Source of the DNA: Thiocapsa sp.
GTDB taxonomy: Bacteria; Pseudomonadota; Gammaproteobacteria; Chromatiales; Chromatiaceae
Direction: 5' to 3'
NCBI RefSeq assembly: GCF_011390875.1
Contig: NZ_JAABRP010000007.1
Span: 1-64,000, forward strand
DNA: 64,000 nt
The stretch's first letter is position 1. Each line of letters begins with the position of its first letter. Below, piece after piece: positions 1 through 64,000 of this stretch. The notes beneath the pieces were generated by a model that was given only the letters and a program-made list of their open reading frames with translations, was not told the DNA's origin and made no database searches. A program made the position numbers and the translations under genes.

Positions 1-240
1 GAAGTCGACGACCTGGTTGACGAAATCCTGGATGCCCGCGCCGCTGCCCTTGGACTGATAGTCGACCCGCACGCCCTTGTTCGCGGCGCTGAAGTCCTTG
101 AACCATTTGGCGTAGATGGGCGCGGGAAAGCTCGCGCCCGAGCCCATGAGCTTGACGTCCGCGAACGCAGCGGGCGAGAAGGCGACCGCCGAGAGGCCGC
201 CTGCGATAGCGACTGTTTTCAAGAGCGATGAGATGCGCAT
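1..240 (-). CDS. pstS: PstS phosphate-binding protein, partial (C-terminus outside window)
   Basis: The reverse strand from 240 down to 1 reads 80 codons without a stop and leaves the window, so it is absent from the ORF track. It begins with a Sec-type signal peptide (MRISSLLKTVAIAGG..., cleavage near AFA-DV). The mature start, LMGSGASFPAPIYAKWF followed by YQSKGSGAGIQ, is the typical N-terminus of PstS, the periplasmic phosphate-binding component of the high-affinity Pst ABC transporter. GGAGG lies about 10 nt upstream of the ATG. A Pho-box-like repeat sits upstream and an alkaline phosphatase gene lies 1.4 kb away, which fits a phosphate-starvation locus. Family assignment is confident; the rest of the protein cannot be seen. 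Confidence 0.93.
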   Translation of the reverse strand, partial: MRISSLLKTVAIAGGLSAVAFSPAAFADVKLMGSGASFPAPIYAKWFKDFSAANKGVRVDYQSKGSGAGIQDFVNQVVDF

Positions 241-321
241 GAGTCAAGAGCCTCCGGGACGGATCGTGTGGGATGTAATGGAGCAGCCGAGCGCGATTGT
301 CCCGAAAGTGTCTGCCAAATC

Positions 322-351
322 CGTGACGCCGACGTGATGATTGCGTGACGG
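322..351 (-). promoter_or_regulatory. Pho-box-like element, three 11-bp-spaced repeats
   Basis: On the plus strand GTGACG, GTGATG and GTGACG start at 323, 334 and 345. These are three half-sites at exactly 11-bp spacing, read CGTCAC / CATCAC / CGTCAC on the pstS strand. PhoB boxes are tandem 7-bp repeats separated by 4 bp, so the period fits. The element lies about 82-110 nt upstream of the pstS start. Confidence 0.6.
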
Positions 352-385
352 TTTTGCGGCAATTCGAATTGCCCTGCGGGTTCGA

Positions 386-1546
386 TCAGGCCGTTTCGTT
401 TCGGGAGAGCAGCCGGATCCAGCTCGGCCGCCCGACGTTCGCCCGATACAGAAAGCCGGCGACCACGGCGGTGAAGGGTGCGACCGTGATGAGCCCGAAG
501 CTCCCGACCAGGATGTTGAGGGTCTCGGCAGCAACGAAAGGCGCGTTGAGAATGTTCTCGGCCGGGAGGCCCTTGGCCATGAAGAGAAGGAACATGCAGA
601 TATGACTGCTCGAATAGGCGAGCAGCAGCGTGGTCGTCATGGTGCCGATGACCGCACGACCGACGCGGAGCCCCGAGGCGATATGCTCCAGGACGCCGAT
701 GTCCGGCTTACTCAGCTTGATCTCGTCCATGCTTGCGGCGATGTCCATCGCCAGATCCATGACCGCGCCCGAGGAGGCGATGAAGACACTGGCGATGAAG
801 ATGTCGGTCAGTCGCAGCTCGTAATAGCCCGAGTAGAGGAGCGCCTCTGCGAAGGGTCGGATGGCGCCGTGCAGATTGAAGGCTTGTGCGAACCAGACGG
901 CGAGTCCGCAGGTCAGCAAGACGCCGAGCATGGATCCCGAGAAGGTCGCAATACCGCGTCTGGACAGTCCGCCGACCGAGAAGGTGACGACGCCGGTCAG
1001 GACGGCGACCACCGCGAGACCGGCCGGGATCGGCGGATAGCCGAGGAGCAGAAGCGGGAAATAGAGCTTCCAGAGCACCAGTGCGGCAAAGACGAAGGAG
1101 AGTGCGGCCTTCAGTCCGGTGACCCCGGCAACCCCGATCAGCAGGGCCACGAAGCAGCCGATGAGCAGCAATTGCATCTGTAGTCGATAGTAACCGCGGG
1201 CCATGCCGTGGGCCGGCTGCCCGTCGAGGAGGTCGTACTCGACCAGGATGACCGAGCCCGTTTCGTAGAATTCGTCGAGCTCCAGCTTGCCGGTGAGCAT
1301 GTTGGTGACGGCGATCTCCTCGCCCTTGGCCGGGCCGTCGAGCAATCGGACGGACAAGACCTGGGCCTCGGTCTTGATGATGAGGTTGGTGCGGACGCGA
1401 CTGTTGTCGACGTCGACGATCAACCCGCGCGCATGCAGTCCGCGCTCGGCCGGCGGGCCGGGCGGTGCTAAATCGAGGTTGAGCAGGAGGATGCAGACGA
1501 CGGCGATGACCGCGGCAAAAAGCCATTCGCGACCTATTCTCGACAC
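386..1546 (-). CDS. YibE/F family multi-pass membrane protein
   Basis: A 386-residue protein with an N-terminal membrane anchor (residues ~8-27), a soluble extracytoplasmic segment to about residue 120 (VDVDNSRVRTNLIIKTEAQ), and then seven or so membrane helices. The order of a small beta-rich segment then a polytopic domain with TDIFIASVFIASSGAVMDLAMDIA matches the YibE/F family, whose function is not established. It is convergent in layout with pstS, reads the same way as the upstream phosphatase gene, and is separated from that gene by a terminator, so it probably has its own promoter. The start follows the ORF track. Confidence 0.82.
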   Translation of the reverse strand: MSRIGREWLFAAVIAVVCILLLNLDLAPPGPPAERGLHARGLIVDVDNSRVRTNLIIKTEAQVLSVRLLDGPAKGEEIAVTNMLTGKLELDEFYETGSVILVEYDLLDGQPAHGMARGYYRLQMQLLLIGCFVALLIGVAGVTGLKAALSFVFAALVLWKLYFPLLLLGYPPIPAGLAVVAVLTGVVTFSVGGLSRRGIATFSGSMLGVLLTCGLAVWFAQAFNLHGAIRPFAEALLYSGYYELRLTDIFIASVFIASSGAVMDLAMDIAASMDEIKLSKPDIGVLEHIASGLRVGRAVIGTMTTTLLLAYSSSHICMFLLFMAKGLPAENILNAPFVAAETLNILVGSFGLITVAPFTAVVAGFLYRANVGRPSWIRLLSRNETA

Positions 1547-1581
1547 GGAGCGATACCTCGGATCTGGACATTCGGAAAAGG

Positions 1582-1606
1582 AAAAAGGCGCCGCGAAGGC
1601 GGCGCC
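1582..1606 (-). terminator. Rho-independent terminator of the alkaline phosphatase gene
   Basis: A perfect 8-bp stem GGCGCCGC/GCGGCGCC with a 4-nt loop is followed on the minus strand by TTTTT and further T-rich sequence. It begins 37 nt after the phosphatase stop codon and lies before the YibE/F start, so it separates the two transcription units. Confidence 0.85.
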
Positions 1607-1642
1607 GAGAGCAGGCGGGTTCGATCTGACCCGTCGTCGCGA

Positions 1643-3211
1643 TTACGGACAGGCCTTCGTGACCGGTAGCTCGGGCAAGCGCATGATCTTGGCGAGGCGC
1701 TTGGCGATATCCGTGTTGTCGTAGAAGCCCGCCAACCGAGCGGAAGCCCATCCTTGTGCATACAGGGGCACAGGAACGCCGGTGTGGGAGTAAGAGGTCC
1801 AGCCAATGCTGGCGCGCTCGTTGAGCAGATGGGTGATGGTGACGATGACCGGCTCGTAGCCGCCGTAGAGGAGCTTGTTCTCGTCCGTGCTGTTGTCGTT
1901 GGCGTCGCACATGGACTCGTCGTAGGCGTCTTCGAGCTTCTCCTTCTGGTAGACGTTGAGGTCTGCCCAATCCATGCCGAAGACATCATTGATGAGTCCG
2001 AGCATGACCGTATCCCGCTCGAGATTGTCGGGAGCCTTCCAGGCGTCGCCTGCACAGAGTGTCTCGCTGTTGGCGGCCTTATGCTCGGCCCATTGGTTCG
2101 CTTGAAAGTGCTCGTAGCTGTTCTTCTGACCGAGCAAACGATCGTAGTAGGCCGTATAGGCGGTTGTCGCATGGCCGATGGTCATGCCGCCGGTCTCGTG
2201 ATCGCCCGTGACGACGATGAGTGTTTCGTTCGGATGCCGGCTGGCGAACTCGATGGCGACCCCGACCGCGGCGTCGAAATCCAAGATGTCGCCGATATTG
2301 GCGACCGCGTCGTTCGCATGCCCGGCCCAGTCGATCTTGCCGCCTTCGACCATCAGGAAGAAGCCTTTGCGAGCCGAGCCCCGTTCCTTGTCCCAGCGCT
2401 TCTTCGGGCGATCTTCGAGATTGGCGATCGCGACCTCGACCATCTCCTTCAGCGAGAGATTGCCCTCCGGGCGGTCGATGGCGTAGGGCATGGCCGAGCT
2501 GCCATCGAGTGTGGGGTTGATCGCGACCACCTTCTCCATCGGTTGGGTCTTGAGAGACAAGATGGACGTGCGGTCGTTGAGAACCGTATAGCCGTTGGCG
2601 CTCAGCAGATCCCAAATGTTGTTGTCGGTATCGCCCGAGCGCGCTTGTCCCTCCGGTGCGACCAAACCGCCGCCGCCGAAGAACTCGTACCCGCTCTCGG
2701 TCAGCTGAGTCGCGATGTTGTTCATCAAGCCGCGATTTGTCACGCTGGCGTAATAGGTGGCCGGTGTTGCGTGATTCAGAGAGACGCTGCTGATCACCCC
2801 GACCTTCCTGCCGCTTTCGTGGGCGAGCTCGGCGATGCTCTTGTAACAGACCGATTGCGTCTCGGGGTCCATGTTGATCACGCCGCTCTTGGTCTTGAGC
2901 CCACTCGCGAAGGCCGTAGCCGAGGATGCCGAGTCCGTCATCAAGGCGTAGGCATCATAGGTCGTCTGCATGCCCGCAACGGGCATTTTGGTCATGTTGA
3001 GCCGGTTCTCGGGGCGCATGAGGTCTTCCGCGACCGTCGCTTTCCCGCCGTTGATGGTCGTCAAATAGGCCTCGGTGGCTTGGATTTGGGTGTTCGACAT
3101 GCCGTCGCCGAGGAAGAAGAACACATATTTCGGCAGCGCTGCGCTTGCCGATGTCGCTGCTGCAAGCAACGCCGTGGCGGACAGACTGAGGATCAATTGT
3201 CGGTGTTTCAC
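1643..3211 (-). CDS. phoA: Alkaline phosphatase (PhoA superfamily), exported
   Basis: A 522-residue periplasmic phosphomonoesterase. It has a signal peptide (MKHRQLILSLSATALLAAATSASA), the metal-binding GDG motif (FFLGDGMSNTQ), the nucleophile motif TDSASSATAFASG, and the metal-binding histidine motif TGDHETGG near residue 340. The protein would release phosphate from organic esters at two Zn and one Mg site. Length is close to the family norm of about 450-520. It is convergent with nothing and is followed by a clear terminator. The nearby pstS and Pho box suggest phosphate control, but I see only one possible half-site upstream of this gene, not a full Pho box. Confidence 0.93.
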   Translation of the reverse strand: MKHRQLILSLSATALLAAATSASAALPKYVFFFLGDGMSNTQIQATEAYLTTINGGKATVAEDLMRPENRLNMTKMPVAGMQTTYDAYALMTDSASSATAFASGLKTKSGVINMDPETQSVCYKSIAELAHESGRKVGVISSVSLNHATPATYYASVTNRGLMNNIATQLTESGYEFFGGGGLVAPEGQARSGDTDNNIWDLLSANGYTVLNDRTSILSLKTQPMEKVVAINPTLDGSSAMPYAIDRPEGNLSLKEMVEVAIANLEDRPKKRWDKERGSARKGFFLMVEGGKIDWAGHANDAVANIGDILDFDAAVGVAIEFASRHPNETLIVVTGDHETGGMTIGHATTAYTAYYDRLLGQKNSYEHFQANQWAEHKAANSETLCAGDAWKAPDNLERDTVMLGLINDVFGMDWADLNVYQKEKLEDAYDESMCDANDNSTDENKLLYGGYEPVIVTITHLLNERASIGWTSYSHTGVPVPLYAQGWASARLAGFYDNTDIAKRLAKIMRLPELPVTKACP

Positions 3212-3351
3212 TTGCCTTCTCTCTACATCTCGTCATAGTTGGCCCTGGATGGACGGGGCCGGCGGACCGTTCGAGGGGCGACCGAGGTGTCGGGCGCTTC
3301 CCGATCGGCACGGCGCAATCTACAGAAAGACCCTTGCTTTCTTGTGACAAT

Positions 3352-6300
3352 ATGGCGAAGTTTCCACGACGTCTGCTGCTGCTTCTCCTAGTCCTGTCGG
3401 CGCCTTTGCACGCGCAGATCGATACCGTTCCGGACGGCGCCGGGGCACTCGGCTCCGAAACAGGTGCCGCACCGAACGTCCCCTCGGCCTTGCAGCCTTG
3501 GATCCCTTGGGTGCTGGAAGGCGGTCGCGAGGGGCAGGATCAACGTGCCTGTCCGATCGATCCGGCAGACGGCACACGACTCTGCGCCTGGCCCGGGCGT
3601 CTGGCGTTGGAGCTGAGCGGGGCGGGCGGAACATTTGCTCAGGCCTGGCAGGTCCTTGCAGAGTCCGCGGTGCCGCTGCCGGGCGACGCGGATGCCTGGC
3701 CGCTCGAGGTCGAGGCGGACGGGGTCGCACTGCCGGTGGTCCAGCGTGACGGCCGGCCGACGGTGACGCTTGCGGCCGGGGTCCACCGGGTGACCGGGCG
3801 CTTCGTCTGGGACCGTCCGCCGGACGCTCTTCTCATCCCGCCCATGATCGGGTTGGTCGCCTTAGTGCGCGATGGCCAAGCGGTGCCGACGCCGCGACTC
3901 GATCGGACCAACCGTCTTTGGCTTGGCGACCCCGCCGGGTCCGAGATCGAGCGCTCGGGGGATCGGCTCAGCCTCGAGGTCTACCGACGCATTCAAGACA
4001 GTCTGCCTCTCGAGGTCCTGACCCGGCTTCGAGTGGAAGTGTCCGGAGGCGCGCGCGAGGTGCGGCTTGGTCCCGTGCTCTTGTCCGGCGGGATCCCCTT
4101 GCGGATCGACAGCCCTTTGCCGGCGCGGCTCGAAGAGGACGGGATGCTGCGGGTGCAGGTGCGCCCCGGACGCTGGGCGCTGGATGTCGTGGCGCATCAC
4201 CAGGGCGACGTGTCCGAGCTGTCGCGTCGCGAGACCGCCGCGCCCTGGCCGGAGCGCGAGATCTGGGCCTTTGCCGCTGAGCCGGTGTTGCGGCGGGTCG
4301 AGCCGTCCGGCCTCGATGCGGTGGATCCGCGCCAGACCGGGATCCCCGAGGAGTGGTCGCGTCTGCCGGTCTATCGGGCCGAGCCCGGCGCCGTCCTGCG
4401 TCTGACCGAGCAGGCACGGGGCGATCCGGATCCCGGGCCGGACCGTCTACGCCTGGATCGCGAGCTTTGGCTCGACTTCGACGGCAAGGGCTACAGCGTG
4501 CAGGATCGCATCCGAGGCCAGCTTTCGCGCGGGTGGCGTCTGGACGCCGGTCCGGCACTCGCGCTGGGTGCGGTGACCGTCGACGGCCGTCCGGTGCTCA
4601 TCACGCGTCTGAACGACGCCGCGTCGCCGGGGGTCGAGGTCAGACGGGGCAGCCTGGATGTGGTCGCCGATGCACGGCTCGAGTCCGCACCCGGACGGGT
4701 TCCGGCCTCCGGCTGGGCGACCGAATTCGAGAACGTCGACGCGCGTCTCTATCTGCCGCCGGGTTGGGATCTCCTGACGGTCCAAGGCGTCGACAACCTG
4801 CCGAGCACCTGGGTCGGCCGCTGGAGCCTGTTGGATCTCTTTCTGGTGCTGATCACGACGCTCGGTATCGGCCGGATTTGGGGCTGGGGTTGGGCGTTGC
4901 TTGCCCTGGTCACGCTGGGTCTGACCTGGCAGGCGCCCGGTGCGCCGCGTCTGATCTGGCTGAATCTGCTCGCCGCCGCGGCCCTGCTGCGGTTGATCCC
5001 GGACGCGCCCATGCGCACCGGTTTGCGACGTCTGCGGAGCCTGGCGACAGTCTATTTTCGACTGGCCTTGTTCGGGCTCTTGGTGATCGGACTGCCGTTC
5101 CTGGTGACCGAGGTCCGCGACGGGCTCTTCCCTCATCTGGAGCGCCCCTGGATGGCGTTAGGGGAGGCGGGATCAGGCACTCAGACCGCGGCTCCCGCAC
5201 CCGCATTCGAGCTGCGCAGCACCACGGACATGGAGGCAACGTCGAAACGCGAGCGTCTCTCCGATGCCTTGTCCGAACCCGCTGCTCCGATCCCCGAGCC
5301 CATCGATCTCATGGATCCCGATGCGCGCCTCCAGACCGGAGCCGGTATCCCGGACTGGCGGTGGAACAGCGTCGATCTGCGTTGGAGCGGATCCGTCGGC
5401 GAGGATGAATCGGCACGACTTTGGTTGCTGACACCGACCTTTACTCTGGCGCTTTCGCTCCTCGGCTCCGTTCTCTTGGTGCTGCTCGGTCTGCGGTTGG
5501 CCGGGCTCCTCGGCAGTCGCGGGACCCGGGGTGCGGGTCTCGCCCTGCTGGTCGCCTTGGGGCTGGGGACGGCGGTCGGTACCGAGCCGGCCTCTGCCGA
5601 GGACCTCCCGAGCCCCGAGCTGCTTCAGGAGCTTCGCAGCCGTCTGCTCGCCCCGCCGGACTGTTTGCCGCACTGTGTCGATCTGTCCCTGATGGTCCTC
5701 GCGGCGGATCCGGATCGGCTGGTGCTCGATCTGACCCTGGATGCCGCGGTCGCGGTCGCGGCACCCGTTCCGGGCGGGGCAGGGGGCTGGCTGCCGACCG
5801 AGATCCGCGTGGACGGCGAGCCCTCGGACGGACTGCGCCAAGACGCGGCCGGTCGGCTCCTGCTCCTGCTCCCTGCCGGCCGACATGAGGTCAGGCTCGT
5901 CGGCCCGCTGGCGAGCCGCGATCAGGTCGAGATCCCGCTCCCGATGCCGCCTCGGCTGATCCGGGCCACCGTCGAGGGCTGGAACCTCGAAGGGCTGGAT
6001 GCGGACAGGCGTGCCGGTGCCCAGATTCGCTTGGTCCGCGTCTCCGAGACCGGCGCCCCGCAGGAGGTGTCGCTCGCTCAGGGTGCTTTACCGCCACTGC
6101 TGCGCGTCGAGCGGACCCTGCGGATGGGGATCGACTGGCGTGTGGAGACCCGTGTGCAGCGTTTGTCGCCGAGCGCGTTTCCGGTCTTGATTCCGGTGCC
6201 GCTGCTTCCGGGCGAGTCGGTGCAAACACCCGGGGTCCAGGTCGAGGGCGCAGCGGTTCTCGCGGACCTGCCCGCGGGGCGATCGGAGGTGACCTGGGCT

Positions 6301-7494
6301 TCGCGCCTGGAGCCGACCCGCGAGTTGAGCCTGGTCGCTCCCTTGGATCCGCGCCTGAGCGAAGACTGGCGTCTCGACGTGGGACCGCTCTGGCATCTGG
6401 AGTACGCTGGCATCGCTCCGATCCATCGGCTGGGTCCGGACGATCGCCGGCTGCCCAACTGGCGACCCCTCCCGGGCGAGGCATTGGTCCTGACCCTCAC
6501 CCGACCGCCGGGCGTCCCGGGACCGACCTTGACCATCGATCGCGTCGACGCGCGCGTTGAGCCCGGCCAGCGCGGAACCCTTTCGACCCTGACCCTGGCG
6601 ATCCGCAGCAGCCAAGGCGGCAGCCATGTCGTTCGGCTGCCGGACGCCGCCGAGCCGATCGCCTTCAGCCTGGACGGCCGCAGCCTTCCGCTGCCCGACA
6701 CGGCGCCGGAGGTCGAGCTTCCGCTCACACCCGGCTCCACTCGGGTCGAGCTGACCTGGCGCGAGGCGCAGCCGCTGACCTTCGGCTACCGCCCGAGCGT
6801 GCCGGATCTACGCAGCCCGGCAGTCAGCCTGAATCTCGCGCTGAGCCTGCCGGATGATCGCTGGGTGCTCTGGACTTGGGGGCCGCGGATCGGACCTGCC
6901 GTGCTCTTCTGGGGGATCCTCCTGGTGTTGGTCGGGCTGGCCGCGGGGCTGGGTCGCAGCCGCTTGACACCCTTGCGCGTCCACGATTGGCTCCTGCTCG
7001 GCATCGGCCTCATCCTGGCTCAGGTCTGGGTGGTGTTGCTGGTCATCGGATGGCTCTTCGCGCTCGGTCTTCGGCATCGCCTGGACCCGCTTGCCCGTCC
7101 GGCCTGGCGTTTCAACCTGATTCAGGTCGGGCTCGTGGTCCTGACGCTCGTCGCCCTGGCGGGCCTCCTCGGCGCCGTTCAACAGGGTCTGCTCGGCACG
7201 CCCGAGATGCAGATCATGGGGAACGGCTCGACCGCGACCATGCTGAACTGGTATCAAGACCGCGGTGGACCGATGTTGCCGGAGGTGTGGGTGCTCTCCG
7301 TCCCCATGTGGGTCTACCGTGCACTCATGCTCGCTTGGGCACTCTGGCTTGCGATGCGGCTGCTGGACTGGTTGCGCTGGGGCTGGGAGGGACTTTCCAA
7401 GCCTCTGATCTGGCGCGAGCTACCCGCTGCCGAGCGGAAGCGGTCAAAGGCGAAACGCACGCCAGATGCGGAGGAGATGCGGCTGGATCTTTGA
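3352..7494 (+). CDS. Unrecognised very large exported/membrane protein (~1380 aa)
   Basis: The ORF track starts at a TTG (3334). I prefer ATG 3352 because it opens directly into a signal peptide, MAKFPRRLLLLLLVLSAPLHA. The protein has a long beta-rich extracytoplasmic region to about residue 480, a membrane cluster at ~490-600 (LLDLFLVLITTLGIGRI...), a short soluble part, two more helices near 710-760, a second beta-rich soluble region (~770-1170), and four or five C-terminal helices ending in a basic tail. The two soluble halves look alike in texture, suggesting an internal duplication. I do not recognise a family. It is divergent from the phosphatase gene and ends against a repeat element. 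Confidence 0.85.
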   Translation: MAKFPRRLLLLLLVLSAPLHAQIDTVPDGAGALGSETGAAPNVPSALQPWIPWVLEGGREGQDQRACPIDPADGTRLCAWPGRLALELSGAGGTFAQAWQVLAESAVPLPGDADAWPLEVEADGVALPVVQRDGRPTVTLAAGVHRVTGRFVWDRPPDALLIPPMIGLVALVRDGQAVPTPRLDRTNRLWLGDPAGSEIERSGDRLSLEVYRRIQDSLPLEVLTRLRVEVSGGAREVRLGPVLLSGGIPLRIDSPLPARLEEDGMLRVQVRPGRWALDVVAHHQGDVSELSRRETAAPWPEREIWAFAAEPVLRRVEPSGLDAVDPRQTGIPEEWSRLPVYRAEPGAVLRLTEQARGDPDPGPDRLRLDRELWLDFDGKGYSVQDRIRGQLSRGWRLDAGPALALGAVTVDGRPVLITRLNDAASPGVEVRRGSLDVVADARLESAPGRVPASGWATEFENVDARLYLPPGWDLLTVQGVDNLPSTWVGRWSLLDLFLVLITTLGIGRIWGWGWALLALVTLGLTWQAPGAPRLIWLNLLAAAALLRLIPDAPMRTGLRRLRSLATVYFRLALFGLLVIGLPFLVTEVRDGLFPHLERPWMALGEAGSGTQTAAPAPAFELRSTTDMEATSKRERLSDALSEPAAPIPEPIDLMDPDARLQTGAGIPDWRWNSVDLRWSGSVGEDESARLWLLTPTFTLALSLLGSVLLVLLGLRLAGLLGSRGTRGAGLALLVALGLGTAVGTEPASAEDLPSPELLQELRSRLLAPPDCLPHCVDLSLMVLAADPDRLVLDLTLDAAVAVAAPVPGGAGGWLPTEIRVDGEPSDGLRQDAAGRLLLLLPAGRHEVRLVGPLASRDQVEIPLPMPPRLIRATVEGWNLEGLDADRRAGAQIRLVRVSETGAPQEVSLAQGALPPLLRVERTLRMGIDWRVETRVQRLSPSAFPVLIPVPLLPGESVQTPGVQVEGAAVLADLPAGRSEVTWASRLEPTRELSLVAPLDPRLSEDWRLDVGPLWHLEYAGIAPIHRLGPDDRRLPNWRPLPGEALVLTLTRPPGVPGPTLTIDRVDARVEPGQRGTLSTLTLAIRSSQGGSHVVRLPDAAEPIAFSLDGRSLPLPDTAPEVELPLTPGSTRVELTWREAQPLTFGYRPSVPDLRSPAVSLNLALSLPDDRWVLWTWGPRIGPAVLFWGILLVLVGLAAGLGRSRLTPLRVHDWLLLGIGLILAQVWVVLLVIGWLFALGLRHRLDPLARPAWRFNLIQVGLVVLTLVALAGLLGAVQQGLLGTPEMQIMGNGSTATMLNWYQDRGGPMLPEVWVLSVPMWVYRALMLAWALWLAMRLLDWLRWGWEGLSKPLIWRELPAAERKRSKAKRTPDAEEMRLDL

Positions 7495-7496
7495 GC

Positions 7497-7582
7497 CTAA
7501 ACCGCGTCCAGAGTGAAACGCGTCGTTTTCATGTTGTGTCGGGCTCAAGGATAATTCCGGCCTTGGCGGTGACGCGGTTTAG
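7497..7582. repeat. Family-1 stop-adjacent inverted-repeat element, copy A
   Basis: Perfect 12-bp termini CTAAACCGCGTC...GACGCGGTTTAG enclose about 62 nt. It starts 2 nt after the stop codon of the preceding gene. Other copies lie at 10510, 16776 and 27446, with a half copy at 16254. Confidence 0.85.
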
Positions 7583-7608
7583 AATTTAATATTTTTTATT
7601 AGGTTAAA

Positions 7609-7644
7609 CTGCGCAAGCTCCGACAGTTGTCGGAGCTTGCGCAG
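7609..7644. repeat. Perfect long palindrome between convergent genes
   Basis: CTGCGCAAGCTCCGAC / GTCGGAGCTTGCGCAG is a 16-bp perfect stem with a 4-nt AGTT centre, lying between the convergent large-protein gene and the AAA/nuclease gene. There is no convincing T-tract on either side, so a bidirectional terminator is possible but not shown. Confidence 0.7.
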
Positions 7645-7731
7645 CCAAGCCAACAAACAACGCATGCGGTACCAGGCGCGGTTTAATTAAAGAACAGTTG
7701 AACCGCAAAGTTTGCGTTTCCGCATGCCAAT

Positions 7732-9525
7732 TCAGGTCGACCCGGGCTCGTCAACCATCGTGGCGTCGACCGCCCGCCAAACGAGGCGTTCGTGCCCGAT
7801 GCCGACGATGGCGAAGGCATGCAGATCCGTCAAGGCATAGCGTTCTCGCAATGCGGCACCATAGCGTCGGGCTTGCACCTCGGCCTCGTCGAGCTTGGCG
7901 GCGACCGCGGGCAGGGCGGCGAGCGTCTCGCGCGAGTGAGTGCGGACCTGCTCGCCGCTGAGCCCCAACGCTTTGAGTCCGAGGTATTTGAGCTCCAGCA
8001 GCAGATCCAGCGCCCGGACGCGGCGCATGTCGGGGCGCACGATCAGGGCGAGATCCACATATCCGCGCTCGGTCTCCAGCTCCGAAACCATCATGTACAG
8101 CCGGTCGTTGAACAGGAGCGTGAGGAAGGCGGTCTTCAGCAGCAGCTCGTTGCTCCAGCGGTAGTCGCGGTTGGAGAGGATCTTGAAATAGCGTTGTTCG
8201 ATGAAGTCGCAGATCGGTGCAAGGTCGGCCTGCAGATAGACCGTTTCGGATCGCCGCTGGATGGTTTCGCGGTCGTCGTAGGTAGGGAGCCACAGCTCCT
8301 GGAGACGCTCGACATAGAGCGCGCGCGCGACCAGATTGGGGATCGCCAGGCGCAGTTTCCCCAGCACGCCCTCGCCGGCCAGGGTCATGATGCCGAAATA
8401 ATAGAGCAGCGAGGCCATGAAGGGCTGATCCTTCACCGCATGGAGCATGTCGGCCACGCCGAAGCGCCGCGCCAGTTGCGGGATGGTCACGCCCTCGGCG
8501 TTGCTCAGGGCCTCGATCAATAGGGCCTCGCCATGCGGCAGTCGCGCGATATAGACGAGCTTCGCGCGGTCCATCGCCAGATTCTCGTCGAGCATCCGGC
8601 GCGGATAGCGTCCGCGTTTGTCGAGATGTTCGAGGAAGTAGAGGCTCAGAGTCGGATTGTAGATCCGAGCCTCGGCATCTTCGCTGAAGCGATAACCGTT
8701 GTAGAAGGTGCGCATGGTATCCAGCGCCTCGGCGTGCGACCAGTCGGCGCCGTCGCTTGCCAGAAGGGTCAGGACGGATGCGATCTCCGGCTCGGTGAAG
8801 CCGCACAGGTCGTTGAGCTCGGGCTCCAGATAGATATTCTTGGCGACGTTGTAGCCGCTGGTCATGTCGCTCAGGACGACCGGCGAGACGCCCGTGATGA
8901 AGACTCGATCGAGCCCTTGGCCACCGGCACCGGCCTTGACCGCCTTGAAGACGGTCTTCAACAGACCTTCGCCGTAGAGCAGCGCTTCGTATTGCTCGCG
9001 CCTCGCCATCAAGACCTCGTTGGCGAAGTTGTCGTATTCGTCGATCAGCAGATAGAGCTTGTGCGGGGTCTGCGAGACCACTGTCAAGGCCGACTCGAAG
9101 GTTGAGATGGCGTTATCGGCGTGCAAGACGATGGGCGTCGTCAGCTGGTCTGCATAGTCTTGCTGGAATCGGAGGATACGGTCGTTGATGTGTTGGTGCA
9201 GTGCCGCCTCGATGTCCCGAACCTCGCCCTGCGCCTTGACCAGTGAGAAATCCCACCGCATCACGAAATAGCGGCTGTGAGACGGCGTGGGGTCGCGACC
9301 GATGGCGAGCGATCCGAACAAGGCGTCGAACTGCTCGGCCCGGCCGAGATCGTAGTAGCATTCCAGCATCGACAGCAGCAGGCTTTTGCCGAAGCGTCGC
9401 GGGCGGATGAAGAGCAGTTGATCGCCCGAGGCTTCCAGCAACGGGATGCGGTCGGTGCGGTCCTGGTAGAAATAGCCTTCTCGGATCAGCTTGCCGAAGT
9501 CGCTCAATCCATAAGGGAATCTCAT
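7732..9525 (-). CDS. AAA-ATPase-like protein with C-terminal PD-(D/E)XK nuclease-like domain
   Basis: The start MRFPYGLSDFGKLIREGYFYQDRT (ATG at 9525, 597 aa) is the usual N-terminus of this family; the longer ORF-track start adds a proline/arginine-rich tail that is unlikely. Residues ~30-60 carry the Walker-A-like RPRRFGKSLLLSML and ~150-160 the acidic LLIDEYDNF. The C-terminal third has a D...ELK pattern (YVDLALIVRPD ... LLLELKYLG) as in the DUF1703/PDDEXK_9 nucleases paired with AAA-like ATPases. Such genes are often multi-copy in bacterial genomes and their role is unknown. It stands alone between repeats. Confidence 0.85.
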   Translation of the reverse strand: MRFPYGLSDFGKLIREGYFYQDRTDRIPLLEASGDQLLFIRPRRFGKSLLLSMLECYYDLGRAEQFDALFGSLAIGRDPTPSHSRYFVMRWDFSLVKAQGEVRDIEAALHQHINDRILRFQQDYADQLTTPIVLHADNAISTFESALTVVSQTPHKLYLLIDEYDNFANEVLMARREQYEALLYGEGLLKTVFKAVKAGAGGQGLDRVFITGVSPVVLSDMTSGYNVAKNIYLEPELNDLCGFTEPEIASVLTLLASDGADWSHAEALDTMRTFYNGYRFSEDAEARIYNPTLSLYFLEHLDKRGRYPRRMLDENLAMDRAKLVYIARLPHGEALLIEALSNAEGVTIPQLARRFGVADMLHAVKDQPFMASLLYYFGIMTLAGEGVLGKLRLAIPNLVARALYVERLQELWLPTYDDRETIQRRSETVYLQADLAPICDFIEQRYFKILSNRDYRWSNELLLKTAFLTLLFNDRLYMMVSELETERGYVDLALIVRPDMRRVRALDLLLELKYLGLKALGLSGEQVRTHSRETLAALPAVAAKLDEAEVQARRYGAALRERYALTDLHAFAIVGIGHERLVWRAVDATMVDEPGST

Positions 9526-9662
9526 GGCGCACCTGCTCCGGGTGGGTGGATCGTGCGTCGAACATAGCACGCTTCGATGCGGTGTTGGAGGCGCTCGGGG
9601 CACCTGTCCGAAAGAGCGACTCGGGTGATCGGCGTGTCGTTTCAATCGCAATGAGGATGATC

Positions 9663-10421
9663 GTGAGTCGTTTGGTCGTGTTCAGCTTCTTCCGCTATTC
9701 GGGGTTGCGTGTCCCCGATGCCTTCCTGCGGATGGGCTTTCAGCGCTTTCTGATGGATCGCCGTCTGCTGGCCGGCCGGATCCGCCTGATGGGCTGCGGC
9801 GGCGGCGATGGATTTTCCGTGGTGCCGGATCTCGGTGCTTACTGCCTGATGCGGGTCTTCGCGGATCCCGGCGACGAGGCGCGTCTGCGGCGGTCCCGCT
9901 TCTACCGAGCCGTCGCCGACGCGAGCTCCGAGCAGCTTCACTTTACGCTGAACCCGGTGTCGGGGCGAGGAACCTGGGGCGGCGAGGCGCTCTTCGAGTA
10001 TCGAGGCGGACAGCAGCCGGACCGGCCGCTCGTCGTCCTTACCCGTGCGCGGGTCGCCCCGACACGGGCGCGCGCCTTCTGGAACAGCGTCCCGGAGATC
10101 CGCCGCCAGCTCCGCGAGACGCCGGGTTGCCCCTACCACGTCGGATTCGGAGAGCACCCGCTCTTGACGCTCGCGACCTTCAGCGTCTGGGAAGATCTCT
10201 CCCGGATGCAGGCGTTCGCGTATCGGACCACCCCGCATCATCGGGCCGGCCGCGCGTCCAGCCAGGAGGATTGGCTCAGCGAGTCGATGTTCGTTCGCTT
10301 CGCGATCGAGCGGATCGAGGGCGATCTCGAGCGTTATCCTCGCCTCGCTGCGCTCATGGAATCGCTAGAGCGAAGCGCGAAACCCATCTTTTCGGCGGCG
10401 CCACCCCGATTGGGCGTCTGA
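9663..10421 (+). CDS. crtA: CrtA-type carotenoid (spheroidene) monooxygenase
   Basis: About 252 aa. The N-terminus VVFSFFRYSGL..PDAFLRMGFQRF and the core VLTRARVAPTRARAFWNSVPEI ... GEHPLLTLATFSVWEDL match CrtA, which oxygenates acyclic carotenoids (spheroidene to spheroidenone) in purple bacteria. I favour GTG 9663 because GAGGA lies 5 nt upstream; ATG 9651 and 9657 are alternatives. The C-terminal tail LERSAKPIFSAAPPRLGV is encoded inside a palindromic repeat, so it is probably a recent add-on. The gene is isolated from any photosynthesis cluster in this window. It could instead act on other ketocarotenoids. Confidence 0.87.
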   Translation: MSRLVVFSFFRYSGLRVPDAFLRMGFQRFLMDRRLLAGRIRLMGCGGGDGFSVVPDLGAYCLMRVFADPGDEARLRRSRFYRAVADASSEQLHFTLNPVSGRGTWGGEALFEYRGGQQPDRPLVVLTRARVAPTRARAFWNSVPEIRRQLRETPGCPYHVGFGEHPLLTLATFSVWEDLSRMQAFAYRTTPHHRAGRASSQEDWLSESMFVRFAIERIEGDLERYPRLAALMESLERSAKPIFSAAPPRLGV

Positions 10422-10457
10422 GCGGGGTGGATGGGTTTCGCTGCGCTCTACCCATCC
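10366..10457. repeat. Family-2 palindromic repeat overlapping the crtA 3' end
   Basis: Arm TAGAGCGAAGCGCGAAACCCATC (10366-10388) faces arm GGATGGGTTTCGCTGCGCTCTACCCATCC (10429-10457). The first arm and the crtA stop codon lie inside the element. Related copies occur at 42279 and 57861. Confidence 0.75.
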
Positions 10458-10509
10458 TACCGGTTTCGGTTTCCTTTAAGCGTTTCCCAGGAAAAATGTG
10501 TTTCAAATC

Positions 10510-10597
10510 CTAAACCGCGTCCACCTCCGACCTCGAGGGGTTCAGCCTTCCTCGATCTCCAACCGAAAGATCGAAAATCGCTCGGGACGCGGTTTAG
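10510..10597. repeat. Family-1 stop-adjacent inverted-repeat element, copy B
   Basis: Perfect 13-bp termini CTAAACCGCGTCC...GGACGCGGTTTAG, 88 bp overall. The right end is 2 nt from the fabA stop codon on the minus strand. Confidence 0.85.
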
Positions 10598-10599
10598 TC

Positions 10600-11115
10600 T
10601 TAGAAACCCTCGGTCGAGGTAAAGAGCCCCACCCGAAGATCCTTGGCCGTATAAATGGTGCGTCCGTCCACCTGCACCACGCCGTCGCCGATACCAAGCG
10701 CCAGCTTGCGTGAGATGACACGCTTCATGTCGATGTGATAGGTGACCTTGCTCGCGGTCGGGAGCACCTGTCCGGTGAACTTGACCTCGCCCACCCCGAG
10801 TGCACGCCCGTGCCCCGGATTGCCGATCCAGGCCAGATAGAAGCCGACGAGCTGCCAAAGTGCATCGAGCCCGAGACAGCCGGGCATGACCGGGTCGCCG
10901 GGAAAATGGCACTGAAAGAACCAGAGCTCGGGCTTGATATCCAGTTCGGCCAGGATCTCGCCCTTGCCGTTGGCGCCGCCGAAATCGGCGATGCGCAGCA
11001 CGCGATCCATCATCAACATGTTCGGCACGGGCAGTTGGGCATTGCCCGGACCGAACATCTCGCCGTATCCGCAGGCGAGGAGCGCGTCGCGGTCGAAGGA
11101 GGCTTCTTTAGTCAT
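10600..11115 (-). CDS. fabA: FabA 3-hydroxydecanoyl-ACP dehydratase/isomerase
   Basis: 171 aa when started at [21 protein letters not shown] (ATG 11115), the canonical FabA N-terminus; the longer ORF reads back into repetitive sequence. It has the catalytic histidine motif [11 protein letters not shown] and the aspartate motif [12 protein letters not shown]. FabA dehydrates 3-hydroxyacyl-ACP and isomerises trans-2- to cis-3-decenoyl-ACP, making unsaturated fatty acids in the cytosol. The usual partner fabB is not adjacent here. Length matches E. coli FabA (172). Confidence 0.96.
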
Positions 11116-11268
11116 TTGGGGTGAGGTCCTGTGTGTCTTGCGGTTCCAGGGTTTCGAGAGCCTCCAGCCTCCAGCCGCCTGCCTCCGGCTTCGTTCGAGG
11201 CGGCGGGGCGGTATGGATTGCACGCGAGGCGTTCGGTGTTGCGTTGCCCGTGCGAGAGCGCGAGGATC

Positions 11269-11310
11269 GCTGGCGGCTGGCGGCTGGCGGCTGGCGGCTG
11301 GCGGCTGGCG
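11269..11310. repeat. 7-bp tandem repeat (six GCTGGCG units)
   Basis: Six consecutive copies of GCTGGCG lie in the fabA upstream region, downstream of the proS stop on the minus strand. Copy number probably varies by slippage. No coding role seen. Confidence 0.9.
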
Positions 11311-11317
11311 GTTGAAA

Positions 11318-13039
11318 TCAGCCCGCCCGAAGCCGCGCCGACACCCAGCCGACGATCTCCTCGATCGGGATGACCTGCGTCTCGCTATCGTTGCGGCCCT
11401 TGTACTCGACTTGACCGTCGTCCAGCGACTTGTCGCCGACCACGATGCGGTGCGGGATGCCGATCAGCTCCATGTCGGCGAACATCACGCCGGGGCGGGC
11501 GTCGCGATCGTCGAGCAGGACATCGACCCCGGCCTGCTTGAGATCCTCGTAAAGCTGATCCGTCGCCTCGCGGACGCGATAGGATTTGCCGAGCTTCATC
11601 GGCAGGAGTGCGACCTGGAAGGGCGCGATCGGCGCCGGCCAAGAGATGCCGCGCTCGTCGTGATGCTGTTCGATCGCCGCGGCGACCACGCGCGACACCC
11701 CGATGCCGTAACAGCCCATGGTCAGGGTCGTCGCACGGCCGTCCTCGCCGAGCACGTTAGCCTTCATGGCTTGGCTGTATTTGCGCCCGAGCTGGAAGAT
11801 GTGTCCGACCTCGATGCCGCGCGCGATGCGCAGATGGCCCGAGCCATCCGGGCTCGGGTCGCCGTCGATCACGTTGCGCAGATCCGCGATCTCGGGAAGC
11901 GGCAGATCCCGGCCCCAGTTCAGCCCGAACCAATGCTTGCCGTCCTGATTCGCGCCGGCGCTGAAATCGCCGGTGACCGAGACGGTGCGATCCACGATGC
12001 AGGGGATCGGCAGATCCTTTGGGCCGAGTGATCCGGGACCGGCGCCGATGACCTCGCGGATCTCGGCCTCGGTTGCCATGCGCAGCGGCGCGGCGACCCC
12101 GGGCAGCTTCTCGGCCTTGATGGCGTTGAGCTCGTGATCGCCGCGCACCAGCAGGGCGACCAGAGCGGACGTGCTCTCGGCGGAGGCGGCGACGACAAGG
12201 GTTTTGACCGTGCGCTCGATCGGCTGAGCGAACTGCTCGACCAGATCCGCAATGGTGCGAGCGTTCGGGGTGTCGATCAGGCGCGCGGTCTCCTGCGGCG
12301 CCGGGGCGGCTTCAGCCAAGGCGAGAGCCTCGGCCAGCTCGACGTTGGCCGCGTAGTCGCTGCTGTCGGAGAAGGCGATGGCGTCTTCGCCGGAGTCCGC
12401 CAGCACATGGAACTCGTGCGAGGCGTTGCCGCCGATGCTGCCGGTGTCGGCCTGGACCGGGCGGAAATCGAGCCCGCACCGACTGAAGATGCGGCTGTAG
12501 GCCGCGTGCATCTGCCGGTAGGTGTCTTCGAGCGAGGCGTCGTCGAGATGGAAGGAGTAGGCATCCTTCATCAGGAACTCGCGCGCGCGCATCACGCCGA
12601 AGCGCGGCCGGATCTCGTCGCGGAACTTGGTCTGGATCTGATAGAAGTTGATCGGCAGCTGCTTGTAGCTCTTCAGCTCGTTGCGGGCGAGATCGGTGAT
12701 GATCTCCTCGTGTGTCGGGCCGAAGCAGAAGTCGCGCTGATGGCGGTCGCGCAGACGCAGCAACTCCGGGCCGTACTGGTCCCAACGACCGGATTCCTTC
12801 CACAGCTCGGCGGGCTGCACCGCAGGCATGGAAACCTCCAAGGCGCCGGCGCGGTCCATTTCATCGCGGACAATGCCTTCGACTTTGCGCAGGACGCGCA
12901 GCCCCATCGGCAGCCAAGTGTAGAGCCCGGCCGCGAGCTTACGGATCATGCCGGCACGCAGCATCAAGCGGTGACTGGCGATCTCCGCGTCGGACGGGGT
13001 CTCTTTGAGGGTCTGGATCGGAAACTGGGAGGTGCGCAT
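11318..13039 (-). CDS. proS: Prolyl-tRNA synthetase, bacterial type with editing domain
   Basis: 573 aa from [19 protein letters not shown] (ATG 13039); the track's 80-residue extension is not typical and is dropped. Class II motifs are visible: [19 protein letters not shown] (motif 2), [14 protein letters not shown], and [19 protein letters not shown] (motif 3). The central insertion (~225-400) is the Ala-tRNA(Pro) editing domain, and the C-terminus is an anticodon-binding fold with [18 protein letters not shown]. Single gene, divergent from the PilZ gene. Confidence 0.97.
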
Positions 13040-13272
13040 CGGCAGTGCTATCGGCGGCGTAAAGGCGGGAAGTGTATTGTTCAACCAGTGTCGAAACAAC
13101 CGCGTCATGCCGAGCGCCGAAGGGACCTCGGAGCAAATCCAGTCGATAAGCAGGCTCGCGGGATGTCGGATGCCCGATATACTTGCCGAATGCGCTGTAG
13201 GCTCGACAAGCATCACCTCAATTCCGTCGCAAATCCGAATCGGGTTTGCGACGCGCGGGAGCCGATCGCGAG

Positions 13273-14328
13273 ATGACAACGGGATTGGATGATTCGGGTC
13301 GCACGCAGACGACGCCTTTGGAAAACCGGCGCACCCAACGACGCATCGCCGTGCGCATTCCGATTCAGGTCTATCTGCCCGGCATGGATCGACCCATCAC
13401 AGCCATGAACCAGGATATCTCCTGGGGAGGTGCACAGTTCGTCGCGGTCGCGCCGTTCGATGCGTTGTCCGGCACGCTGCGCCTGGTTTTTCCCTGGCGA
13501 GGGCGCGACAGGGTTGCCATCGAAGCCCGCGTTGTGCGGGCGCAGCGCCTGGAAGCCGGCCACTATCAGGTTGCGGTTCGTTTTGCGAGCCTCACGCCGA
13601 GAAGCCAGTCCAGGCTGGAGAAACTGCTGACGATGCTCGACGTGGCGGACGGGGCTGGCGAATCGCCCGCAGCCCCGCTGGTGCGCGAGCTCGAGGTTGC
13701 GGTCGACGATGCCGGTGCCATGCGCGAAATGCTTGAGCAGATCGCGTCCGGACAGCTGAGAATCACCGTTTTCGAGGCATACAAGGCCGGTCAAAGCATT
13801 CGCTTGGCGATCCGTGGCGCCGAGGACCTGCCGGGTGTTCGTCTGAGGGCACGCGTGCTCGAGGTCTCGCGGGTAAAGGTCGACGGATTCGCCCAATCGG
13901 AGCTCTTCAGCCTCGAGCTCGGATTCGAGCATCCGCAGTCTGCGATCACGGCGTTTGTGGAGCTTTTGATCGCACAGCTCCCGCCGGTCCGAAATGATCC
14001 GGAATCCAGTCTCGCAGGTGCACCGGATTGGCTGCGCGCGATGCATCTGGCCAGACCGACGGAGGATCTGTCGCACCGCGATCGAAGCGATATCTCGGTC
14101 TTGGAGTCGCGCTATCCAGACGCGTTGAGGAGCCTCGTGGTGGCTTGGGGAGACCCCGAGTTGTTCGACTTGGCGTTCCAAGACCTGACGCTGGGCAGTC
14201 GGGCCGAGCCGGGAGGTTGGCCTGCGGATGCGTGGGAAGAGCTGGGCCTTCTCCAGGATGTTCACGACAGCGCCTACGGACTGCCTACGAACCGACTGAG
14301 TCCGCTCCGTCCGACGCGTTGTCGTTGA
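13273..14328 (+). CDS. PilZ-domain (c-di-GMP binding) protein
   Basis: 351 aa from [20 protein letters not shown] (ATG 13273). The N-terminal domain has the PilZ motifs [11 protein letters not shown] (RxxxR type) and DISWGGAQF (D/NxSxxG type), which bind cyclic di-GMP. Residues ~130-230 form a second similar-sized domain of unclear type, and the C-terminal ~100 residues are helical and unassigned. There is no signal peptide or membrane helix, so it is cytoplasmic. It lies 140 nt upstream of ilvB on the same strand, probably a separate unit. Output target unknown. Confidence 0.8.
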
Positions 14329-14468
14329 GTCGGCGTATTGGCCGGGTGCCGCGGGTGCGGTCCAAGACGCAGGCCGCTTCGGCTCGGCGGCTTGCTTGAC
14401 CGGTCGCGTCGATCGCGGTACCTTCGACCGCTTTTGAACCCTTTTGGGACTGATCGGAGGTCACCGAG

Positions 14469-16256
14469 GTGGCACTGTCTGAAGCGCAATCCGTAGGGGC
14501 TGACCCGGAGCGGCCGGAGCGGAGTGGTGTCGAGCTGAGCGGGGCCGAAATCGTCATTCAGGCGCTCGCCGACGAGGGCGTCGAGTTCGTCTTCGGCTAT
14601 CCAGGCGGCGCTGTGCTGCACATCTACGACGCCCTGTTCCGGCAGGAGTCCGTCAAACACATCCTGGTGCGCCACGAGCAGGGGGCCTCGCACGCGGCGG
14701 ATGGTTACGCGCGTGCGACCGGCAAGTGCGGCGTCTGTTTGGTGACGTCGGGTCCGGGTGCGACCAATGCGGTCACCGGTATCGCGACGGCTTACATGGA
14801 CTCCATCCCGATGGTGATCCTGACGGGTCAGGTGCCGACACCGGTCATCGGCAGCGACGCCTTCCAAGAGGTCGACACGGTCGGTATCACGCGGCCCTGC
14901 GTGAAGCACAACTTCTTGGTCAAGGACGTGCGCGACCTCGCGGTGACCATCCGCAAGGCATTCTATATCGCGATGAGCGGTCGGCCGGGACCCGTGGTGG
15001 TCGATATCCCGAAGGACGTGACGGATCCGAACATCAAGATCCCGTACGATTATCCGCGCGATGTGAAGATGCGTTCCTACAACCCGGTGCTGAAAGGGCA
15101 TCCGGGGCAGATCCGCAAGGCCGTCGATCTGATCCTCCAAGCCAAGCGGCCGGTCTTCTACACCGGCGGCGGCGTGGTGCTCGGCGAGGCATCGGCGCAG
15201 TTGACGGATTTCGTCCGCACGACCGGCTTCCCCGTCACCAGCACCCTGATGGGGCTCGGCGCCTATCCCATGACCGATCCGCAGTTCATCGGCATGCTCG
15301 GGATGCACGGGACCTACGAGGCGAACATGGCGATGCACGAGACCGACGTCTTGATCGCCATCGGCGCGCGCTTCGACGATCGGGTCACCGGCAAGATCGA
15401 GCACTTCTGCCCGCATGCGAAGATCATCCATGTCGACGTGGATCCGTCCTCGATCTCGAAGAACGTGAAGGTCCATGTCCCGATCGTGGGGCAGGTGGCC
15501 AACGTGCTCGCCGATATGCTCAAGCTCTATCGCGAGCTGGCCCCGCGCTCCGACGAGCAGCCGGTCGCCGCTTGGTGGACGAAGATCGCAGAGTGGCGCG
15601 GCGTGGATTGTCTGCAGTACGACCGCAACAGCGCCGCCATCAAGCCGCAGTTCGCGGTGGAGACACTCTACAAGGTGACCGACGGGGATCTCTATCTGAC
15701 CTCGGACGTCGGCCAGCATCAGATGTTTGCCGCCCAGTTCTATCCGTTCGATAAGCCGCGGCGTTGGATCAACTCGGGCGGCCTCGGGACCATGGGCTTC
15801 GGCCTCCCGGCCGCGATGGGGGTGCAGTTGGCGTTTCCGGATGCGCAGGTCGCGTGCATCTCCGGGGAGGCGAGCATCCTCATGTGCATCCAGGAGCTGG
15901 CCACCTGCCTTCAGTACGGGCTGCCCGTGAAGGTGATCCTGCTCAACAACGGCTACATGGGCATGGTGCGTCAGTGGCAGGAGTTCTTCTACGAGAGCCG
16001 CTACTCGAACTCCTATGTCGATGCCCTGCCGGATTTCGTGAAGCTTGCCGAGAGCTTCGGGCATGTCGGCATGCGTGTCGACCGGCCGGCCGATTTGGAG
16101 GCCGCGATGACCGAGGCATTCGCGATGAAGAACCGCCTCGTGTTCATGGATGTCATCGTCGATCCGACCGAAAACGTCTATCCGATGATCGCCGCCGGCA
16201 AGGGCCACCACGAGATGCACCTGGCACCGAGTCTGTCGGATCGCGAGCTGGCCTAG
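14469..16256 (+). CDS. ilvB: Acetolactate synthase large subunit
   Basis: 595 aa, GTG start with GGAGGT 8 nt upstream. This is the ThDP-dependent first enzyme of branched-chain amino-acid synthesis. It contains the N-terminal ThDP glutamate region (FGYPGGAVLHIYDAL), the FAD/CoA-like central domain, and the C-terminal ThDP-Mg motif. The motif reads SGEASILMCIQELATC, so the usual GDG is GEA; related GEG forms occur in pseudomonads, so activity is still expected. It forms an operon with ilvH 31 nt downstream. The stop codon lies inside a half copy of the family-1 repeat. Confidence 0.96.
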   Translation: MALSEAQSVGADPERPERSGVELSGAEIVIQALADEGVEFVFGYPGGAVLHIYDALFRQESVKHILVRHEQGASHAADGYARATGKCGVCLVTSGPGATNAVTGIATAYMDSIPMVILTGQVPTPVIGSDAFQEVDTVGITRPCVKHNFLVKDVRDLAVTIRKAFYIAMSGRPGPVVVDIPKDVTDPNIKIPYDYPRDVKMRSYNPVLKGHPGQIRKAVDLILQAKRPVFYTGGGVVLGEASAQLTDFVRTTGFPVTSTLMGLGAYPMTDPQFIGMLGMHGTYEANMAMHETDVLIAIGARFDDRVTGKIEHFCPHAKIIHVDVDPSSISKNVKVHVPIVGQVANVLADMLKLYRELAPRSDEQPVAAWWTKIAEWRGVDCLQYDRNSAAIKPQFAVETLYKVTDGDLYLTSDVGQHQMFAAQFYPFDKPRRWINSGGLGTMGFGLPAAMGVQLAFPDAQVACISGEASILMCIQELATCLQYGLPVKVILLNNGYMGMVRQWQEFFYESRYSNSYVDALPDFVKLAESFGHVGMRVDRPADLEAAMTEAFAMKNRLVFMDVIVDPTENVYPMIAAGKGHHEMHLAPSLSDRELA

Positions 16257-16264
16257 ACCGCGTC
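16254..16264. repeat. Family-1 repeat, half copy at the ilvB stop
   Basis: TAGACCGCGTCC..GAG.GAAA at the ilvB stop resembles the left end of copy A. No matching right arm is present before ilvH. Confidence 0.5.
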
Positions 16265-16287
16265 CCGAGCGAAAGAGATCTTAAGAC

Positions 16288-16775
16288 ATGAGACACATTA
16301 TTGCCGTGCTGCTGGAGAACGAGGCGGGCGCGCTCTCGCGCGTCGCCGGACTCTTCTCGGCCCGTGGCTACAACATCGAATCCCTGACCGTCGCTCCGAC
16401 CGACGATCCGACCCTCTCGCGGATGACCCTGGTCACCACGGGCAACGACGACGTGGTCGAGCAGATCAAGAAGCAGTTGAACAAACTGATCGACACCGTG
16501 AAGCTGCTCGACCTCTCCGAGGGTCCGCACATCGAGCGCGAGATGATGATGATCAAGGTGCGCGCCGAGCGGCAGGACCGCGAGGAGCTCAAGCGTCTGA
16601 CCGAGATCTTCCGCGCGAAGATCATCGATGTGACCGATACGAGCTATGTCATCGAGTTGACGGGGGCGTCCAAGAAATTGGACGCCTTCATCGGTGCCGT
16701 GCCGGAAGGGCTGATCGTCGAGGTCGTCCGCTCGGGGCCCACCGGCATCTCGCGCGGCGACAAGGGCTTGACCAT

Positions 16776-16779
<4 letters not shown>
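16288..16779 (+). CDS. ilvH: Acetolactate synthase small (regulatory) subunit
   Basis: 163 aa. The N-terminal ACT domain (MRHIIAVLLENEAGALSRVAGLFSARGYNIESLTV) binds valine for feedback control, and the C-terminal ALS_ss_C domain contains ELTGASKKLDAFI. It partners IlvB in the cytosol. Length equals E. coli IlvH (163). ilvB-ilvH-ilvC is the common gammaproteobacterial order. The TAA stop is part of family-1 repeat copy D. Confidence 0.97.
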
Positions 16780-18022
<1,243 letters not shown>

Positions 18023-18040
18023 TCAACTGCAACCCGCTTT

Positions 18041-18112
18041 CTCTCGGGATCCGATCGTTCGGATCCCGAGAGGCACGAAAGGCCATGCACCCGAGATGCA
18101 TGGCCTTTTTTA
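18041..18112 (+). terminator. Tandem hairpins ending ilvC, second one Rho-independent
   Basis: Hairpin 1: CTCTCGGGATCCG / CGGATCCCGAGAG (18041-18072), without a T-tract. Hairpin 2: AAGGCCATGCA / TGCATGGCCTT, followed by TTTTTTA (to 18112). The second is a standard intrinsic terminator. Confidence 0.9.
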
Positions 18113-18205
18113 TTCAGCTCGCTATTGTTGTACTGCGCATGTCGAGAGTCCGCCTATTGCGGTGCCCGTCGCAGGCACTGGCTTTGCTCGGCGAATGAAG
18201 CAACC

Positions 18206-18391
18206 CTATGTTTTCTCTGTAAGCATCGGTGCGCGGCTTCGACCACTCATCAGCAATGCATCATCGCTGCCGACGGAATCCATTCGTGTTTGTCTCGGGA
18301 GATAGGTCGCGGGCGACGCCATTCCGAGCATGCATCCATAGAGAAACGACCAACCCGTCATCGCACCGAACAACTGATACGTATACGTCAT
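18206..18391 (-). CDS. Possible small membrane protein (61 aa), unrecognised
   Basis: The ORF begins MTYTYQLFGAMTGWSFLYGCM and has one hydrophobic stretch (~8-25) and a polar tail. AGGAG lies 7 nt before the ATG, the main reason to list it. There is no recognised family and no operon partner. It sits in a 1.1-kb stretch between the ilvC terminator and the DAB operon terminator that is otherwise empty. It may be spurious. Confidence 0.35.
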   Translation of the reverse strand: MTYTYQLFGAMTGWSFLYGCMLGMASPATYLPRQTRMDSVGSDDALLMSGRSRAPMLTEKT

Positions 18392-18633
18392 GACACTGCT
18401 CCTATCGAGCGACGCGATCGCAAGGACGCCCTTTCCGGCTCTTGCTCTCGGTCGCGATCGGCAGGTCGAGCGGTGGGAGGTGTCCCGGTTGACGGGGCGA
18501 TCGACTCCGACTCCGCTGTTCCTGTCCCCTGTGACTAAAGCCTATGTCAGCAAGAGGAATGCAGACGCGACGTGGGTCTCGTTCCCGAGGGAGACTTGCG
18601 GAAATCCCGAGCGGGTTCTATCCGATCGGACCG

Positions 18634-18837
18634 TCAGCGTTGCTCGGGGGGCAGCGCCATCTTTCCTCTGGCCGAGAGGTCTGAGCGGCGGACCTTGGCG
18701 ATCTTTCGAACCTGTCCGACCATCGGTTTCAACTCTTGCGCTGCGGCCCAGGCTTCTTCGACCGTGGCGGCCTTGCGTGCTTGATTCGGCGCGGATTTGA
18801 ATTGAGGCTTATGAGGTTCATGCAGGATATCGGTCAT
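18634..18837 (-). CDS. Possible small cytoplasmic protein (67 aa), unrecognised
   Basis: Started at MTDILHEPHKPQFKSAPNQARKA (ATG 18837), the ORF gives a charged, alanine-rich, probably helical protein (VEEAWAAAQELKPMVGQVRKIAKVRR) with normal residue composition for this genome. The longer ORF start is unlikely. I see no strong ribosome site and no family match. It could be a real small protein or chance. Confidence 0.4.
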   Translation of the reverse strand: MTDILHEPHKPQFKSAPNQARKAATVEEAWAAAQELKPMVGQVRKIAKVRRSDLSARGKMALPPEQR

Positions 18838-19013
18838 TGGAAGGATCCCCGTTGTGATTGTGCACCAGAATACTCTGTTTTTGTAGCGGCGATCTATTCC
18901 GATCGCCGATGGTCGGTATCGGCTTCGGGAATGCTTGGCTCCCTTTCCCATCCAACGCAAAGCCGGGAAGAGGCCGACGCGATCATCTGCCGGAGCTCGG
19001 CGCCCCGATCACG
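18838..19013. other. Non-coding remainder of the 18.1-19.2 kb gap
   Basis: The 18.1-19.2 kb interval holds only the two weak small ORFs and the terminator listed separately. I see no RNA gene or repeat in the rest. Confidence 0.5.
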
Positions 19014-19040
19014 TAAAAAAAGCCCGGCTGGCGCCGGGCT
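19014..19040 (-). terminator. Rho-independent terminator of the DAB operon
   Basis: The stem AGCCCGGC/GCCGGGCT with a 4-nt loop is followed on the minus strand by TTTTTTT. It lies about 155 nt after the PII-like gene stop, closing the minus-strand operon. Confidence 0.9.
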
Positions 19041-19195
19041 ATAAAACGTCTCGCTTGAGTCGAGACAGGGAGGACACGCAGTAAAAAGGGGTCGTCGAGG
19101 CTGTTGAGGCAGGCGCTCGGAGATGTTGTCTCCGACGCGGTGCGGATCGAACCTCCGCTCTGCCTCGTGCCATCGCACGCCGCCCGTTGGGCAGT

Positions 19196-19525
19196 TCAAT
19201 CGGTTGGCATCTTCACCATTCGGCTGACCTGGATATCGGAGGTGAAGACGACACCCATGTGTTTATTGAAAAAGGGCGTCAATCCTTCCAGGATCGGACC
19301 GACAAGCTCCTCGGGAACGGCGGTAACGATCATGACGAGCACCGAGTCGTCATTGAACATCAGATGTCCCTGGTGCACGCCGTGAGTGCCTTTTCCGGAG
19401 AGATTGTGAAGGATCGTATAACCGCCCGCGCCCGCGCGATCGAGTAGGTCGACCACGAAACCTCGTTGCTCGCCTTCGACGATGATCTCGAGCTTCTTCA
19501 TCGCAGTGACCGAGAGTGCGTTCAT
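19196..19525 (-). CDS. PII-like signalling protein of the DAB operon
   Basis: 109 aa, ATG 19525 overlapping the dabA stop (ATGA) with GGAGG 7 nt upstream. The fold pattern MKKLEIIVEGEQRGFVVDLLDRAGAGGYTILHNLSGKG...VMIVTAVPEELVGPI is that of PII-like proteins. PII-like proteins next to bicarbonate transporters bind nucleotides or bicarbonate and tune transport; that role is inferred here. It is last in the operon before the terminator. An internal ATG at 19501 is an alternative start. Confidence 0.85.
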   Translation of the reverse strand: MNALSVTAMKKLEIIVEGEQRGFVVDLLDRAGAGGYTILHNLSGKGTHGVHQGHLMFNDDSVLVMIVTAVPEELVGPILEGLTPFFNKHMGVVFTSDIQVSRMVKMPTD

Positions 19526-22326
19526 GGCGATGCCTCCAGCGTTGCAGCGCGTTTTCGACGTCTCCGAGCTGCTTCGGCGCCGACGGGTCGGTCCGCCCCA
19601 GTTCTTCGGTCCGCCCGGGTTCTATGGTTCGGTCCGGGCGGCCAGGGCTGTGCGCTCCAGCGACCATGCTCGAAGACAGAGACGCGGTCGGTCACGGGAT
19701 CGAGGACCAAGAGACGAACCCAGCCGTTCTGCACCAGCTCGCGCACTTTGAAGACCTTGGCCAAAGCTCCCTCTACGCAGGAAAGGGGCGCCTCGATCAG
19801 GGTGATCAATCGCATGGGTTGATGATAGGGGCGCTCGCCCTTCAGCACGGTTTGTGCCGGAAGACCCGTGCGCAGGTCGCCGACGTTGCCTGTCATCACA
19901 CCGAAGCGGCCGACCACGTTGTGGTAGATCTTGCTGCCGCTTCCGTAGACATCGTTGTCGACCGCCGAGAAGTAGTGCTCCAGGTTGATCCATTGGGCGA
20001 CGATCAGAGGGCCGGAGAGGATGCCGACCAGCAGCTCGCCTGAAGGGTCATGGAGGTGGTCATAGGAGTGCAGAAAGGCGCGACCCTCGAGATCGAGTGC
20101 ACGCGTGAGGTTGCGGCTGCCGATGATGAAGGAGGCGTTCTTCGATAGACCCCATTCCGGGCGCACCTGTGTCCAATCCAGGGCGTGGCGCTTGACCCGG
20201 CTCGCGGCCGTTTCGGGAGAATCCACCCCGATCTCCTCCAGCTCGGCGCAACGTTCCTGAGCGCAGAGTCGGCCGGCGGCGGATAGGTCCTCCTGGATGC
20301 GGGTAAGCTGCGTCAACCTGCCGGGCGGCAGCTGCTCGATGTCGTAAAGAGACGTTTCGTCGGTGGTCGTGTCGTGCAGGGCAGGGATGAACCAGGTCTC
20401 CTCCGGAATCCGGATGCCCCGCTCGGCGAGCTGTTCGCGCACCTCGCGCCGATTGGCCATCGCCGCGAAGATGCGGGCATTCACCAACCCCCGGTCGCCG
20501 CCGCAGGCCCCGCAGTCCAATGCCGATTCGTAAGGGTTGTTCTGCGAGCTGCTGCCATGACCGACCACCAGAACGATCTTCGCGAAGCCCTCGACCAGGC
20601 CGATCGTCTTGAGGAGGTTGCCGACCAACAGGGCTTGGAGCTCGATCCGAAACCCGATCCGCGCCAGATGCTCCAGCTGAATCTTGGCCTGCTCCGGATT
20701 CAGACCGTATTCCAGACGCAGACTGGTCAGGAATAGGGTCTCGGCAGCGGCGTCGAGATCGAACCGTCGGGCGAAGTCGCTCCGTCCGCAGGTGTTCCCG
20801 AGCGCAATCTCGCGCAGCTCGCGGATCATGCCGGTCGTGACGGCCTCGCGCTTCACCCCGAAATGTCGATCGACCGCACGCACGACCATCTCCTCCTGAA
20901 GCGTCGCGATGAGATCGAGTGCGTCGTCTCTGGGGATCTTGTCGATCATCAGTCGGGTCGGCTGTTTGCCGTTGTCGAGCGTCTTGCGCCAGCTGTTGTA
21001 GGCGGCAGGCGCCAGGGTCTTGCCGACCATGTCGAAGCCGAACAGCAATCCGACCGCCTCGACCGTGATATAGGGCGCGAGCACGGTGCTCTTGAGATCG
21101 TGCACGACCTCGGTGGCGAGGTGAAACAGCGAATGCCCATCATGCTCGTGCCCGCCATGCCGGTGCGGCATCTCCAGCGCGACATTGTTCGGCGTGACGA
21201 TGGCCGGACAGAGCGCGGCCTCGTGGCCCTTGCCGAGCTCAATGAAGTTCACGGGAACCCCGAAGAAGCCGGCCACACCGTAGGTCTCGTAATGACCGAG
21301 CTGCTCGAGCCGGCGCCGCAGCCGCTCGGAACGCACATCGATGCAGAAGAGTGCCTGGATCTCGGAGCCGTCGCGGCGCGGCTCGTTCGAGACCGGCTGC
21401 ACCGATGGATCCGCCGTCCTCGCGCGATGTTCGGCCAGCTTGGCGAGCAGGGCGCGGGCGTAGGTGCGTTCCAGCGCCTGCATCCAGACAAAGCCTTCCT
21501 GCGACCTGAAGGCGTAGACCGCGTCGATCATCTGGCGCAGCGCAGCGGAGCGCTTCCCGGCCAGCTCAGCGCGCGGGATGCCCGCACGCCCGCAGAGCTC
21601 CTGCAGGCGCAGCGCACGCGTGGCCGCCTCGCGCGCGGTCTTCTCGCGCTCGTAGTCCTGAGAGAGTGTCTTGATTCGGGCGGCGTCGCCGCTGTCGAGC
21701 GCGACCTCGACCCGATGGGCATAGTCCGGGAGGATGGCGCCGGAATGCAGCTCATGGCGCAACAGGCATTCGTGCGGGCGCTCCTCGAGGCACCGGACCC
21801 AGGCCGGGTAGCGGAAGTCACGCTGGTGTTGTTTGGCCGCCTCTTCGATCAAGGGTAGCGAGAGGACGAGTCGAATGGCGATGAAGTCGACCAGGTCCGC
21901 CGGATTGCGGTCCTGCCAGTAGTAATCTCGTGCTTGAGCACGCCAACGCACAAAGCCGGCCCAGCCATGGAGCTTTGAGAGTTCGAGGGCGAAATAATCC
22001 ATCCAGAGTCGCTCGGGAATCTGCAGGCCGGTCATGACCAGATGGATCGCCGCCTCGGGTTGATCCACCTGCGCGAGGATTCCGCCGACATCGAGCCCGT
22101 GCAGACGCAGACGACGGTTGCGTTTGGCGATATGGCTCCAGGCGCGGAACATCCCTTGCCGGCGGCCCGGCATGCGCCAGACGGATTGCCCTTCGTCCAG
22201 GAAATCCATGCAGCCCTTGATCTGCAACTCGTTCAGGGTCGCGTTGATCCGGGCGCCGTAGAGTCGGTCGACGAGATCGTAAAGCGTCCACCGAACCCCG
22301 ATCAGAGCCGTGTCGAGCATCTTCAT
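19522..22326 (-). CDS. dabA: DabA, inorganic carbon pump catalytic subunit (main part)
   Basis: 934 aa, DUF2309/YbcC family. DabA is a beta-carbonic-anhydrase-like Zn protein that works with DabB to accumulate bicarbonate. The predicted Zn/active-site residues are visible as FCIDVRSERLRRRLE (C-x-D) and, later, VGHGSSSQNNPYESALDCGACGG (H...C). The N-terminal HNPLNGFEHLPFEEA region typical of long DabA proteins is not in this ORF but in the preceding one, which ends at the ATGA where this ORF starts. DabA is therefore split in two. It is peripheral and cytosolic, bound to DabB. Confidence 0.92.
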   Translation of the reverse strand: MKMLDTALIGVRWTLYDLVDRLYGARINATLNELQIKGCMDFLDEGQSVWRMPGRRQGMFRAWSHIAKRNRRLRLHGLDVGGILAQVDQPEAAIHLVMTGLQIPERLWMDYFALELSKLHGWAGFVRWRAQARDYYWQDRNPADLVDFIAIRLVLSLPLIEEAAKQHQRDFRYPAWVRCLEERPHECLLRHELHSGAILPDYAHRVEVALDSGDAARIKTLSQDYEREKTAREAATRALRLQELCGRAGIPRAELAGKRSAALRQMIDAVYAFRSQEGFVWMQALERTYARALLAKLAEHRARTADPSVQPVSNEPRRDGSEIQALFCIDVRSERLRRRLEQLGHYETYGVAGFFGVPVNFIELGKGHEAALCPAIVTPNNVALEMPHRHGGHEHDGHSLFHLATEVVHDLKSTVLAPYITVEAVGLLFGFDMVGKTLAPAAYNSWRKTLDNGKQPTRLMIDKIPRDDALDLIATLQEEMVVRAVDRHFGVKREAVTTGMIRELREIALGNTCGRSDFARRFDLDAAAETLFLTSLRLEYGLNPEQAKIQLEHLARIGFRIELQALLVGNLLKTIGLVEGFAKIVLVVGHGSSSQNNPYESALDCGACGGDRGLVNARIFAAMANRREVREQLAERGIRIPEETWFIPALHDTTTDETSLYDIEQLPPGRLTQLTRIQEDLSAAGRLCAQERCAELEEIGVDSPETAASRVKRHALDWTQVRPEWGLSKNASFIIGSRNLTRALDLEGRAFLHSYDHLHDPSGELLVGILSGPLIVAQWINLEHYFSAVDNDVYGSGSKIYHNVVGRFGVMTGNVGDLRTGLPAQTVLKGERPYHQPMRLITLIEAPLSCVEGALAKVFKVRELVQNGWVRLLVLDPVTDRVSVFEHGRWSAQPWPPGPNHRTRADRRTGADRPVGAEAARRRRKRAATLEASP

Positions 22327-22841
22327 GGCTGGTCCGCCGACGGGCGAAGCCGGGCCAGGATCGCTTCCGTGCTCGGATAGGCGTTGCCGACACTCGGTTG
22401 ATCCATCCGTGTCATCAGCGTCACCAGGATACGGCCGAGGTCGAGCCCTTCACCGTCGTCCTCCGAGGCATCATGACGGGGCACCCAATCCTTCAGAAAC
22501 TCCGAGACTAGGTCTTCGATGATGTCCGGATCGATGCGGCCTTCGCGCATCAACGCTTGATAGTCGGTTCGGCGCAGATAGCCCCGTGCGTGGAAGAGTC
22601 GGGTCGCCAGCTCGACCGCCTCTTCGAACGGAAGGTGCTCGAACCCGTTCAGTGGATTGTGATGGATGAAGTTGCGCATCGGCCACATGAAGGGCAGGAA
22701 TTCTCCGGCGACCGTGACCATAGAGCGGATCTTGAGCGTGCGCCCTAAATCGGGTCCTGTCGGGGTCACTGTCGTACGTTGTGTCGTATCGAGGGTCGTT
22801 GGATTGATTGAAGGCGCGGCCTCGCCGTTCGTTCTCGTCAC
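22323..22841 (-). CDS. DabA N-terminal segment as a separate ORF
   Basis: 172 aa from GTG 22841, which overlaps the previous stop (GTGA) and has GGAGG 7 nt upstream. It contains PFMWPMRNFIHHNPLNGFEHLPFEEA, the start of DUF2309 proteins, and ends RLRPSADQP at a TGA that overlaps the ATG of the main dabA ORF. The two together make about 1106 residues, the size of single-chain long DabA proteins as I recall them. It is either a genuine two-chain DabA made by translational coupling or a frameshifted gene. The much longer upstream ORF is a shadow. Confidence 0.85.
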   Translation of the reverse strand: MTRTNGEAAPSINPTTLDTTQRTTVTPTGPDLGRTLKIRSMVTVAGEFLPFMWPMRNFIHHNPLNGFEHLPFEEAVELATRLFHARGYLRRTDYQALMREGRIDPDIIEDLVSEFLKDWVPRHDASEDDGEGLDLGRILVTLMTRMDQPSVGNAYPSTEAILARLRPSADQP

Positions 22842-23647
22842 AGTGAAACCTCCACCAGTAGGATTCCGAAGATCCCGAGTGCAACCATGCCGCTCCCGAC
22901 CCCGATGCCCCATTGCGGATCCAGGTCGCGATAGACCAGATCGTCCCGCGGAACGCCCCAGACGATCCCCGTGAGCAGGTTGACACCGGCCCAGGTCCAC
23001 AACAGCCAAGATAGACAGATGGGCAGCAAGACCACGACCTCGTCGGCGGCGACCCCGCCGAACGCAAGCGCCGCGATGGCGAAAAAAGACGGCGAGAAGG
23101 GAACCGCGATAGCCGTCAGCACGGCGAGCACGAAGAGGTGCGAGAACCAAGGCATGCGGCAGCAGAGTCCCGGATAGAGCCCGCTGCGCGCGATCCCGAA
23201 GCGCTGGGTCAACTGGTCCAGCATAAAGACAAGCGGCAAGAGCGAGACCGAGAGTCCGATTGCGGGGAGCAGGGGATCCACGCCGTAGGCGATGCCGATC
23301 CAGATGAGCGCGAGCGTCGAGGTGAAGAGGTGGGAGATCCAAATCTCCCCGTCCTTCGCGCTCAGGAGACGAAAGGCGTAGAGCAGGGAGGTCATGCCGC
23401 CCCAGACGCCGAAGAGGGTCAGAACGCGAGGATCCGGAGCACCGAGGCGCATCGCGAGCGTGGCCAATCCCACCCCGATCATCGGAAAGACCAACAGCAG
23501 CCCGGTCTTGAATCCGGGAACGCGACGCCATTGCGGGCCCTGGCCGACCTCGGCGTTCAACCGGCTCTGCAAGAGCGAATTGGGCAATACGCTCAGGGGG
23601 TAGAGCGGCAGGAAGAGCCCGGCGAGGAGGAGCAGCGCCAGCGTCAT
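22838..23647 (-). CDS. Multi-pass membrane protein between dabB and dabA
   Basis: 269 aa with about seven hydrophobic helices (MTLALLLLAGLFLPLYPLSVLPNSLL at the start). It begins 1 nt after the dabB stop (TGAGATG) and ends overlapping the dabA-N start, so it is translated with the pump. I do not recognise a family with confidence; it may be an accessory antiporter-like subunit related to complex I membrane subunits. Position alone suggests an additional membrane component of the DAB complex. Confidence 0.8.
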   Translation of the reverse strand: MTLALLLLAGLFLPLYPLSVLPNSLLQSRLNAEVGQGPQWRRVPGFKTGLLLVFPMIGVGLATLAMRLGAPDPRVLTLFGVWGGMTSLLYAFRLLSAKDGEIWISHLFTSTLALIWIGIAYGVDPLLPAIGLSVSLLPLVFMLDQLTQRFGIARSGLYPGLCCRMPWFSHLFVLAVLTAIAVPFSPSFFAIAALAFGGVAADEVVVLLPICLSWLLWTWAGVNLLTGIVWGVPRDDLVYRDLDPQWGIGVGSGMVALGIFGILLVEVSL

Positions 23648-23648
23648 C

Positions 23649-25331
23649 TCACACCCAGCGCATCAGTGCATTGAGGCGGCGCGAGCGCGCCAGCATGGAC
23701 CCGGCCAGGCGTCCGTAAAGGTCTGCGATATAGAACTCGCGTGACATCAAGGCGTAGATCGCCAGATAGAGGTCACGATAGCGACGCGTGAGCGGCTCCT
23801 GCCTAGCGGTCGACCAGAACACCAGCAACCAGCCCGCCGCAATCAGGGTGACCAGAACGAGCATCAGGACCGTGAACATCGGTGCCGGCAGCGATGCCGC
23901 CCGATAGAGCGCCTCGCGGAAGGCCGGATCCGGATAGAGCAAGGTGTCGATCGTATGCCCGACCAGGACATAGGTCAGGATGACCAGGGCAAACGACAGG
24001 ATGACATAGCCCAACAACTTGAAGGGTTGCTCACCGCCGATCTTATAGACGAAGAATAGGGTTTGAGCGCCCGTGATCCAGCCGAAGAGCAGGAGGATGA
24101 TGGCCCCTTGGTGCGCAAGGAAACCCTCGTCGACGACTTGATGTGCGGCGACCACGATAAGCAGCGGAGCCGCGATGGTGATCCCGGCGAAGACGACCCA
24201 CGACAGGGGCGGTTTGGGTACCTTGCGCTCGACCATGAACTTGTAGATCTCACCTTCGGGCAGATTCGGATCCTTGCGGGCACGCGCGATCAGACTGCCC
24301 GAATCCAGGAACAAGGTCGCCTTGAAGACCCCATGGGCGATCAGATGAAAGATCGCCAGCGAGAAGGCGCCGAGACCGCATTCCATGACCATATAGCCCA
24401 TCTGACCCATGGTGGAATAGCCGAGGGCCTTCTTGATGTCGCTCTGCATCAGCATCATCACCGAGCCCATGATGGCCGTCGTCAGCCCGACCAGCAGAGC
24501 GATCTGTAAGACCGAATCGGTCTGTACGAAGACCGGAGCGAAGCGATTGATCAAGAAACCGCCCGAGTTGACGATGCCGGCGTGCATCAACGCCGACACC
24601 GGTGTCGGGCCTTCCATCGTGTAGGGCAGCCAGGTGTGGAAGGGAAACTGGGCCGATTTGGCAAAGGCCGCGAGCAGGACCAGCACCCCGACGGTCTCGC
24701 TGATGGGGAGTCCGAAGACGCTGGTGCGTGCGGGATCGGCTGCGATCGCATCGAAGAGGACGGGAATACTCAGGGTGCCGTAGCTGTAATAGAGCAAAGC
24801 CGCTGCCGCCATCAAGGGAAGGTCGCCGATGCGGTGCGTGATGAGTGTCCAGAAGGCGTAGCGATTCGCGGCTTCGCGGCGGGTATCGTGGTTGAGCAGA
24901 AAATAGAGAATGATGCCGATGGAATGCCAGGCGAGCAGCAAGGTCAGCAGATCGCCGGCCAAAACCATGAGCATGATCATGGCGTTGATGGTGTCCAGCA
25001 GAACGAAAAAGCGTGTATAGGCGGGATCATCCCGCATATAGCGTCTGGAATAGAGATGGACGATCAGACTGATCGTGCTCACGGCCAGCGCCATCAATGC
25101 CGCGAGCGAGTCGAAATACAGCGAGAAGAGGCTGATACCGAGGGTCGCGAGCTGGCCATGGCCCAGTGCGATCTGCTCGATGAACAATCCGAGCGCAAGG
25201 ACGAAGATCGCCAGGCTGAAGCCAACGCTAATCCCCGAGACGCGCTCGCTCAGTCGCTTGGCGGAAACCAAAACGATAAAGGCAGAGACCAATCCCAGGA
25301 TCGGGAGCAGATAGGCGGCGTATGCGATCAC
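23649..25331 (-). CDS. dabB: DabB, NuoL-like membrane subunit of the inorganic carbon pump
   Basis: 560 aa, polytopic. The proton-translocating transporter core of complex I antiporter-like subunits is clear: FFVLLDTINAMIMLMVLAGDLLTLLLAWHSIG, KSAQFPFHTWLPYTMEGPTPVSALMHAG, SDIKKALGYSTMGQMGYM. In DAB systems DabB couples cation movement to DabA-driven CO2 hydration. It is first in a tight minus-strand operon (dabB, membrane protein, dabA-N, dabA-C, PII-like). No promoter was identified. Confidence 0.93.
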   Translation of the reverse strand: MIAYAAYLLPILGLVSAFIVLVSAKRLSERVSGISVGFSLAIFVLALGLFIEQIALGHGQLATLGISLFSLYFDSLAALMALAVSTISLIVHLYSRRYMRDDPAYTRFFVLLDTINAMIMLMVLAGDLLTLLLAWHSIGIILYFLLNHDTRREAANRYAFWTLITHRIGDLPLMAAAALLYYSYGTLSIPVLFDAIAADPARTSVFGLPISETVGVLVLLAAFAKSAQFPFHTWLPYTMEGPTPVSALMHAGIVNSGGFLINRFAPVFVQTDSVLQIALLVGLTTAIMGSVMMLMQSDIKKALGYSTMGQMGYMVMECGLGAFSLAIFHLIAHGVFKATLFLDSGSLIARARKDPNLPEGEIYKFMVERKVPKPPLSWVVFAGITIAAPLLIVVAAHQVVDEGFLAHQGAIILLLFGWITGAQTLFFVYKIGGEQPFKLLGYVILSFALVILTYVLVGHTIDTLLYPDPAFREALYRAASLPAPMFTVLMLVLVTLIAAGWLLVFWSTARQEPLTRRYRDLYLAIYALMSREFYIADLYGRLAGSMLARSRRLNALMRWV

Positions 25332-25914
25332 GTCGTTTCAGCTCTCCAGGTCGTCCGATGGATCGCGTGAGGATCGGCTGGTGAGGTGTCGATCGTCATG
25401 CCGAGCGCCGCATGCGCCGGCGTGCGCGGGCGGCAATCCGTTTTTGCAGTGACCTTTTCATCTGCGGTATCGGCAGCACTTATCATGCCTAGGGCGGATT
25501 GCACGGCGGTGTGAAGCCGTGACGATCGCAAGGATGACGCGATCGGCCGACCGAGCGGCCGTGTGACTCCACCAATGGCGACAAGTGATTTCGGGCTCGA
25601 TCGGTTCTACGGGTCCCCGTCGGAAAGACGGAGTGCATCGCCGAAACAGCACGTGGTCTAAACCTTTCGCGTTTCGGCCGAGTGAGGCTCGGCGGTATCA
25701 CGCTCGGGACAGAACGGCCCATTGCGCAGTGTCGATCGCGACACATTGTCCCGGTCCGGAGGCGGGTAGTTGCGCGGGACGGCGCACATGAGGGCGGCAT
25801 ATTAAGTGCAGAGACGAGGCGACGTCGTTTGCGCATCGGCGCAACGACCTGCACGCCGCTCGGAGTCGACGAGCGTTCCCCAATCGGAAACCTCAATCGA
25901 AAAAAGGACAGCGC
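25332..25914. other. Intergenic region between dabB and moaA
   Basis: 583 nt between divergent genes. The ORFs called here look like chance (arginine/proline/serine-rich, no ribosome sites). The part next to moaA contains a structured leader, listed separately. It must hold the dab and moaA promoters, but I could not place them. Confidence 0.6.
25806..25854 (+). promoter_or_regulatory. Structured leader upstream of moaA
   Basis: GTGCAG...CTGCAC closes a stem that contains the inner hairpin GTCGTTTGCGC-ATCG-GCGCAACGAC (one bulge). It lies 61 nt upstream of the moaA start. It does not clearly match the Moco riboswitch consensus as I remember it, so it is recorded only as a candidate regulatory RNA structure. 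Confidence 0.35.
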
Positions 25915-26952
25915 GTGAACCTAGAAACCGCCTTTCAATCCGAAGACCGGACGGTCGAGCAGGAACCGGGCTTAATCGATCGGTTCGGCCGCCGGATCAC
26001 CTATGTGCGTCTCTCCGTGACGGATCGATGCGATCTGCGCTGCGTCTATTGCATGTCGGAGAAGATGACCTTTCTGCCGCGCAGCCAGCTTTTGACGTTG
26101 GAAGAGACGGCACGCCTCGGCCGATGTTTCAGCCAGCTGGGTGTGACCAAGTTGAGAATCACGGGCGGCGAGCCGCTGGTGCGCCCGAACGTGATCTGGT
26201 TGTTCGAGCAATTAGGTGCGCTCGGAACCCTTCGTGACCTGACGCTCACGACCAACGCGACTCAGCTCGGGCGTTATGCGCAGGCACTGAAGGATGCCGG
26301 TGTCACTCGCATCAATATCAGCCTGGATACCCTGGATCCGGAGCGCTTCGGAAAGATCACCCGAGTGGGGCAGATCGAGAAGACCCTGAGCGGACTCGAG
26401 GCCGCCTTGCGAGTCGGCTTTCGGAGGGTCAAGTTGAATACCGTAGTGCTCAAAAACCGCAATCACGACGAGGTCGCCGATCTGGTGCGCTTCGCCATCG
26501 ATCGCGGGATCGATATCAGTTTCATCGAGGAGATGCCGTTGGGCGTGATCGGCGATCACGACCGGGCCGAGGCTTATTACTCCAGCGATGCCATTCGACA
26601 GGATCTCGAGGCGCATTTCCAGCTTCTGCCGACGATCGAGGCGACCGGCGGACCGTCCAAATACTATCGGGTCGCAGGCGAAGAGACGCGCGTCGGTTTC
26701 ATCTCGCCGCACAGTCACAACTTCTGCGGCGACTGCAATCGCGTGCGGGTGACCGCAGAGGGGCGTCTGCTGCTCTGTTTGGGTCAGGAACACTCGGTGG
26801 ATTTGCGCCGCGCGCTGCGCGGAAATCCCACCGAGGACGAGCGGGTCAAGAAAGCCATCATCGCGGCAATGGATATCAAGCCCCGTGGGCATGACTTCGA
26901 TCTACAGGCGAAGCCGATCATCTTCCGTCATATGAATATGACGGGGGGGTGA
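25915..26952 (+). CDS. moaA: GTP 3',8-cyclase (MoaA), molybdenum cofactor synthesis
   Basis: 345 aa, GTG start with AAAGGA upstream. It is a radical-SAM enzyme carrying the N-terminal cluster motif CDLRCVYC and the C-terminal cluster HNFCGDCNRVRVTAEGRLLLC. It ends with the conserved GG (MNMTGG). It converts GTP to 3',8-cyclo-7,8-dihydro-GTP, the first step of Moco synthesis. moaD, moeA and moaB lie convergently just downstream; moaC and moaE are not in the window. A family-3 repeat follows the stop after 8 nt. Confidence 0.97.
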   Translation: MNLETAFQSEDRTVEQEPGLIDRFGRRITYVRLSVTDRCDLRCVYCMSEKMTFLPRSQLLTLEETARLGRCFSQLGVTKLRITGGEPLVRPNVIWLFEQLGALGTLRDLTLTTNATQLGRYAQALKDAGVTRINISLDTLDPERFGKITRVGQIEKTLSGLEAALRVGFRRVKLNTVVLKNRNHDEVADLVRFAIDRGIDISFIEEMPLGVIGDHDRAEAYYSSDAIRQDLEAHFQLLPTIEATGGPSKYYRVAGEETRVGFISPHSHNFCGDCNRVRVTAEGRLLLCLGQEHSVDLRRALRGNPTEDERVKKAIIAAMDIKPRGHDFDLQAKPIIFRHMNMTGG

Positions 26953-26960
26953 AGTCCGTC

Positions 26961-27064
26961 ACCCCGGCCATCGCGGCACGTGACGCAGAGCGCCACGGGG
27001 CATGCGTGACACGGCGGAGCGGGTGTCACGAGCGTCTTGAGTTTCGGGTGGCCGGCCTCAAGAG
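26961..27064. repeat. Family-3 repeat (double-hairpin, REP-like), copy 1
   Basis: It begins ACCCCGGCCATCGCGGCACG and contains two palindromic parts, GTGACGCAGAGCGCCAC and GTGACAC...GGGTGTCAC, then GTTTCGGGTGG. Nearly the same 103 nt recur at 59491-59593, and the first 72 nt in inverse orientation at 42564-42635. This copy lies between the convergent moaA and moaD genes. Confidence 0.85.
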
Positions 27065-27070
27065 GGTGCC

Positions 27071-27325
27071 CTATCCGCCGGTGACCGGCGGGAAGAGTGC
27101 GATCTCGTCGCCGTTTTTGATCCTCGTGTCCAGCCGGGCAATCTCTTGATTTACGGCCGCCAGGACGGGTTCGCCTTCGCCCAACGTCGTTGACCAGGGC
27201 TCGCCGCGAATACGCAGGTGCGCGAGGAGATCCGCGATGGAGTCGATGTTTTGCGAGACATCCAATTGCTCCCGCGCCAGTCCAAGACTCTCTCTGAGCC
27301 GAGCGAAATACAGGATATCGATCAT
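27071..27325 (-). CDS. moaD: MoaD, molybdopterin synthase sulfur carrier subunit
   Basis: 84 aa from MIDILYFARLRESLGLAREQL (ATG 27325). It has the ubiquitin-like beta-grasp pattern and the essential C-terminal GG (ALFPPVTGG) that is thiocarboxylated to carry sulfur for molybdopterin. The GEPWSTTLG region is typical of MoaD. moaE is not adjacent. It lies 120 nt downstream of the repeat that ends moeA. Confidence 0.95.
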   Translation of the reverse strand: MIDILYFARLRESLGLAREQLDVSQNIDSIADLLAHLRIRGEPWSTTLGEGEPVLAAVNQEIARLDTRIKNGDEIALFPPVTGG

Positions 27326-27445
27326 ACATCTGTCCCCTACTCTATGCCGCCGCCTATCGGGCGATACTCTCTTTCGGCCCAAACAACTGCAAATACAAGT
27401 TCACACCGCCATCAGGAATGACCCGCCCAGCGCAACCCTATTCAC

Positions 27446-27529
27446 CTAAACCGCGTCCCCCGAGTTTATTGATCCGGGGGAGAAGGATCCGACCTCCGTC
27501 CTATCCATGTCCCGCCGAACGCGGTTCAG
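27446..27529. repeat. Family-1 stop-adjacent inverted-repeat element, copy E
   Basis: CTAAACCGCGTCC...GAACGCGGTTCAG (two mismatches between arms), 84 bp. The right arm includes the moeA stop codon (TGA, minus strand). Confidence 0.8.
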
Positions 27530-28776
27530 CCGAAGAGGCCGTAGAATGGGATGAAGTCCACGAGGTCGCCTTTGCGGATGACCTGATTCTCGGGAATCTC
27601 CACTAGGCCATTCGCCCAGGCGACGGAGGAGAGAACGGCGGACGAGCGGCTCGGGAAAACGGCCAGCTCCGGCGCGCCGTCGTCGCCGGTTTGAACGCGC
27701 GCCCGGTGAAACTCCCGACGTTTGTCGGGTCGTGGCCAGTCGAAACCCGCACGGATCCGAAGCGTCAGGGGACGAAGATCCCCGCCGACACCCTGCTGGC
27801 GTCTGATCACCGGGATGCCGAACAGACAAAAGGTCACGAACAGCGAGACAGGGTTACCCGGATTGCCGATGAAGGGCGTCACGCCGATGCGGCCGAAGGC
27901 CAACGGCTTGCCGGGGCGGATCGCAACGCTCCACAACTCCAGTGCACCCACCCGTTCGAGCGCGGCCTTGATGTGATCCTCTTCACCGACCGAGACACCG
28001 CCGCTGCCGACGATCAGGTCGGCCTGAGCTGCGCCACGCATCAACGCCTGCTCGGTGGCTGCCGGGGTGTCCTCGACAATCCCCAGATCCACCACTTCGC
28101 AGCCGAGTCTCTCCAACAGCCCGAAGAGCATGAAGCGGTTGGAGTTGTAGATTTGTCCGGGGCCGAGCGGCTCCCCCGGCATCACCAGCTCGTCGCCGCT
28201 GGAGAAGACGGCGACGCGTAGCCGCCGATAGACACGGACCCGCGCGGCGCCGATCGATGCTGCGAGCCCTAGATGCTGCGGGGCGAGACGGGTGCCCGCG
28301 GCGATGACCTCGGCGCCGGCGCGGATGTCTTCGCCGATGCGGCGAATGTTCGCGCCGGTCTTGCAGTCGAGCGGGACTTGGACCCAGTCCTCGGCGGCCT
28401 CGCAGATCTCCTGGATGACCACCGTGTCGCAGCCTTCGGGGACTGGCGCACCGGTGAAGATGCGCGCCGCCGTGCCGGGGGCCAGGGCGCTTCCGGCTGA
28501 GCCGGCGGGGATCCGTTGAGCCACGCGCAGTCGCCCCCCGAAGGGCGCCAGATCCGTATGCCGGATCGCATAGCCGTCCATCGCGCTGTTGTCCCAGGCG
28601 GGAACGTCGATCGTGCTTAAGACCGGTTCGGACAGGACGCGTCCGAGTGCCCCGACGATCGAGACCGTTTCGGTCTCGCCGATGGGGTCGACGCGCTTGA
28701 GCAGGCGCTCCAGCGCTTGCTCCTTGGTCAGCGCCGCACGCCCGGAGGCGTCACAGCCGTAAGGATCGGTCGTCAT
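27526..28776 (-). CDS. moeA: MoeA, molybdopterin molybdenumtransferase
   Basis: 416 aa from [26 protein letters not shown] (ATG 28776). Domain I has [16 protein letters not shown] and domain III the MoCF-binding motifs [16 protein letters not shown] and [11 protein letters not shown]...[10 protein letters not shown]. MoeA inserts molybdate into adenylated molybdopterin made by MoaB/Mog. It begins 2 nt after the moaB stop, in the same operon. Upstream ORF extension dropped. Confidence 0.96.
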
Positions 28777-28778
28777 TC

Positions 28779-30236
28779 TCAACGCTCCAGCAAGCGCGGA
28801 ATGAGTTGCGCGAAGTTGCACGGCCGCGTGCGGCTGTCCAGTTGGGCCAGCAGGATGCGGTCCCAGGCGGTGCGGCAGGCCCCGCTGGAGCCCGGCAGAC
28901 AAAAGATGAAGGTCCCATTGGCGAGACCCCCGAGCGCGCGCGACTGCAAGGTGGAGGTGCCGATTTCCTCGAGCGAGAAGCTCCGGAACAGCTCTCCGAA
29001 GCCTTCCAGCGGTTTGTCGAGCAACGGGGCAACGGCCTCCGGCGTGCTGTCCCGGCCGGTGACACCGGTGCCTCCGGTGCTCAGGACGACTTGGATCTCG
29101 GGGTCGGCGATCCAGGTCGAGAAGACGGCGCGCATTCGATAGATGTCGTCCGGCACGATCTGCTTGGCGACGACCTGGTGTCCGGCTGCCTCGGCGCGTT
29201 CTACCAGCAGTCGGCCCGAGGTATCTTGGTCTTCGCTGCGGCTGTCGGAGACCGTGAGGACGGCGATCTTCAAGGGCAGAAAACCGTGGTCGTTGAAGTG
29301 CTCGGGCATGGTGTTGTCCTGTTCTGCGGCGTGTCGCGGGTGTCGCTGTGTAGTCAGTGCCGTTCCATTGTATGCGTGTCCAGGTCGCGGTCGCGATTCC
29401 AGGCTCGAGACCAGTGTTTGCGCAAGCCAGGTGTCTTCATCGTCGAAGACCGGCTCGGCAAGCACCCGGACACGAAACTCCGTTCCCGCCTCGGAGGTCG
29501 TCTCCAGGCTCAGGGTGCCACCGTAGCGCCGGATCAGCCCGGTGCTCACCGCAAGGCCGAGCCCCGTCCCTTTGCCTGCCCCTTTGGTCGTGAAGAAGGG
29601 CCTGAAGATCTTCTCGGTCAGGTGTGCCGGAACGCCCGGCCCGGTATCTCTGACGCTGATGAGGATACCGCCCCCTTCCCGGTCCCGCGAACCGACCTCG
29701 ATCAGACCGCCATTGGCCTCGACGGCATGGAATGCATTCACGAGGAGGTTGACGATGACCTGCTGAAGGTCTTGCCGGCCGATGCGCACGGGGCACGTGG
29801 CTTGAAGATCGAGACAGACCTTCGGGTTGTCGCGTGGTGCCTGGTCGAGCACGAGACCGAGGGCGTCCTGGATCAGGGTCGCCATCTCCTCCGGCGAGAG
29901 GAGCTCGACATCGTCCATCGGACGGGCGATATCGAGCAGGCTGTCGATGATCTTACGAACGCGCTCGATCTGTTGAACGATGAGATCGACCTCCATGCGC
30001 ACGGACCAGGCGGTCGGACCCAACTCCTGCGTCACGAGGTTGACGTAGCCGAGCATCACCGCAAGCGGGTTGTTGATCTCATGGGCGACACCCGCGATCA
30101 ACTCGCCGACTGCGGCAAGCTTTTCGTTTTGAACCAATTGCTTATGGCGCGCTTCCCGCAACAGGGCGAGCACGGCCTCAAGGTCGTGATCATGGTCGGT
30201 CGGTCGAATCTCGATCGGGCCGCGTGGTTCGTCCAT
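28779..30236 (-). CDS. Sensor histidine kinase fused in frame to MoaB
   Basis: 485 aa, one uninterrupted ORF. Residues ~30-280 are a soluble histidine kinase without a visible sensor domain: H-box [17 protein letters not shown] (H52), N-box region [42 protein letters not shown] linker of about 30 residues leads to residue 310, [24 protein letters not shown], the start of a complete MoaB ([32 protein letters not shown]), which adenylylates molybdopterin. ATG 29309 (28779..29309, 176 aa), with AGGAC upstream, could also start MoaB alone. The partner regulator gene lies 140 nt upstream. It is a real fusion, or the kinase stop codon was lost. Confidence 0.9.
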
Positions 30237-30376
30237 CTCGTTCGTGTCGGCCTGCGCCTGGGGTGAATCGGAACCGATCCGCAGCCGACCCGAAAGACAT
30301 CTCTCCCGATCGAGGTCGAAACGGAGCGGTGATCTCGTTCGGCTCGGATCCTATCGGCGAGAAGGCCCGGGCGCAA

Positions 30377-31798
30377 TCAGTGCGCCGTCTCCGCAGAACC
30401 TTCATCCGACCATTCCTTCAACTTTCGTTCCACGGTCTTTCGCGAAACGCCCAAGGCGCGTGCCGCGACCGTCTTGTTTCCGCCCGCCACGGCGAGAGCG
30501 TTCATGATGTGCGAGCGCTGCATGGCCTCCAGCGAGGAGTCCGGCGATCCGGCTGTGGACTCCTCTGCGGGATGCAGGGTCGATTCGCAGAGAAACTGAG
30601 CCACGGGGTTTCCGAGCAGCAAGGATCGCTCGATCACGTTGCGCAACTCTCGGCAATTGCCGGGCCAATCATAGCGGGTGAGTTGCTGCAGATCCCATGA
30701 CGTGAGCTCGGGTGTGGGAACACCCAACTCGGCGGACAGGACCTTGAGAAAATAACGGGCGAGGTGCTCGATGTCACCCTTGCGCTCGCGCAACGGCGGT
30801 AACTTCAGATCGACCACGTTGATGCGGTAGTAGAGATCCTTGCGGAAGCGGCCGGCGAGAACCTCCGCGGCCAGATCGCGATTGGTCGCCGTGATCACGC
30901 GTGCGTTGACCGGAATCTCTTGGCTACCGCCCACCGGACGATAACGCCGCTCCTCCAACACCCGCAGGAGCTTCGCCTGCAAGGCGAGTGGCATCTCGCC
31001 GATCTCGTCCAGGAAGAGGGTCCCGCCGTCGGCGTGACTGAAGAGACCGTTGCGCGCCTGATGCGCGCCTGTGAAGGCGCCTTTGAGATGTCCGAAGAGC
31101 TCGCCTTCGATCAGGTCGGCCGAGATGGCCCCGCAGTTGACCGGCACATAGCTCCCGCGCCGCCCGCTCAGATCGTGGAGCGCCCGTGCGACCAGTTCCT
31201 TGCCCGTGCCGGTCTCGCCCTTGATCAGCACCGTCGAGGGCATTGGGGCAATGCGGTGGATGGTGCGCCAAATGTCCTTCAACGACTCGCTTTCACCGAC
31301 GATACGCTTCGCGGATGGACGTTGCTCGAATTCGCGGTTCCGCAGAAACTGCTCGCGAGCCGCTCGCCGCCGATCCTGCGCGCGCTTGATGACCGCGAGC
31401 AGTTGCTCGGCGTGAAAGGGCTTGCGCAGCACGTCCGCGGAGGTGTCGCGCAGCGCATCGACTTCGTCGTAGACGTCCGAATAGCCGGTGATGAAGATCA
31501 CGTCCAGATCGACTTGGTAGCGATCGCGGATCTCGCGGGCTAGCTCCAGCCCGCTGGCCGCGCCCGGAAGACGAATATCCGCGATCATGAGATCGAAACG
31601 GGTCTTCCTGGCCAAGGCCCGAGCCTCGTCGGCGTCGGCGGCGGTCTCGACGTGGGCGAACTTGGATGCAAGCGTTCGCTCGATGAAGGTCCGCATTCCG
31701 GGCTCGTCGTCCAGAACCAGGATGGCCTCCACCGCATTCGGGGCGGATGGGACCTCTTCGACGCCTACATCACTGCGATCTGCAAAGGAAATCGACAT
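30377..31798 (-). CDS. Sigma-54-dependent response regulator (NtrC family)
   Basis: 473 aa. The N-terminal receiver (~25-145) has AILVLDDE, the phospho-acceptor in DLMIADIRLPG, and the lysine in LRKPF. The AAA+ domain (~165-390) has Walker A GETGTGKE, the sigma-54 contact GAFTGA and Walker B GGTLFLDEIGE. The C-terminal Fis-type helix-turn-helix is NKTVAARALGVSRKTVERKLKEW. It activates sigma-54 promoters once phosphorylated. Its likely kinase is the next gene (kinase-MoaB fusion). Candidate targets are the two -24/-12 promoters in this window; that link is inference. Confidence 0.95.
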   Translation of the reverse strand: MSISFADRSDVGVEEVPSAPNAVEAILVLDDEPGMRTFIERTLASKFAHVETAADADEARALARKTRFDLMIADIRLPGAASGLELAREIRDRYQVDLDVIFITGYSDVYDEVDALRDTSADVLRKPFHAEQLLAVIKRAQDRRRAAREQFLRNREFEQRPSAKRIVGESESLKDIWRTIHRIAPMPSTVLIKGETGTGKELVARALHDLSGRRGSYVPVNCGAISADLIEGELFGHLKGAFTGAHQARNGLFSHADGGTLFLDEIGEMPLALQAKLLRVLEERRYRPVGGSQEIPVNARVITATNRDLAAEVLAGRFRKDLYYRINVVDLKLPPLRERKGDIEHLARYFLKVLSAELGVPTPELTSWDLQQLTRYDWPGNCRELRNVIERSLLLGNPVAQFLCESTLHPAEESTAGSPDSSLEAMQRSHIMNALAVAGGNKTVAARALGVSRKTVERKLKEWSDEGSAETAH

Positions 31799-32245
31799 AG
31801 TGGTGTCCTCCGGTTCGTCGGTCGCGTCCGATGGGCTCGGACCGTCCGCCGACGTCTTCTTTATTGATCAGCTTGTATTGACCATCGACCGCCGATCTTC
31901 GATTTAATCGCGCGATTCGGGATCATGCCGCCGAGCGTTCGGAAATCGTCTCGGTGGATATCACGCAATACAAAGCCAGACCCGTCAATATTGCGTAAAA
32001 GGATATCTGCTGAGCTTATGCCAATACAAACGAAATTTATCGGATTTTAATATCGGAAATGTCGATAACACTCCCGATGCAATCATTGTTTAAGCAGTTT
32101 ATGAAACACGAATAGATGCGATATCGCTGAAGGCAGGCGACTTGTCGAGAGGGCAGGCGGGATTCAGGCGGAAATCGGCTCAACGATTCGGATGGAATGC
32201 AGGGGAGGCGGGTCTCTCCCGCCTCCTCAAGTGGGCGAGGCCGGG
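31799..32245. other. AT-rich control region upstream of the response regulator
   Basis: 447 nt, no credible gene. The part 31900-32110 is much richer in A/T than its surroundings. It contains an 8-bp inverted repeat ACGCAATA (31963) / TATTGCGT (31989), flanked on both sides by GGATATC. This is the upstream region of the regulator gene, and it also faces the stop of the MIP18-like gene. Confidence 0.6.
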
Positions 32246-33094
32246 CTAGGCCGCGTCCAGCGCGAGCTCGCTTGTTTCACCGCTGTAGGCCCGCCGGAAG
32301 GCCTCGACGAAGGGGCGAAAATCCTTCACGGTTCCGTAGATCGCCACGACGCCTCCGCGTCTACGATCGTAGACGAGGTTGACGCCCTCCGTGCGTCCGG
32401 CGGGATTCGGTCGGGCCTTGCCGTCGTAATAGATCCAATGCCGCGCATGAACAGAAGCATAGACCAGATCTTCCTCGGCGTGAATCGACCAGAGAACGAC
32501 ATAGTTCCAACTGCCGATGCTGAGCTTGACCTTGCCTTGGCCCTCATGGGCATCGGGATCCTCCGGGTTGATTTGCCATTGAAAGACCGGCACAGGTCCA
32601 TTGTAGGTGGGATCGGCGTTGCCTTGAGGGCCGTCGACGATGGGCGGGTCGAAGGCATCCGGGATCTCGGAGGTCGGCGGCGTCGTCGGTGGCGGCTTGC
32701 GCTCCTTGCCCTCGCCGCCGGCCAGGAGGTCTTTGAGATGCGGCGCCCCGCCGTGGCTCGGATCGGGGATGGGGTCCAGGCCGTATTCCTTCAGATCCAC
32801 CTGGAGCGGATTCATCGAGGCACCGCCGAGCAGCATGGAGTCGTCGTCGTAGGGCGGCTCGGTATGGATCTCGATGGTCTCGAACCCGAGTCCCTGCAAC
32901 AGTGCACGGGTCTCGTTCTCCATGGCCGTGACCTTCTCGGCGTTGATCGAGTCCGGCGTGAATTCCACCTCGATGTTCGTCCCCTGAAGCGCGATACTCT
33001 TGACGAACCCGAGCGACACGACATCGCGTGATCGACCGGGAAAGCGGATTTGCCGCAGCAGCTCCTTCACCTCTTCGGGTTTTATCGGCGCCAT
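32246..33094 (-). CDS. MIP18/DUF59-like protein with extra C-terminal domain, paralog 2
   Basis: 282 aa from MAPIKPEEVKELLRQIRFPGRSRDVVSLGFVKSIA (ATG 33094, GAGGAGG 6 nt upstream). The first ~90 residues resemble the MIP18/DUF59 domain of Fe-S assembly factors. A low-complexity linker follows, then a C-terminal domain (~165-275) with VPVFQWQINPEDPDA, EGVNLVYDRRRGGVVAIYGTVKDFRPFVEAF. The same two-domain layout and those C-terminal motifs recur in the gene that overlaps nxrA. It has its own sigma-54-type promoter. Function unknown; a metal-centre or maturation role for the NXR enzyme is inferred. Confidence 0.85.
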   Translation of the reverse strand: MAPIKPEEVKELLRQIRFPGRSRDVVSLGFVKSIALQGTNIEVEFTPDSINAEKVTAMENETRALLQGLGFETIEIHTEPPYDDDSMLLGGASMNPLQVDLKEYGLDPIPDPSHGGAPHLKDLLAGGEGKERKPPPTTPPTSEIPDAFDPPIVDGPQGNADPTYNGPVPVFQWQINPEDPDAHEGQGKVKLSIGSWNYVVLWSIHAEEDLVYASVHARHWIYYDGKARPNPAGRTEGVNLVYDRRRGGVVAIYGTVKDFRPFVEAFRRAYSGETSELALDAA

Positions 33095-33245
33095 TTCATT
33101 CCTCCTCGGGGTTTTTGGGGCGAGGACGCCGTATTTACGCGCGACCGGTTTCCGGTCAGGCGTGAAGGCGTCGCCGCATCTCGTTTCAGGACTCGACGGA
33201 GACCTGGTCGCGTCCAATGCATCGGCTTTGGACTCCGAAAAACCC

Positions 33246-33261
33246 AGCAAAGTGCTTGCCA
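33246..33261 (-). promoter_or_regulatory. Sigma-54 promoter (-24/-12) of the MIP18-like paralog 2
   Basis: The minus strand reads TGGCAAGCACTTTGCT: TGGCA-N6-TTGCT with exactly 10 nt between the -24 GG and the -12 GC. It lies about 150 nt upstream of the start codon. Confidence 0.6.
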
Positions 33262-33326
33262 AACATCGCGAGGCTGGAACGGTGGCGTCTGGATTCCCCG
33301 ATCGACGAGAGGAGACCTTTGCCACA

Positions 33327-33369
33327 GTTGTCGTTGTCGTCGGTCGTTCTCGATTACGACAACGACAAC
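33327..33369 (-). promoter_or_regulatory. Perfect 14-bp inverted repeat, candidate activator site
   Basis: GTTGTCGTTGTCGT (33327-33340) and ACGACAACGACAAC (33356-33369) are perfect inverse copies 15 nt apart. They are centred about 100 bp upstream of the -12 element of the sigma-54 promoter at 33246, where enhancer-binding proteins often bind. No T-tract follows, so a terminator is unlikely. Confidence 0.45.
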
Positions 33370-33412
33370 GATTAGCTTCGGTGCTCAACTGATTTCTGAC
33401 ACGTTCCCGGGG

Positions 33413-34132
33413 CTACCGATGCAGCCCGCACTCGCGTTTCAGACCGAAGAATCGCGTCTCTTCCTCCAACATCCCAGGCAGCAACGGTGCCGTGGTATGG
33501 ACATCTCCGACGGAGACATAGCCTTGATCCTGCAGCGGGTGATCCGGTAGGTCATGGCGGCGCAGATAGCGGTGCACGTCGAGGTTGTGCCAGTCGACGA
33601 TCGGGTGGACCTTGAGGCGTCCGTCCTGAAGCCGCAGCACCGGCAGCTCGGCGCGGGAGCTCGCCTGTTGACGGCGCAGCCCGGCGAACCAGGTGCCGGC
33701 GCCCAGCTCGCGGAGTGCGCGTTCCATCGGCTCGACCTTGTTGAGCCGGTTGTAGCGCTCGATGCCGTCGGCTCCCTGCTCCCACAGACGCCCGAGCCGC
33801 GCCTCCTGCCAGGCGGGGGAGAGTGACGGGCGATAGACCTGAAGGTTCAGCCCGAGCCGATCCGTAAGCTCGTCGACGAGGCGATAGGTCTCGGGGAAGA
33901 GATATCCGGTGTCGACCAGAATCACGGGGATCTCGGGCATCAGGCGGCTGACCAAATGCAGCATCACGGCCGATTGGGTCCCGAAGCTGGAGGAGAGGAC
34001 AGGCTGCTGCGGCAGATGCTCCAAGGCCCAACGCACACGGTCCTCGGCCGGCATGGATTCCAAGCGGCGGTTGGCTGCGTGCAACGCGGCCTGATCGCCG
34101 TGGATGAGGGCGTCGAGATCGGGCTTACTCAT
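33413..34132 (-). CDS. cysH: Phosphoadenylyl-sulfate reductase
   Basis: 239 aa. The PP-loop region [17 protein letters not shown] and the C-terminal catalytic cysteine motif ECGLHR are present. The paired CC...CC motifs that mark the Fe-S APS reductases are absent, so the PAPS-using thioredoxin-dependent type is favoured. It reduces PAPS to sulfite in the cytosol. Last gene of cysJIH, overlapping cysI by 8 nt. Confidence 0.94.
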
Positions 34133-35810
34133 GGAAGTCCTCCGCAGGATTCACGACGGGACGGACGATCCCGTCACGGATCAGATAGTCGCCGAAACGC
34201 TCGCCGGGTTGGCGACCCTCGGCGTAGCGTCCGAGTAGGATGTCGATCTCGCTCAGGATGGCGGCCTCGTCGAGGTTCTCCCGGTAGAGCCGATTGAGCC
34301 GCGTGCCGATCCCGTCGCCACCGAGCATCAGGTTGTAGCGACCCGGCCCCTTGCCGACGAGTGCCAGCTCGGCGAGATAGGGCCGCGCGCAGCCGTTGGG
34401 GCAGCCGGTGATCCGGGTCACGATCTCCTGATCCGCGACGCCGTGCTCGATCGTCAGGCGCTCGACTTGCGCGAGGAAATCCGGGAAGTAGCGCTCCGCC
34501 TCGGCCATCGCCAAGGGACAGGTCGGCAGCGCGACGCAGGAGATGCCGTTCAGACGGAGCAGCGAGTGTCTCTCGGCAAGTAGGCCATGTTCGCGCGCCA
34601 AGGCGTCGATCTGTGCCTTACGGGCCTCGGGCACGCGCGCGACGATCAGGTTCTGGTTCGGCGTGATTCGGAAATCACCTTGATGGATTCGGGCAATCTC
34701 GCGCAGACCCGTCATTGGGCTGTGGCCCGGACCGTCGATCAGGCGTCCGCTCTCGATATAGAGCGTCAGGTGCCATAGGTCGTCCTGGCCTTTGACCCAA
34801 CCGTAGCGGTCTCCTTGATCGGTGAAACGGACGAGCCGTGCGGGTGCGAAGCGGATCCCCGCACGTCGCTCGACCTCGGCCCGAAAGGTCTCGAGCCCCA
34901 TGCGCTCGATGGTGTACTTGAGCCGGGCCTGACTGCGGTTGAACCGATCCCCGAAATCGCGTTGGGTGGTGACCACGGCCTCGGTGACCGCGAGTGTCCG
35001 GTCCGGCTCCACGAACCCGAGGACGTCGGCGAGTCTCGGGAAGGTCGCGGTGTCCCCGTGGGTCGCGCCCATCCCGCCGCCGGCCGAGACGTTGAAACCG
35101 ATCAGGTCTCCGCCGTCGGCGATGGCCACGAAGCCCAGGTCGTTGGCATAGACGTCGACATCGTTGTGCGGCGGCACCGCTACGGCAGTCTTGAACTTGC
35201 GCGGCAGATAGGTCGGGCCGTAGATGGGCTCGACATCCTCGCCGCCGCCCACCTGCTCGCCGTCGAGCCAGATCTCGTGATAGGCGCGGGTGTGCGGCAG
35301 CAGGTGCTCGCTGATCCGCTTGGCCCAGTCGTAGACCTCTCGATGCAGCGCAGACTCGACCGGATTTGGGTTGCAGAGGACGTTGCGGTTCACATCGCCG
35401 CAGCCGCCGATCGAGTCGATCATGACCTTGTTGATCCCGCGGATCACCGACTTGATGTCGCGTTTGAGGATCCCGTGGTACTGGAAGCTCTGCCGCGTGG
35501 TCAGGCGCAGACTGCCGCCGGCGAGCTCGCGGCCGATGCCGTCGATTGCCAGCCATTGCGCCGGGGTGCAGACGCCGCCCGGCAGGCGTGCACGCAGCAT
35601 GAAACCGAAATAGGGCTCGAGATACTGCTCGCGTCGTTCTTGGCGGCGGTCGCGATGGTCCTGTTGATAGAAGCCGTGAAACTTGCTGATCTGGGTGTCG
35701 TCCGGGCTGATGGCGCCCGTCAGCGCGTCGGCCAGGCTCTCCGCAAGCGTGCCGCGGAGATAGTTGCTGCGGGCCTTGATCCGCTCGTTCTCGTGGAGGG
35801 GTGCGCTCAT
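34125..35810 (-). CDS. cysI: Assimilatory sulfite reductase haemoprotein (beta) subunit
   Basis: 561 aa from [22 protein letters not shown] (ATG 35810), overlapping the cysJ stop by ATGA; the longer ORF is a shadow over cysJ. It has two sulfite/nitrite reductase repeats ([25 protein letters not shown]) and the sirohaem/4Fe-4S cysteines C-x5-C...C-x3-C ([24 protein letters not shown]). It reduces sulfite to sulfide with electrons from CysJ. Confidence 0.96.
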
Positions 35811-37609
35811 GCGTAGAGGTCTCTGTGGTAGCGCGCCTCGCGGCGCAGGGTGTCGACGCAGGCTTGCGCGGCGTCGGGGTCGAGTCCGGCCTCGGTGGTG
35901 AAGATGTCCACGAGGGCGCGATCCACAGCCTGTCCCATGACGGTCGCGCCGCAGACATAGAGGTGCGCACCGGCGTCGATCCAGCGCAGGATCTCCATGC
36001 CCTCTTCGCGCAGCCGCTGCTGCACGTAGAGCTTTTGCGCACCGTCGCGCGAGAACGCCAGGCTGACCCGATCGAGTCGGCCGGCCTTGCGGTGTGCTTG
36101 CCAGTCGAGCTGATAAAGAAAATCGCGGTGGAAGTGCCGGTTGCCGAAGATCAGCCAGTTGCGGCCACCGTCGCCGTTGGCCGCACGCTGTTGAAGGAAG
36201 GCTCGATAGGGCGCAACGCCCGTGCCGGAGCCGATCATGATCAACGGTGTGTTCCCGTCGTCCGGCAGACGAAAGGCGTCGTTCTCGGCCAGGTAGACGC
36301 GGACCGCTTCGTTGCGCCCGAGCCGCTCGCTCAGGAACCCGGATGCCGCGCCTAGATGATCCCGGCCATGCGCCTGATAGCGGACCACGGAGACCGTGAG
36401 ATGGACCTCGTCCTCGTACTCGGCCTGGCTCGAGGCGATCGAGTAGAGCCGCGGCTGGAGCGGGCGCAGCAGCGCGACCAGTGCGGGCGCATCGATGGGG
36501 GCCGGATGGTCCGAGACCAGATCGATGAGCTGGCGCTCGCCCGAGTAGGCCCGCAGCGTCGCGGCGTCGGTTGCCAGTGCCTTCAGCTCCGGCGTGCACG
36601 ACCGCTCGGACCAGGCGCGTACTGTCGTCGGATGCAGCTGCGTCAGCTCGAGCCGCTCGATTAAGGCGCGGCGCAGATCGATCTCCTCGTCGCCCAGACG
36701 GATGCGGGTCTCACCCTCGAGTCCGACACCGGCCAGGATCGCGTCGGCGAGCGCCGGATCGTTCTTGACCCAGACGCCCAGGGCATCGCCCGGCCGGTAG
36801 TGCAGGGCGCCGGGGTCGATCGCAAGGGCCAGATGACGGACGTCCGCGACTGCGTCCGGCGTCGTAATCCGGCGGTTCTCGAGCAGGGTTGCGGGGTAGG
36901 GGTTGTCCTTGTCGTAGGGGCGGGCCTGGTTTTGGCTCTGCTCTTGATGGGAGCGCAGACCCGGCATCGCCACGACATTGCCGGCGCGGCGCGGTGCAAT
37001 TGCGTTCAGCCGGTTCAAGGCATCCGTCGACCAGCGCTCGGTGTCCGGTCGGTAGTCCAGATCGCAGCATTGCAGCGGCAGGATGCGCTGTGCGCCCAGC
37101 TCCGCAAGTCGGCGATCGAAGTCCACGGCGGTCCGGCAGAAGTGCTCGTAGCTCGAGTCGCCCAGGCCCAGGACAGCGTATCGCAGTTGCTCCAGCCGCA
37201 CTGCGCCCTGATCCTGGACGAAGGCGTGCAGTGCAAAGGCGCTTTCCGGCGGCTCGCCCTCGCCGTGGGTGCTGACAACAAGCAGGACCCACCGCTCTTT
37301 GGTCAGCTTGCGCGGACTGAAGTCGCCCATGGAGATAACCCGGACGTCCATCCCCTGACCGAGCGCCTGCGATCCGAGCTGTTCGGCCACCGCTTTGGCG
37401 TTGCCGGTCTGGGAGCCGTAGAGGATGGTGATGGTCTCCACCGCCTTCGGCTCGGCGGGCGCTGTTGGACCTCTGCCGCCGATCCCCGCGAGGTAGCCGC
37501 TGACCCAGGCGATCTGCGTGGGCGACATATCCTTCAACGCCACCTGCAGGGCGCGAAGCTGATGATCGTCGACCGGACTGGTCAAAGCGTTTAACTGTGA
37601 AAGGGCCAT
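35807..37609 (-). CDS. cysJ: Sulfite reductase flavoprotein (alpha) subunit
   Basis: 600 aa from [21 protein letters not shown] (ATG 37609). Residues ~60-200 are the FMN flavodoxin domain ([29 protein letters not shown]). The FAD/NADPH reductase domain follows ([53 protein letters not shown]). It passes NADPH electrons to CysI. First gene of the cysJIH operon, divergent from cysB. Confidence 0.96.
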
Positions 37610-37728
37610 CGGTCGAAATCCCCTGGCATATGTCGTGCTTTCTGTCAGTCCGGTTCGGGATCTGACTCGCTTGGACCTGCAGGTCCGGTTCGGCACGGAG
37701 TTTAGGCAGGCGGCAAAGGCGATTTGAA

Positions 37729-37738
37729 ATGATCATTC
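37729..37738. promoter_or_regulatory. Palindrome in the cysJ-cysB divergent region
   Basis: AATGATCATT is a perfect 10-bp palindrome about midway in the 154-nt divergent promoter region. It could be part of a LysR-type site for the adjacent regulator; no consensus was checked. Confidence 0.3.
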
Positions 37739-37763
37739 ATGCGTCGTTATCACGAGGAATGAT

Positions 37764-38735
37764 ATGGAGCTACGCCAACTACGTTCTCTCGTGACCCTGG
37801 TCGAGGTTCGGTTCAACGTGAGCCGAACCGCGGAGCGCCTGCACCTGGTGCAGTCGGCCGTGACCCAGCATCTCAAGCAGCTCGAGGCGGAGCTCGGCAC
37901 GCGGCTGTTCGTGCGCCACGGCAAACGTCTTGTCGGGTTGACCGAGGTCGGCGAGCAGGTCTTTCGGCACGCCTGCGAGGCGTTGCGCCAGACCGGGAAC
38001 ATCCTCGCGGTGGGTCGCGATCATCTGGAGGAAGATCGGGGCGTGCTGCGCTTGGGCGCCACCCACACGCAGGCCCGCTATGTGCTGCCGCCGGTGATCC
38101 GGCGCTTCGCCGCCGCCTACCCGGCCGTGGAGCTTCAGATCCATCAAGGCACGCCCGGCCAACTGGTCGACATGGCCCTGCGCGACCTGGTGGATCTGGC
38201 GATCTGCACCGAGGCCCTGGGCGACGAGATCGCGCTGCAGACCATCCCCTGCTATCGGTGGAACCGCTGCTTGATCGCGCCGCGGTCGCATCCCTCGCTC
38301 GATCTGGCTCCCATGACCCTGGCTGCGCTCTGCGAGCACCCGATTATCACTTACGTTTTCGGGTTCACCGGGCGCGGCGGCTTCAGTGACACCTTTGCGA
38401 AAGCCGGATTGCATCCCAAGGTGGTCCTGAGCGCAGCGGACACCGACGTGATCAAGACCTACGTCCGCGAGGGACTCGGTGTCGGGATCATCGCCGCTCT
38501 GGCCTATCAGCCCGACGAAGATGCGGACCTCGGGATCCGCGATCTCGCCGACCTCTTCCCTTGGGAGGTCACCAAGATCGCCTACGCCCGGGACAAATAT
38601 CTGCGCCGCTACCATCAGCACTTCGTCGACATCTTCAAGCGTTGTACCGGCGACATATCGTGCGAGCACGTCGGGTCAAGCATCCGTGCGCAATCGGCAA
38701 CGCGCGCGCTGCATGATCCGGCGATCGCGGATTGA
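37764..38735 (+). CDS. cysB: CysB-like LysR-family regulator of sulfate assimilation
   Basis: 323 aa. The N-terminal winged helix MELRQLRSLVTLVEVRFNVSRTAERLHLVQSAVTQHLKQLE is followed by a CysB-type effector domain with THTQARYVLPPVIRRFAAAYPAVELQIHQGTP. CysB senses O/N-acetylserine and activates sulfur assimilation genes. It is transcribed divergently from cysJIH, which fits direct control. Confidence 0.93.
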   Translation: MELRQLRSLVTLVEVRFNVSRTAERLHLVQSAVTQHLKQLEAELGTRLFVRHGKRLVGLTEVGEQVFRHACEALRQTGNILAVGRDHLEEDRGVLRLGATHTQARYVLPPVIRRFAAAYPAVELQIHQGTPGQLVDMALRDLVDLAICTEALGDEIALQTIPCYRWNRCLIAPRSHPSLDLAPMTLAALCEHPIITYVFGFTGRGGFSDTFAKAGLHPKVVLSAADTDVIKTYVREGLGVGIIAALAYQPDEDADLGIRDLADLFPWEVTKIAYARDKYLRRYHQHFVDIFKRCTGDISCEHVGSSIRAQSATRALHDPAIAD

Positions 38736-39290
38736 CCTCGTTGTCGCACCCGTGGGCCTACGTTTGGGCGGATGCTCGGAAGGCTTGCGTCGTTCGACTT
38801 AAATTAAACCGCAGCGCCGTCTCGGGAATCGAAATGGGACAAAGTGTCTCGTCGCCCGGGTGCTTGAAGGCCATTTTGTCCGTGCCGCGACCGGTTTCAC
38901 GGCAACGATTCCGTCGTTGTCGGTACGCCGTGGTCCGTTCGATGGGGTCCGGGCGCAGCCACGAACACCGCGACGTGCCCGATTCATTACACGCGCGATC
39001 GCGGCACGATTCTCCTTCAACCGCTGAGCCGGCGCGGTTTTTGCCGGTTTATACGAAAGCGCCCTCTATCCATCCCTCGTCGTCGTTGCCCATGGTCCGG
39101 CATGCGATCCGACGATCCGAGAAACGAAGAGCCGGTCGATGGCCTAATTCGTGCACTTCTCGCTATCGACGCGTCGTGAATTGTGAAGCGACTTGCATCC
39201 GTGTCGGCTGCGCACGGGAGGTTTGAATCGTTTCGTTTAATACAAAATATTCGATGCGTGCTTGTCTCTCATTCCATTCTGGAGGCGGTT
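38736..39290 (+). other. Intergenic region upstream of the narK unit
   Basis: 555 nt, no credible ORF. It includes CAACGATTCCGTCGTTG (38903-38919), which shares TCGTTG(TCG) with the inverted repeat at 33327, and a weak -24/-12 look-alike TGGCCTAATTCGTGCA (39140-39155) about 140 nt before the next start. Neither is convincing alone. Confidence 0.45.
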
Positions 39291-39758
39291 ATGCCCGATT
39301 CTGCAGTCAGTCTTCACTCCGGCCGTGAGCCATGGCGTCCGAACCTCGTTCCGCTTGTGACCTTGATGGTCTGCACATGCGTACTCACAACCTATTTCTT
39401 GGTTGATACCTATCTCATTCGGCAGCCATCGGTGAAATATGCCGAGAACGGCACGGCGTTCGTTCTCAGGCTTCGAGAACCGCTCGATACGTCTTCCCAG
39501 ATCAAGGCCGACGGCGCACGGCTCATTCAAGCGATTGCAGAGGTCAAGCAGCAATCGGACGACCTCAAGTCCGAGATCGCCGAGCGCTTGACCAAAGACC
39601 AGGCATACCAGGTGGAGCTCGCGGCCTTTATGACGCAGTTGGAGGATGCCGAGAAGGTGATCGCCACCCTGAAGGAGGAGGTCATCGGGCTGCAGCAAGA
39701 CTATGCCCGGGCGAGCGGCACAGATGCGAAGACCGCCCAACGGGTCAAAGAGGACTGA
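39291..39758 (+). CDS. Membrane-anchored coiled-coil protein upstream of narK, unrecognised
   Basis: 155 aa from MPDSAVSLHSGREPWRPNLV (ATG 39291, GGAGG 5 nt upstream). It has a short cytoplasmic N-terminus, one membrane helix (~19-38, LVTLMVCTCVLTTYFLVDTYL), then a periplasmic part with a long heptad-like coil (~75-140, RLIQAIAEVKQQSDDLKSEIAERL). I recognise no family. It lies 104 nt before narK on the same strand, so co-transcription is likely. A scaffold or sensor role would be a guess. Confidence 0.75.
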   Translation: MPDSAVSLHSGREPWRPNLVPLVTLMVCTCVLTTYFLVDTYLIRQPSVKYAENGTAFVLRLREPLDTSSQIKADGARLIQAIAEVKQQSDDLKSEIAERLTKDQAYQVELAAFMTQLEDAEKVIATLKEEVIGLQQDYARASGTDAKTAQRVKED

Positions 39759-39862
39759 TCGGGCACCCTCCCGAGATCGCCGAGCAGACACCCAAGCGCA
39801 CGTCGACGGGGGCAGACAGTCCCTCGCTTCCACCAGACTCTTGACCTCACGAGGAGACGTCC

Positions 39863-41230
39863 ATGGCAACCTCTAGCGCGGATGCACTTGCGAGCGGCGG
39901 GTCGGCCGCCGATTCTTATCTGGAAACCAAGCCCAGCCGCTGGATCACCAACTGGAACCCCGAGAACGAAGGGCAGTGGAATACGGTCGGAAAAAAGATC
40001 GCGCGTCGCAATCTGACCTGGTCCATGTTCGCCGAGTTTCTCGGCTTTGCGATGATGGGACTCTGGGGCATCGTCGTCCCGCAACTGCCCGCCGCGGGCT
40101 TCAACTTTACCGCGGACGAGCGCTTCTGGCTGATCGCCGCGCCGGGTCTCACCGGTGCCTTGATGCGGTTCCTCTACACCTTCACGGTCCCGATGGTCGG
40201 AGGGCGGAACTGGACCATCGCCTCAGCGTTGTTGCTGATGATCCCCGCGGCAGGACTTGCCTACGCAGTCAGCGATCCGACAACCCCTTTTTGGCTTCTG
40301 ATCATCATCGCGAGCTTGGCGGGCCTAGGGGCCGGTAATTTCACCTCGTCGATGGTCAACATCTCCTTCTTCTATCCGGAGAAGGTGAAGGGTGCCGCAC
40401 TCGGACTGAACGCATCCGGCGGCAATCTGGGTGTCGCTTGGGTTCAGTTCACGGTTCCGATCGTGATCATCACGGCCGGCGGCTTGGCGCTCGACCGTGC
40501 CGGTTTGATCTTCATCCCGCTCTGCATCATCGCGGCGATGGGCGCCTACTTCTACATGAACAACCTGACCTGCGCTCGGGCCGATATCAAGAGCTTCGGG
40601 CTGGCGCTCGCGGACAGAAACACCTTTATCATCTCGTGGCTCTATATCGGGACCTTCGGCTCCTATATCGGGTATGCGAATACCTTCGCGACGCTATTGC
40701 GCTCCGAGTTTCCCGAAGTTTCGATGAAAATCGTCTTCGTCGGCGCCTTGACGGGTGCATTGGTGCGACCGATCGGTGGATGGCTCGCCGACCGTTATGG
40801 CGGGGCACGGATGACGATGATCGTCTTCAGTTTGATGTGCGCGGGAAGTCTCGGGCTGGTGATGACCTTGGAGCAATTGAACTTCCCGCTGTTCTTCGGG
40901 CTCTTCATGCTGCTGTTTATTGCGGCAGGAATGGGCAACGGAACCGTTTATCGCATGATTCCGGCAGCGTTTCGAGCCACGGCTCTCGATCCGCAGACGG
41001 GCAGCCTCGATCCGACCAAGCTGGCCTCGGCACGCCGTCTGGCGGGTGGCTGTATCGGTGTCGCCGGGGCTATCGGCTCGCTCGGCGCCTTCTTTATTCC
41101 ACGCAGCTTTGCGATGTTCGGCATCGTCGGTGGTTTCACGCTTTTCCTCGGCTGCTATATCACGATGCTCTTCATGACGTGGTACTTCTATCTGCGCCGC
41201 AGCTCGCCCTTGTCGATCGCCAATGTCTAA
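39863..41230 (+). CDS. narK: NarK-family nitrate/nitrite transporter (MFS)
   Basis: 455 aa, twelve predicted helices. The nitrate-signature regions are visible: GLGAGNFTSSMVNISFFYPEKVKGAALGLNASGGNLGVAWVQ and GGARMTMIV...AAGMGNGTVYRMIPAAF. NarK proteins exchange nitrate and nitrite or co-transport them with protons across the inner membrane. Next to a cytoplasm-facing nitrite oxidoreductase it would import nitrite and export nitrate, which is inferred from context. GAGGAG precedes the ATG. The UspA genes follow at once. Confidence 0.95.
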   Translation: MATSSADALASGGSAADSYLETKPSRWITNWNPENEGQWNTVGKKIARRNLTWSMFAEFLGFAMMGLWGIVVPQLPAAGFNFTADERFWLIAAPGLTGALMRFLYTFTVPMVGGRNWTIASALLLMIPAAGLAYAVSDPTTPFWLLIIIASLAGLGAGNFTSSMVNISFFYPEKVKGAALGLNASGGNLGVAWVQFTVPIVIITAGGLALDRAGLIFIPLCIIAAMGAYFYMNNLTCARADIKSFGLALADRNTFIISWLYIGTFGSYIGYANTFATLLRSEFPEVSMKIVFVGALTGALVRPIGGWLADRYGGARMTMIVFSLMCAGSLGLVMTLEQLNFPLFFGLFMLLFIAAGMGNGTVYRMIPAAFRATALDPQTGSLDPTKLASARRLAGGCIGVAGAIGSLGAFFIPRSFAMFGIVGGFTLFLGCYITMLFMTWYFYLRRSSPLSIANV

Positions 41231-41242
41231 GGGGGAATGATC

Positions 41243-41713
41243 ATGTTCAAGCATATCCTGGTTCCGACCGACGGTACGCCGCTTTCTCAAGACACCTCGC
41301 ACGCCGCGGTCGCCTTGGCGAAGGCCCTCGGCGCTCGAATCACCGCCTACCATGCAAAGTCGCAGATCGCGTCGACCACCTTCTCGGCGGCGATCTTCGA
41401 CGGCGATCTTGTGGACGAGGCGACGCGCGCGCAGTTCGAGAAGGCGGCCGAAGCCTCCGCCCGCAGCAGCTTGGACTTCGTCGAACGTTCCTGTGGCGAG
41501 GCCGGCGTGCCGTGCGAGACGATGACGACGCCGACGGATACGCCCGCGGAGGCGATCCTCGAGGCCGCATCGCAATGCGGTGCCGACCTCATCTTCATGG
41601 CGTCACACGGGCGCAAGGGATTCAAGTCCCAATTGATCGGAAGCGAGACGCAGAAGGTCCTGACCCACTCGAAGATCCCGGTACTCGTCTATCGCTGGGG
41701 CGACGTGGCTTGA
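41243..41713 (+). CDS. Universal stress protein (UspA family) 1
   Basis: 156 aa from MFKHILVPTDGTPLSQDTSHAA (ATG 41243, AAGGGGGA upstream; ATG 41237 possible). The nucleotide-binding glycine motif near the C-terminus reads GADLIFMASHGRKGFKSQLIGSETQKVLTHS. It is 12 nt after narK, so in its operon. It is close in sequence to the next gene, a tandem duplication. Such Usp genes often ride with anaerobic nitrogen genes; specific role unknown. Confidence 0.93.
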   Translation: MFKHILVPTDGTPLSQDTSHAAVALAKALGARITAYHAKSQIASTTFSAAIFDGDLVDEATRAQFEKAAEASARSSLDFVERSCGEAGVPCETMTTPTDTPAEAILEAASQCGADLIFMASHGRKGFKSQLIGSETQKVLTHSKIPVLVYRWGDVA

Positions 41714-41801
41714 TCTTGGGGCCGGCTCGGGGAGGGCGGATGCGTCCACCGTGTCCTGCCGGCCGGGCGCCGTCGTGCCGAGTCCACCTGCTGGAATACA
41801 C

Positions 41802-42275
41802 ATGTACAAGCATATCTTTGTCCCGACCGACGGCTCCGATCTCTCGGAGGCAACCGCCCGCCAAGCGGTCGCCTTCGCCAAGCAGATCGGTGCCCGTATC
41901 ACCGCATTCCATGCCAAACCGAACCTCTCCGCGACGCATTTCTTCGGCGAAGACAAGACAGCGGCACCGAGCTCGTTGGATCAGATCGACGAGCAGATCG
42001 AGAAAGACGTTCAAAAGAGCCTCGGGTTCGTCGAAAAACTCTGCAGCCAGGCCGACGTGCAATGTGATGTGATCTCCTCGCCGAGCAATACCCCTTACGA
42101 GGCCATCGTCGATGCCGCGACCCGATCCGGCGCCGATCTCATCTTCATGGCCTCGCATGGCCGCAAAGGAATCAAGGCAAAGATCCTCGGGAGCGAAACC
42201 CTGCGCACCCTGACGCATTCCCCCATTCCCGTGCTCGTCCACAGCTACGGCGAGCGCGAACCCCCGAGTGCTTAA
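41802..42275 (+). CDS. Universal stress protein (UspA family) 2
   Basis: 157 aa from MYKHIFVPTDGSDLSEATARQA (ATG 41802). It has the same length and motifs as its neighbour (GADLIFMASHGRKGIKAKILGSETLRTLTHS). Probably the last gene of the narK unit; a family-2 repeat begins 4 nt after the stop. Confidence 0.93.
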   Translation: MYKHIFVPTDGSDLSEATARQAVAFAKQIGARITAFHAKPNLSATHFFGEDKTAAPSSLDQIDEQIEKDVQKSLGFVEKLCSQADVQCDVISSPSNTPYEAIVDAATRSGADLIFMASHGRKGIKAKILGSETLRTLTHSPIPVLVHSYGEREPPSA

Positions 42276-42278
42276 GGA

Positions 42279-42453
42279 ACGATTCAAAAACAACCGAAAC
42301 CCGTAGGATGGGTAGAGCGAAGCGAAACCCATCCAGCCCGCGCCAAGCGCCTCGGACCGAAACCCGGTAACGCAACGGTTTGGAGGATGGGTTTCGCTGA
42401 CGATCTACCCATCCTTCGCGTTCATCAAGGTGTTCACCTTGTTTCTGAATCGT
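42279..42453. repeat. Family-2 repeat element with outer inverted termini, copy 2
   Basis: The outer ends ACGATTCAAAAACAA and TTGTTTCTGAATCGT enclose an inner palindromic pair GTAGGATGGGTAGAGCG...GATCTACCCATCC. It starts 4 nt after the UspA2 stop. The same architecture recurs at 57861-58028. Confidence 0.8.
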
Positions 42454-42563
42454 CACTAGGCGATTTCCGGGAATGAATATGCCGCCTTGCAGACGATTCG
42501 GCCGGAAGTGACGTCAGGTCGTCGCGAAGCGGCGACATCTCCCGCTCGTTCCAGCGGGTGGAC

Positions 42564-42635
42564 TCGTGACACCCGCTCCGCGGTGTCACGCACGCCCCGT
42601 GGCGCTCTGCGCCACGTCTCAAGATGGCCAGAGCC
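42564..42635. repeat. Family-3 repeat, copy 2 (inverse orientation)
   Basis: CTCGTGACACCCGCTCCGCG...CCCCGTGGCGCTCTGCGCCACG is the reverse complement of the core of the copies at 26961 and 59491. Confidence 0.8.
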
Positions 42636-42662
42636 ACGAACAAAACCTCGGATGACACCGCC

Positions 42663-42857
42663 ATGATCAGCACCGGAACCCTGATGCTCTGCAAGGCGCT
42701 CCTGACCGCGGGCGCCATCATGGGGTTCCTGCTCCGCGAGCTGTGGTTGCTGCGTCGGATGAAACGGGAAGACGAGGCGCGCAAGGCCGAGGCGGCGGGC
42801 GCGGTCGACCCGCAGAAGTCCCGCAACGAGGACGCGACCGGCACAACCGCCAGTTGA
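42663..42857 (+). CDS. Small single-helix membrane protein (64 aa), unrecognised
   Basis: Starting at MISTGTLMLCKALLTAGAIMGFLLRELWLLRRMKRED gives one clean membrane helix and a highly charged tail. The track's earlier ATG (42624) lies inside a family-3 repeat, so the later one is preferred. It ends 16 nt before the next candidate start. The overall shape is common among small inner-membrane proteins. Confidence 0.5.
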   Translation: MISTGTLMLCKALLTAGAIMGFLLRELWLLRRMKREDEARKAEAAGAVDPQKSRNEDATGTTAS

Positions 42858-42944
42858 GCGGAGAGCGATCACCATGGCGTCATCTTCCGACCCCGAAAAC
42901 ACGTCGGACGATCTCCGCGAAATCCTTCGAGTCTCCCTGGCCAA

Positions 42945-43853
42945 TTGGCCTTTCCTACGGCCTGTCAAGACCCTTGCCCCGAAGATCGCCGATTGTGGCG
43001 CGCCTGCGAGCTTGCGAGCTTCGCCGAACATCGTCTCGGCGGCATCCCGGACCCACGGTCGCTGACGGACGCGGCGATCGAGAACTGGAGCCGCTTGAGC
43101 CTGACGACGGGCGAAGCGATCGGGGATCCAGCCGAACTAGGCGATTATCTCCCCTACTGGATCATGCTCGATGGCCACTGCCTGGGTACCCTTGCCGTCG
43201 CGCTTCGCGACCCGGGGTGGGGCGAGCACTTCATGTGGATCGCCAGCCTCTATCTGTTCAGGGAGGAGCGGCGCCAAGGCCACGCCGACCGGGTCATGGA
43301 CGCGTTGGACGGCACCGCACGGCGTTTGGGTCTGGGCGGCATCCGGCTCAAGACCGATTGGACCTGGCAGGGCGCGCTGCGCTTCCATCTGCACCGGGGC
43401 TTCTGGGTCGCCAACTGGAAGCGCTCGCTGAGCCTGGTGCGCTATCTTGCAGACCCCGTCTACGAGATCCGCGAGCGCGCGCAAGGACTAGATTTCCTGC
43501 TGCATCGCGACGACTCGATCAGGGCCGCGCCTGCGTGTTTGATATCCGCCGGGCGCGACGGTGACCGTCTGATCTGGGAGGACCGACGCGAATCCGCATC
43601 TGCCGACGACGCGTTCGTCGAACCCCGTGGCAGCGTCGCATCGACCTTCGCCCTCGGCCTTGCAGTCCGGGGATGGCCGCTGATCCGCGGTCCGAACGAA
43701 TGGGAGCAGCGCCATCGCTGGTGCGATGTCGGCATGCCCGAGGGGTTGGCCGACAAGATCACCATCTTCGAAGCCTATACCCGCCACTGCTGCTTCCGCG
43801 TCGAAACACCGCGGATTCCCGGGTTGATCTATCCGGGATGGGACGTGCTGTGA
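42945..43853 (+). CDS. GNAT-type acetyltransferase-like protein, N-terminus possibly frameshifted
   Basis: 302 aa if started at TTG 42945. Residues ~80-170 look like a GNAT fold (HFMWIASLYLFREERRQGHADRVMDAL as the acetyl-CoA region, then RFHLHRGF). The rest is unassigned. The best ribosome site and ATG (42874) belong to another frame that encodes MASSSDPENTSDDLREILRVSLANWPFLRPVKTLAP and stops at 43065. Joining the frames near 42960-43000 would give a continuous protein of about 326 aa. The gene is thus either frameshifted or read from a poor start. Confidence 0.65.
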   Translation: MAFPTACQDPCPEDRRLWRACELASFAEHRLGGIPDPRSLTDAAIENWSRLSLTTGEAIGDPAELGDYLPYWIMLDGHCLGTLAVALRDPGWGEHFMWIASLYLFREERRQGHADRVMDALDGTARRLGLGGIRLKTDWTWQGALRFHLHRGFWVANWKRSLSLVRYLADPVYEIRERAQGLDFLLHRDDSIRAAPACLISAGRDGDRLIWEDRRESASADDAFVEPRGSVASTFALGLAVRGWPLIRGPNEWEQRHRWCDVGMPEGLADKITIFEAYTRHCCFRVETPRIPGLIYPGWDVL

Positions 43854-43860
43854 ACCCCCG

Positions 43861-44022
43861 TCACCGCGTCGAGGCGTGATCCAACGAGACCGAAAGCTGT
43901 CCGTAGACCGTGGGTCCGTCCGTCGTCGTGTCCGTGTCCGCAACGGGACCAGGGCGGTTGGTCGAGCAGGCGCAAAGCGCGAGCGCGAAAACGAGCAGGA
44001 TAAGTGGAGGAAGGGTCTTCAT
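43861..44022 (-). CDS. Very small lipoprotein (53 aa), below ORF-track size
   Basis: The reverse strand reads MKTLPPLILLVFALALCACSTNRP, then a polar TDTTTDGPTVYGQLSVSLDHASTR and a stop. It has a signal peptide with a lipobox-like ...LCAC. Short lipoproteins with a VYGxxSVxxDH tail occur in related bacteria as I recall. No good ribosome site seen. It is convergent with the GNAT-like gene. Confidence 0.5.
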   Translation of the reverse strand: MKTLPPLILLVFALALCACSTNRPGPVADTDTTTDGPTVYGQLSVSLDHASTR

Positions 44023-44812
44023 GGGTGAGTCGTCTCAAGCGCGTTCGAATGGTAAGGCGCCGATCCTCGTCGATCAGTGGGGCGACCACAAGGTAAGGAT
44101 CATCAGCGACACGGACAGCCCTCCCAACCCCGGAGAATCGCCGCTTTCACATTGGTGATCGGAGTCGGTGGGAATCTTCATTCCTGATCTTGTTGCCGCG
44201 TTGCCTTCGGTCCGATTCGATACCTCGTCCGCAGAAGGCCCCGGCGGCTCCCTCCCGCGCGACCTCTCGGCCGCCTACCGCCGTCGACAACGCCGCCCGT
44301 ACATCGGGCTACCAGGATCACGTGCCCCTTCGTTACATTTGGTGTGTCATCGACAAGGGAGTTCCATATGACCAACCTGATCTCTGTCCATCGGGAATCC
44401 TCTTGGCCAAAGTCAAACCCCTGCTGCCTCGGCTGCAAGGCGGGCGCTGCATCCTACTCTGCAAGCCTGGCTGCGATCGCCTTCAGCACGCACTTGCGGC
44501 CAGCCAGATCGTCGATAATCGCGTCCAAACCATGCTCGTCTTGTTCGTGCCGTCGAGACACATTGGCCCGAACCCAATTGCCCGCCGGGACAATCTGTCT
44601 CGCCGCCCCGTGCTTCCTCTGAATCGAGGCCGACCGATCGGGATGCCTTGGGTCTCCTGACGTTCTTCCAAAACGCCTTCCGCTGGTCTCGACCGCCATC
44701 CGTTCATGCCTGCTTTCACGAGCGCAATCAGTAAGATCTGCTCCACTCAAACCCCTCTCTAGGAACGCCGCTCCGATCCCGCACGCAGCCCCCACGCGCC
44801 CCGATTTCCCTC
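44023..44812. other. Long non-coding stretch upstream of the nxr operon
   Basis: About 790 nt with only unconvincing ORFs on both strands. It ends at the sigma-54 promoter. It should contain the activator binding sites of the nxr operon; the only shared word with the 33327 repeat is CGACAACG near 44287. Confidence 0.5.
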
Positions 44813-44828
44813 TGGCATACCCGTTGCT
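44813..44828 (+). promoter_or_regulatory. Sigma-54 promoter (-24/-12) of the nxr operon
   Basis: TGGCATACCCGTTGCT: TGGCA-N6-TTGCT, with GG and GC separated by exactly 10 nt. It lies about 115 nt upstream of the first gene of the nxr operon. Confidence 0.65.
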
Positions 44829-44942
44829 GAATGGCTCTGCGTACGAGCCCCTCAACCCGAGCAAAATGCTCGGAGACAACAGCAGAGACCGCAGCATCAA
44901 GACGCGCGGCCCTGACAACGGAGGATGAGGAGTGAAAAGAAC

Positions 44943-45809
44943 ATGATCAACGAGGAGTCGCAGCACGTGCGGGAGTTGCTCCGGGAGGTCAAGTATCCCG
45001 GCTTCTCGCGGGACATCGTTGCCTCGGGGTTTGTCGGGGACATCCTCGCCATCGGGCCGATGGTGGAAGTCGAGTTCAAGCCCGACACCCGCGACGAGAC
45101 CAAGGTGGCGACCATGGAGCGGCAGATTCGGGATGTGCTGCAACGCGCGGATTTTGCGGACGTGCAGATTCGTCGGATCGCGCCCTTCGTCCCGGATGTT
45201 CCGTTGCGCAGTGCCGAGGACCTCGCCAAGGAGCTTCGGAAGAAGCCCGAAGGCCCGAGCGCCGTGATGAGCCGGCTCATGACGCCGCTCCAGGCCGAGT
45301 ACCTCGAGGAGGGAGAGCTGCCGGAGCCGGATCTGCTCGCCATTGCGCTCGGTCGCCATGATGTCGCGCCCGCGGCCGGCTATCGGCCGGGCGGTCCGAA
45401 CCCGCTCAGCGGGCCGCGCGAATCCATCGACTACGACATCGGTATCCCCGTTCTGCAATGGGATATCGATCCGCACGACCCGCAAGCCAGGACCAGTCAA
45501 CACGAGATCAAGGTGGGCGATTGGGATTACCGCGTCTGGTGGCAGGCCCATCGCGACGGCGGGCTTCTCTATGTCTCCATGCAGGCGATGAAGGAGGACT
45601 GGGTCGACCACGACAACAATGCGGTCCCCCATCCGATCGGTCGATCCGAGGCGGTGAATCTCGTCTATGACGAGCGGCGCAACGCGGTGGTGGCCATCTA
45701 CGGCACGGTCCGTGACTTCCGCCCGTTTGTTAAGGCTTTCGGGCTGGCACATGCCAGCGAAACCGGTGCGCAAAGCGGATCGGAAACCCAAGAGGCAGAA
45801 CAGCAATGA
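44943..45809 (+). CDS. MIP18/DUF59-like protein translationally coupled to nxrA, paralog 1
   Basis: 288 aa from MINEESQHVRELLREVKYPGFSRDIVASGFVGDI (ATG 44943; ATG 44925 is the track start). The N-terminal ~85 residues look like a MIP18/DUF59 domain without obvious cysteines. After a variable middle comes the C-terminal domain IPVLQWDIDPHDPQA...EAVNLVYDERRNAVVAIYGTVRDFRPFVKAF, shared with the gene at 32246. Its TGA overlaps the nxrA ATG (ATGA). Likely a dedicated assembly factor for the Mo/Fe-S enzyme, by position and domain type. Not a recognised NXR gene to me. Confidence 0.87.
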   Translation: MINEESQHVRELLREVKYPGFSRDIVASGFVGDILAIGPMVEVEFKPDTRDETKVATMERQIRDVLQRADFADVQIRRIAPFVPDVPLRSAEDLAKELRKKPEGPSAVMSRLMTPLQAEYLEEGELPEPDLLAIALGRHDVAPAAGYRPGGPNPLSGPRESIDYDIGIPVLQWDIDPHDPQARTSQHEIKVGDWDYRVWWQAHRDGGLLYVSMQAMKEDWVDHDNNAVPHPIGRSEAVNLVYDERRNAVVAIYGTVRDFRPFVKAFGLAHASETGAQSGSETQEAEQQ

Positions 45810-48800
45810 GCAAGACCAAAGACGACGGCAACGGCAACGGTGGCTCCCGCTGGTTCCGCGAGCTCGACGAGCCGCGCAAATGGGAAGACTTCTATCGCCG
45901 CCGCTGGCAATACGACAAGTCGGTGCGCACGAGCCATAGCGTCAACTGCTCCGGCTCCTGCTCGTGGGAGGTCTTCGTCAAGAACGGCATGATCACCTGG
46001 GAGCTGCAGAAGACCGACTGGCCCCAGATCAACGACGAGACGCCGAACTACGAGCCGCGCGGCTGCCAGCGCGGGATCTCGGCGTCCTGGTATCCCTACA
46101 GCCCGGTCCGTCCGAAATATCCCTACGTCCGTGGTGTCCTGCTCGACTTTTGGAGGGCGGAGCGCGAAGCAGGCAAAGACCCGGTCGCCGCCTGGGCCGC
46201 CATCGTCGAAAATCCCGAGCGCTCCAAAGCCTATCGCAACGCCCGCGGCAAGGCCGGCTGGCGTCGCACGAGCTGGGACGAGGCGACCGAGATCATCGCC
46301 GCGGCCAAGGTCTACACCATCAAGGAGCACGGTGCCGACCACCTGGCCTCCTTCTCGCCGATCCCGGCCATGAGCATGGTGAGCTTCCTGTCCGGTCACC
46401 GCCTGTCGAACCTCCTCGGCGGGACCATGCTCAGCTTCTACGAGTGGTATCACGACCTGCCGCACATCATGCCGATGATCTGGGGCGACCAGACCGACGT
46501 GCATGAATCGGCCGACTGGTATCAGAGTGCCTATTGGATTGTGATGGGCTCGAACCTGCCGATGACCCGCACGGCGGATGCCCATTTTGCCTCCGAGCAC
46601 AAATACAACGGCGGCAAACTGGTTAATCTCTCGCCGGATTACTCCGATGTGACCAAGTTCGCAGACCTCTGGGTGCCTGTGCGCCCTGGAACGGACGCGG
46701 CTTTCATCCTCTCCTGTATTCACGTCATCCTGCAGGAGTTCCACGTCAATCGTCGCGCCGAGTACTTCCACGAGTATGTGGCGCAATACACCAATCTGCC
46801 CTTCCTGGTGATTCTGGACCAGGAGGGTGACCATTATGCGAGCGGCAGATTCCTGCGGGCGAGCGATCTCGCGGCCTATGCGAACGAAGAGCTGGCCGAT
46901 TGGAAGCTGCCTTGCTTCGACAAGCAGGGCGAGCTGCGTCTGCCGGGCGGGACGCTGGGCTTCCGCTGGGAGGAGAAGAACACCGGACGCTGGAATCTCA
47001 AAAACGAGGATGCGGTGACGGCCCAGCCGTTCGATCCGCTGCTCACACTCATGGACGGCGAGTTCGAGGAGGTCATTGTCGAGTACGCCGACTTCACGCA
47101 TACCTTCAACGTGGAGTTCGGCACCACGGCATTGCGGGGGGAGAAGGCCCAACTGAGCCTCAGAGGCGTCCCGAGCCGTGTGCTGACCAAGGCCGACGGC
47201 ACCAAGGTGCGTGTCGCGACGGCTTACGACCTCTTGTTGGCGCATTTCGGTGTCAATCGCGGTCTCTCGGGTCCCGGATACCCGAAAGACTATGACGACG
47301 CCACGCAGGCCTACACCCCGGCCTGGCAGGAGCAGGAGACCGGCGTGGATCGCAATCTCGCCATCCGTGTCGCTCGGGAATGGGCCGACACCGCGGAGAA
47401 GACGAAAGGCAAGTGCCTCTTCATCACCGGCTCGGGCATCCTGCACTGGTACCACGGCGGCTCGTTGACCTATCGCTCCGAGGCCGTCATGGGCATCCTG
47501 ACAGGTTGCCAAGGTCGCAACGGCGGCGGCTTTGCGCACTATGTCGGCACCGAGAAGATCCGCAATGTCGCCGCCATCGGGACGATCGGCAATGCGGTGG
47601 ATTGGGGCAATGTCGGGCGGCAGCAAAACTCCACATCCTACTTCTATTTCCATACGGATCAATGGCGCTACGACGGCATGAGCCTCGACCCCTTGTGGGC
47701 CCCGCGCGCCAAGGAGATGCCGGCGAAGGCCAACCATGCGGCCGATATGAACGCCGTTGCGGTCCGCAACGGTTGGCTGCCCTTCTTCCCGCAGTTCGAC
47801 GAGCGCAACCCGCTGGATGTCATGAAGGATGCGCGCAAGGCCGGCTGCGAGAGCCTCGAGGAGGTGAAGACCTGGGTCGCGCAGCAGTTCAAGGAGCGCA
47901 AGCTCAAGTTCGCGCTGCCGAATGTCGACGCCCCGAAGAACCATCCCAAGGTGCTCTGGATCTATCGCGGAAACCTCATCGGCACCAGCATGCGCGGCCA
48001 TGAGCTCAACCTCAAGCACATGCTGGGGACGCACCACAATGTGCTCGGCGGCGAGGGTCGCGCCAAGGACATGGTGAAGGAGATCGATTGGAGCGGCGAT
48101 GCCCCGCTCGGGAAGCTGGATCTCATCTACAACGTCAACCTGCGAATGGACTCCTCCGCCAACTATTCGGACATCGTGCTGCCGACGGCGCACTGGTACG
48201 AGAAGTTCGACCTCACCTGCACGGATCTGCATTCCTTTTTGCATCCATTCACGCCGGCACACGATCCGGCCTACGAGTCCAAGCACGACTGGGAGGCCTT
48301 CAGGCTGGTCGCCGAGAAGATCAGCGAGTTGGCCAAGACCCACCTGCCGGATCCGGTCGAAGACCTGGTCATGACGGCGCTCAACACGGACACCCGCGAC
48401 GAGCTGGCGCAGCCCATGGGCGAGCTGCGCGACTGGTGGACGGGGGAGAGCGAGCCGATCCCCGGCAAGACCTTCCCGAACGTCAGTGTCGTGAAGCGCG
48501 ACTACACCAAGATCCACGACATGTACACCACCCTGGGGCCGGCGGTCACCAAACCGAACGGATACGGTGCCAAGGGGATCCGCGGCGATCTCGCCGAGGC
48601 CTACGAGCAAATGAAGGAGAGTTATCTGGTCGGGGAGAAGGACGGTCGGCCGAACATGGAGACGGCGGCGAAGGTCTGCGAGGTGATCTTGCGCATCTCG
48701 CCCGAAAGCGACGGCGAGCTGTCCTATCAGATGTTCAAGAAACTCGAGGAGCGTTGCGGCGTGCCGCTCGCGCATATCGTCGAGCACGAGCGGGAGACCG

Positions 48801-49585
48801 CCTACCACTATCCCGACCTCATCTCTCAGCCGAGGCGGGCTTTGACCTCGCCGCATTGGTCCGCGATCGAGACGAAGGGTCGAACCTATTCGCCCTGGAC
48901 ATTGAACATCGAGGCACTCAAACCCTTCCACACGCTGACCGGACGACAGGAGATCTATTACGACCATCGCATGTTCCGCGATCTGGGCGAGGACTTCCCG
49001 GTCTATAAGCCGCCGGTAGACATGGTGTCGATCGGAGACGTGGCCCAGAAGGACATCGAGATGAAGGGGGCAAAGCTGTTCCGCTTCATCACGCCGCACC
49101 AGAAATGGGGCATTCACAGCATGTTCGGCGATTCATGGCAGATGCAGAACATGTTCCGCGGCGGGCCGACGGTCTGGATCAACGACGACGACGCGCGCGA
49201 TATCGGGGTCAAGGACAACGACTGGGTGGAGATCTTCAACGAGAACGGGATCCAGGTGGCCCGCGCTGTGGTGAGTCATACGGTGCCCCGCGATATGTCG
49301 ATCGTCTATCACCAGACCGAGCGTCATGTGAACGTGCCCTTCTCGTCGTTGGCCAGGGAGCGTGGTTCCAGCGATCTGCGCGGCGGCAACAACAACGCCA
49401 CCACCCGCATCATGATGAACCCCGCGACGATGGTGGGCGGTTATGCCAATTGGACCTATTGGCTCAATTACCAAGGGACCAGTCCGTCGGAGCGCGATTG
49501 TGTGGTGCTTATCCGCAAGAAACCGATGGAGTCGCGCGGTCGCAAGGTTATCTACCAAGAGTCACAGCTCAGCGTCGGGGCATAA
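45806..49585 (+). CDS. nxrA: Nitrite oxidoreductase / nitrate reductase alpha subunit (Mo-bisMGD)
   Basis: 1259 aa, NarG family of type II DMSO reductases. The N-terminal FS0 4Fe-4S motif uses histidine plus cysteines (HSVNCSGSCSWEVF ... RGCQRG). The Mo-ligand aspartate region is GDQTDVHESADWYQSAYWIVMGSN. Length matches NarG/NxrA (1210-1250). No twin-arginine leader is visible, so the subunit should face the cytoplasm, as in Nitrobacter/Nitrococcus-type NXR. NXR rather than NAR is favoured by the c-haem-fused partner and the organism type; sequence by eye cannot settle direction. Followed 3 nt later by nxrB. Confidence 0.9.
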   Translation: MSKTKDDGNGNGGSRWFRELDEPRKWEDFYRRRWQYDKSVRTSHSVNCSGSCSWEVFVKNGMITWELQKTDWPQINDETPNYEPRGCQRGISASWYPYSPVRPKYPYVRGVLLDFWRAEREAGKDPVAAWAAIVENPERSKAYRNARGKAGWRRTSWDEATEIIAAAKVYTIKEHGADHLASFSPIPAMSMVSFLSGHRLSNLLGGTMLSFYEWYHDLPHIMPMIWGDQTDVHESADWYQSAYWIVMGSNLPMTRTADAHFASEHKYNGGKLVNLSPDYSDVTKFADLWVPVRPGTDAAFILSCIHVILQEFHVNRRAEYFHEYVAQYTNLPFLVILDQEGDHYASGRFLRASDLAAYANEELADWKLPCFDKQGELRLPGGTLGFRWEEKNTGRWNLKNEDAVTAQPFDPLLTLMDGEFEEVIVEYADFTHTFNVEFGTTALRGEKAQLSLRGVPSRVLTKADGTKVRVATAYDLLLAHFGVNRGLSGPGYPKDYDDATQAYTPAWQEQETGVDRNLAIRVAREWADTAEKTKGKCLFITGSGILHWYHGGSLTYRSEAVMGILTGCQGRNGGGFAHYVGTEKIRNVAAIGTIGNAVDWGNVGRQQNSTSYFYFHTDQWRYDGMSLDPLWAPRAKEMPAKANHAADMNAVAVRNGWLPFFPQFDERNPLDVMKDARKAGCESLEEVKTWVAQQFKERKLKFALPNVDAPKNHPKVLWIYRGNLIGTSMRGHELNLKHMLGTHHNVLGGEGRAKDMVKEIDWSGDAPLGKLDLIYNVNLRMDSSANYSDIVLPTAHWYEKFDLTCTDLHSFLHPFTPAHDPAYESKHDWEAFRLVAEKISELAKTHLPDPVEDLVMTALNTDTRDELAQPMGELRDWWTGESEPIPGKTFPNVSVVKRDYTKIHDMYTTLGPAVTKPNGYGAKGIRGDLAEAYEQMKESYLVGEKDGRPNMETAAKVCEVILRISPESDGELSYQMFKKLEERCGVPLAHIVEHERETAYHYPDLISQPRRALTSPHWSAIETKGRTYSPWTLNIEALKPFHTLTGRQEIYYDHRMFRDLGEDFPVYKPPVDMVSIGDVAQKDIEMKGAKLFRFITPHQKWGIHSMFGDSWQMQNMFRGGPTVWINDDDARDIGVKDNDWVEIFNENGIQVARAVVSHTVPRDMSIVYHQTERHVNVPFSSLARERGSSDLRGGNNNATTRIMMNPATMVGGYANWTYWLNYQGTSPSERDCVVLIRKKPMESRGRKVIYQESQLSVGA

Positions 49586-49588
49586 ATC

Positions 49589-51136
49589 ATGCGTATCAAG
49601 CAACAGATGGGTATCGTCTTCAACCTGGATAAGTGTCTGGGTTGTCAAACCTGCACCATTGCGTGCAAGAACGTGTGGACCAACCGTGAAGGCGCGGAAT
49701 ACATGTTCTGGAACAACGTAGAGACCAAACCAGGCGCGGGCTATCCCAAGCAATGGGAGAACCAGGAGAAGTACCGCGGCGGTTGGAAGGAGGATCCGGG
49801 TGCGGACGCGCCCAAGCTGAATCAAGCCTCGCGGTTCTGGGAGATGATTAGTCTCTTCTACAACCCGGTCTTGCCCCAAATGGATGACTATTACGGCAAG
49901 GGGCCCTTTACCTTCACCTACGAGGATCTGCATTCGGAGCAGCCGACCAAGTATTCCCAACCGGTCGCACGCCCCAAGTCGCAGATCACGGGCGAAGAGG
50001 ACATCGAGCTGACCTACGGCGTGAATTGGGAGGACAACGGCGCCGGCACTCATGAAGAGGGCACGGGCAAGCTCGACTACAACTTCATGGATATGACGCC
50101 GGCGGCGCGGCAGGCGCTGCTGAAGTTCGAAAACTCCTTCATGATGTATCTGCCGCGCATCTGCAATCACTGCCTGAATCCCGCGTGTGTCGGTTCCTGC
50201 CCGTCGGGAGCGAACTACAAGCGCGAAGAGGACGGTGTGGTCCTGATCGATCAGGATCGTTGCCGGGGTTGGCGCTATTGCGTCTCGGGTTGCCCTTACA
50301 AGAAGACCTATTACAACTGGCGCACCGGTAAGTCGGAGAAATGCATCCTCTGCTTCCCGCGTCTCGAAACCGGCCAGCCGCCCATGTGCTTCCAGGCGTG
50401 CGTGGGTCGTATCCGCTATCTCGGTCCGCTGCTCTACGATTTGGACCGCGTCGCCGAGACGGCGAATGCCCCCGAGCACGAGCTGGTGGATCGGCATCGC
50501 GACATCATCTTGGACCCCTTCGATCCGGAGATCATTGCCGAGGCCAAGCGTCAAGGCATCTCGGACAACTGGCTGGAGGCATGCCGCCGCTCGCCGGTCT
50601 ACAAGATGGTGAAGGAATGGGAGATTGCACTGCCGCTGCATCCGGAGTTCCGTACGCTGCCGAGTCTCTTCTATATCCCGCCGGAGAGTCCCGTACAGAC
50701 GGCCAAACCGAATGACCGGGGCACGCTGGATATGGTGGACGGCGGCACGGTATTGCCGGATCTGAAGGAGTTCCGGATCCCGATCGAGTATCTGGCGCGT
50801 CTGCTGGCCGCCGGGAATACGAAGCTCGTGGAGACGGCCCTGCTGCGTCAGCTTGCGTTGCGTGAGTTCCGTCGGCTGGAGCGTGTGGAGGGTCGCACCG
50901 ACGATTCCGTCTTGAAGGCAGTGGGACTGACGATCGCACAAGCACGGCATATGCATCGCCTGCTTTCGCTCGCGCACTTCCACGAGCGGTTCGTCATCGC
51001 GACCTCGCGTACGGAGGACACGGACAACGCGCCCTATCTGGAACGCGGGTTCACCGGTTATGACCTGCTCGCGCCCGAGCAGAGTCCGAAGCGGCGCACG
51101 TCCTTCCACGGCAACAAGATGGGTGTGGGGAGCTGA
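49589..51136 (+). CDS. nxrB: Nitrite oxidoreductase / nitrate reductase beta subunit (Fe-S)
   Basis: 515 aa, NarH-type ferredoxin with four clusters: CLGCQTCTIACK, CNHCLNPACVGSCPSGA, CRGWRYCVSGCPYKK and EKCILC. The tryptophan in CRGWRYC replaces a cysteine, giving the 3Fe-4S centre expected of NarH/NxrB. The C-terminal ~100 residues match the NarH dimerisation/respiratory tail (ARHMHRLLSLAHFHERFVI). It carries electrons between NxrA and the membrane subunit. It ends 2 nt before nxrJ. Confidence 0.93.
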   Translation: MRIKQQMGIVFNLDKCLGCQTCTIACKNVWTNREGAEYMFWNNVETKPGAGYPKQWENQEKYRGGWKEDPGADAPKLNQASRFWEMISLFYNPVLPQMDDYYGKGPFTFTYEDLHSEQPTKYSQPVARPKSQITGEEDIELTYGVNWEDNGAGTHEEGTGKLDYNFMDMTPAARQALLKFENSFMMYLPRICNHCLNPACVGSCPSGANYKREEDGVVLIDQDRCRGWRYCVSGCPYKKTYYNWRTGKSEKCILCFPRLETGQPPMCFQACVGRIRYLGPLLYDLDRVAETANAPEHELVDRHRDIILDPFDPEIIAEAKRQGISDNWLEACRRSPVYKMVKEWEIALPLHPEFRTLPSLFYIPPESPVQTAKPNDRGTLDMVDGGTVLPDLKEFRIPIEYLARLLAAGNTKLVETALLRQLALREFRRLERVEGRTDDSVLKAVGLTIAQARHMHRLLSLAHFHERFVIATSRTEDTDNAPYLERGFTGYDLLAPEQSPKRRTSFHGNKMGVGS

Positions 51137-51138
51137 CC

Positions 51139-51888
51139 ATGAGTGCAATCCAATCGACCGAAGCCTTCGTATCGGGTCCGGGTTCGTCCGGACAGGTCTC
51201 GACGGGGTCGGCCGGCTGGGATCTCGGGGCCATGTACGGGTTGATCGCAGAGCTTCTGCTCAACCCGGCCGTTCGGGACGCCGGACGGGTGGAGCGTGAC
51301 CTCCAGGCCATCCCGGAGACGCCGATGCGCGAGTGCATCGAGCGATTCCTGGCATCCCCGGCCGCGCACAACGTCGATGAATACACTGCAACCCTGGAGC
51401 TGACGCCCCCCTGTCCGCTCTATCTGGGCGCGCACATGTACGAGGAGCCCAACTCGTGCCGGGGCGCCGGTGCCTGCGGGCGCAATCAATACATGATCGA
51501 GCTCAAGGCCACCTACGAACACTTCGGGTTCGACCTGGCCATTACCGAGCTGCCGGATTTTCTGCCGGTCATGATCGAGTTCCTGGCGGTGAGCAGCGCG
51601 CATCCGGAACGTGACGGTATCGGGCTGCGACGACGTTTCGTCGATCAGTACCTGCAGCCCGGCATCCCGGCGATGCGCAAGGCGCTGCAGAAATACGAGA
51701 GCGTCTACGACCTCCTGATGGAAGCACTTGAGTTTGTGGCAGAGGAGGACATGGAGCGTCTCGCCGACGATCCCGTCTGGCTTGCGCCGGAGGTTCAAGC
51801 GACGATCCCGGTGCGCAAGGGGACCTCCTCGACACCGGGCCTCTCGCCATCTCCTGATAACTCCACAGCCGGTTGGTACAGCCAATGA
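51139..51888 (+). CDS. nxrJ: NarJ/TorD-family assembly chaperone of the nxr operon
   Basis: 249 aa, all-helical. The TorD/NarJ pattern (LGAMYGLIAELLLNPAV, YLGAHMYEEPN, FGFDLAITELPDFLPVMIEFLAV) is clear. It would hold the alpha subunit during cofactor insertion and is not part of the final enzyme. Unusual is an insert with cysteines, CPLYLGAHMYEEPNSCRGAGACGRN, not typical of E. coli NarJ. The stop overlaps the next start (ATGA). Confidence 0.9.
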   Translation: MSAIQSTEAFVSGPGSSGQVSTGSAGWDLGAMYGLIAELLLNPAVRDAGRVERDLQAIPETPMRECIERFLASPAAHNVDEYTATLELTPPCPLYLGAHMYEEPNSCRGAGACGRNQYMIELKATYEHFGFDLAITELPDFLPVMIEFLAVSSAHPERDGIGLRRRFVDQYLQPGIPAMRKALQKYESVYDLLMEALEFVAEEDMERLADDPVWLAPEVQATIPVRKGTSSTPGLSPSPDNSTAGWYSQ

Positions 51889-53420
51889 GCAACTTTCTCT
51901 TTTCGAGTTACGTCATTTGGGGTGTCTTCCCCTATGTGGCACTGACGCTGTTCTTCGTCGTGCCCTTCATTCGCATGGTCTATCGGCCGTTCGGAATGTC
52001 GACGCGGGCCAGCGGCATCTTCGTGGGCCGCGATATCCTCGGACTTGCGGTTCACTTGCTGCACTGGGGTATCTTCCTGGTCTTCTTCGGTCATCTCGCC
52101 GGATTGATCGGCGGGATGCTGGGGTGGGGGAGCTGGGTCGGCGCCTTTTTCTGGATGGCCACGCTCGGCGGTTTGGTCGCCATTGTCGGGTCGGTGATGG
52201 CGCTGATCCGGCGGACACTGGTTCCCGAAATGCGTGCAATGAGCCAGCCCGATGATTACATCGTGCACTTCTTTCTCATCGCGATCCTGGGCGTCGCCAT
52301 CTATCAAGCGTTGGGGGATCGTATCTGGGGCGTTTCCTATACCGCAGCTCCCTGGTTTGCCAGTCTTTGGCGGCTCTCGCCCCAACCGGAACTGATGGCA
52401 TCGGCGCCGTTGTTGTCGAAAATCCATATCCTGCTTGCATTCGCCTTCGCGGCTTATTTCCCTTTCACGAAGTTGATCCATGCCTGGACGCTTCCGGTCA
52501 ATTATCTCGTGCGGCCCTATCAAGTCTTGCGCACGACAGCGAAGAAATTCCAGAACGGCTGGGTGTTGGGGTGTTGGGAATTCAAAGGCGTCACCGACAA
52601 ATCCTATATGACCTATTTGACCGCCGGCGTTGTCGGGGTCTTGGTTCTCATCGCCTTCGTGCTGCCCAGCCCCAAAGGAGATGGCCTGGTTCAAACCGCC
52701 CATGCCGCGATCACGACGGAGTCGAAGGGTCCGGACTCGAGTCAGGCGCAGGAGGTGCTCGAAGGCTATCCGCTCTATGTCAGCCAATGTGCCCGCTGTC
52801 ATGGACTGGAAGGTCAGGGTGACGGCCCCGGATCCAAATCGCCGACCTTTACCGCGCTTCCGAGAGATTTGACCGAGGGGCATTTCCAGTTCATCTCGAC
52901 ATCGAACGGTGTTGCGTCGAGCGAGGATCTTCGTCACGCCATCATTCATGGGCTCACCGGTTCGGGAATGCCGGGTTTCGCGGCGCTTTCCGATCGGCAA
53001 ATCGAATCGCTGGTGCAAACCGTCGAACACTTCTGGAAAGATCGCCCGACACCCGGCGAGCCCATCGCTGTTCCTGCGAGGCCGGCTCCCACAGTGGCGA
53101 TGATCAAGGAAGGCAAGGAGCTCTACTCCGGCATGTGCTCGGTCTGTCACGGACCGACCGGCGCCGGGGACGGCGTTCTGACGGCGCTCAGGACGGACGC
53201 GGCGGGTCGCCCCGTACCGACACGCAATCTGCGCACCGAGCCGCTCAAGGGTGGGTCGAGTGAAACGCAGCTCTACTACCGCATCGCCGCGGGACTGCCG
53301 AGAAACAAGGATGAATGGCTGATGCCCGCCTATGCAAACCTCGGCCCGGACAAGATCTGGTCGCTCATTACCTACCTGGAATCGGAGGTCTTTCCGCAAC
53401 GGCAGGTTGCCCGACGCTGA
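51885..53420 (+). CDS. NarI-like cytochrome b subunit fused to two cytochrome c domains
   Basis: 511 aa from MSNFLFSSYVIWGVFPYVALTLF (ATG 51885). Residues ~1-260 are a NarI-type five-helix protein with four candidate haem b histidines (GLAVHLLHWGIFLVFFGHLAG and KIHILLAFAFAAYFPFTKLIHAW). A sixth helix near 250 leads to two periplasmic c-type domains with CARCH (~305) and CSVCH (~420), with methionine ligands likely in SGMPGF and WLMPAY. Ordinary NarI has no c haem. The fusion gives a direct path from NxrAB via haem b to periplasmic cytochromes, so favours nitrite oxidation. Confidence 0.92.
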   Translation: MSNFLFSSYVIWGVFPYVALTLFFVVPFIRMVYRPFGMSTRASGIFVGRDILGLAVHLLHWGIFLVFFGHLAGLIGGMLGWGSWVGAFFWMATLGGLVAIVGSVMALIRRTLVPEMRAMSQPDDYIVHFFLIAILGVAIYQALGDRIWGVSYTAAPWFASLWRLSPQPELMASAPLLSKIHILLAFAFAAYFPFTKLIHAWTLPVNYLVRPYQVLRTTAKKFQNGWVLGCWEFKGVTDKSYMTYLTAGVVGVLVLIAFVLPSPKGDGLVQTAHAAITTESKGPDSSQAQEVLEGYPLYVSQCARCHGLEGQGDGPGSKSPTFTALPRDLTEGHFQFISTSNGVASSEDLRHAIIHGLTGSGMPGFAALSDRQIESLVQTVEHFWKDRPTPGEPIAVPARPAPTVAMIKEGKELYSGMCSVCHGPTGAGDGVLTALRTDAAGRPVPTRNLRTEPLKGGSSETQLYYRIAAGLPRNKDEWLMPAYANLGPDKIWSLITYLESEVFPQRQVARR

Positions 53421-53494
53421 TCGGCCCGGACCGGACCGGACTCGCGGGGTCCAACTCCGGAGGGCGCACCTGGACCGAGCATGTGTGGGTTCAG

Positions 53495-53584
53495 ACCCCT
53501 CCCCAGCCCTCCCACGCAAGAGCGGAGGGAGTATCTCGACAAGGAGTCCGAGACCCCTCACCTTGCGGGAGGGCTGGGGGGGGC
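53495..53584. repeat. Long imperfect inverted repeat downstream of the nxr operon
   Basis: CCCCTCCCCAGCCCTCCCACGCAAG faces CTTGCGGGAGGGCTGGGGGGGG. It fills much of the 348-nt gap between the nxr operon and the SLAC1-like gene and may stop transcription. It is of a different type from families 1-3. Confidence 0.75.
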
Positions 53585-53768
53585 TGAACTGCGACGTAGG
53601 TCTAAAGATCGCAACGAAAAGCAAGATGACGTGACGATCGGGTGTTTCAGTGCGTGGTCGAGTCACGCGGCTGCCCAACTCGACGGAGACCTTTTCGATC
53701 CTCTACGGCTTCGCGATTCCGATCCCCGAATTGAGCTTCAATGACCGACCCGAGGCATCAACGCAACG

Positions 53769-54857
53769 ATGGGATCACCAACGCGCTCACAGACGGTCGC
53801 AACTGTGGCTCGATATTGGATCGAGAAGCTGCCGCCATCGTACTTTTCATTGGTGATGGCGACAGGGATCGTCTCCATCGCCTGTGATCTGGTCGGGCTC
53901 GACTGGATCGCCCATCCGCTTCTTTTCATCAACTTGATTGCTTTCGCCGCGCTTTTGTTTATGACCGGCCTTCGCGTGCTGGTCTATCCTACACACCTTG
54001 TCGATGATCTCAGGGCACATGCCTTAGGGCCGGGGTATTTTACGATCGTCGCCGGGACCTGCGTGATTGGGGTACAGATCTTCACGCTGACCGGCGACGC
54101 CGATCTTGCATTTGGATTGTGGGTGTTCGGCGCCTTTCTCTGGCTGCTGATTACCTACTCTTTCTTCACGGCGATCATCGTCCATCCGACCAAGCCCTCG
54201 TTGACGGACGGCATGAGCGGTGTCTGGCTCATTGCATCGGTTGCCACGCAATCCATTGCAGTACTCGGGACTATGGTTGCCTTTCGTTTTCCCGACGCTC
54301 AGCAGTTCATTCTCTTTATCAGCTTATTCTTCTATTTCATGGGCTGCATGCTTTATATCAATATCATCGCCCTGGTTTTCTATCGATTGACCTTCATGCA
54401 TCTGGAGCCGGCGAGCTTTACCCCGCCATACTGGGTCAGCATGGGGGCGACGGCGATCGCGACACAAGCCGGAGCGACACTGATTCTCCACGCGGAAGAA
54501 TCACAATTACTGGTCGAGCTGGTTCCTTTCCTCAAGGGTTTCACACTTTTCTTTTGGGCTGCGGGGACCTGGTGGATACCTCTCCTCATCGCCCTGGGGA
54601 TCTGGACGCATTGGCTCAGACGCGTGCCGATCGTCTACACGCCACTATTCTGGGGTGCGGTGTTTCCCTTGGGCATGTACACGGCGAGCACCGCGTTGTT
54701 GGCGAACGCACTACAAATCGACGGCCTGACCTGGATCCCGGCGATAACCGTCTACATTGCGCTCGCGGCTTGGGGACTGACCTTTCTCGGTCTTCTTAGG
54801 CGTTTGTTTCGAGCGATCGAGGCGGTGGTCAGAGTCGCGGTTTCCGCGGGCGATTAA
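53769..54857 (+). CDS. SLAC1/TehA-family anion channel-like protein
   Basis: 362 aa, ten predicted helices, with the family start WIEKLPPSYFSLVMATGIVSIACDL. TehA/SLAC1 proteins are anion channels; plant SLAC1 passes chloride and nitrate, and bacterial members are named for tellurite resistance or dicarboxylate/sulfite export. Beside an NXR it could let nitrate out or nitrite in, which is only a hypothesis. ATG 53769 used as in the track. It is 348 nt after the nxr operon and may have its own promoter. Confidence 0.87.
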   Translation: MGSPTRSQTVATVARYWIEKLPPSYFSLVMATGIVSIACDLVGLDWIAHPLLFINLIAFAALLFMTGLRVLVYPTHLVDDLRAHALGPGYFTIVAGTCVIGVQIFTLTGDADLAFGLWVFGAFLWLLITYSFFTAIIVHPTKPSLTDGMSGVWLIASVATQSIAVLGTMVAFRFPDAQQFILFISLFFYFMGCMLYINIIALVFYRLTFMHLEPASFTPPYWVSMGATAIATQAGATLILHAEESQLLVELVPFLKGFTLFFWAAGTWWIPLLIALGIWTHWLRRVPIVYTPLFWGAVFPLGMYTASTALLANALQIDGLTWIPAITVYIALAAWGLTFLGLLRRLFRAIEAVVRVAVSAGD

Positions 54858-54925
54858 AGAAGGCAAGAGGTTTATCGTTTCTCGCCAGGTTCCGGAGAAT
54901 CGCCTGATGGCGCGCCAAGCGCCCA

Positions 54926-55567
54926 TCATCGGATCGACTGTACATCGAGTTGGCAGGCAGCGAGAAAATCCTTGCGCATCAGAAGGCCGGCCAGACGACC
55001 GCGGTCGTCGACGACCGGCATGCTGCGTCCGCCGTGGCTCCGGAAGGCGGACATGATCTGAGAAAAACCGGCGTGCTCGGTCACGGTGATTGCCGGAGAT
55101 GTCATCATCGCGCTCGTCGCTGTTTCGTGACAGCAGTCGGCGAGACGGCTGCATTGTTCGAGCAATCGCGGAAGCAGCGCCAAAAAACTCTCCGCACCGA
55201 GCCGCTTGAGAATATCCGTCTCGGTCAGAATTCCGCTCACCAGTCCGCCGCCTACGACCACCGGAAGCGCTTTGACGCCTTGGCGCACGAATAGTGCGGC
55301 CGCGTGGTAAAGCGGTGTCGTTGGATGCAGCGGTTGGATCGGGGACCGCATGAGGTTTCTCGCACACATGCGGCTGTTCATGCGCTCGACGGCGTGGGCA
55401 TGGGCGAGGTGATAAATGGTTCGGAAGTCCGTTGTCGTAATGTCGATATAGCCGGGAATCTCCCGCATCGCATCCAGGATGTCGGCGTCCGAAAGCTCAA
55501 GCTCCCGGATCTCGTCGATACTGGCGTGGTCCGGCTCCTGAAAGAGATGAAGATGGCTCTCTGTCAT
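54926..55567 (-). CDS. Twin CBS-domain protein
   Basis: 213 aa. The N-terminal ~65 residues are of unknown type (ASIDEIRELELSDADILDAMREIPGYIDITTTDFRTIYHLA); then come two CBS motifs, CARNLMRSPIQPLHPTTPLYHAAALFVRQGVKALPVV and ATSAMMTSPAITVTEHAGFSQIMSAFRSHGGRSMPVVDDRGRLAGLL. CBS pairs bind adenosyl nucleotides and regulate partners. Bacterial HPP proteins are sometimes fused to CBS domains, and an HPP gene lies divergently 600 nt away, so this may be its regulator in trans. An FNR/Dnr-like box precedes it. Confidence 0.88.
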   Translation of the reverse strand: MTESHLHLFQEPDHASIDEIRELELSDADILDAMREIPGYIDITTTDFRTIYHLAHAHAVERMNSRMCARNLMRSPIQPLHPTTPLYHAAALFVRQGVKALPVVVGGGLVSGILTETDILKRLGAESFLALLPRLLEQCSRLADCCHETATSAMMTSPAITVTEHAGFSQIMSAFRSHGGRSMPVVDDRGRLAGLLMRKDFLAACQLDVQSIR

Positions 55568-55639
55568 CTGATGACCCCCGTATGATCGGCTTCAACGCCG
55601 CTGGCGGGCTTATTAGGCGTGGATCACGGGCAAATAGCC

Positions 55640-55653
55640 TTGAGACAGGTCAA
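55640..55653 (-). promoter_or_regulatory. FNR/Dnr-like box upstream of the CBS-domain gene
   Basis: The minus strand reads TTGACCTGTCTCAA, matching TTGAY-N4-RTCAA at 9 of 10 positions. CTAATA follows after 23 nt as a possible -10, the class-II activator spacing. The leader to the start codon would be about 38 nt. Confidence 0.5.
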
Positions 55654-55940
55654 ACCGGTGACTTCTTACGCGTTTCGAGGGCGGGACTTTGCGCGGTCTC
55701 GAACCGGGGAGCCTCCATCCCAAGCACCTGTCCGAGAGGCTTTCGCGAGCGTTCGGCGATCGATGTCTGTGAGAGCTGCCGCTCCGTAAGCAAAAGGTCT
55801 CGAGTGGCTCGACGATCCTGGTAGAGAATCTGCTCGGGTGTCGCACCGAAGGGCCGCTCCAGGTTGATTCGCGCGATCCGACCGAGATTCACGCCGCGAC
55901 CGTCATCGAGCAGGATCAGGTGCGGTGCCAGATCCCGCAC
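55650..55940 (-). pseudogene. Possible gene remnant, unrecognised
   Basis: The ORF of up to 96 aa from GTG 55940 (MRDLAPHLILLDDGRGVNLGRIARINLERPFGATPEQIL) has normal protein-like composition, and its frame stays open upstream through PYILFDILEFPRPDPV before a stop near 56050. No proper start or ribosome site is seen, and the frame is cut where an FNR-type box lies. It looks like the C-terminal remains of a larger gene. No family recognised. Confidence 0.35.
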
Positions 55941-56029
55941 CGGATCCGGTCGAGGAAACTCCAGGATGTCGAACAGGATGTAGGGCTGTCCGGTCTGGCA
56001 CGACCCAGCTGTGGTTTCGGTCGTCAGGT

Positions 56030-56043
56030 TTGATATGGGTCAA
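56030..56043 (+). promoter_or_regulatory. FNR/Dnr-like box upstream of the HPP operon
   Basis: TTGATATGGGTCAA matches TTGAY-N4-RTCAA at all 10 positions. TCAAAT, a possible -10, begins 22 nt after it (class-II spacing). It lies 100 nt upstream of the HPP start. Confidence 0.6.
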
Positions 56044-56143
56044 GGCCCTCATCACGCCCTGAGTTTCAAATTCGGTATAAGGATTCCACGCGGTTGAGGA
56101 CCGGGTCGGTCGCGCCCCGGAACCGCACCGCAGTCGTATCGAC

Positions 56144-56725
56144 ATGTCCGGTACGCAAGCCAATTGGAGGCAAGCCTTGAGCCTGATGGCTTACGTCCGA
56201 AAGATGCGCGGGACCACACGGGGAAGTCCGCCACGGGTCAGCAATCAGGAGGTCTTCTGGTCGTGGATCGGTGCATTCCTCGGGATCGGTCTGGTCGGTT
56301 GGGTCAATCAGGCGTTCTTCTCGGAGATCGACCTCACGCTCACGATCGGCTCGCTCGGTGCATCCGCGGTCCTGCTCTACGGGGCGGCTCGCAGCCCATT
56401 GGCTCAGCCCCGTAACCTAGTCGGCGGTCACGTCATCTCGGCGCTGGTCGGCGTCACCAGTTGGAAGCTGCTGTCCGCGGATCCCTGGCTTGCACAAGCA
56501 GTCGCGGTGGCCACTGCGATTGCGTTCATGCATCTAAGTAAGACCCTGCATCCGCCGGGGGGCGCAACCGCTCTGATTGCGGTGATCGGCTCGGAGGAGA
56601 TTCACGCGATGGGATATTACTACGTGCTGATTCCGGCGACCCTCGGGCCGCTGATCCTGCTGGCGGTGGCCCTTCTTGTGAACAACATCCCCGCGACACG
56701 TCGTTATCCGGAGAACTGGATATGA
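56144..56725 (+). CDS. HPP-family integral membrane protein (candidate nitrite transporter)
   Basis: 193 aa with four to five helices and the family signature HPPGGATALIAV, preceded by SPLAQPRNLVGGHVISALVGV. HPP proteins of cyanobacteria and chloroplasts have been shown to transport nitrite. ATG 56144 is the track start; TTG 56177, 6 nt after GGAGG, is a real alternative. It is the first gene of a unit with a cytochrome c (ATGA overlap) and a YgbA-type gene. The nearby NXR makes nitrite uptake a reasonable guess. Confidence 0.9.
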   Translation: MSGTQANWRQALSLMAYVRKMRGTTRGSPPRVSNQEVFWSWIGAFLGIGLVGWVNQAFFSEIDLTLTIGSLGASAVLLYGAARSPLAQPRNLVGGHVISALVGVTSWKLLSADPWLAQAVAVATAIAFMHLSKTLHPPGGATALIAVIGSEEIHAMGYYYVLIPATLGPLILLAVALLVNNIPATRRYPENWI

Positions 56726-57432
56726 GTCGACCCGTGTTGCGTGTTGCTGTAGGCATCGCCCTGGGCTGCCTGCTTGTTGCGCCTTTTGCGCTGGCCGAAG
56801 AGGCCGAGGATCCGTTCGCCGATGCGGACTTGGAAAACGCAGCTGAGATCAACGAGGTCTGTGCCGGCTGCCACGGCGAATATGGCCAAGGCGGAAAGGA
56901 CGGCGAATATCCACGCCTGGCAGGTCTCCCCGCCGCCTTCATCGCACGGCAGCTCGACCTGTTCAGGGCGCGCGAGCGCGAGAATCTCGCCATGGTGGAG
57001 CACACGGATCATCGGCAGATGCCGGATTCGGATATTCGCGATATCTCGGCCTTTCTCGCCGCGATCGAGCTGCCGAGTCGCCTCCCGCCGGTCGACGAGA
57101 CAGCGGCGGATTTCAACGCCTACGAGCGGCTGATGGCCACCAAACGGATCGTTCAGATCCCGCGCGCGGAGGGTGATGCGGTTGTCGGCGAGCGCATCTA
57201 CGACAAGGAGTGTGCCTCCTGCCACGGCCGCGACGGCCTGGGACGCGAGCGCGATGCCGTGCCCATGTTGGCCGGTCAGTACACCGGGTACATGCTGCGC
57301 CAGGTCGACAAATACATCGATAAGAGGCGTGTGCATGACCCGTCCGACCCGGATGCCGAGGAGTTGCTGGCGGCCTTCACCGCCGAAGAGCTGCGCGACA
57401 TCTTTGCCTACCTCTCGATCCTGGACGATTGA
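56722..57432 (+). CDS. Periplasmic di-haem cytochrome c (c4-like)
   Basis: 236 aa with a signal peptide (MSRPVLRVAVGIALGCLLVAPFALA) and two c-type domains, CAGCH (~48) and CASCH (~165). Likely methionine ligands are in DHRQMPDSDI and the later AVPML region. The two-domain layout is that of cytochrome c4/c553 proteins, which shuttle electrons to oxidases or reaction centres. It overlaps HPP by ATGA. It could accept electrons from the NarI-cytochrome subunit; that is inference from location. Confidence 0.9.
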   Translation: MSRPVLRVAVGIALGCLLVAPFALAEEAEDPFADADLENAAEINEVCAGCHGEYGQGGKDGEYPRLAGLPAAFIARQLDLFRARERENLAMVEHTDHRQMPDSDIRDISAFLAAIELPSRLPPVDETAADFNAYERLMATKRIVQIPRAEGDAVVGERIYDKECASCHGRDGLGRERDAVPMLAGQYTGYMLRQVDKYIDKRRVHDPSDPDAEELLAAFTAEELRDIFAYLSILDD

Positions 57433-57473
57433 TCGTCGAGGACCCGCTCTGCATCCGTATCCGAGGACGTCTT

Positions 57474-57854
57474 ATGCCGTTCGGCCGACGCATTACGCGC
57501 GAGAAAAAGACCATCACTGCCATGATGGCCATCTACTGCCGGGATCATCACCCAGGCTACGAGGAACTCTGCACCGAGTGCGTGTGCTTGCTCGAGTATG
57601 CGCATCGCCGCCTCGACACCTGTCCTTTCCAGGAAGAAAAACCGGCCTGCAATCTCTGCGAGGTGCACTGCTACAGCGCCCTGATGCGCGAGCGGGTGCG
57701 CGCTGTGATGCGCTATGCCGGCCCGCGCATGCTCTGGCCCCATCCGATCCTGAGTCTCGGGCACATCCTCGACAAGCTCCGTCCGGCGCCCCAGTTGAAG
57801 AAAACGAGACGTGCACAGACAGGCAAGGCCCGGTCGGACACGACGCCCGAGTGA
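57474..57854 (+). CDS. ygbA: YgbA-type 'nitrous oxide-stimulated promoter' family protein
   Basis: 126 aa from MPFGRRITREKKTITAMMAIYCRDHH (ATG 57474, GAGGA 6 nt upstream). Cysteine-rich: LCTECVCLLEYAHRRLDTCPFQEEKPACNLCEVHCY, then MRYAGPRMLWPHPILSLGHILD, the YgbA_NO pattern. E. coli ygbA is induced by nitric oxide through NsrR and aids recovery from NO stress; the molecular role is not settled. It lies 41 nt after the cytochrome gene in the same unit. Confidence 0.88.
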   Translation: MPFGRRITREKKTITAMMAIYCRDHHPGYEELCTECVCLLEYAHRRLDTCPFQEEKPACNLCEVHCYSALMRERVRAVMRYAGPRMLWPHPILSLGHILDKLRPAPQLKKTRRAQTGKARSDTTPE

Positions 57855-57860
57855 GCCGTG

Positions 57861-58028
57861 ACGATTCAAAAACAGAGTGAACACATGATGAGCGCTTAGG
57901 ATGGGTCGAGCGTCAGCGAAACCCATCCTCCCAACCGCCGCGTCGCCGGGTTTCGGTCCGACGCCCTTGGCGCACGCTGGATAGGTTTCGCTGACGCTCG
58001 ACCCGTCATCCTCGGTTGTGTTGAATCG
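57861..58028. repeat. Family-2 repeat element with outer inverted termini, copy 3
   Basis: The outer ACGATTCAAAAACA and TTGTGTTGAATCG enclose GGATGGGTCGAGCGTCAGCG...CGCTGACGCTCGACCCGTCATCC. It starts 6 nt after the ygbA stop. It separates the convergent ygbA and nnrS genes. Confidence 0.8.
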
Positions 58029-58055
58029 CACCCAAACGATGCCCCCGATGCCGCG

Positions 58056-59237
58056 TCAGCCCGGGCGCCCGTCCGGGCGGGGCGCGACCAGCATGGGTGC
58101 ATGCACCCAGAGGAAGAGCCCGAAGGCGAGGATCCAACAGAGCCCCGCGCTCATCAGCCAGGCGTGGTAGCCGGCCGGGTAGATCAGAGGTGCGAGACCG
58201 CGCAAGGCGGCCGCGCAGTTGATCAGGACGAAGGCGACGATCGTCAGACGAGCGGCCTGCATCGCCCGGCCGGTGTGGCCGACGGCGACCCGGGCCATCA
58301 TCCCGAGCGTCACGACCCCGATCGCCCCGATCGTCAGTGTGTGCAGTGCACCGCGGGCAGGTAGTGCGGTGAAAGCGGGGAGCCCGTCCAGGATCAGGCC
58401 AAGCGCGAGCCAGAGCAGACCCACATAGAGCACCGTCAACATAGGTGTCGTCCAGACACGTCGATCGTGCCAGCCGGCAATCCGCACCAGAAGCACTAGG
58501 CCCAAAGCGATCGCGAAGGCGCCCGACGGGGAGCCGTAGGGCTGGATGAGGTCGGCGATCAGAAGCGCTGCGGCGAGGAGGAAGGTCAGACGCTCGACGA
58601 ACTGAAAGCTGCGTGGCTTGGCGCCGGTGATTCCGCGCTCGATGAAGAAAGGCATCACCCGGCCCGAGACCAGCAGCATCGTCAGGATGACAAGGTCCAG
58701 CATCAGACGATGACCCCGTGCCGCCCCGCCCGGGAGGACGCCGAGCACATCGAGATGGACCAGCGCGCTCGCGAGCGTCATTCCTGCGAACAGCAGCAAG
58801 AAGACGCGGTTCACCGGATTGGGGCCGAACCAGAGCGGCCGTCGCAGCGCGAACGCCAGTACCGGGAAGAAGGCAACATCCGTCAGCGCGACCACCAAGG
58901 CCGGCAGCCCGAGCCACGGCATCAGACGTGCGGCCAACCAGAGCGCGACCAAGGCCGCGAGTGCCGTGCCGGTCGGCGTGTCCATGCCGCTCCAGTTGCG
59001 CACGGCCGTCAACAGGAACCCGGCGATGACGGCTGCCAGATAACCGAAAAGCATCTCGTGGGCGTGCCAGGCCGGCCCGGCCAAGTAGGCGGGCTGCGGG
59101 AAATGGCCCGTCAGCATTGCGAGCCAGATCAGAACGGACAGGACGGCGGCGATCCCCGCGGCCAGAAAGAAGGGCCGGAAGCCGAGCGCAAGGACGCTGA
59201 TCGGTCTCTTGGTCTTGGTGAGCGGGTCGACGCGCAT
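58056..59237 (-). CDS. nnrS: NnrS family membrane protein (NO stress)
   Basis: 393 aa from MRVDPLTKTKRPISVLALGFRPFFLAAGI (ATG 59237), about twelve helices. Family motifs are visible: GFRPFFLAA, GPAWHAHEMLFGYLAAVIAGFLLTAVRNW, SGRVMPFFIERGI, ALHTLTIGAIGVVTLGMMARVAVGHTGR. NnrS is a haem- and copper-containing protein that protects against nitric oxide and related nitrosative damage, usually under NnrR/NsrR control. A full FNR/Dnr-type box precedes it. The track's N-terminal extension is not used. Confidence 0.95.
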   Translation of the reverse strand: MRVDPLTKTKRPISVLALGFRPFFLAAGIAAVLSVLIWLAMLTGHFPQPAYLAGPAWHAHEMLFGYLAAVIAGFLLTAVRNWSGMDTPTGTALAALVALWLAARLMPWLGLPALVVALTDVAFFPVLAFALRRPLWFGPNPVNRVFLLLFAGMTLASALVHLDVLGVLPGGAARGHRLMLDLVILTMLLVSGRVMPFFIERGITGAKPRSFQFVERLTFLLAAALLIADLIQPYGSPSGAFAIALGLVLLVRIAGWHDRRVWTTPMLTVLYVGLLWLALGLILDGLPAFTALPARGALHTLTIGAIGVVTLGMMARVAVGHTGRAMQAARLTIVAFVLINCAAALRGLAPLIYPAGYHAWLMSAGLCWILAFGLFLWVHAPMLVAPRPDGRPG

Positions 59238-59436
59238 CTGGGTGGTTGTCCTTATCGGTGGTCGGCGCGAGCCCGATCGAGCGCTTGAGCGGGAGCGGCT
59301 TCCGGGAGTCGGAGTGTGGGGCGGATGGACGCGAGCCAAATCGCCCCGGTCGTCTCGCGCGAATATGGCCGAGCTTCGCGGGGTCGTGGCGCGCTGTCGC
59401 AACAATTTACCCTAGCGATGGCCTGTAGGTGCGTCC

Positions 59437-59450
59437 TTGACGTGGGTCAA
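59437..59450 (-). promoter_or_regulatory. FNR/Dnr/NnrR-like box upstream of nnrS
   Basis: The minus strand reads TTGACCCACGTCAA, matching TTGAY-N4-RTCAA at all 10 positions. TAGGGT follows after 22 nt as a weak -10 (59409-59414), the class-II arrangement. The leader to the nnrS ATG would be about 165 nt. Confidence 0.65.
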
Positions 59451-59490
59451 GATGAGGCGCCGGGGGAGCGAAGCGAGAAGCCTTGTCGTG

Positions 59491-59593
59491 ACCCCGGCCA
59501 TCGCGGCACGTGGCGCAGAGCGCCACGAGGCATGCGCGACACTGCAGGGCGGGTGTCACGAGCTGATGAGGTTTTGGGTGGCAGTCTCATGAG
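59491..59593. repeat. Family-3 repeat, copy 3
   Basis: It begins ACCCCGGCCATCGCGGCACGTGG, contains GTGGCGCAGAGCGCCAC and GCGACAC...GGGTGTCAC, and ends GTTTTGGGTGGCAGTCTCATGAG. It aligns along its full length with 26961-27064. It lies upstream of uvrC. Confidence 0.85.
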
Positions 59594-59689
59594 CGAGGCC
59601 GCCGAGGAATCGGTTCGGCATGACGGCGCCTCGTTTTGCCTTGAGGTTTGGTCTGGATCGTCATTGCTCGATTGCGCTCTAATCCGCAC

Positions 59690-61558
59690 ATGAACGATAC
59701 CGCTCCCGATCGAGATGCCGAGGAGGGCCCGCCCGGACCCGAGATGCCCGCGCGAGCCCTCCTCGAGCGCATCCCCCAAAGTCCGGGCGTCTACAGGATG
59801 CTGGATGCCGACGCCACAGTGCTCTATGTCGGCAAGGCCAAGAACCTCAAACGCCGGGTGTCGAGCTATTTCAGCCGGGCGCTGACCCGACGCCTTCAGG
59901 TGATGGTGAGCCAGATCGTCGACATCGAGGTGACGGTCACCCGCACCGAGGGCGAGGCGTTGCTGCTCGAGAGCAACCTCATCAAGTCGCTGCGTCCGCG
60001 CTTCAACGTGCTGCTGCGCGACGACAAGAGCTATCCCTTCATCTATCTCAGCACGCAGGACGATTTCCCGAGACTTGCGTTTTACCGGGGGCCGCGCAAA
60101 TCCAAAGGGCGCCTCTTCGGCCCCTATCCGAGCGCCTGGGCCGTGCGCGAGACCCTGCAGTTGCTGCAGAAGCTGTTCCCGGTGCGCCAGTGCGAAGACA
60201 CCTTCTTCAATAACCGCTCGAGACCCTGTCTGCAGTATCAGATTAAGCGCTGCAGCGGTCCCTGTGTCGGACTCGTCAGTCGCGAGGAATACGCCGAGGA
60301 TGTCGCCCACACCATCCAGTTTCTCGACGGGCGTGCCGAGGAGGCGATCGCGGATCTGGGGCGCAGCATGGAGCAGGCCGCCGCCGCGCTCGAATTTGAG
60401 CGAGCCGCCGTTCTGCGCGATCAGATCGCGACCCTGAGCCGGATCCAGCAGCGCCAATACGTGAGCGGGGAGGGCGGCGACCTCGACATCATCGCCTGCG
60501 CCCAAGAGGGCGGGACGAGCTGTGTGCAGGTCTTCTTCATCCGCGCCGGACGCAACCTCGGCAACAAGGCATTCTTTCCGAAGACGCCCGACGACACGGA
60601 CGACGCGACCCTCTTGGCCGGGTTCCTGGCCCAGTTCTACGCCGACAAGCAGATCCCGCCCGAGCTGGTGGTCAGCGTCGAGCCGGAGGAGCACGCGCTC
60701 TTGGAGACGGCGCTCTCGCAACGCGCCGAGCGGCGGGTGCAGATCAAATGGCGGGTGCGCGCCGAGCGTGCGCGCTGGCTCGAGATGGCCCGCGGCAATG
60801 CCGAGGTCGCGCTCAAATCCAGGCTCGGCAGCCAGGCCGGCTACGGTCGCCGCATCGAGGCGCTGCGCGATGCGCTGGATCTCCCCGAGCGGCCTCAGCG
60901 CATGGAGTGCTTCGACATCAGTCACACCCAAGGCGAGCGCACCGTCGCCTCCTGCGTGGTTTTCGATGGCGAGGGGGCGCGCAAGTCGGATTACCGCCGC
61001 TTCAACATCGAGGGCATCATCCCCGGCGACGACTACGCGGCGCTGCATCAGGCCCTGACCCGGCGCTATACGCGCGTCAAACAGGGCGAGTATCCGATCC
61101 CCGATATCCTCTTCATCGACGGCGGACGCGGACAGATCCGAGCGGTCGGCGAAGCGCTCCAAGAGCTCGGCATCGCCGGCGTGCAGTTGGTGGGCATTTC
61201 GAAGGGGCCTGATCGTCGCCCCGGCACCGAGCTGCTTTGGTTGTTGGACGTCGAGTCGCCGCTTATACTGCCAAGCGATTCCCCCGCCATGCATCTGATC
61301 GAGCAGATCCGCGACGAGGCCCATCGGTTCGCCATCACCGGTCATCGCCAGCGCCGTGCCAAGGCACGCACGACATCCACGCTGGAAGGGCTCGCCGGGA
61401 TCGGTCCGCGTCGCCGCCAGCGTCTTCTGAAGCAGTTCGGCGGCATCCGCGGCCTGGCCCGCGCAGGGGTCGAGGACATTGCCTGCGTCGACGGCATCGG
61501 CCGACAATTGGCACAACAGATCTATGATGCCTTTCACGAGGAGGCCGCGGGGCCCTGA
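59690..61558 (+). CDS. uvrC: UvrABC excinuclease subunit C
   Basis: 622 aa from MNDTAPDRDAEEGPPGPEMPARALLERIPQ (ATG 59690). The GIY-YIG domain reads PGVYRMLDADATVLYVGKAKNLKRRVSSYF, followed by the UVR helix region (~210-245), the C-terminal endonuclease domain (ECFDISHTQGERTVASCVVF, LFIDGGRGQI) and helix-hairpin-helix motifs (GLAGIGPRRRQRLLKQFGGIRGL). It makes both incisions in nucleotide excision repair. uvrC-pgsA with a tRNA-Gly downstream is a common gammaproteobacterial arrangement. Confidence 0.97.
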   Translation: MNDTAPDRDAEEGPPGPEMPARALLERIPQSPGVYRMLDADATVLYVGKAKNLKRRVSSYFSRALTRRLQVMVSQIVDIEVTVTRTEGEALLLESNLIKSLRPRFNVLLRDDKSYPFIYLSTQDDFPRLAFYRGPRKSKGRLFGPYPSAWAVRETLQLLQKLFPVRQCEDTFFNNRSRPCLQYQIKRCSGPCVGLVSREEYAEDVAHTIQFLDGRAEEAIADLGRSMEQAAAALEFERAAVLRDQIATLSRIQQRQYVSGEGGDLDIIACAQEGGTSCVQVFFIRAGRNLGNKAFFPKTPDDTDDATLLAGFLAQFYADKQIPPELVVSVEPEEHALLETALSQRAERRVQIKWRVRAERARWLEMARGNAEVALKSRLGSQAGYGRRIEALRDALDLPERPQRMECFDISHTQGERTVASCVVFDGEGARKSDYRRFNIEGIIPGDDYAALHQALTRRYTRVKQGEYPIPDILFIDGGRGQIRAVGEALQELGIAGVQLVGISKGPDRRPGTELLWLLDVESPLILPSDSPAMHLIEQIRDEAHRFAITGHRQRRAKARTTSTLEGLAGIGPRRRQRLLKQFGGIRGLARAGVEDIACVDGIGRQLAQQIYDAFHEEAAGP

Positions 61559-61561
61559 CGT

Positions 61562-62137
61562 ATGTGGAATATCCCCAACCTTCTGACGATGCTCCGGATC
61601 GTCCTGATCCCGGTGTTTGTCGTCGTATTCTACGCCGAGGCACCTTGGGCGCCCTATGTCGCTGCAGCGGTCTTCGGCGCCGCTGCCTTGACGGATTGGC
61701 TCGACGGCTATCTCGCGCGTCTCTGGGAGCAGACCTCGCCGCTCGGGGCCTTCCTCGATCCGGTTGCCGACAAGCTCATGGTCGCGGTCGCGCTCGTTCT
61801 GCTGGTCCAATACGACCCGCGCACCCTCCTGGCGCTCCCGGCAGTCGTGATCATTGGACGCGAGATTACGGTCTCCGCGCTGCGCGAGTGGATGGCCGAG
61901 ATCGGCGCCCGCGCCAAGGTCGCCGTCTCGATGACCGGCAAGATCAAGACGACGGCACAGATGATCTCGATCGTGCTGTTGATCCTGCGCGACACCGTTT
62001 TCGGCCCCTGGGTCTACGGTTTGGGTGTCGTTCTACTCTACGTCGCGGCCGTTCTCACCCTCTGGTCGATGGTGCTCTATCTGCGCGCGGCGTGGCCGAG
62101 CCTGTCCGGTCAGGTCGATGGCGAGAGGCGCGATTGA
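61562..62137 (+). CDS. pgsA: CDP-diacylglycerol-glycerol-3-phosphate 3-phosphatidyltransferase
   Basis: 191 aa, membrane protein. The CDP-alcohol phosphotransferase motif DGYLARLWEQTSPLGAFLDPVADK fits DG-x2-AR-x8-G-x3-D-x3-D. It makes phosphatidylglycerol phosphate, precursor of PG and cardiolipin. It starts 3 nt after uvrC, so it is in the same operon. Confidence 0.96.
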   Translation: MWNIPNLLTMLRIVLIPVFVVVFYAEAPWAPYVAAAVFGAAALTDWLDGYLARLWEQTSPLGAFLDPVADKLMVAVALVLLVQYDPRTLLALPAVVIIGREITVSALREWMAEIGARAKVAVSMTGKIKTTAQMISIVLLILRDTVFGPWVYGLGVVLLYVAAVLTLWSMVLYLRAAWPSLSGQVDGERRD

Positions 62138-62147
62138 GGTCCGGATC

Positions 62148-62174
62148 GGGTTCGGGTTCGGGTTCGGGTTCGGG
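62148..62174. repeat. Hexanucleotide simple repeat (GGGTTC)
   Basis: Four GGGTTC units and a partial one lie 10 nt after the pgsA stop. Likely slippage-prone; no function assigned. Confidence 0.85.
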
Positions 62175-62235
62175 AGGATCAGCACAGCGTTGCCCGCACT
62201 CGTCGGGTCGATGAGAGATCGATGCAATCGAAGAG

Positions 62236-62263
62236 TTGACAGCATCGAGAAATGCCTTAAAAT
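62236..62263 (+). promoter_or_regulatory. Sigma-70 promoter of tRNA-Gly
   Basis: TTGACA, a 16-nt spacer, then TAAAAT, placed 13 nt upstream of the tRNA 5' end. A near-consensus promoter. Confidence 0.8.
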
Positions 62264-62276
62264 GCACGGCTCCAAA

Positions 62277-62351
62277 GCGGGAATAGCTCAGTGGTAGAGC
62301 ACAACCTTGCCAAGGTTGGGGTCGCGAGTTCGAATCTCGTTTCCCGCTCCA
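62277..62351 (+). tRNA. tRNA-Gly (anticodon GCC), CCA encoded
   Basis: GCGGGAA pairs with TTCCCGC as the acceptor stem. The D arm is GCTCAGTGGTAGAGC, the anticodon arm CAACCTTGCCAAGGTTG with GCC in the loop, and the T arm CGCGAGTTCGAATCTCG. CCA is encoded at 62349-62351. All arms fold without mismatches apart from normal variation. Confidence 0.97.
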
Positions 62352-63080
62352 AATACCCGAGTGTGCTCCGAAAGTGTGTTGCCACGGCGATCAGTCAGGG
62401 TTCTGATCGTGTCGCACCTAGGAGCACTTCTCACCTCCTTGCTTTCCGTCATCGTTCGCGTACTTCGTTCTTCTCGCGTGTGACTATGGCGACCCTAGAT
62501 CGGTTTTCCTGATCTATCTGCGTACCCTCCGGGCTCGGGCGATCTTCAGAGATCTCGCCGACGACTTAGACAAAACCGGTGTTCAACTCGCCGAGCGATG
62601 ACATCTGCGTCTACTGCTCGCGCCCACCGACTCCAACCGTTACCTAAACATCCCTGCGCGAGGAATAGGCCAAACGCCTGCTCGTGCCGGCCTGCTCCTT
62701 CGCCAGCTGCTCCAGGGGGCGTAGCGGCCATCACCCGGCGGGTGAGCTCTCGGACGACCTCGATCTTCAAGGCCGTCAAAGCCTTGCATGAAGCACGAAG
62801 CGGTCAACTGCCGGATCTAGGTTGAACTCCACGCCGGAGCTCTCGCCGTTTTTGATCAGTTCGAGCAGTTCGGTTTTGGTCATTCCGATGCCTTGTTGTT
62901 GCGAGCCGTGAAGGGCATGAAGGAGCCGAAAGAAGGTGCTCTTTCGCGGCTGTGCCGGAAGTGGTCTATGTGCGGGCCACAAGTACGGCCCCCTTATTGA
63001 TGGCCTTTCGTGCAACCATCCCCGCGATCACGGTCAAATTCCGGGATGCTCGAGTCCGCTCGGCGGACGGTACCTGGAGG
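62352..63080. other. Gene-poor stretch after tRNA-Gly
   Basis: About 730 nt without an intact gene. The only protein-like signal is the short remnant listed at 62776-62883. A tRNA 3' end is a common integration site, but no repeat of the tRNA end (attachment site) is seen in the window. Confidence 0.5.
62776..62883 (-). pseudogene. N-terminal fragment of an AlbA_2/Schlafen-type ATP-binding protein
   Basis: MTKTELLELIKNGESSGVEFNLDP is the usual opening of AlbA_2/'divergent AAA' proteins (family forms continue GVEFKRD...). After about 23 residues the match ends and the frame stops at 35 residues. It is best read as a decayed remnant of a once larger gene. Confidence 0.55.
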
Positions 63081-63086
63081 ATGTCT

Positions 63087-64000
63087 ATGGATCGATCTTG
63101 CGTATCGAGTCGGCGTGCCTTTCTTGCGGCCCTCGCGGTCGTGCCTCTGTCCTTCCTGACGCTGCCTGGCAACAGCCGGGCAGAGGACGGTCAGCCCCTT
63201 GTCAAATCGATCCCCTCAACCGGCGAACCGTTGCCGGTCATCGGCATGGGAACCTGGATCACCTTCAACGTCGGAGACGACCCGGTGGCACGTGACGTGC
63301 GCACCGATGTTCTGCGTGCCTTCTTCGCGGCAGGCGGCGGCATGATCGACTCCTCGCCCATGTACGGGACGGCCGAGGCGGTCGTCGGCAGCTGCTTGGC
63401 GAGACTGGATCGCCCCAAGGGTTTGTTCTCGGCGACCAAGGTCTGGACCTCCTCGACCGCAGAGGGTCTCGAGCAGATCGCGGCATCCGAGCGGCTCTGG
63501 GGTCTGCCGCGTCTGGATCTGCTTCAGGTCCACAATCTGGTGAACTGGAAGGGCCATCTGGAGACCCTATCGGCGATGAAGGCCGATGGGAAGGTGCGTT
63601 ATATCGGCGTCACGACGTCGCACGGTCGTCGTCACCCGGAGCTTGCCCGGATCATGGAGACGCACCCGATCGATTTCGTGCAATTGACCTACAACATCGA
63701 GGATCGCGAGGCCGAGGCTCGCCTGCTTCCCTTGGCCGCGGAGCGGGGGATCGCGGTGATCGCCAATCGGCCCTTCCAGGGCGGCTCGTTGATCGATCGC
63801 GTCAAGCGCCACCCCTTGCCGGGTTGGGCGCGCGAGATCGACTGCACCGACTGGTCGCAGATTCTGCTCAAGTTCATCGTCTCGCACCCTGCCGTGACCT
63901 GTGCCATCCCGGCGACCAGTCAGGTGGATCATATGGTCGAGAATATGGCGTCCGCGCGGGGTGCCATGCCGGATGCGGCGCTCCGACGCCGCATGGCCGC
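63087..64000 (+). CDS. Tat-exported aldo/keto reductase, partial (runs off the window)
   Basis: At least 304 codons from ATG 63087 (GGAGG 6 nt upstream), open to the window end, so absent from the ORF track. The N-terminus MDRSCVSSRRAFLAALAVVPL has a twin-arginine-like signal (SRRAFL). The mature part is an aldo/keto reductase: IGMGTW, DSSPMYGTAEAVVG (catalytic Tyr), FSATKVW (Lys), LLQVHNLVNW (His), and AIPATSQVDHM near the end. Exported AKRs are less common than cytosolic ones. Substrate unknown. Confidence 0.9.
   Translation, partial: MDRSCVSSRRAFLAALAVVPLSFLTLPGNSRAEDGQPLVKSIPSTGEPLPVIGMGTWITFNVGDDPVARDVRTDVLRAFFAAGGGMIDSSPMYGTAEAVVGSCLARLDRPKGLFSATKVWTSSTAEGLEQIAASERLWGLPRLDLLQVHNLVNWKGHLETLSAMKADGKVRYIGVTTSHGRRHPELARIMETHPIDFVQLTYNIEDREAEARLLPLAAERGIAVIANRPFQGGSLIDRVKRHPLPGWAREIDCTDWSQILLKFIVSHPAVTCAIPATSQVDHMVENMASARGAMPDAALRRRMA

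Follow-up and report, generated by a model that had tools for sequence, protein, structure and literature searches.

A NarI subunit fused to a dihaem cytochrome c as the probable membrane part of a cytochrome-linked nitrite oxidoreductase in phototrophic Chromatiales

In the purple sulfur bacterium Thiocapsa sp., a narGHJI operon ends with a gene for a NarI-type membrane subunit that carries two cytochrome c domains at its C-terminus. We consider it probable, at roughly 75%, that this fused NarI serves as membrane subunit of a nitrite oxidoreductase (NXR) that faces the cytoplasm, is linked to cytochromes and is of the type present in Thiocapsa sp. KS1. Such an enzyme would pass electrons to a periplasmic carrier and from there to the photosynthetic reaction centre. 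The analysed stretch, referred to as the window, comprises 64,000 nucleotides of contig NZ_JAABRP010000007.1 from a genome of 3.98 Mb in 390 contigs, and all coordinates below are positions in the window unless a contig is named.

The four nar genes lie on the forward strand in the order narGHJI. The narG/nxrA gene (45806-49585) encodes the catalytic molybdenum subunit of 1259 amino acids (TIGR01580, 1412 bits, cut-off 1084), narH/nxrB (49589-51136) the Fe-S subunit of 515 amino acids (TIGR01660, 656 bits, cut-off 524), and narJ/nxrJ (51139-51888) an assembly chaperone of 249 amino acids (PF02613; TIGR00684, 59.5 bits, cut-off 59.35). The start codon of narI/nxrI (51885-53420, 511 amino acids), ATG at 51885, overlaps the narJ stop codon TGA (51886-51888), and the narI stop is at 53420. 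All four genes were matched by curated models, narI with 95 bits being just short of the TIGR00351 threshold of 105.55. Aligned with E. coli NarG, the window NarG keeps both the molybdenum ligand aspartate in YxDLP and the HxxxCxxxC [4Fe-4S] motif, and NarH aligns over its full length with 1q16_B. No Tat-type export signal was found at the NarG N-terminus, MSKTKDDGNGNGG. The periplasmic NXR of Nitrospira and anammox bacteria, with an exported NxrA and an NxrC of the EB_dh type (ethylbenzene-dehydrogenase-type haem b), was not matched by this NarG/NarI-type enzyme; NarG gave only a weak local match to Kuenenia NxrA (7b04).

The N-terminal core of the fused NarI (residues 1-219 approximately; 51885-52541, +) has five helices and matches Pfam Nitrate_red_gam with an E value of 8e-45. 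When residues 8-217 are aligned with E. coli NarI (1q16 chain C), the haem b ligands H60, H70, H181 and H199 correspond to H56, H66, H187 and H205 of the E. coli protein. In an alignment of 14 fused rows, representing 13 genomes with the window gene entered twice, and 40 plain NarIs, these histidines are unchanged in every row (14/14 and 40/40); the four candidate haem b histidines noted by an earlier, sequence-only reading of this DNA were thereby upheld on careful alignment. The complex shares with E. coli NarGHI (1q16) the subunit plan, the molybdenum and Fe-S motifs and these four ligands, and differs from it in that the E. coli enzyme is without haem c, has the K86 quinol site and ends in the cytoplasm. 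Two extra histidines, H57 (52053-52055) and H128 (52266-52268), are invariant in the fused NarIs and absent from these positions in the plain ones.

Hydropathy and loop charge identified an added sixth transmembrane helix at about residues 242-262 (52608-52670, +). It is followed by cytochrome c domain 1 (residues 292-388; 52758-53048, +), with CARCH at 302-306 and M362 as candidate axial ligand, and by cytochrome c domain 2 (residues 400-505; 53082-53399, +), with CSVCH at 418-422 and M480 as candidate axial ligand. Pfam detects both stretches (Cytochrome_CBB3, 5e-19; Cytochrom_C, 6e-16), and the sequence-only reading, which had proposed a NarI with two cytochrome c domains at exactly this location, was accurate on both counts. 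The tail is predicted to be periplasmic because the C-terminus of E. coli NarI is cytoplasmic and the fused protein has one further helix. The lysine and arginine counts of the loops agree, with 3, 3 and 6 in the predicted cytoplasmic loops and 0, 0 and 2 in the predicted periplasmic ones. Attachment of c-type haem must occur in the periplasm. By the predicted topology the CxxCH domains are thus on the periplasmic side, as had been suggested together with the extra helix, and nothing placed them in the cytoplasm. Across 11 homologues no variation was seen in either CxxCH motif or in M362 and M480, the candidate sixth ligands, and the tail is on these grounds a candidate for binding covalent haem c with His/Met ligation. 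An AlphaFold model of the fused NarI built from an 11-row alignment was too poor for haem placement (mean pLDDT 45, pTM 0.32).

A dihaem cytochrome of Kuenenia (6h5l chain B) matches the tail over 215 residues (E 4e-25), and the same two-domain dihaem module occurs in EB_dh-type proteins and in cbb3 oxidase fusions (FixO/COX1); it is therefore a widely used electron-exchange module. In these three cases the partners are others than NarI, the module being periplasmic or joined to other enzymes.

The core itself departs from ordinary NarI in the loop around K86 of the E. coli protein, a quinol-site residue for which an alanine mutant structure exists (1y5i; 1y5n with pentachlorophenol). The equivalent position is phenylalanine in 14/14 fused rows (F88 in the window), whereas among the plain NarIs it is lysine, histidine or arginine in 37 of 40 and tyrosine in the other 3. 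The loop that bears this position is 7 residues shorter in the fused NarIs than in the plain ones, and the otherwise invariant Pro73 is replaced by glycine. A count made independently of alignment columns gave the same picture: every plain NarI has at least one histidine, lysine or arginine in the quinol-loop segment, and all fused NarIs bar one have none. The basic residue at the K86 position, a mark of quinol-oxidising NarGHI, is absent from the fused NarIs, and the quinol site looks lost, an argument that depends on a single residue and a single loop. The membrane subunit had been described as a quinol-type subunit joined to its electron acceptor in one chain. The single chain stands; the functional label 'quinol-type' is probably wrong, since the quinol site is apparently lost. 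We found no description of this change in the literature searched.

The sequence-only reading had proposed a search for the same fusion in other genomes, and within the order every one of the 13 genomes with this narG clade proved to have the fusion (including L050, L137 and the window). Ten named relatives, belonging to Thiocapsa, Thiocystis, Thiorhodococcus and Halochromatium or being MAGs, contain the full fusion, and in 10/10 of them the cassette has the identical order orf44925-narG-narH-narJ-narI-tdt. The window NarI is 91% identical to that of Thiocapsa sp. KS1 and 90% identical to that of T. roseopersicina DSM 217. The fused narI is under purifying selection (dN/dS about 0.04-0.18); its tail evolves faster than the core and is still under purifying selection (0.07-0.13). 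Retained in 13 genomes under such selection, the fusion is therefore neither a chance event nor an assembly artefact. A search for a wider fusion family gave no further full-length match in 369 genomes of the class, in 399 of the phylum searched with a profile, or in 72,556 plasmids. The literature searched, which did not include the genome paper on KS1 by Hemp et al. (2016), yielded no description of a NarI-cytochrome fusion.

The NarG partners form an equally compact group. They are 84-96% identical to each other and about 51% or less identical to NarG proteins outside the group. In a 46-row NarG tree they form a single clade with an SH-aLRT support of 100, which contains KS1 NxrA and lies apart from the usual NarG proteins of other Chromatiaceae. 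Among the sets searched, Thermus has the closest narG outside the clade, with about 50% identity; Thermus NarG is the sister of the fused clade in the tree, a position for which the program gave a long-branch warning. Exactly one narG above the family cut-off, of the fused-clade type, is present in each of KS1, L004, L005 and L010. KS1 is an accepted phototrophic nitrite oxidiser whose NXR is regarded as a distinct cytoplasmic type (PMC6050957) and is related to E. coli-type nitrate reductases (PMC8387239); its phototrophic growth on nitrite has been published, according to a later paper that cites it (Schott et al., 2010, cited in PMC8767323). The KS1 NXR has the same operon as the window, with the fused NarI 91%, NarG 96% and NarH 98% identical, and no meaningful difference was seen save for a molybdo-oxidoreductase gene after tdt that is missing in the window. 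The fused NarI of the window is thus not a one-off; the same protein occurs in KS1, so it belongs to a known type. By its NarG clade the window enzyme would be a KS1-type NXR, with a putative role in nitrite oxidation feeding photosynthesis; among these relatives nitrite oxidation is proven for KS1 alone. The extra KS1 genes (L003:10907-13237), encoding the molybdo-oxidoreductase of 776 amino acids and a Urate_ox_N membrane protein, lie between tdt and a CBS gene, and both are missing from the window and from L137.

The fused NarI follows phototrophy closely. NarG is encoded in 38 of 210 genomes of the order, 13 with the fused and 25 with the plain type, and a photosynthetic reaction centre was found in 13/13 fused-type genomes (one of them a MAG holding a mere fragment) versus 0/25 plain-narG genomes. 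Since a reaction centre is present in 78/210 genomes, most phototrophs of the order are without any NarG. The tetrahaem cytochrome of the reaction centre and HiPIP are encoded in all 13 fused-type genomes. The fused and plain types occur in seven genera each, with no overlap, and the link is confounded by shared ancestry, which may be its cause. We did not find this link described in the literature searched. A separate protein of 1068 amino acids (G000:C332:4162-5753; L139:758-4407, -) combines a PF02276 tetrahaem cytochrome domain of the reaction-centre type, a long coiled-coil-like stretch with repeats and an OmpA domain at the C-terminus, a make-up suggestive of a cytochrome anchored towards the outer wall. 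Its gene adjoins that of a second HiPIP, outside the puf genes, and was found only in the four cassette-bearing Thiocapsa among the 13 genomes searched.

The nitrite couple lies at about +430 mV and ubiquinone at about +100 mV. Nitrite is thus not easily able to reduce ubiquinone, and an exit through haem c at the outer side would avoid this problem. In the preferred scheme, NarG would oxidise nitrite at molybdenum on the cytoplasmic side, and electrons would be relayed by the NarG and NarH Fe-S clusters to the haem b pair of NarI and across the membrane. They would then reach the two haems c of the periplasmic tail, no quinone being involved, and the tail would reduce a soluble carrier, either HiPIP or a cytochrome c, which would in turn supply the reaction-centre tetrahaem cytochrome. 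Outward movement of electrons from the nitrite couple would be aided by the membrane potential, which is negative inside. The departure of electrons to cytochromes instead of the quinone pool, as predicted from sequence earlier, is supported at this level by the remodelled quinol loop, the KS1 orthology and the occurrence in phototrophs only.

Sequence does not reveal in which direction a NarG-type enzyme works. Electrons could also flow inward, from a reduced cytochrome c or HiPIP through the tail and the haems b to NarG, making the complex a nitrate reductase fed from the periplasm that disposes of excess electrons for redox balancing. NarG-type enzymes are reversible, the N. hamburgensis NXR reducing nitrate in vitro (PMC12300631), the couple near +430 mV sits above c-type carriers, and the nearest outside relative, that of Thermus, is a nitrate reductase. 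We nevertheless regard this reversal as unlikely, as inward flow would oppose the membrane potential, KS1 grows by nitrite oxidation without any other narG, and the association with the photosystem is strict.

The arrangement is not unprecedented, because in Thermus the same parts exist as two proteins, NarI and NarC. There NarI binds a periplasmic dihaem NarC that is able to pass electrons to periplasmic acceptors, and the same route has been proposed for Nitrobacter, where a homologue of NarI would hand electrons to a homologue of NarC in the periplasm (PMC7694296). The Thermus thermophilus NarC-NarGHI complex resembles the window system in that its NarI works with a bound dihaem cytochrome c and its narG is the nearest outside relative. 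It differs in being a nitrate reductase with no fusion, NarC being encoded by a separate gene at the 5' end and having a C-terminal anchor. The gene upstream of the window narG does not encode a cytochrome, and a separate dihaem NarC gene of the Thermus type is absent there. Thermus NarC and the tail are 26% identical over 132 residues, a weak homology that does not support a simple fusion of a Thermus-like NarI and NarC. The NXRs of Nitrobacter, Nitrococcus and Nitrolancea, compared by description only, are likewise of the cytoplasm-facing NarG type with this proposed transfer to a NarC homologue, and differ in having a separate cytochrome gene and in belonging to a different nitrate-reductase clade (PMC6050957).

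The Thermus system suggests a further reading, in which NarI stands in for cytochrome bc1, oxidising quinol and feeding periplasmic acceptors by way of the haem c tail. With complex III repressed, Thermus lacking NarC fails to grow on nitrite or NO (PMC7694296), and the N-oxide genes NnrS and YgbA lie near the window operon; we still think this improbable, given that the quinol-site loop is remodelled in all fused and in no plain NarIs and that such a bypass offers no reason for the link to phototrophy. Least probable of all is a mainly structural or assembly role of the haem c tail, in membrane attachment and NarG maturation with no electron transport, which is favoured by the soluble, immature NarG of NarC-less Thermus mutants (PMC7694296) and opposed by the invariance of both CxxCH motifs and both candidate methionines, by the purifying selection on the tail and by a quinol loop that would then be lost without an alternative exit.

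Under the preferred reading of an outward, cytochrome-linked nitrite oxidoreductase, the fused NarI might mark a quinone-independent, photosystem-linked nitrite oxidase in purple sulfur bacteria of seven or more genera, among them Thiocapsa, Thiocystis, Thiorhodococcus and Halochromatium, a generalisation to which we give even odds. If it is true, phototrophic nitrite oxidation would be far commoner than the few known strains suggest, and a lost quinol site together with an added dihaem tail would be its signature. This signature points to several cultured purple sulfur bacteria as candidates for light-driven nitrite oxidation, and could let annotators separate such nitrite oxidases from nitrate reductases, a distinction that gene names fail to make. 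The complex would also offer a testable structural case of a NarG-type enzyme turned to nitrite oxidation by swapping its membrane exit from quinone to cytochrome c.

Several neighbouring genes fit nitrite traffic, with putative assignments. A NarK/NarU-family nitrate/nitrite transporter (39863-41230, +; NF011608, 297 bits, and TIGR00886, 250 bits, both below the cut-offs) is encoded about 4.6 kb upstream of narG. The conserved last gene of the cassette, tdt (53769-54857, +; PF03595, E 1e-43), encodes a TDT/SLAC1-family anion channel, a possible nitrite/nitrate channel, and lies 3' of narI in 10/10 named relatives and also in L137 and L138. Further downstream are genes for an HPP-family membrane protein (56144-56725, +; PF04982, E 2e-60), presumably a nitrite-transporter candidate from the function of its family, and for a soluble dihaem cytochrome c (56722-57432, +; PF00034 in two stretches, E 3.5e-17), both also present in L003, L004 and L137. 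The soluble cytochrome, a candidate electron partner, is found near this operon in Thiocapsa only. Together with YgbA_NO and NnrS these two genes make up an N-oxide/nitrosative-stress cluster (56144-59405) that is kept in Thiocapsa relatives.

The first gene of the cassette (44925-45809, +; 294 amino acids) overlaps narG with its 3' end and shows a weak N-terminal match to FeS_assembly_P (E 0.0017, under the Pfam cut-off). A homologue with 68-96% identity lies immediately 5' of narG in 10/10 named relatives; full-length copies are confined to cassette genomes among the 185 genomes of the order sampled, and none was found in the plasmid collection. A paralogue with 36-41% identity and a better FeS_assembly_P match is encoded at 32249-33082 (-), and in nearly every cassette genome the two genes share a contig. 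The two proteins possibly have a role in the assembly of Fe-S or molybdenum enzymes. Finally, a single open reading frame at 28779-30236 (-), which may represent a fusion, a frameshift or a sensor linked to molybdenum, combines HisKA and HATPase_c with MoCF_biosynth and adjoins a gene for a sigma-54 response regulator (30377-31798).
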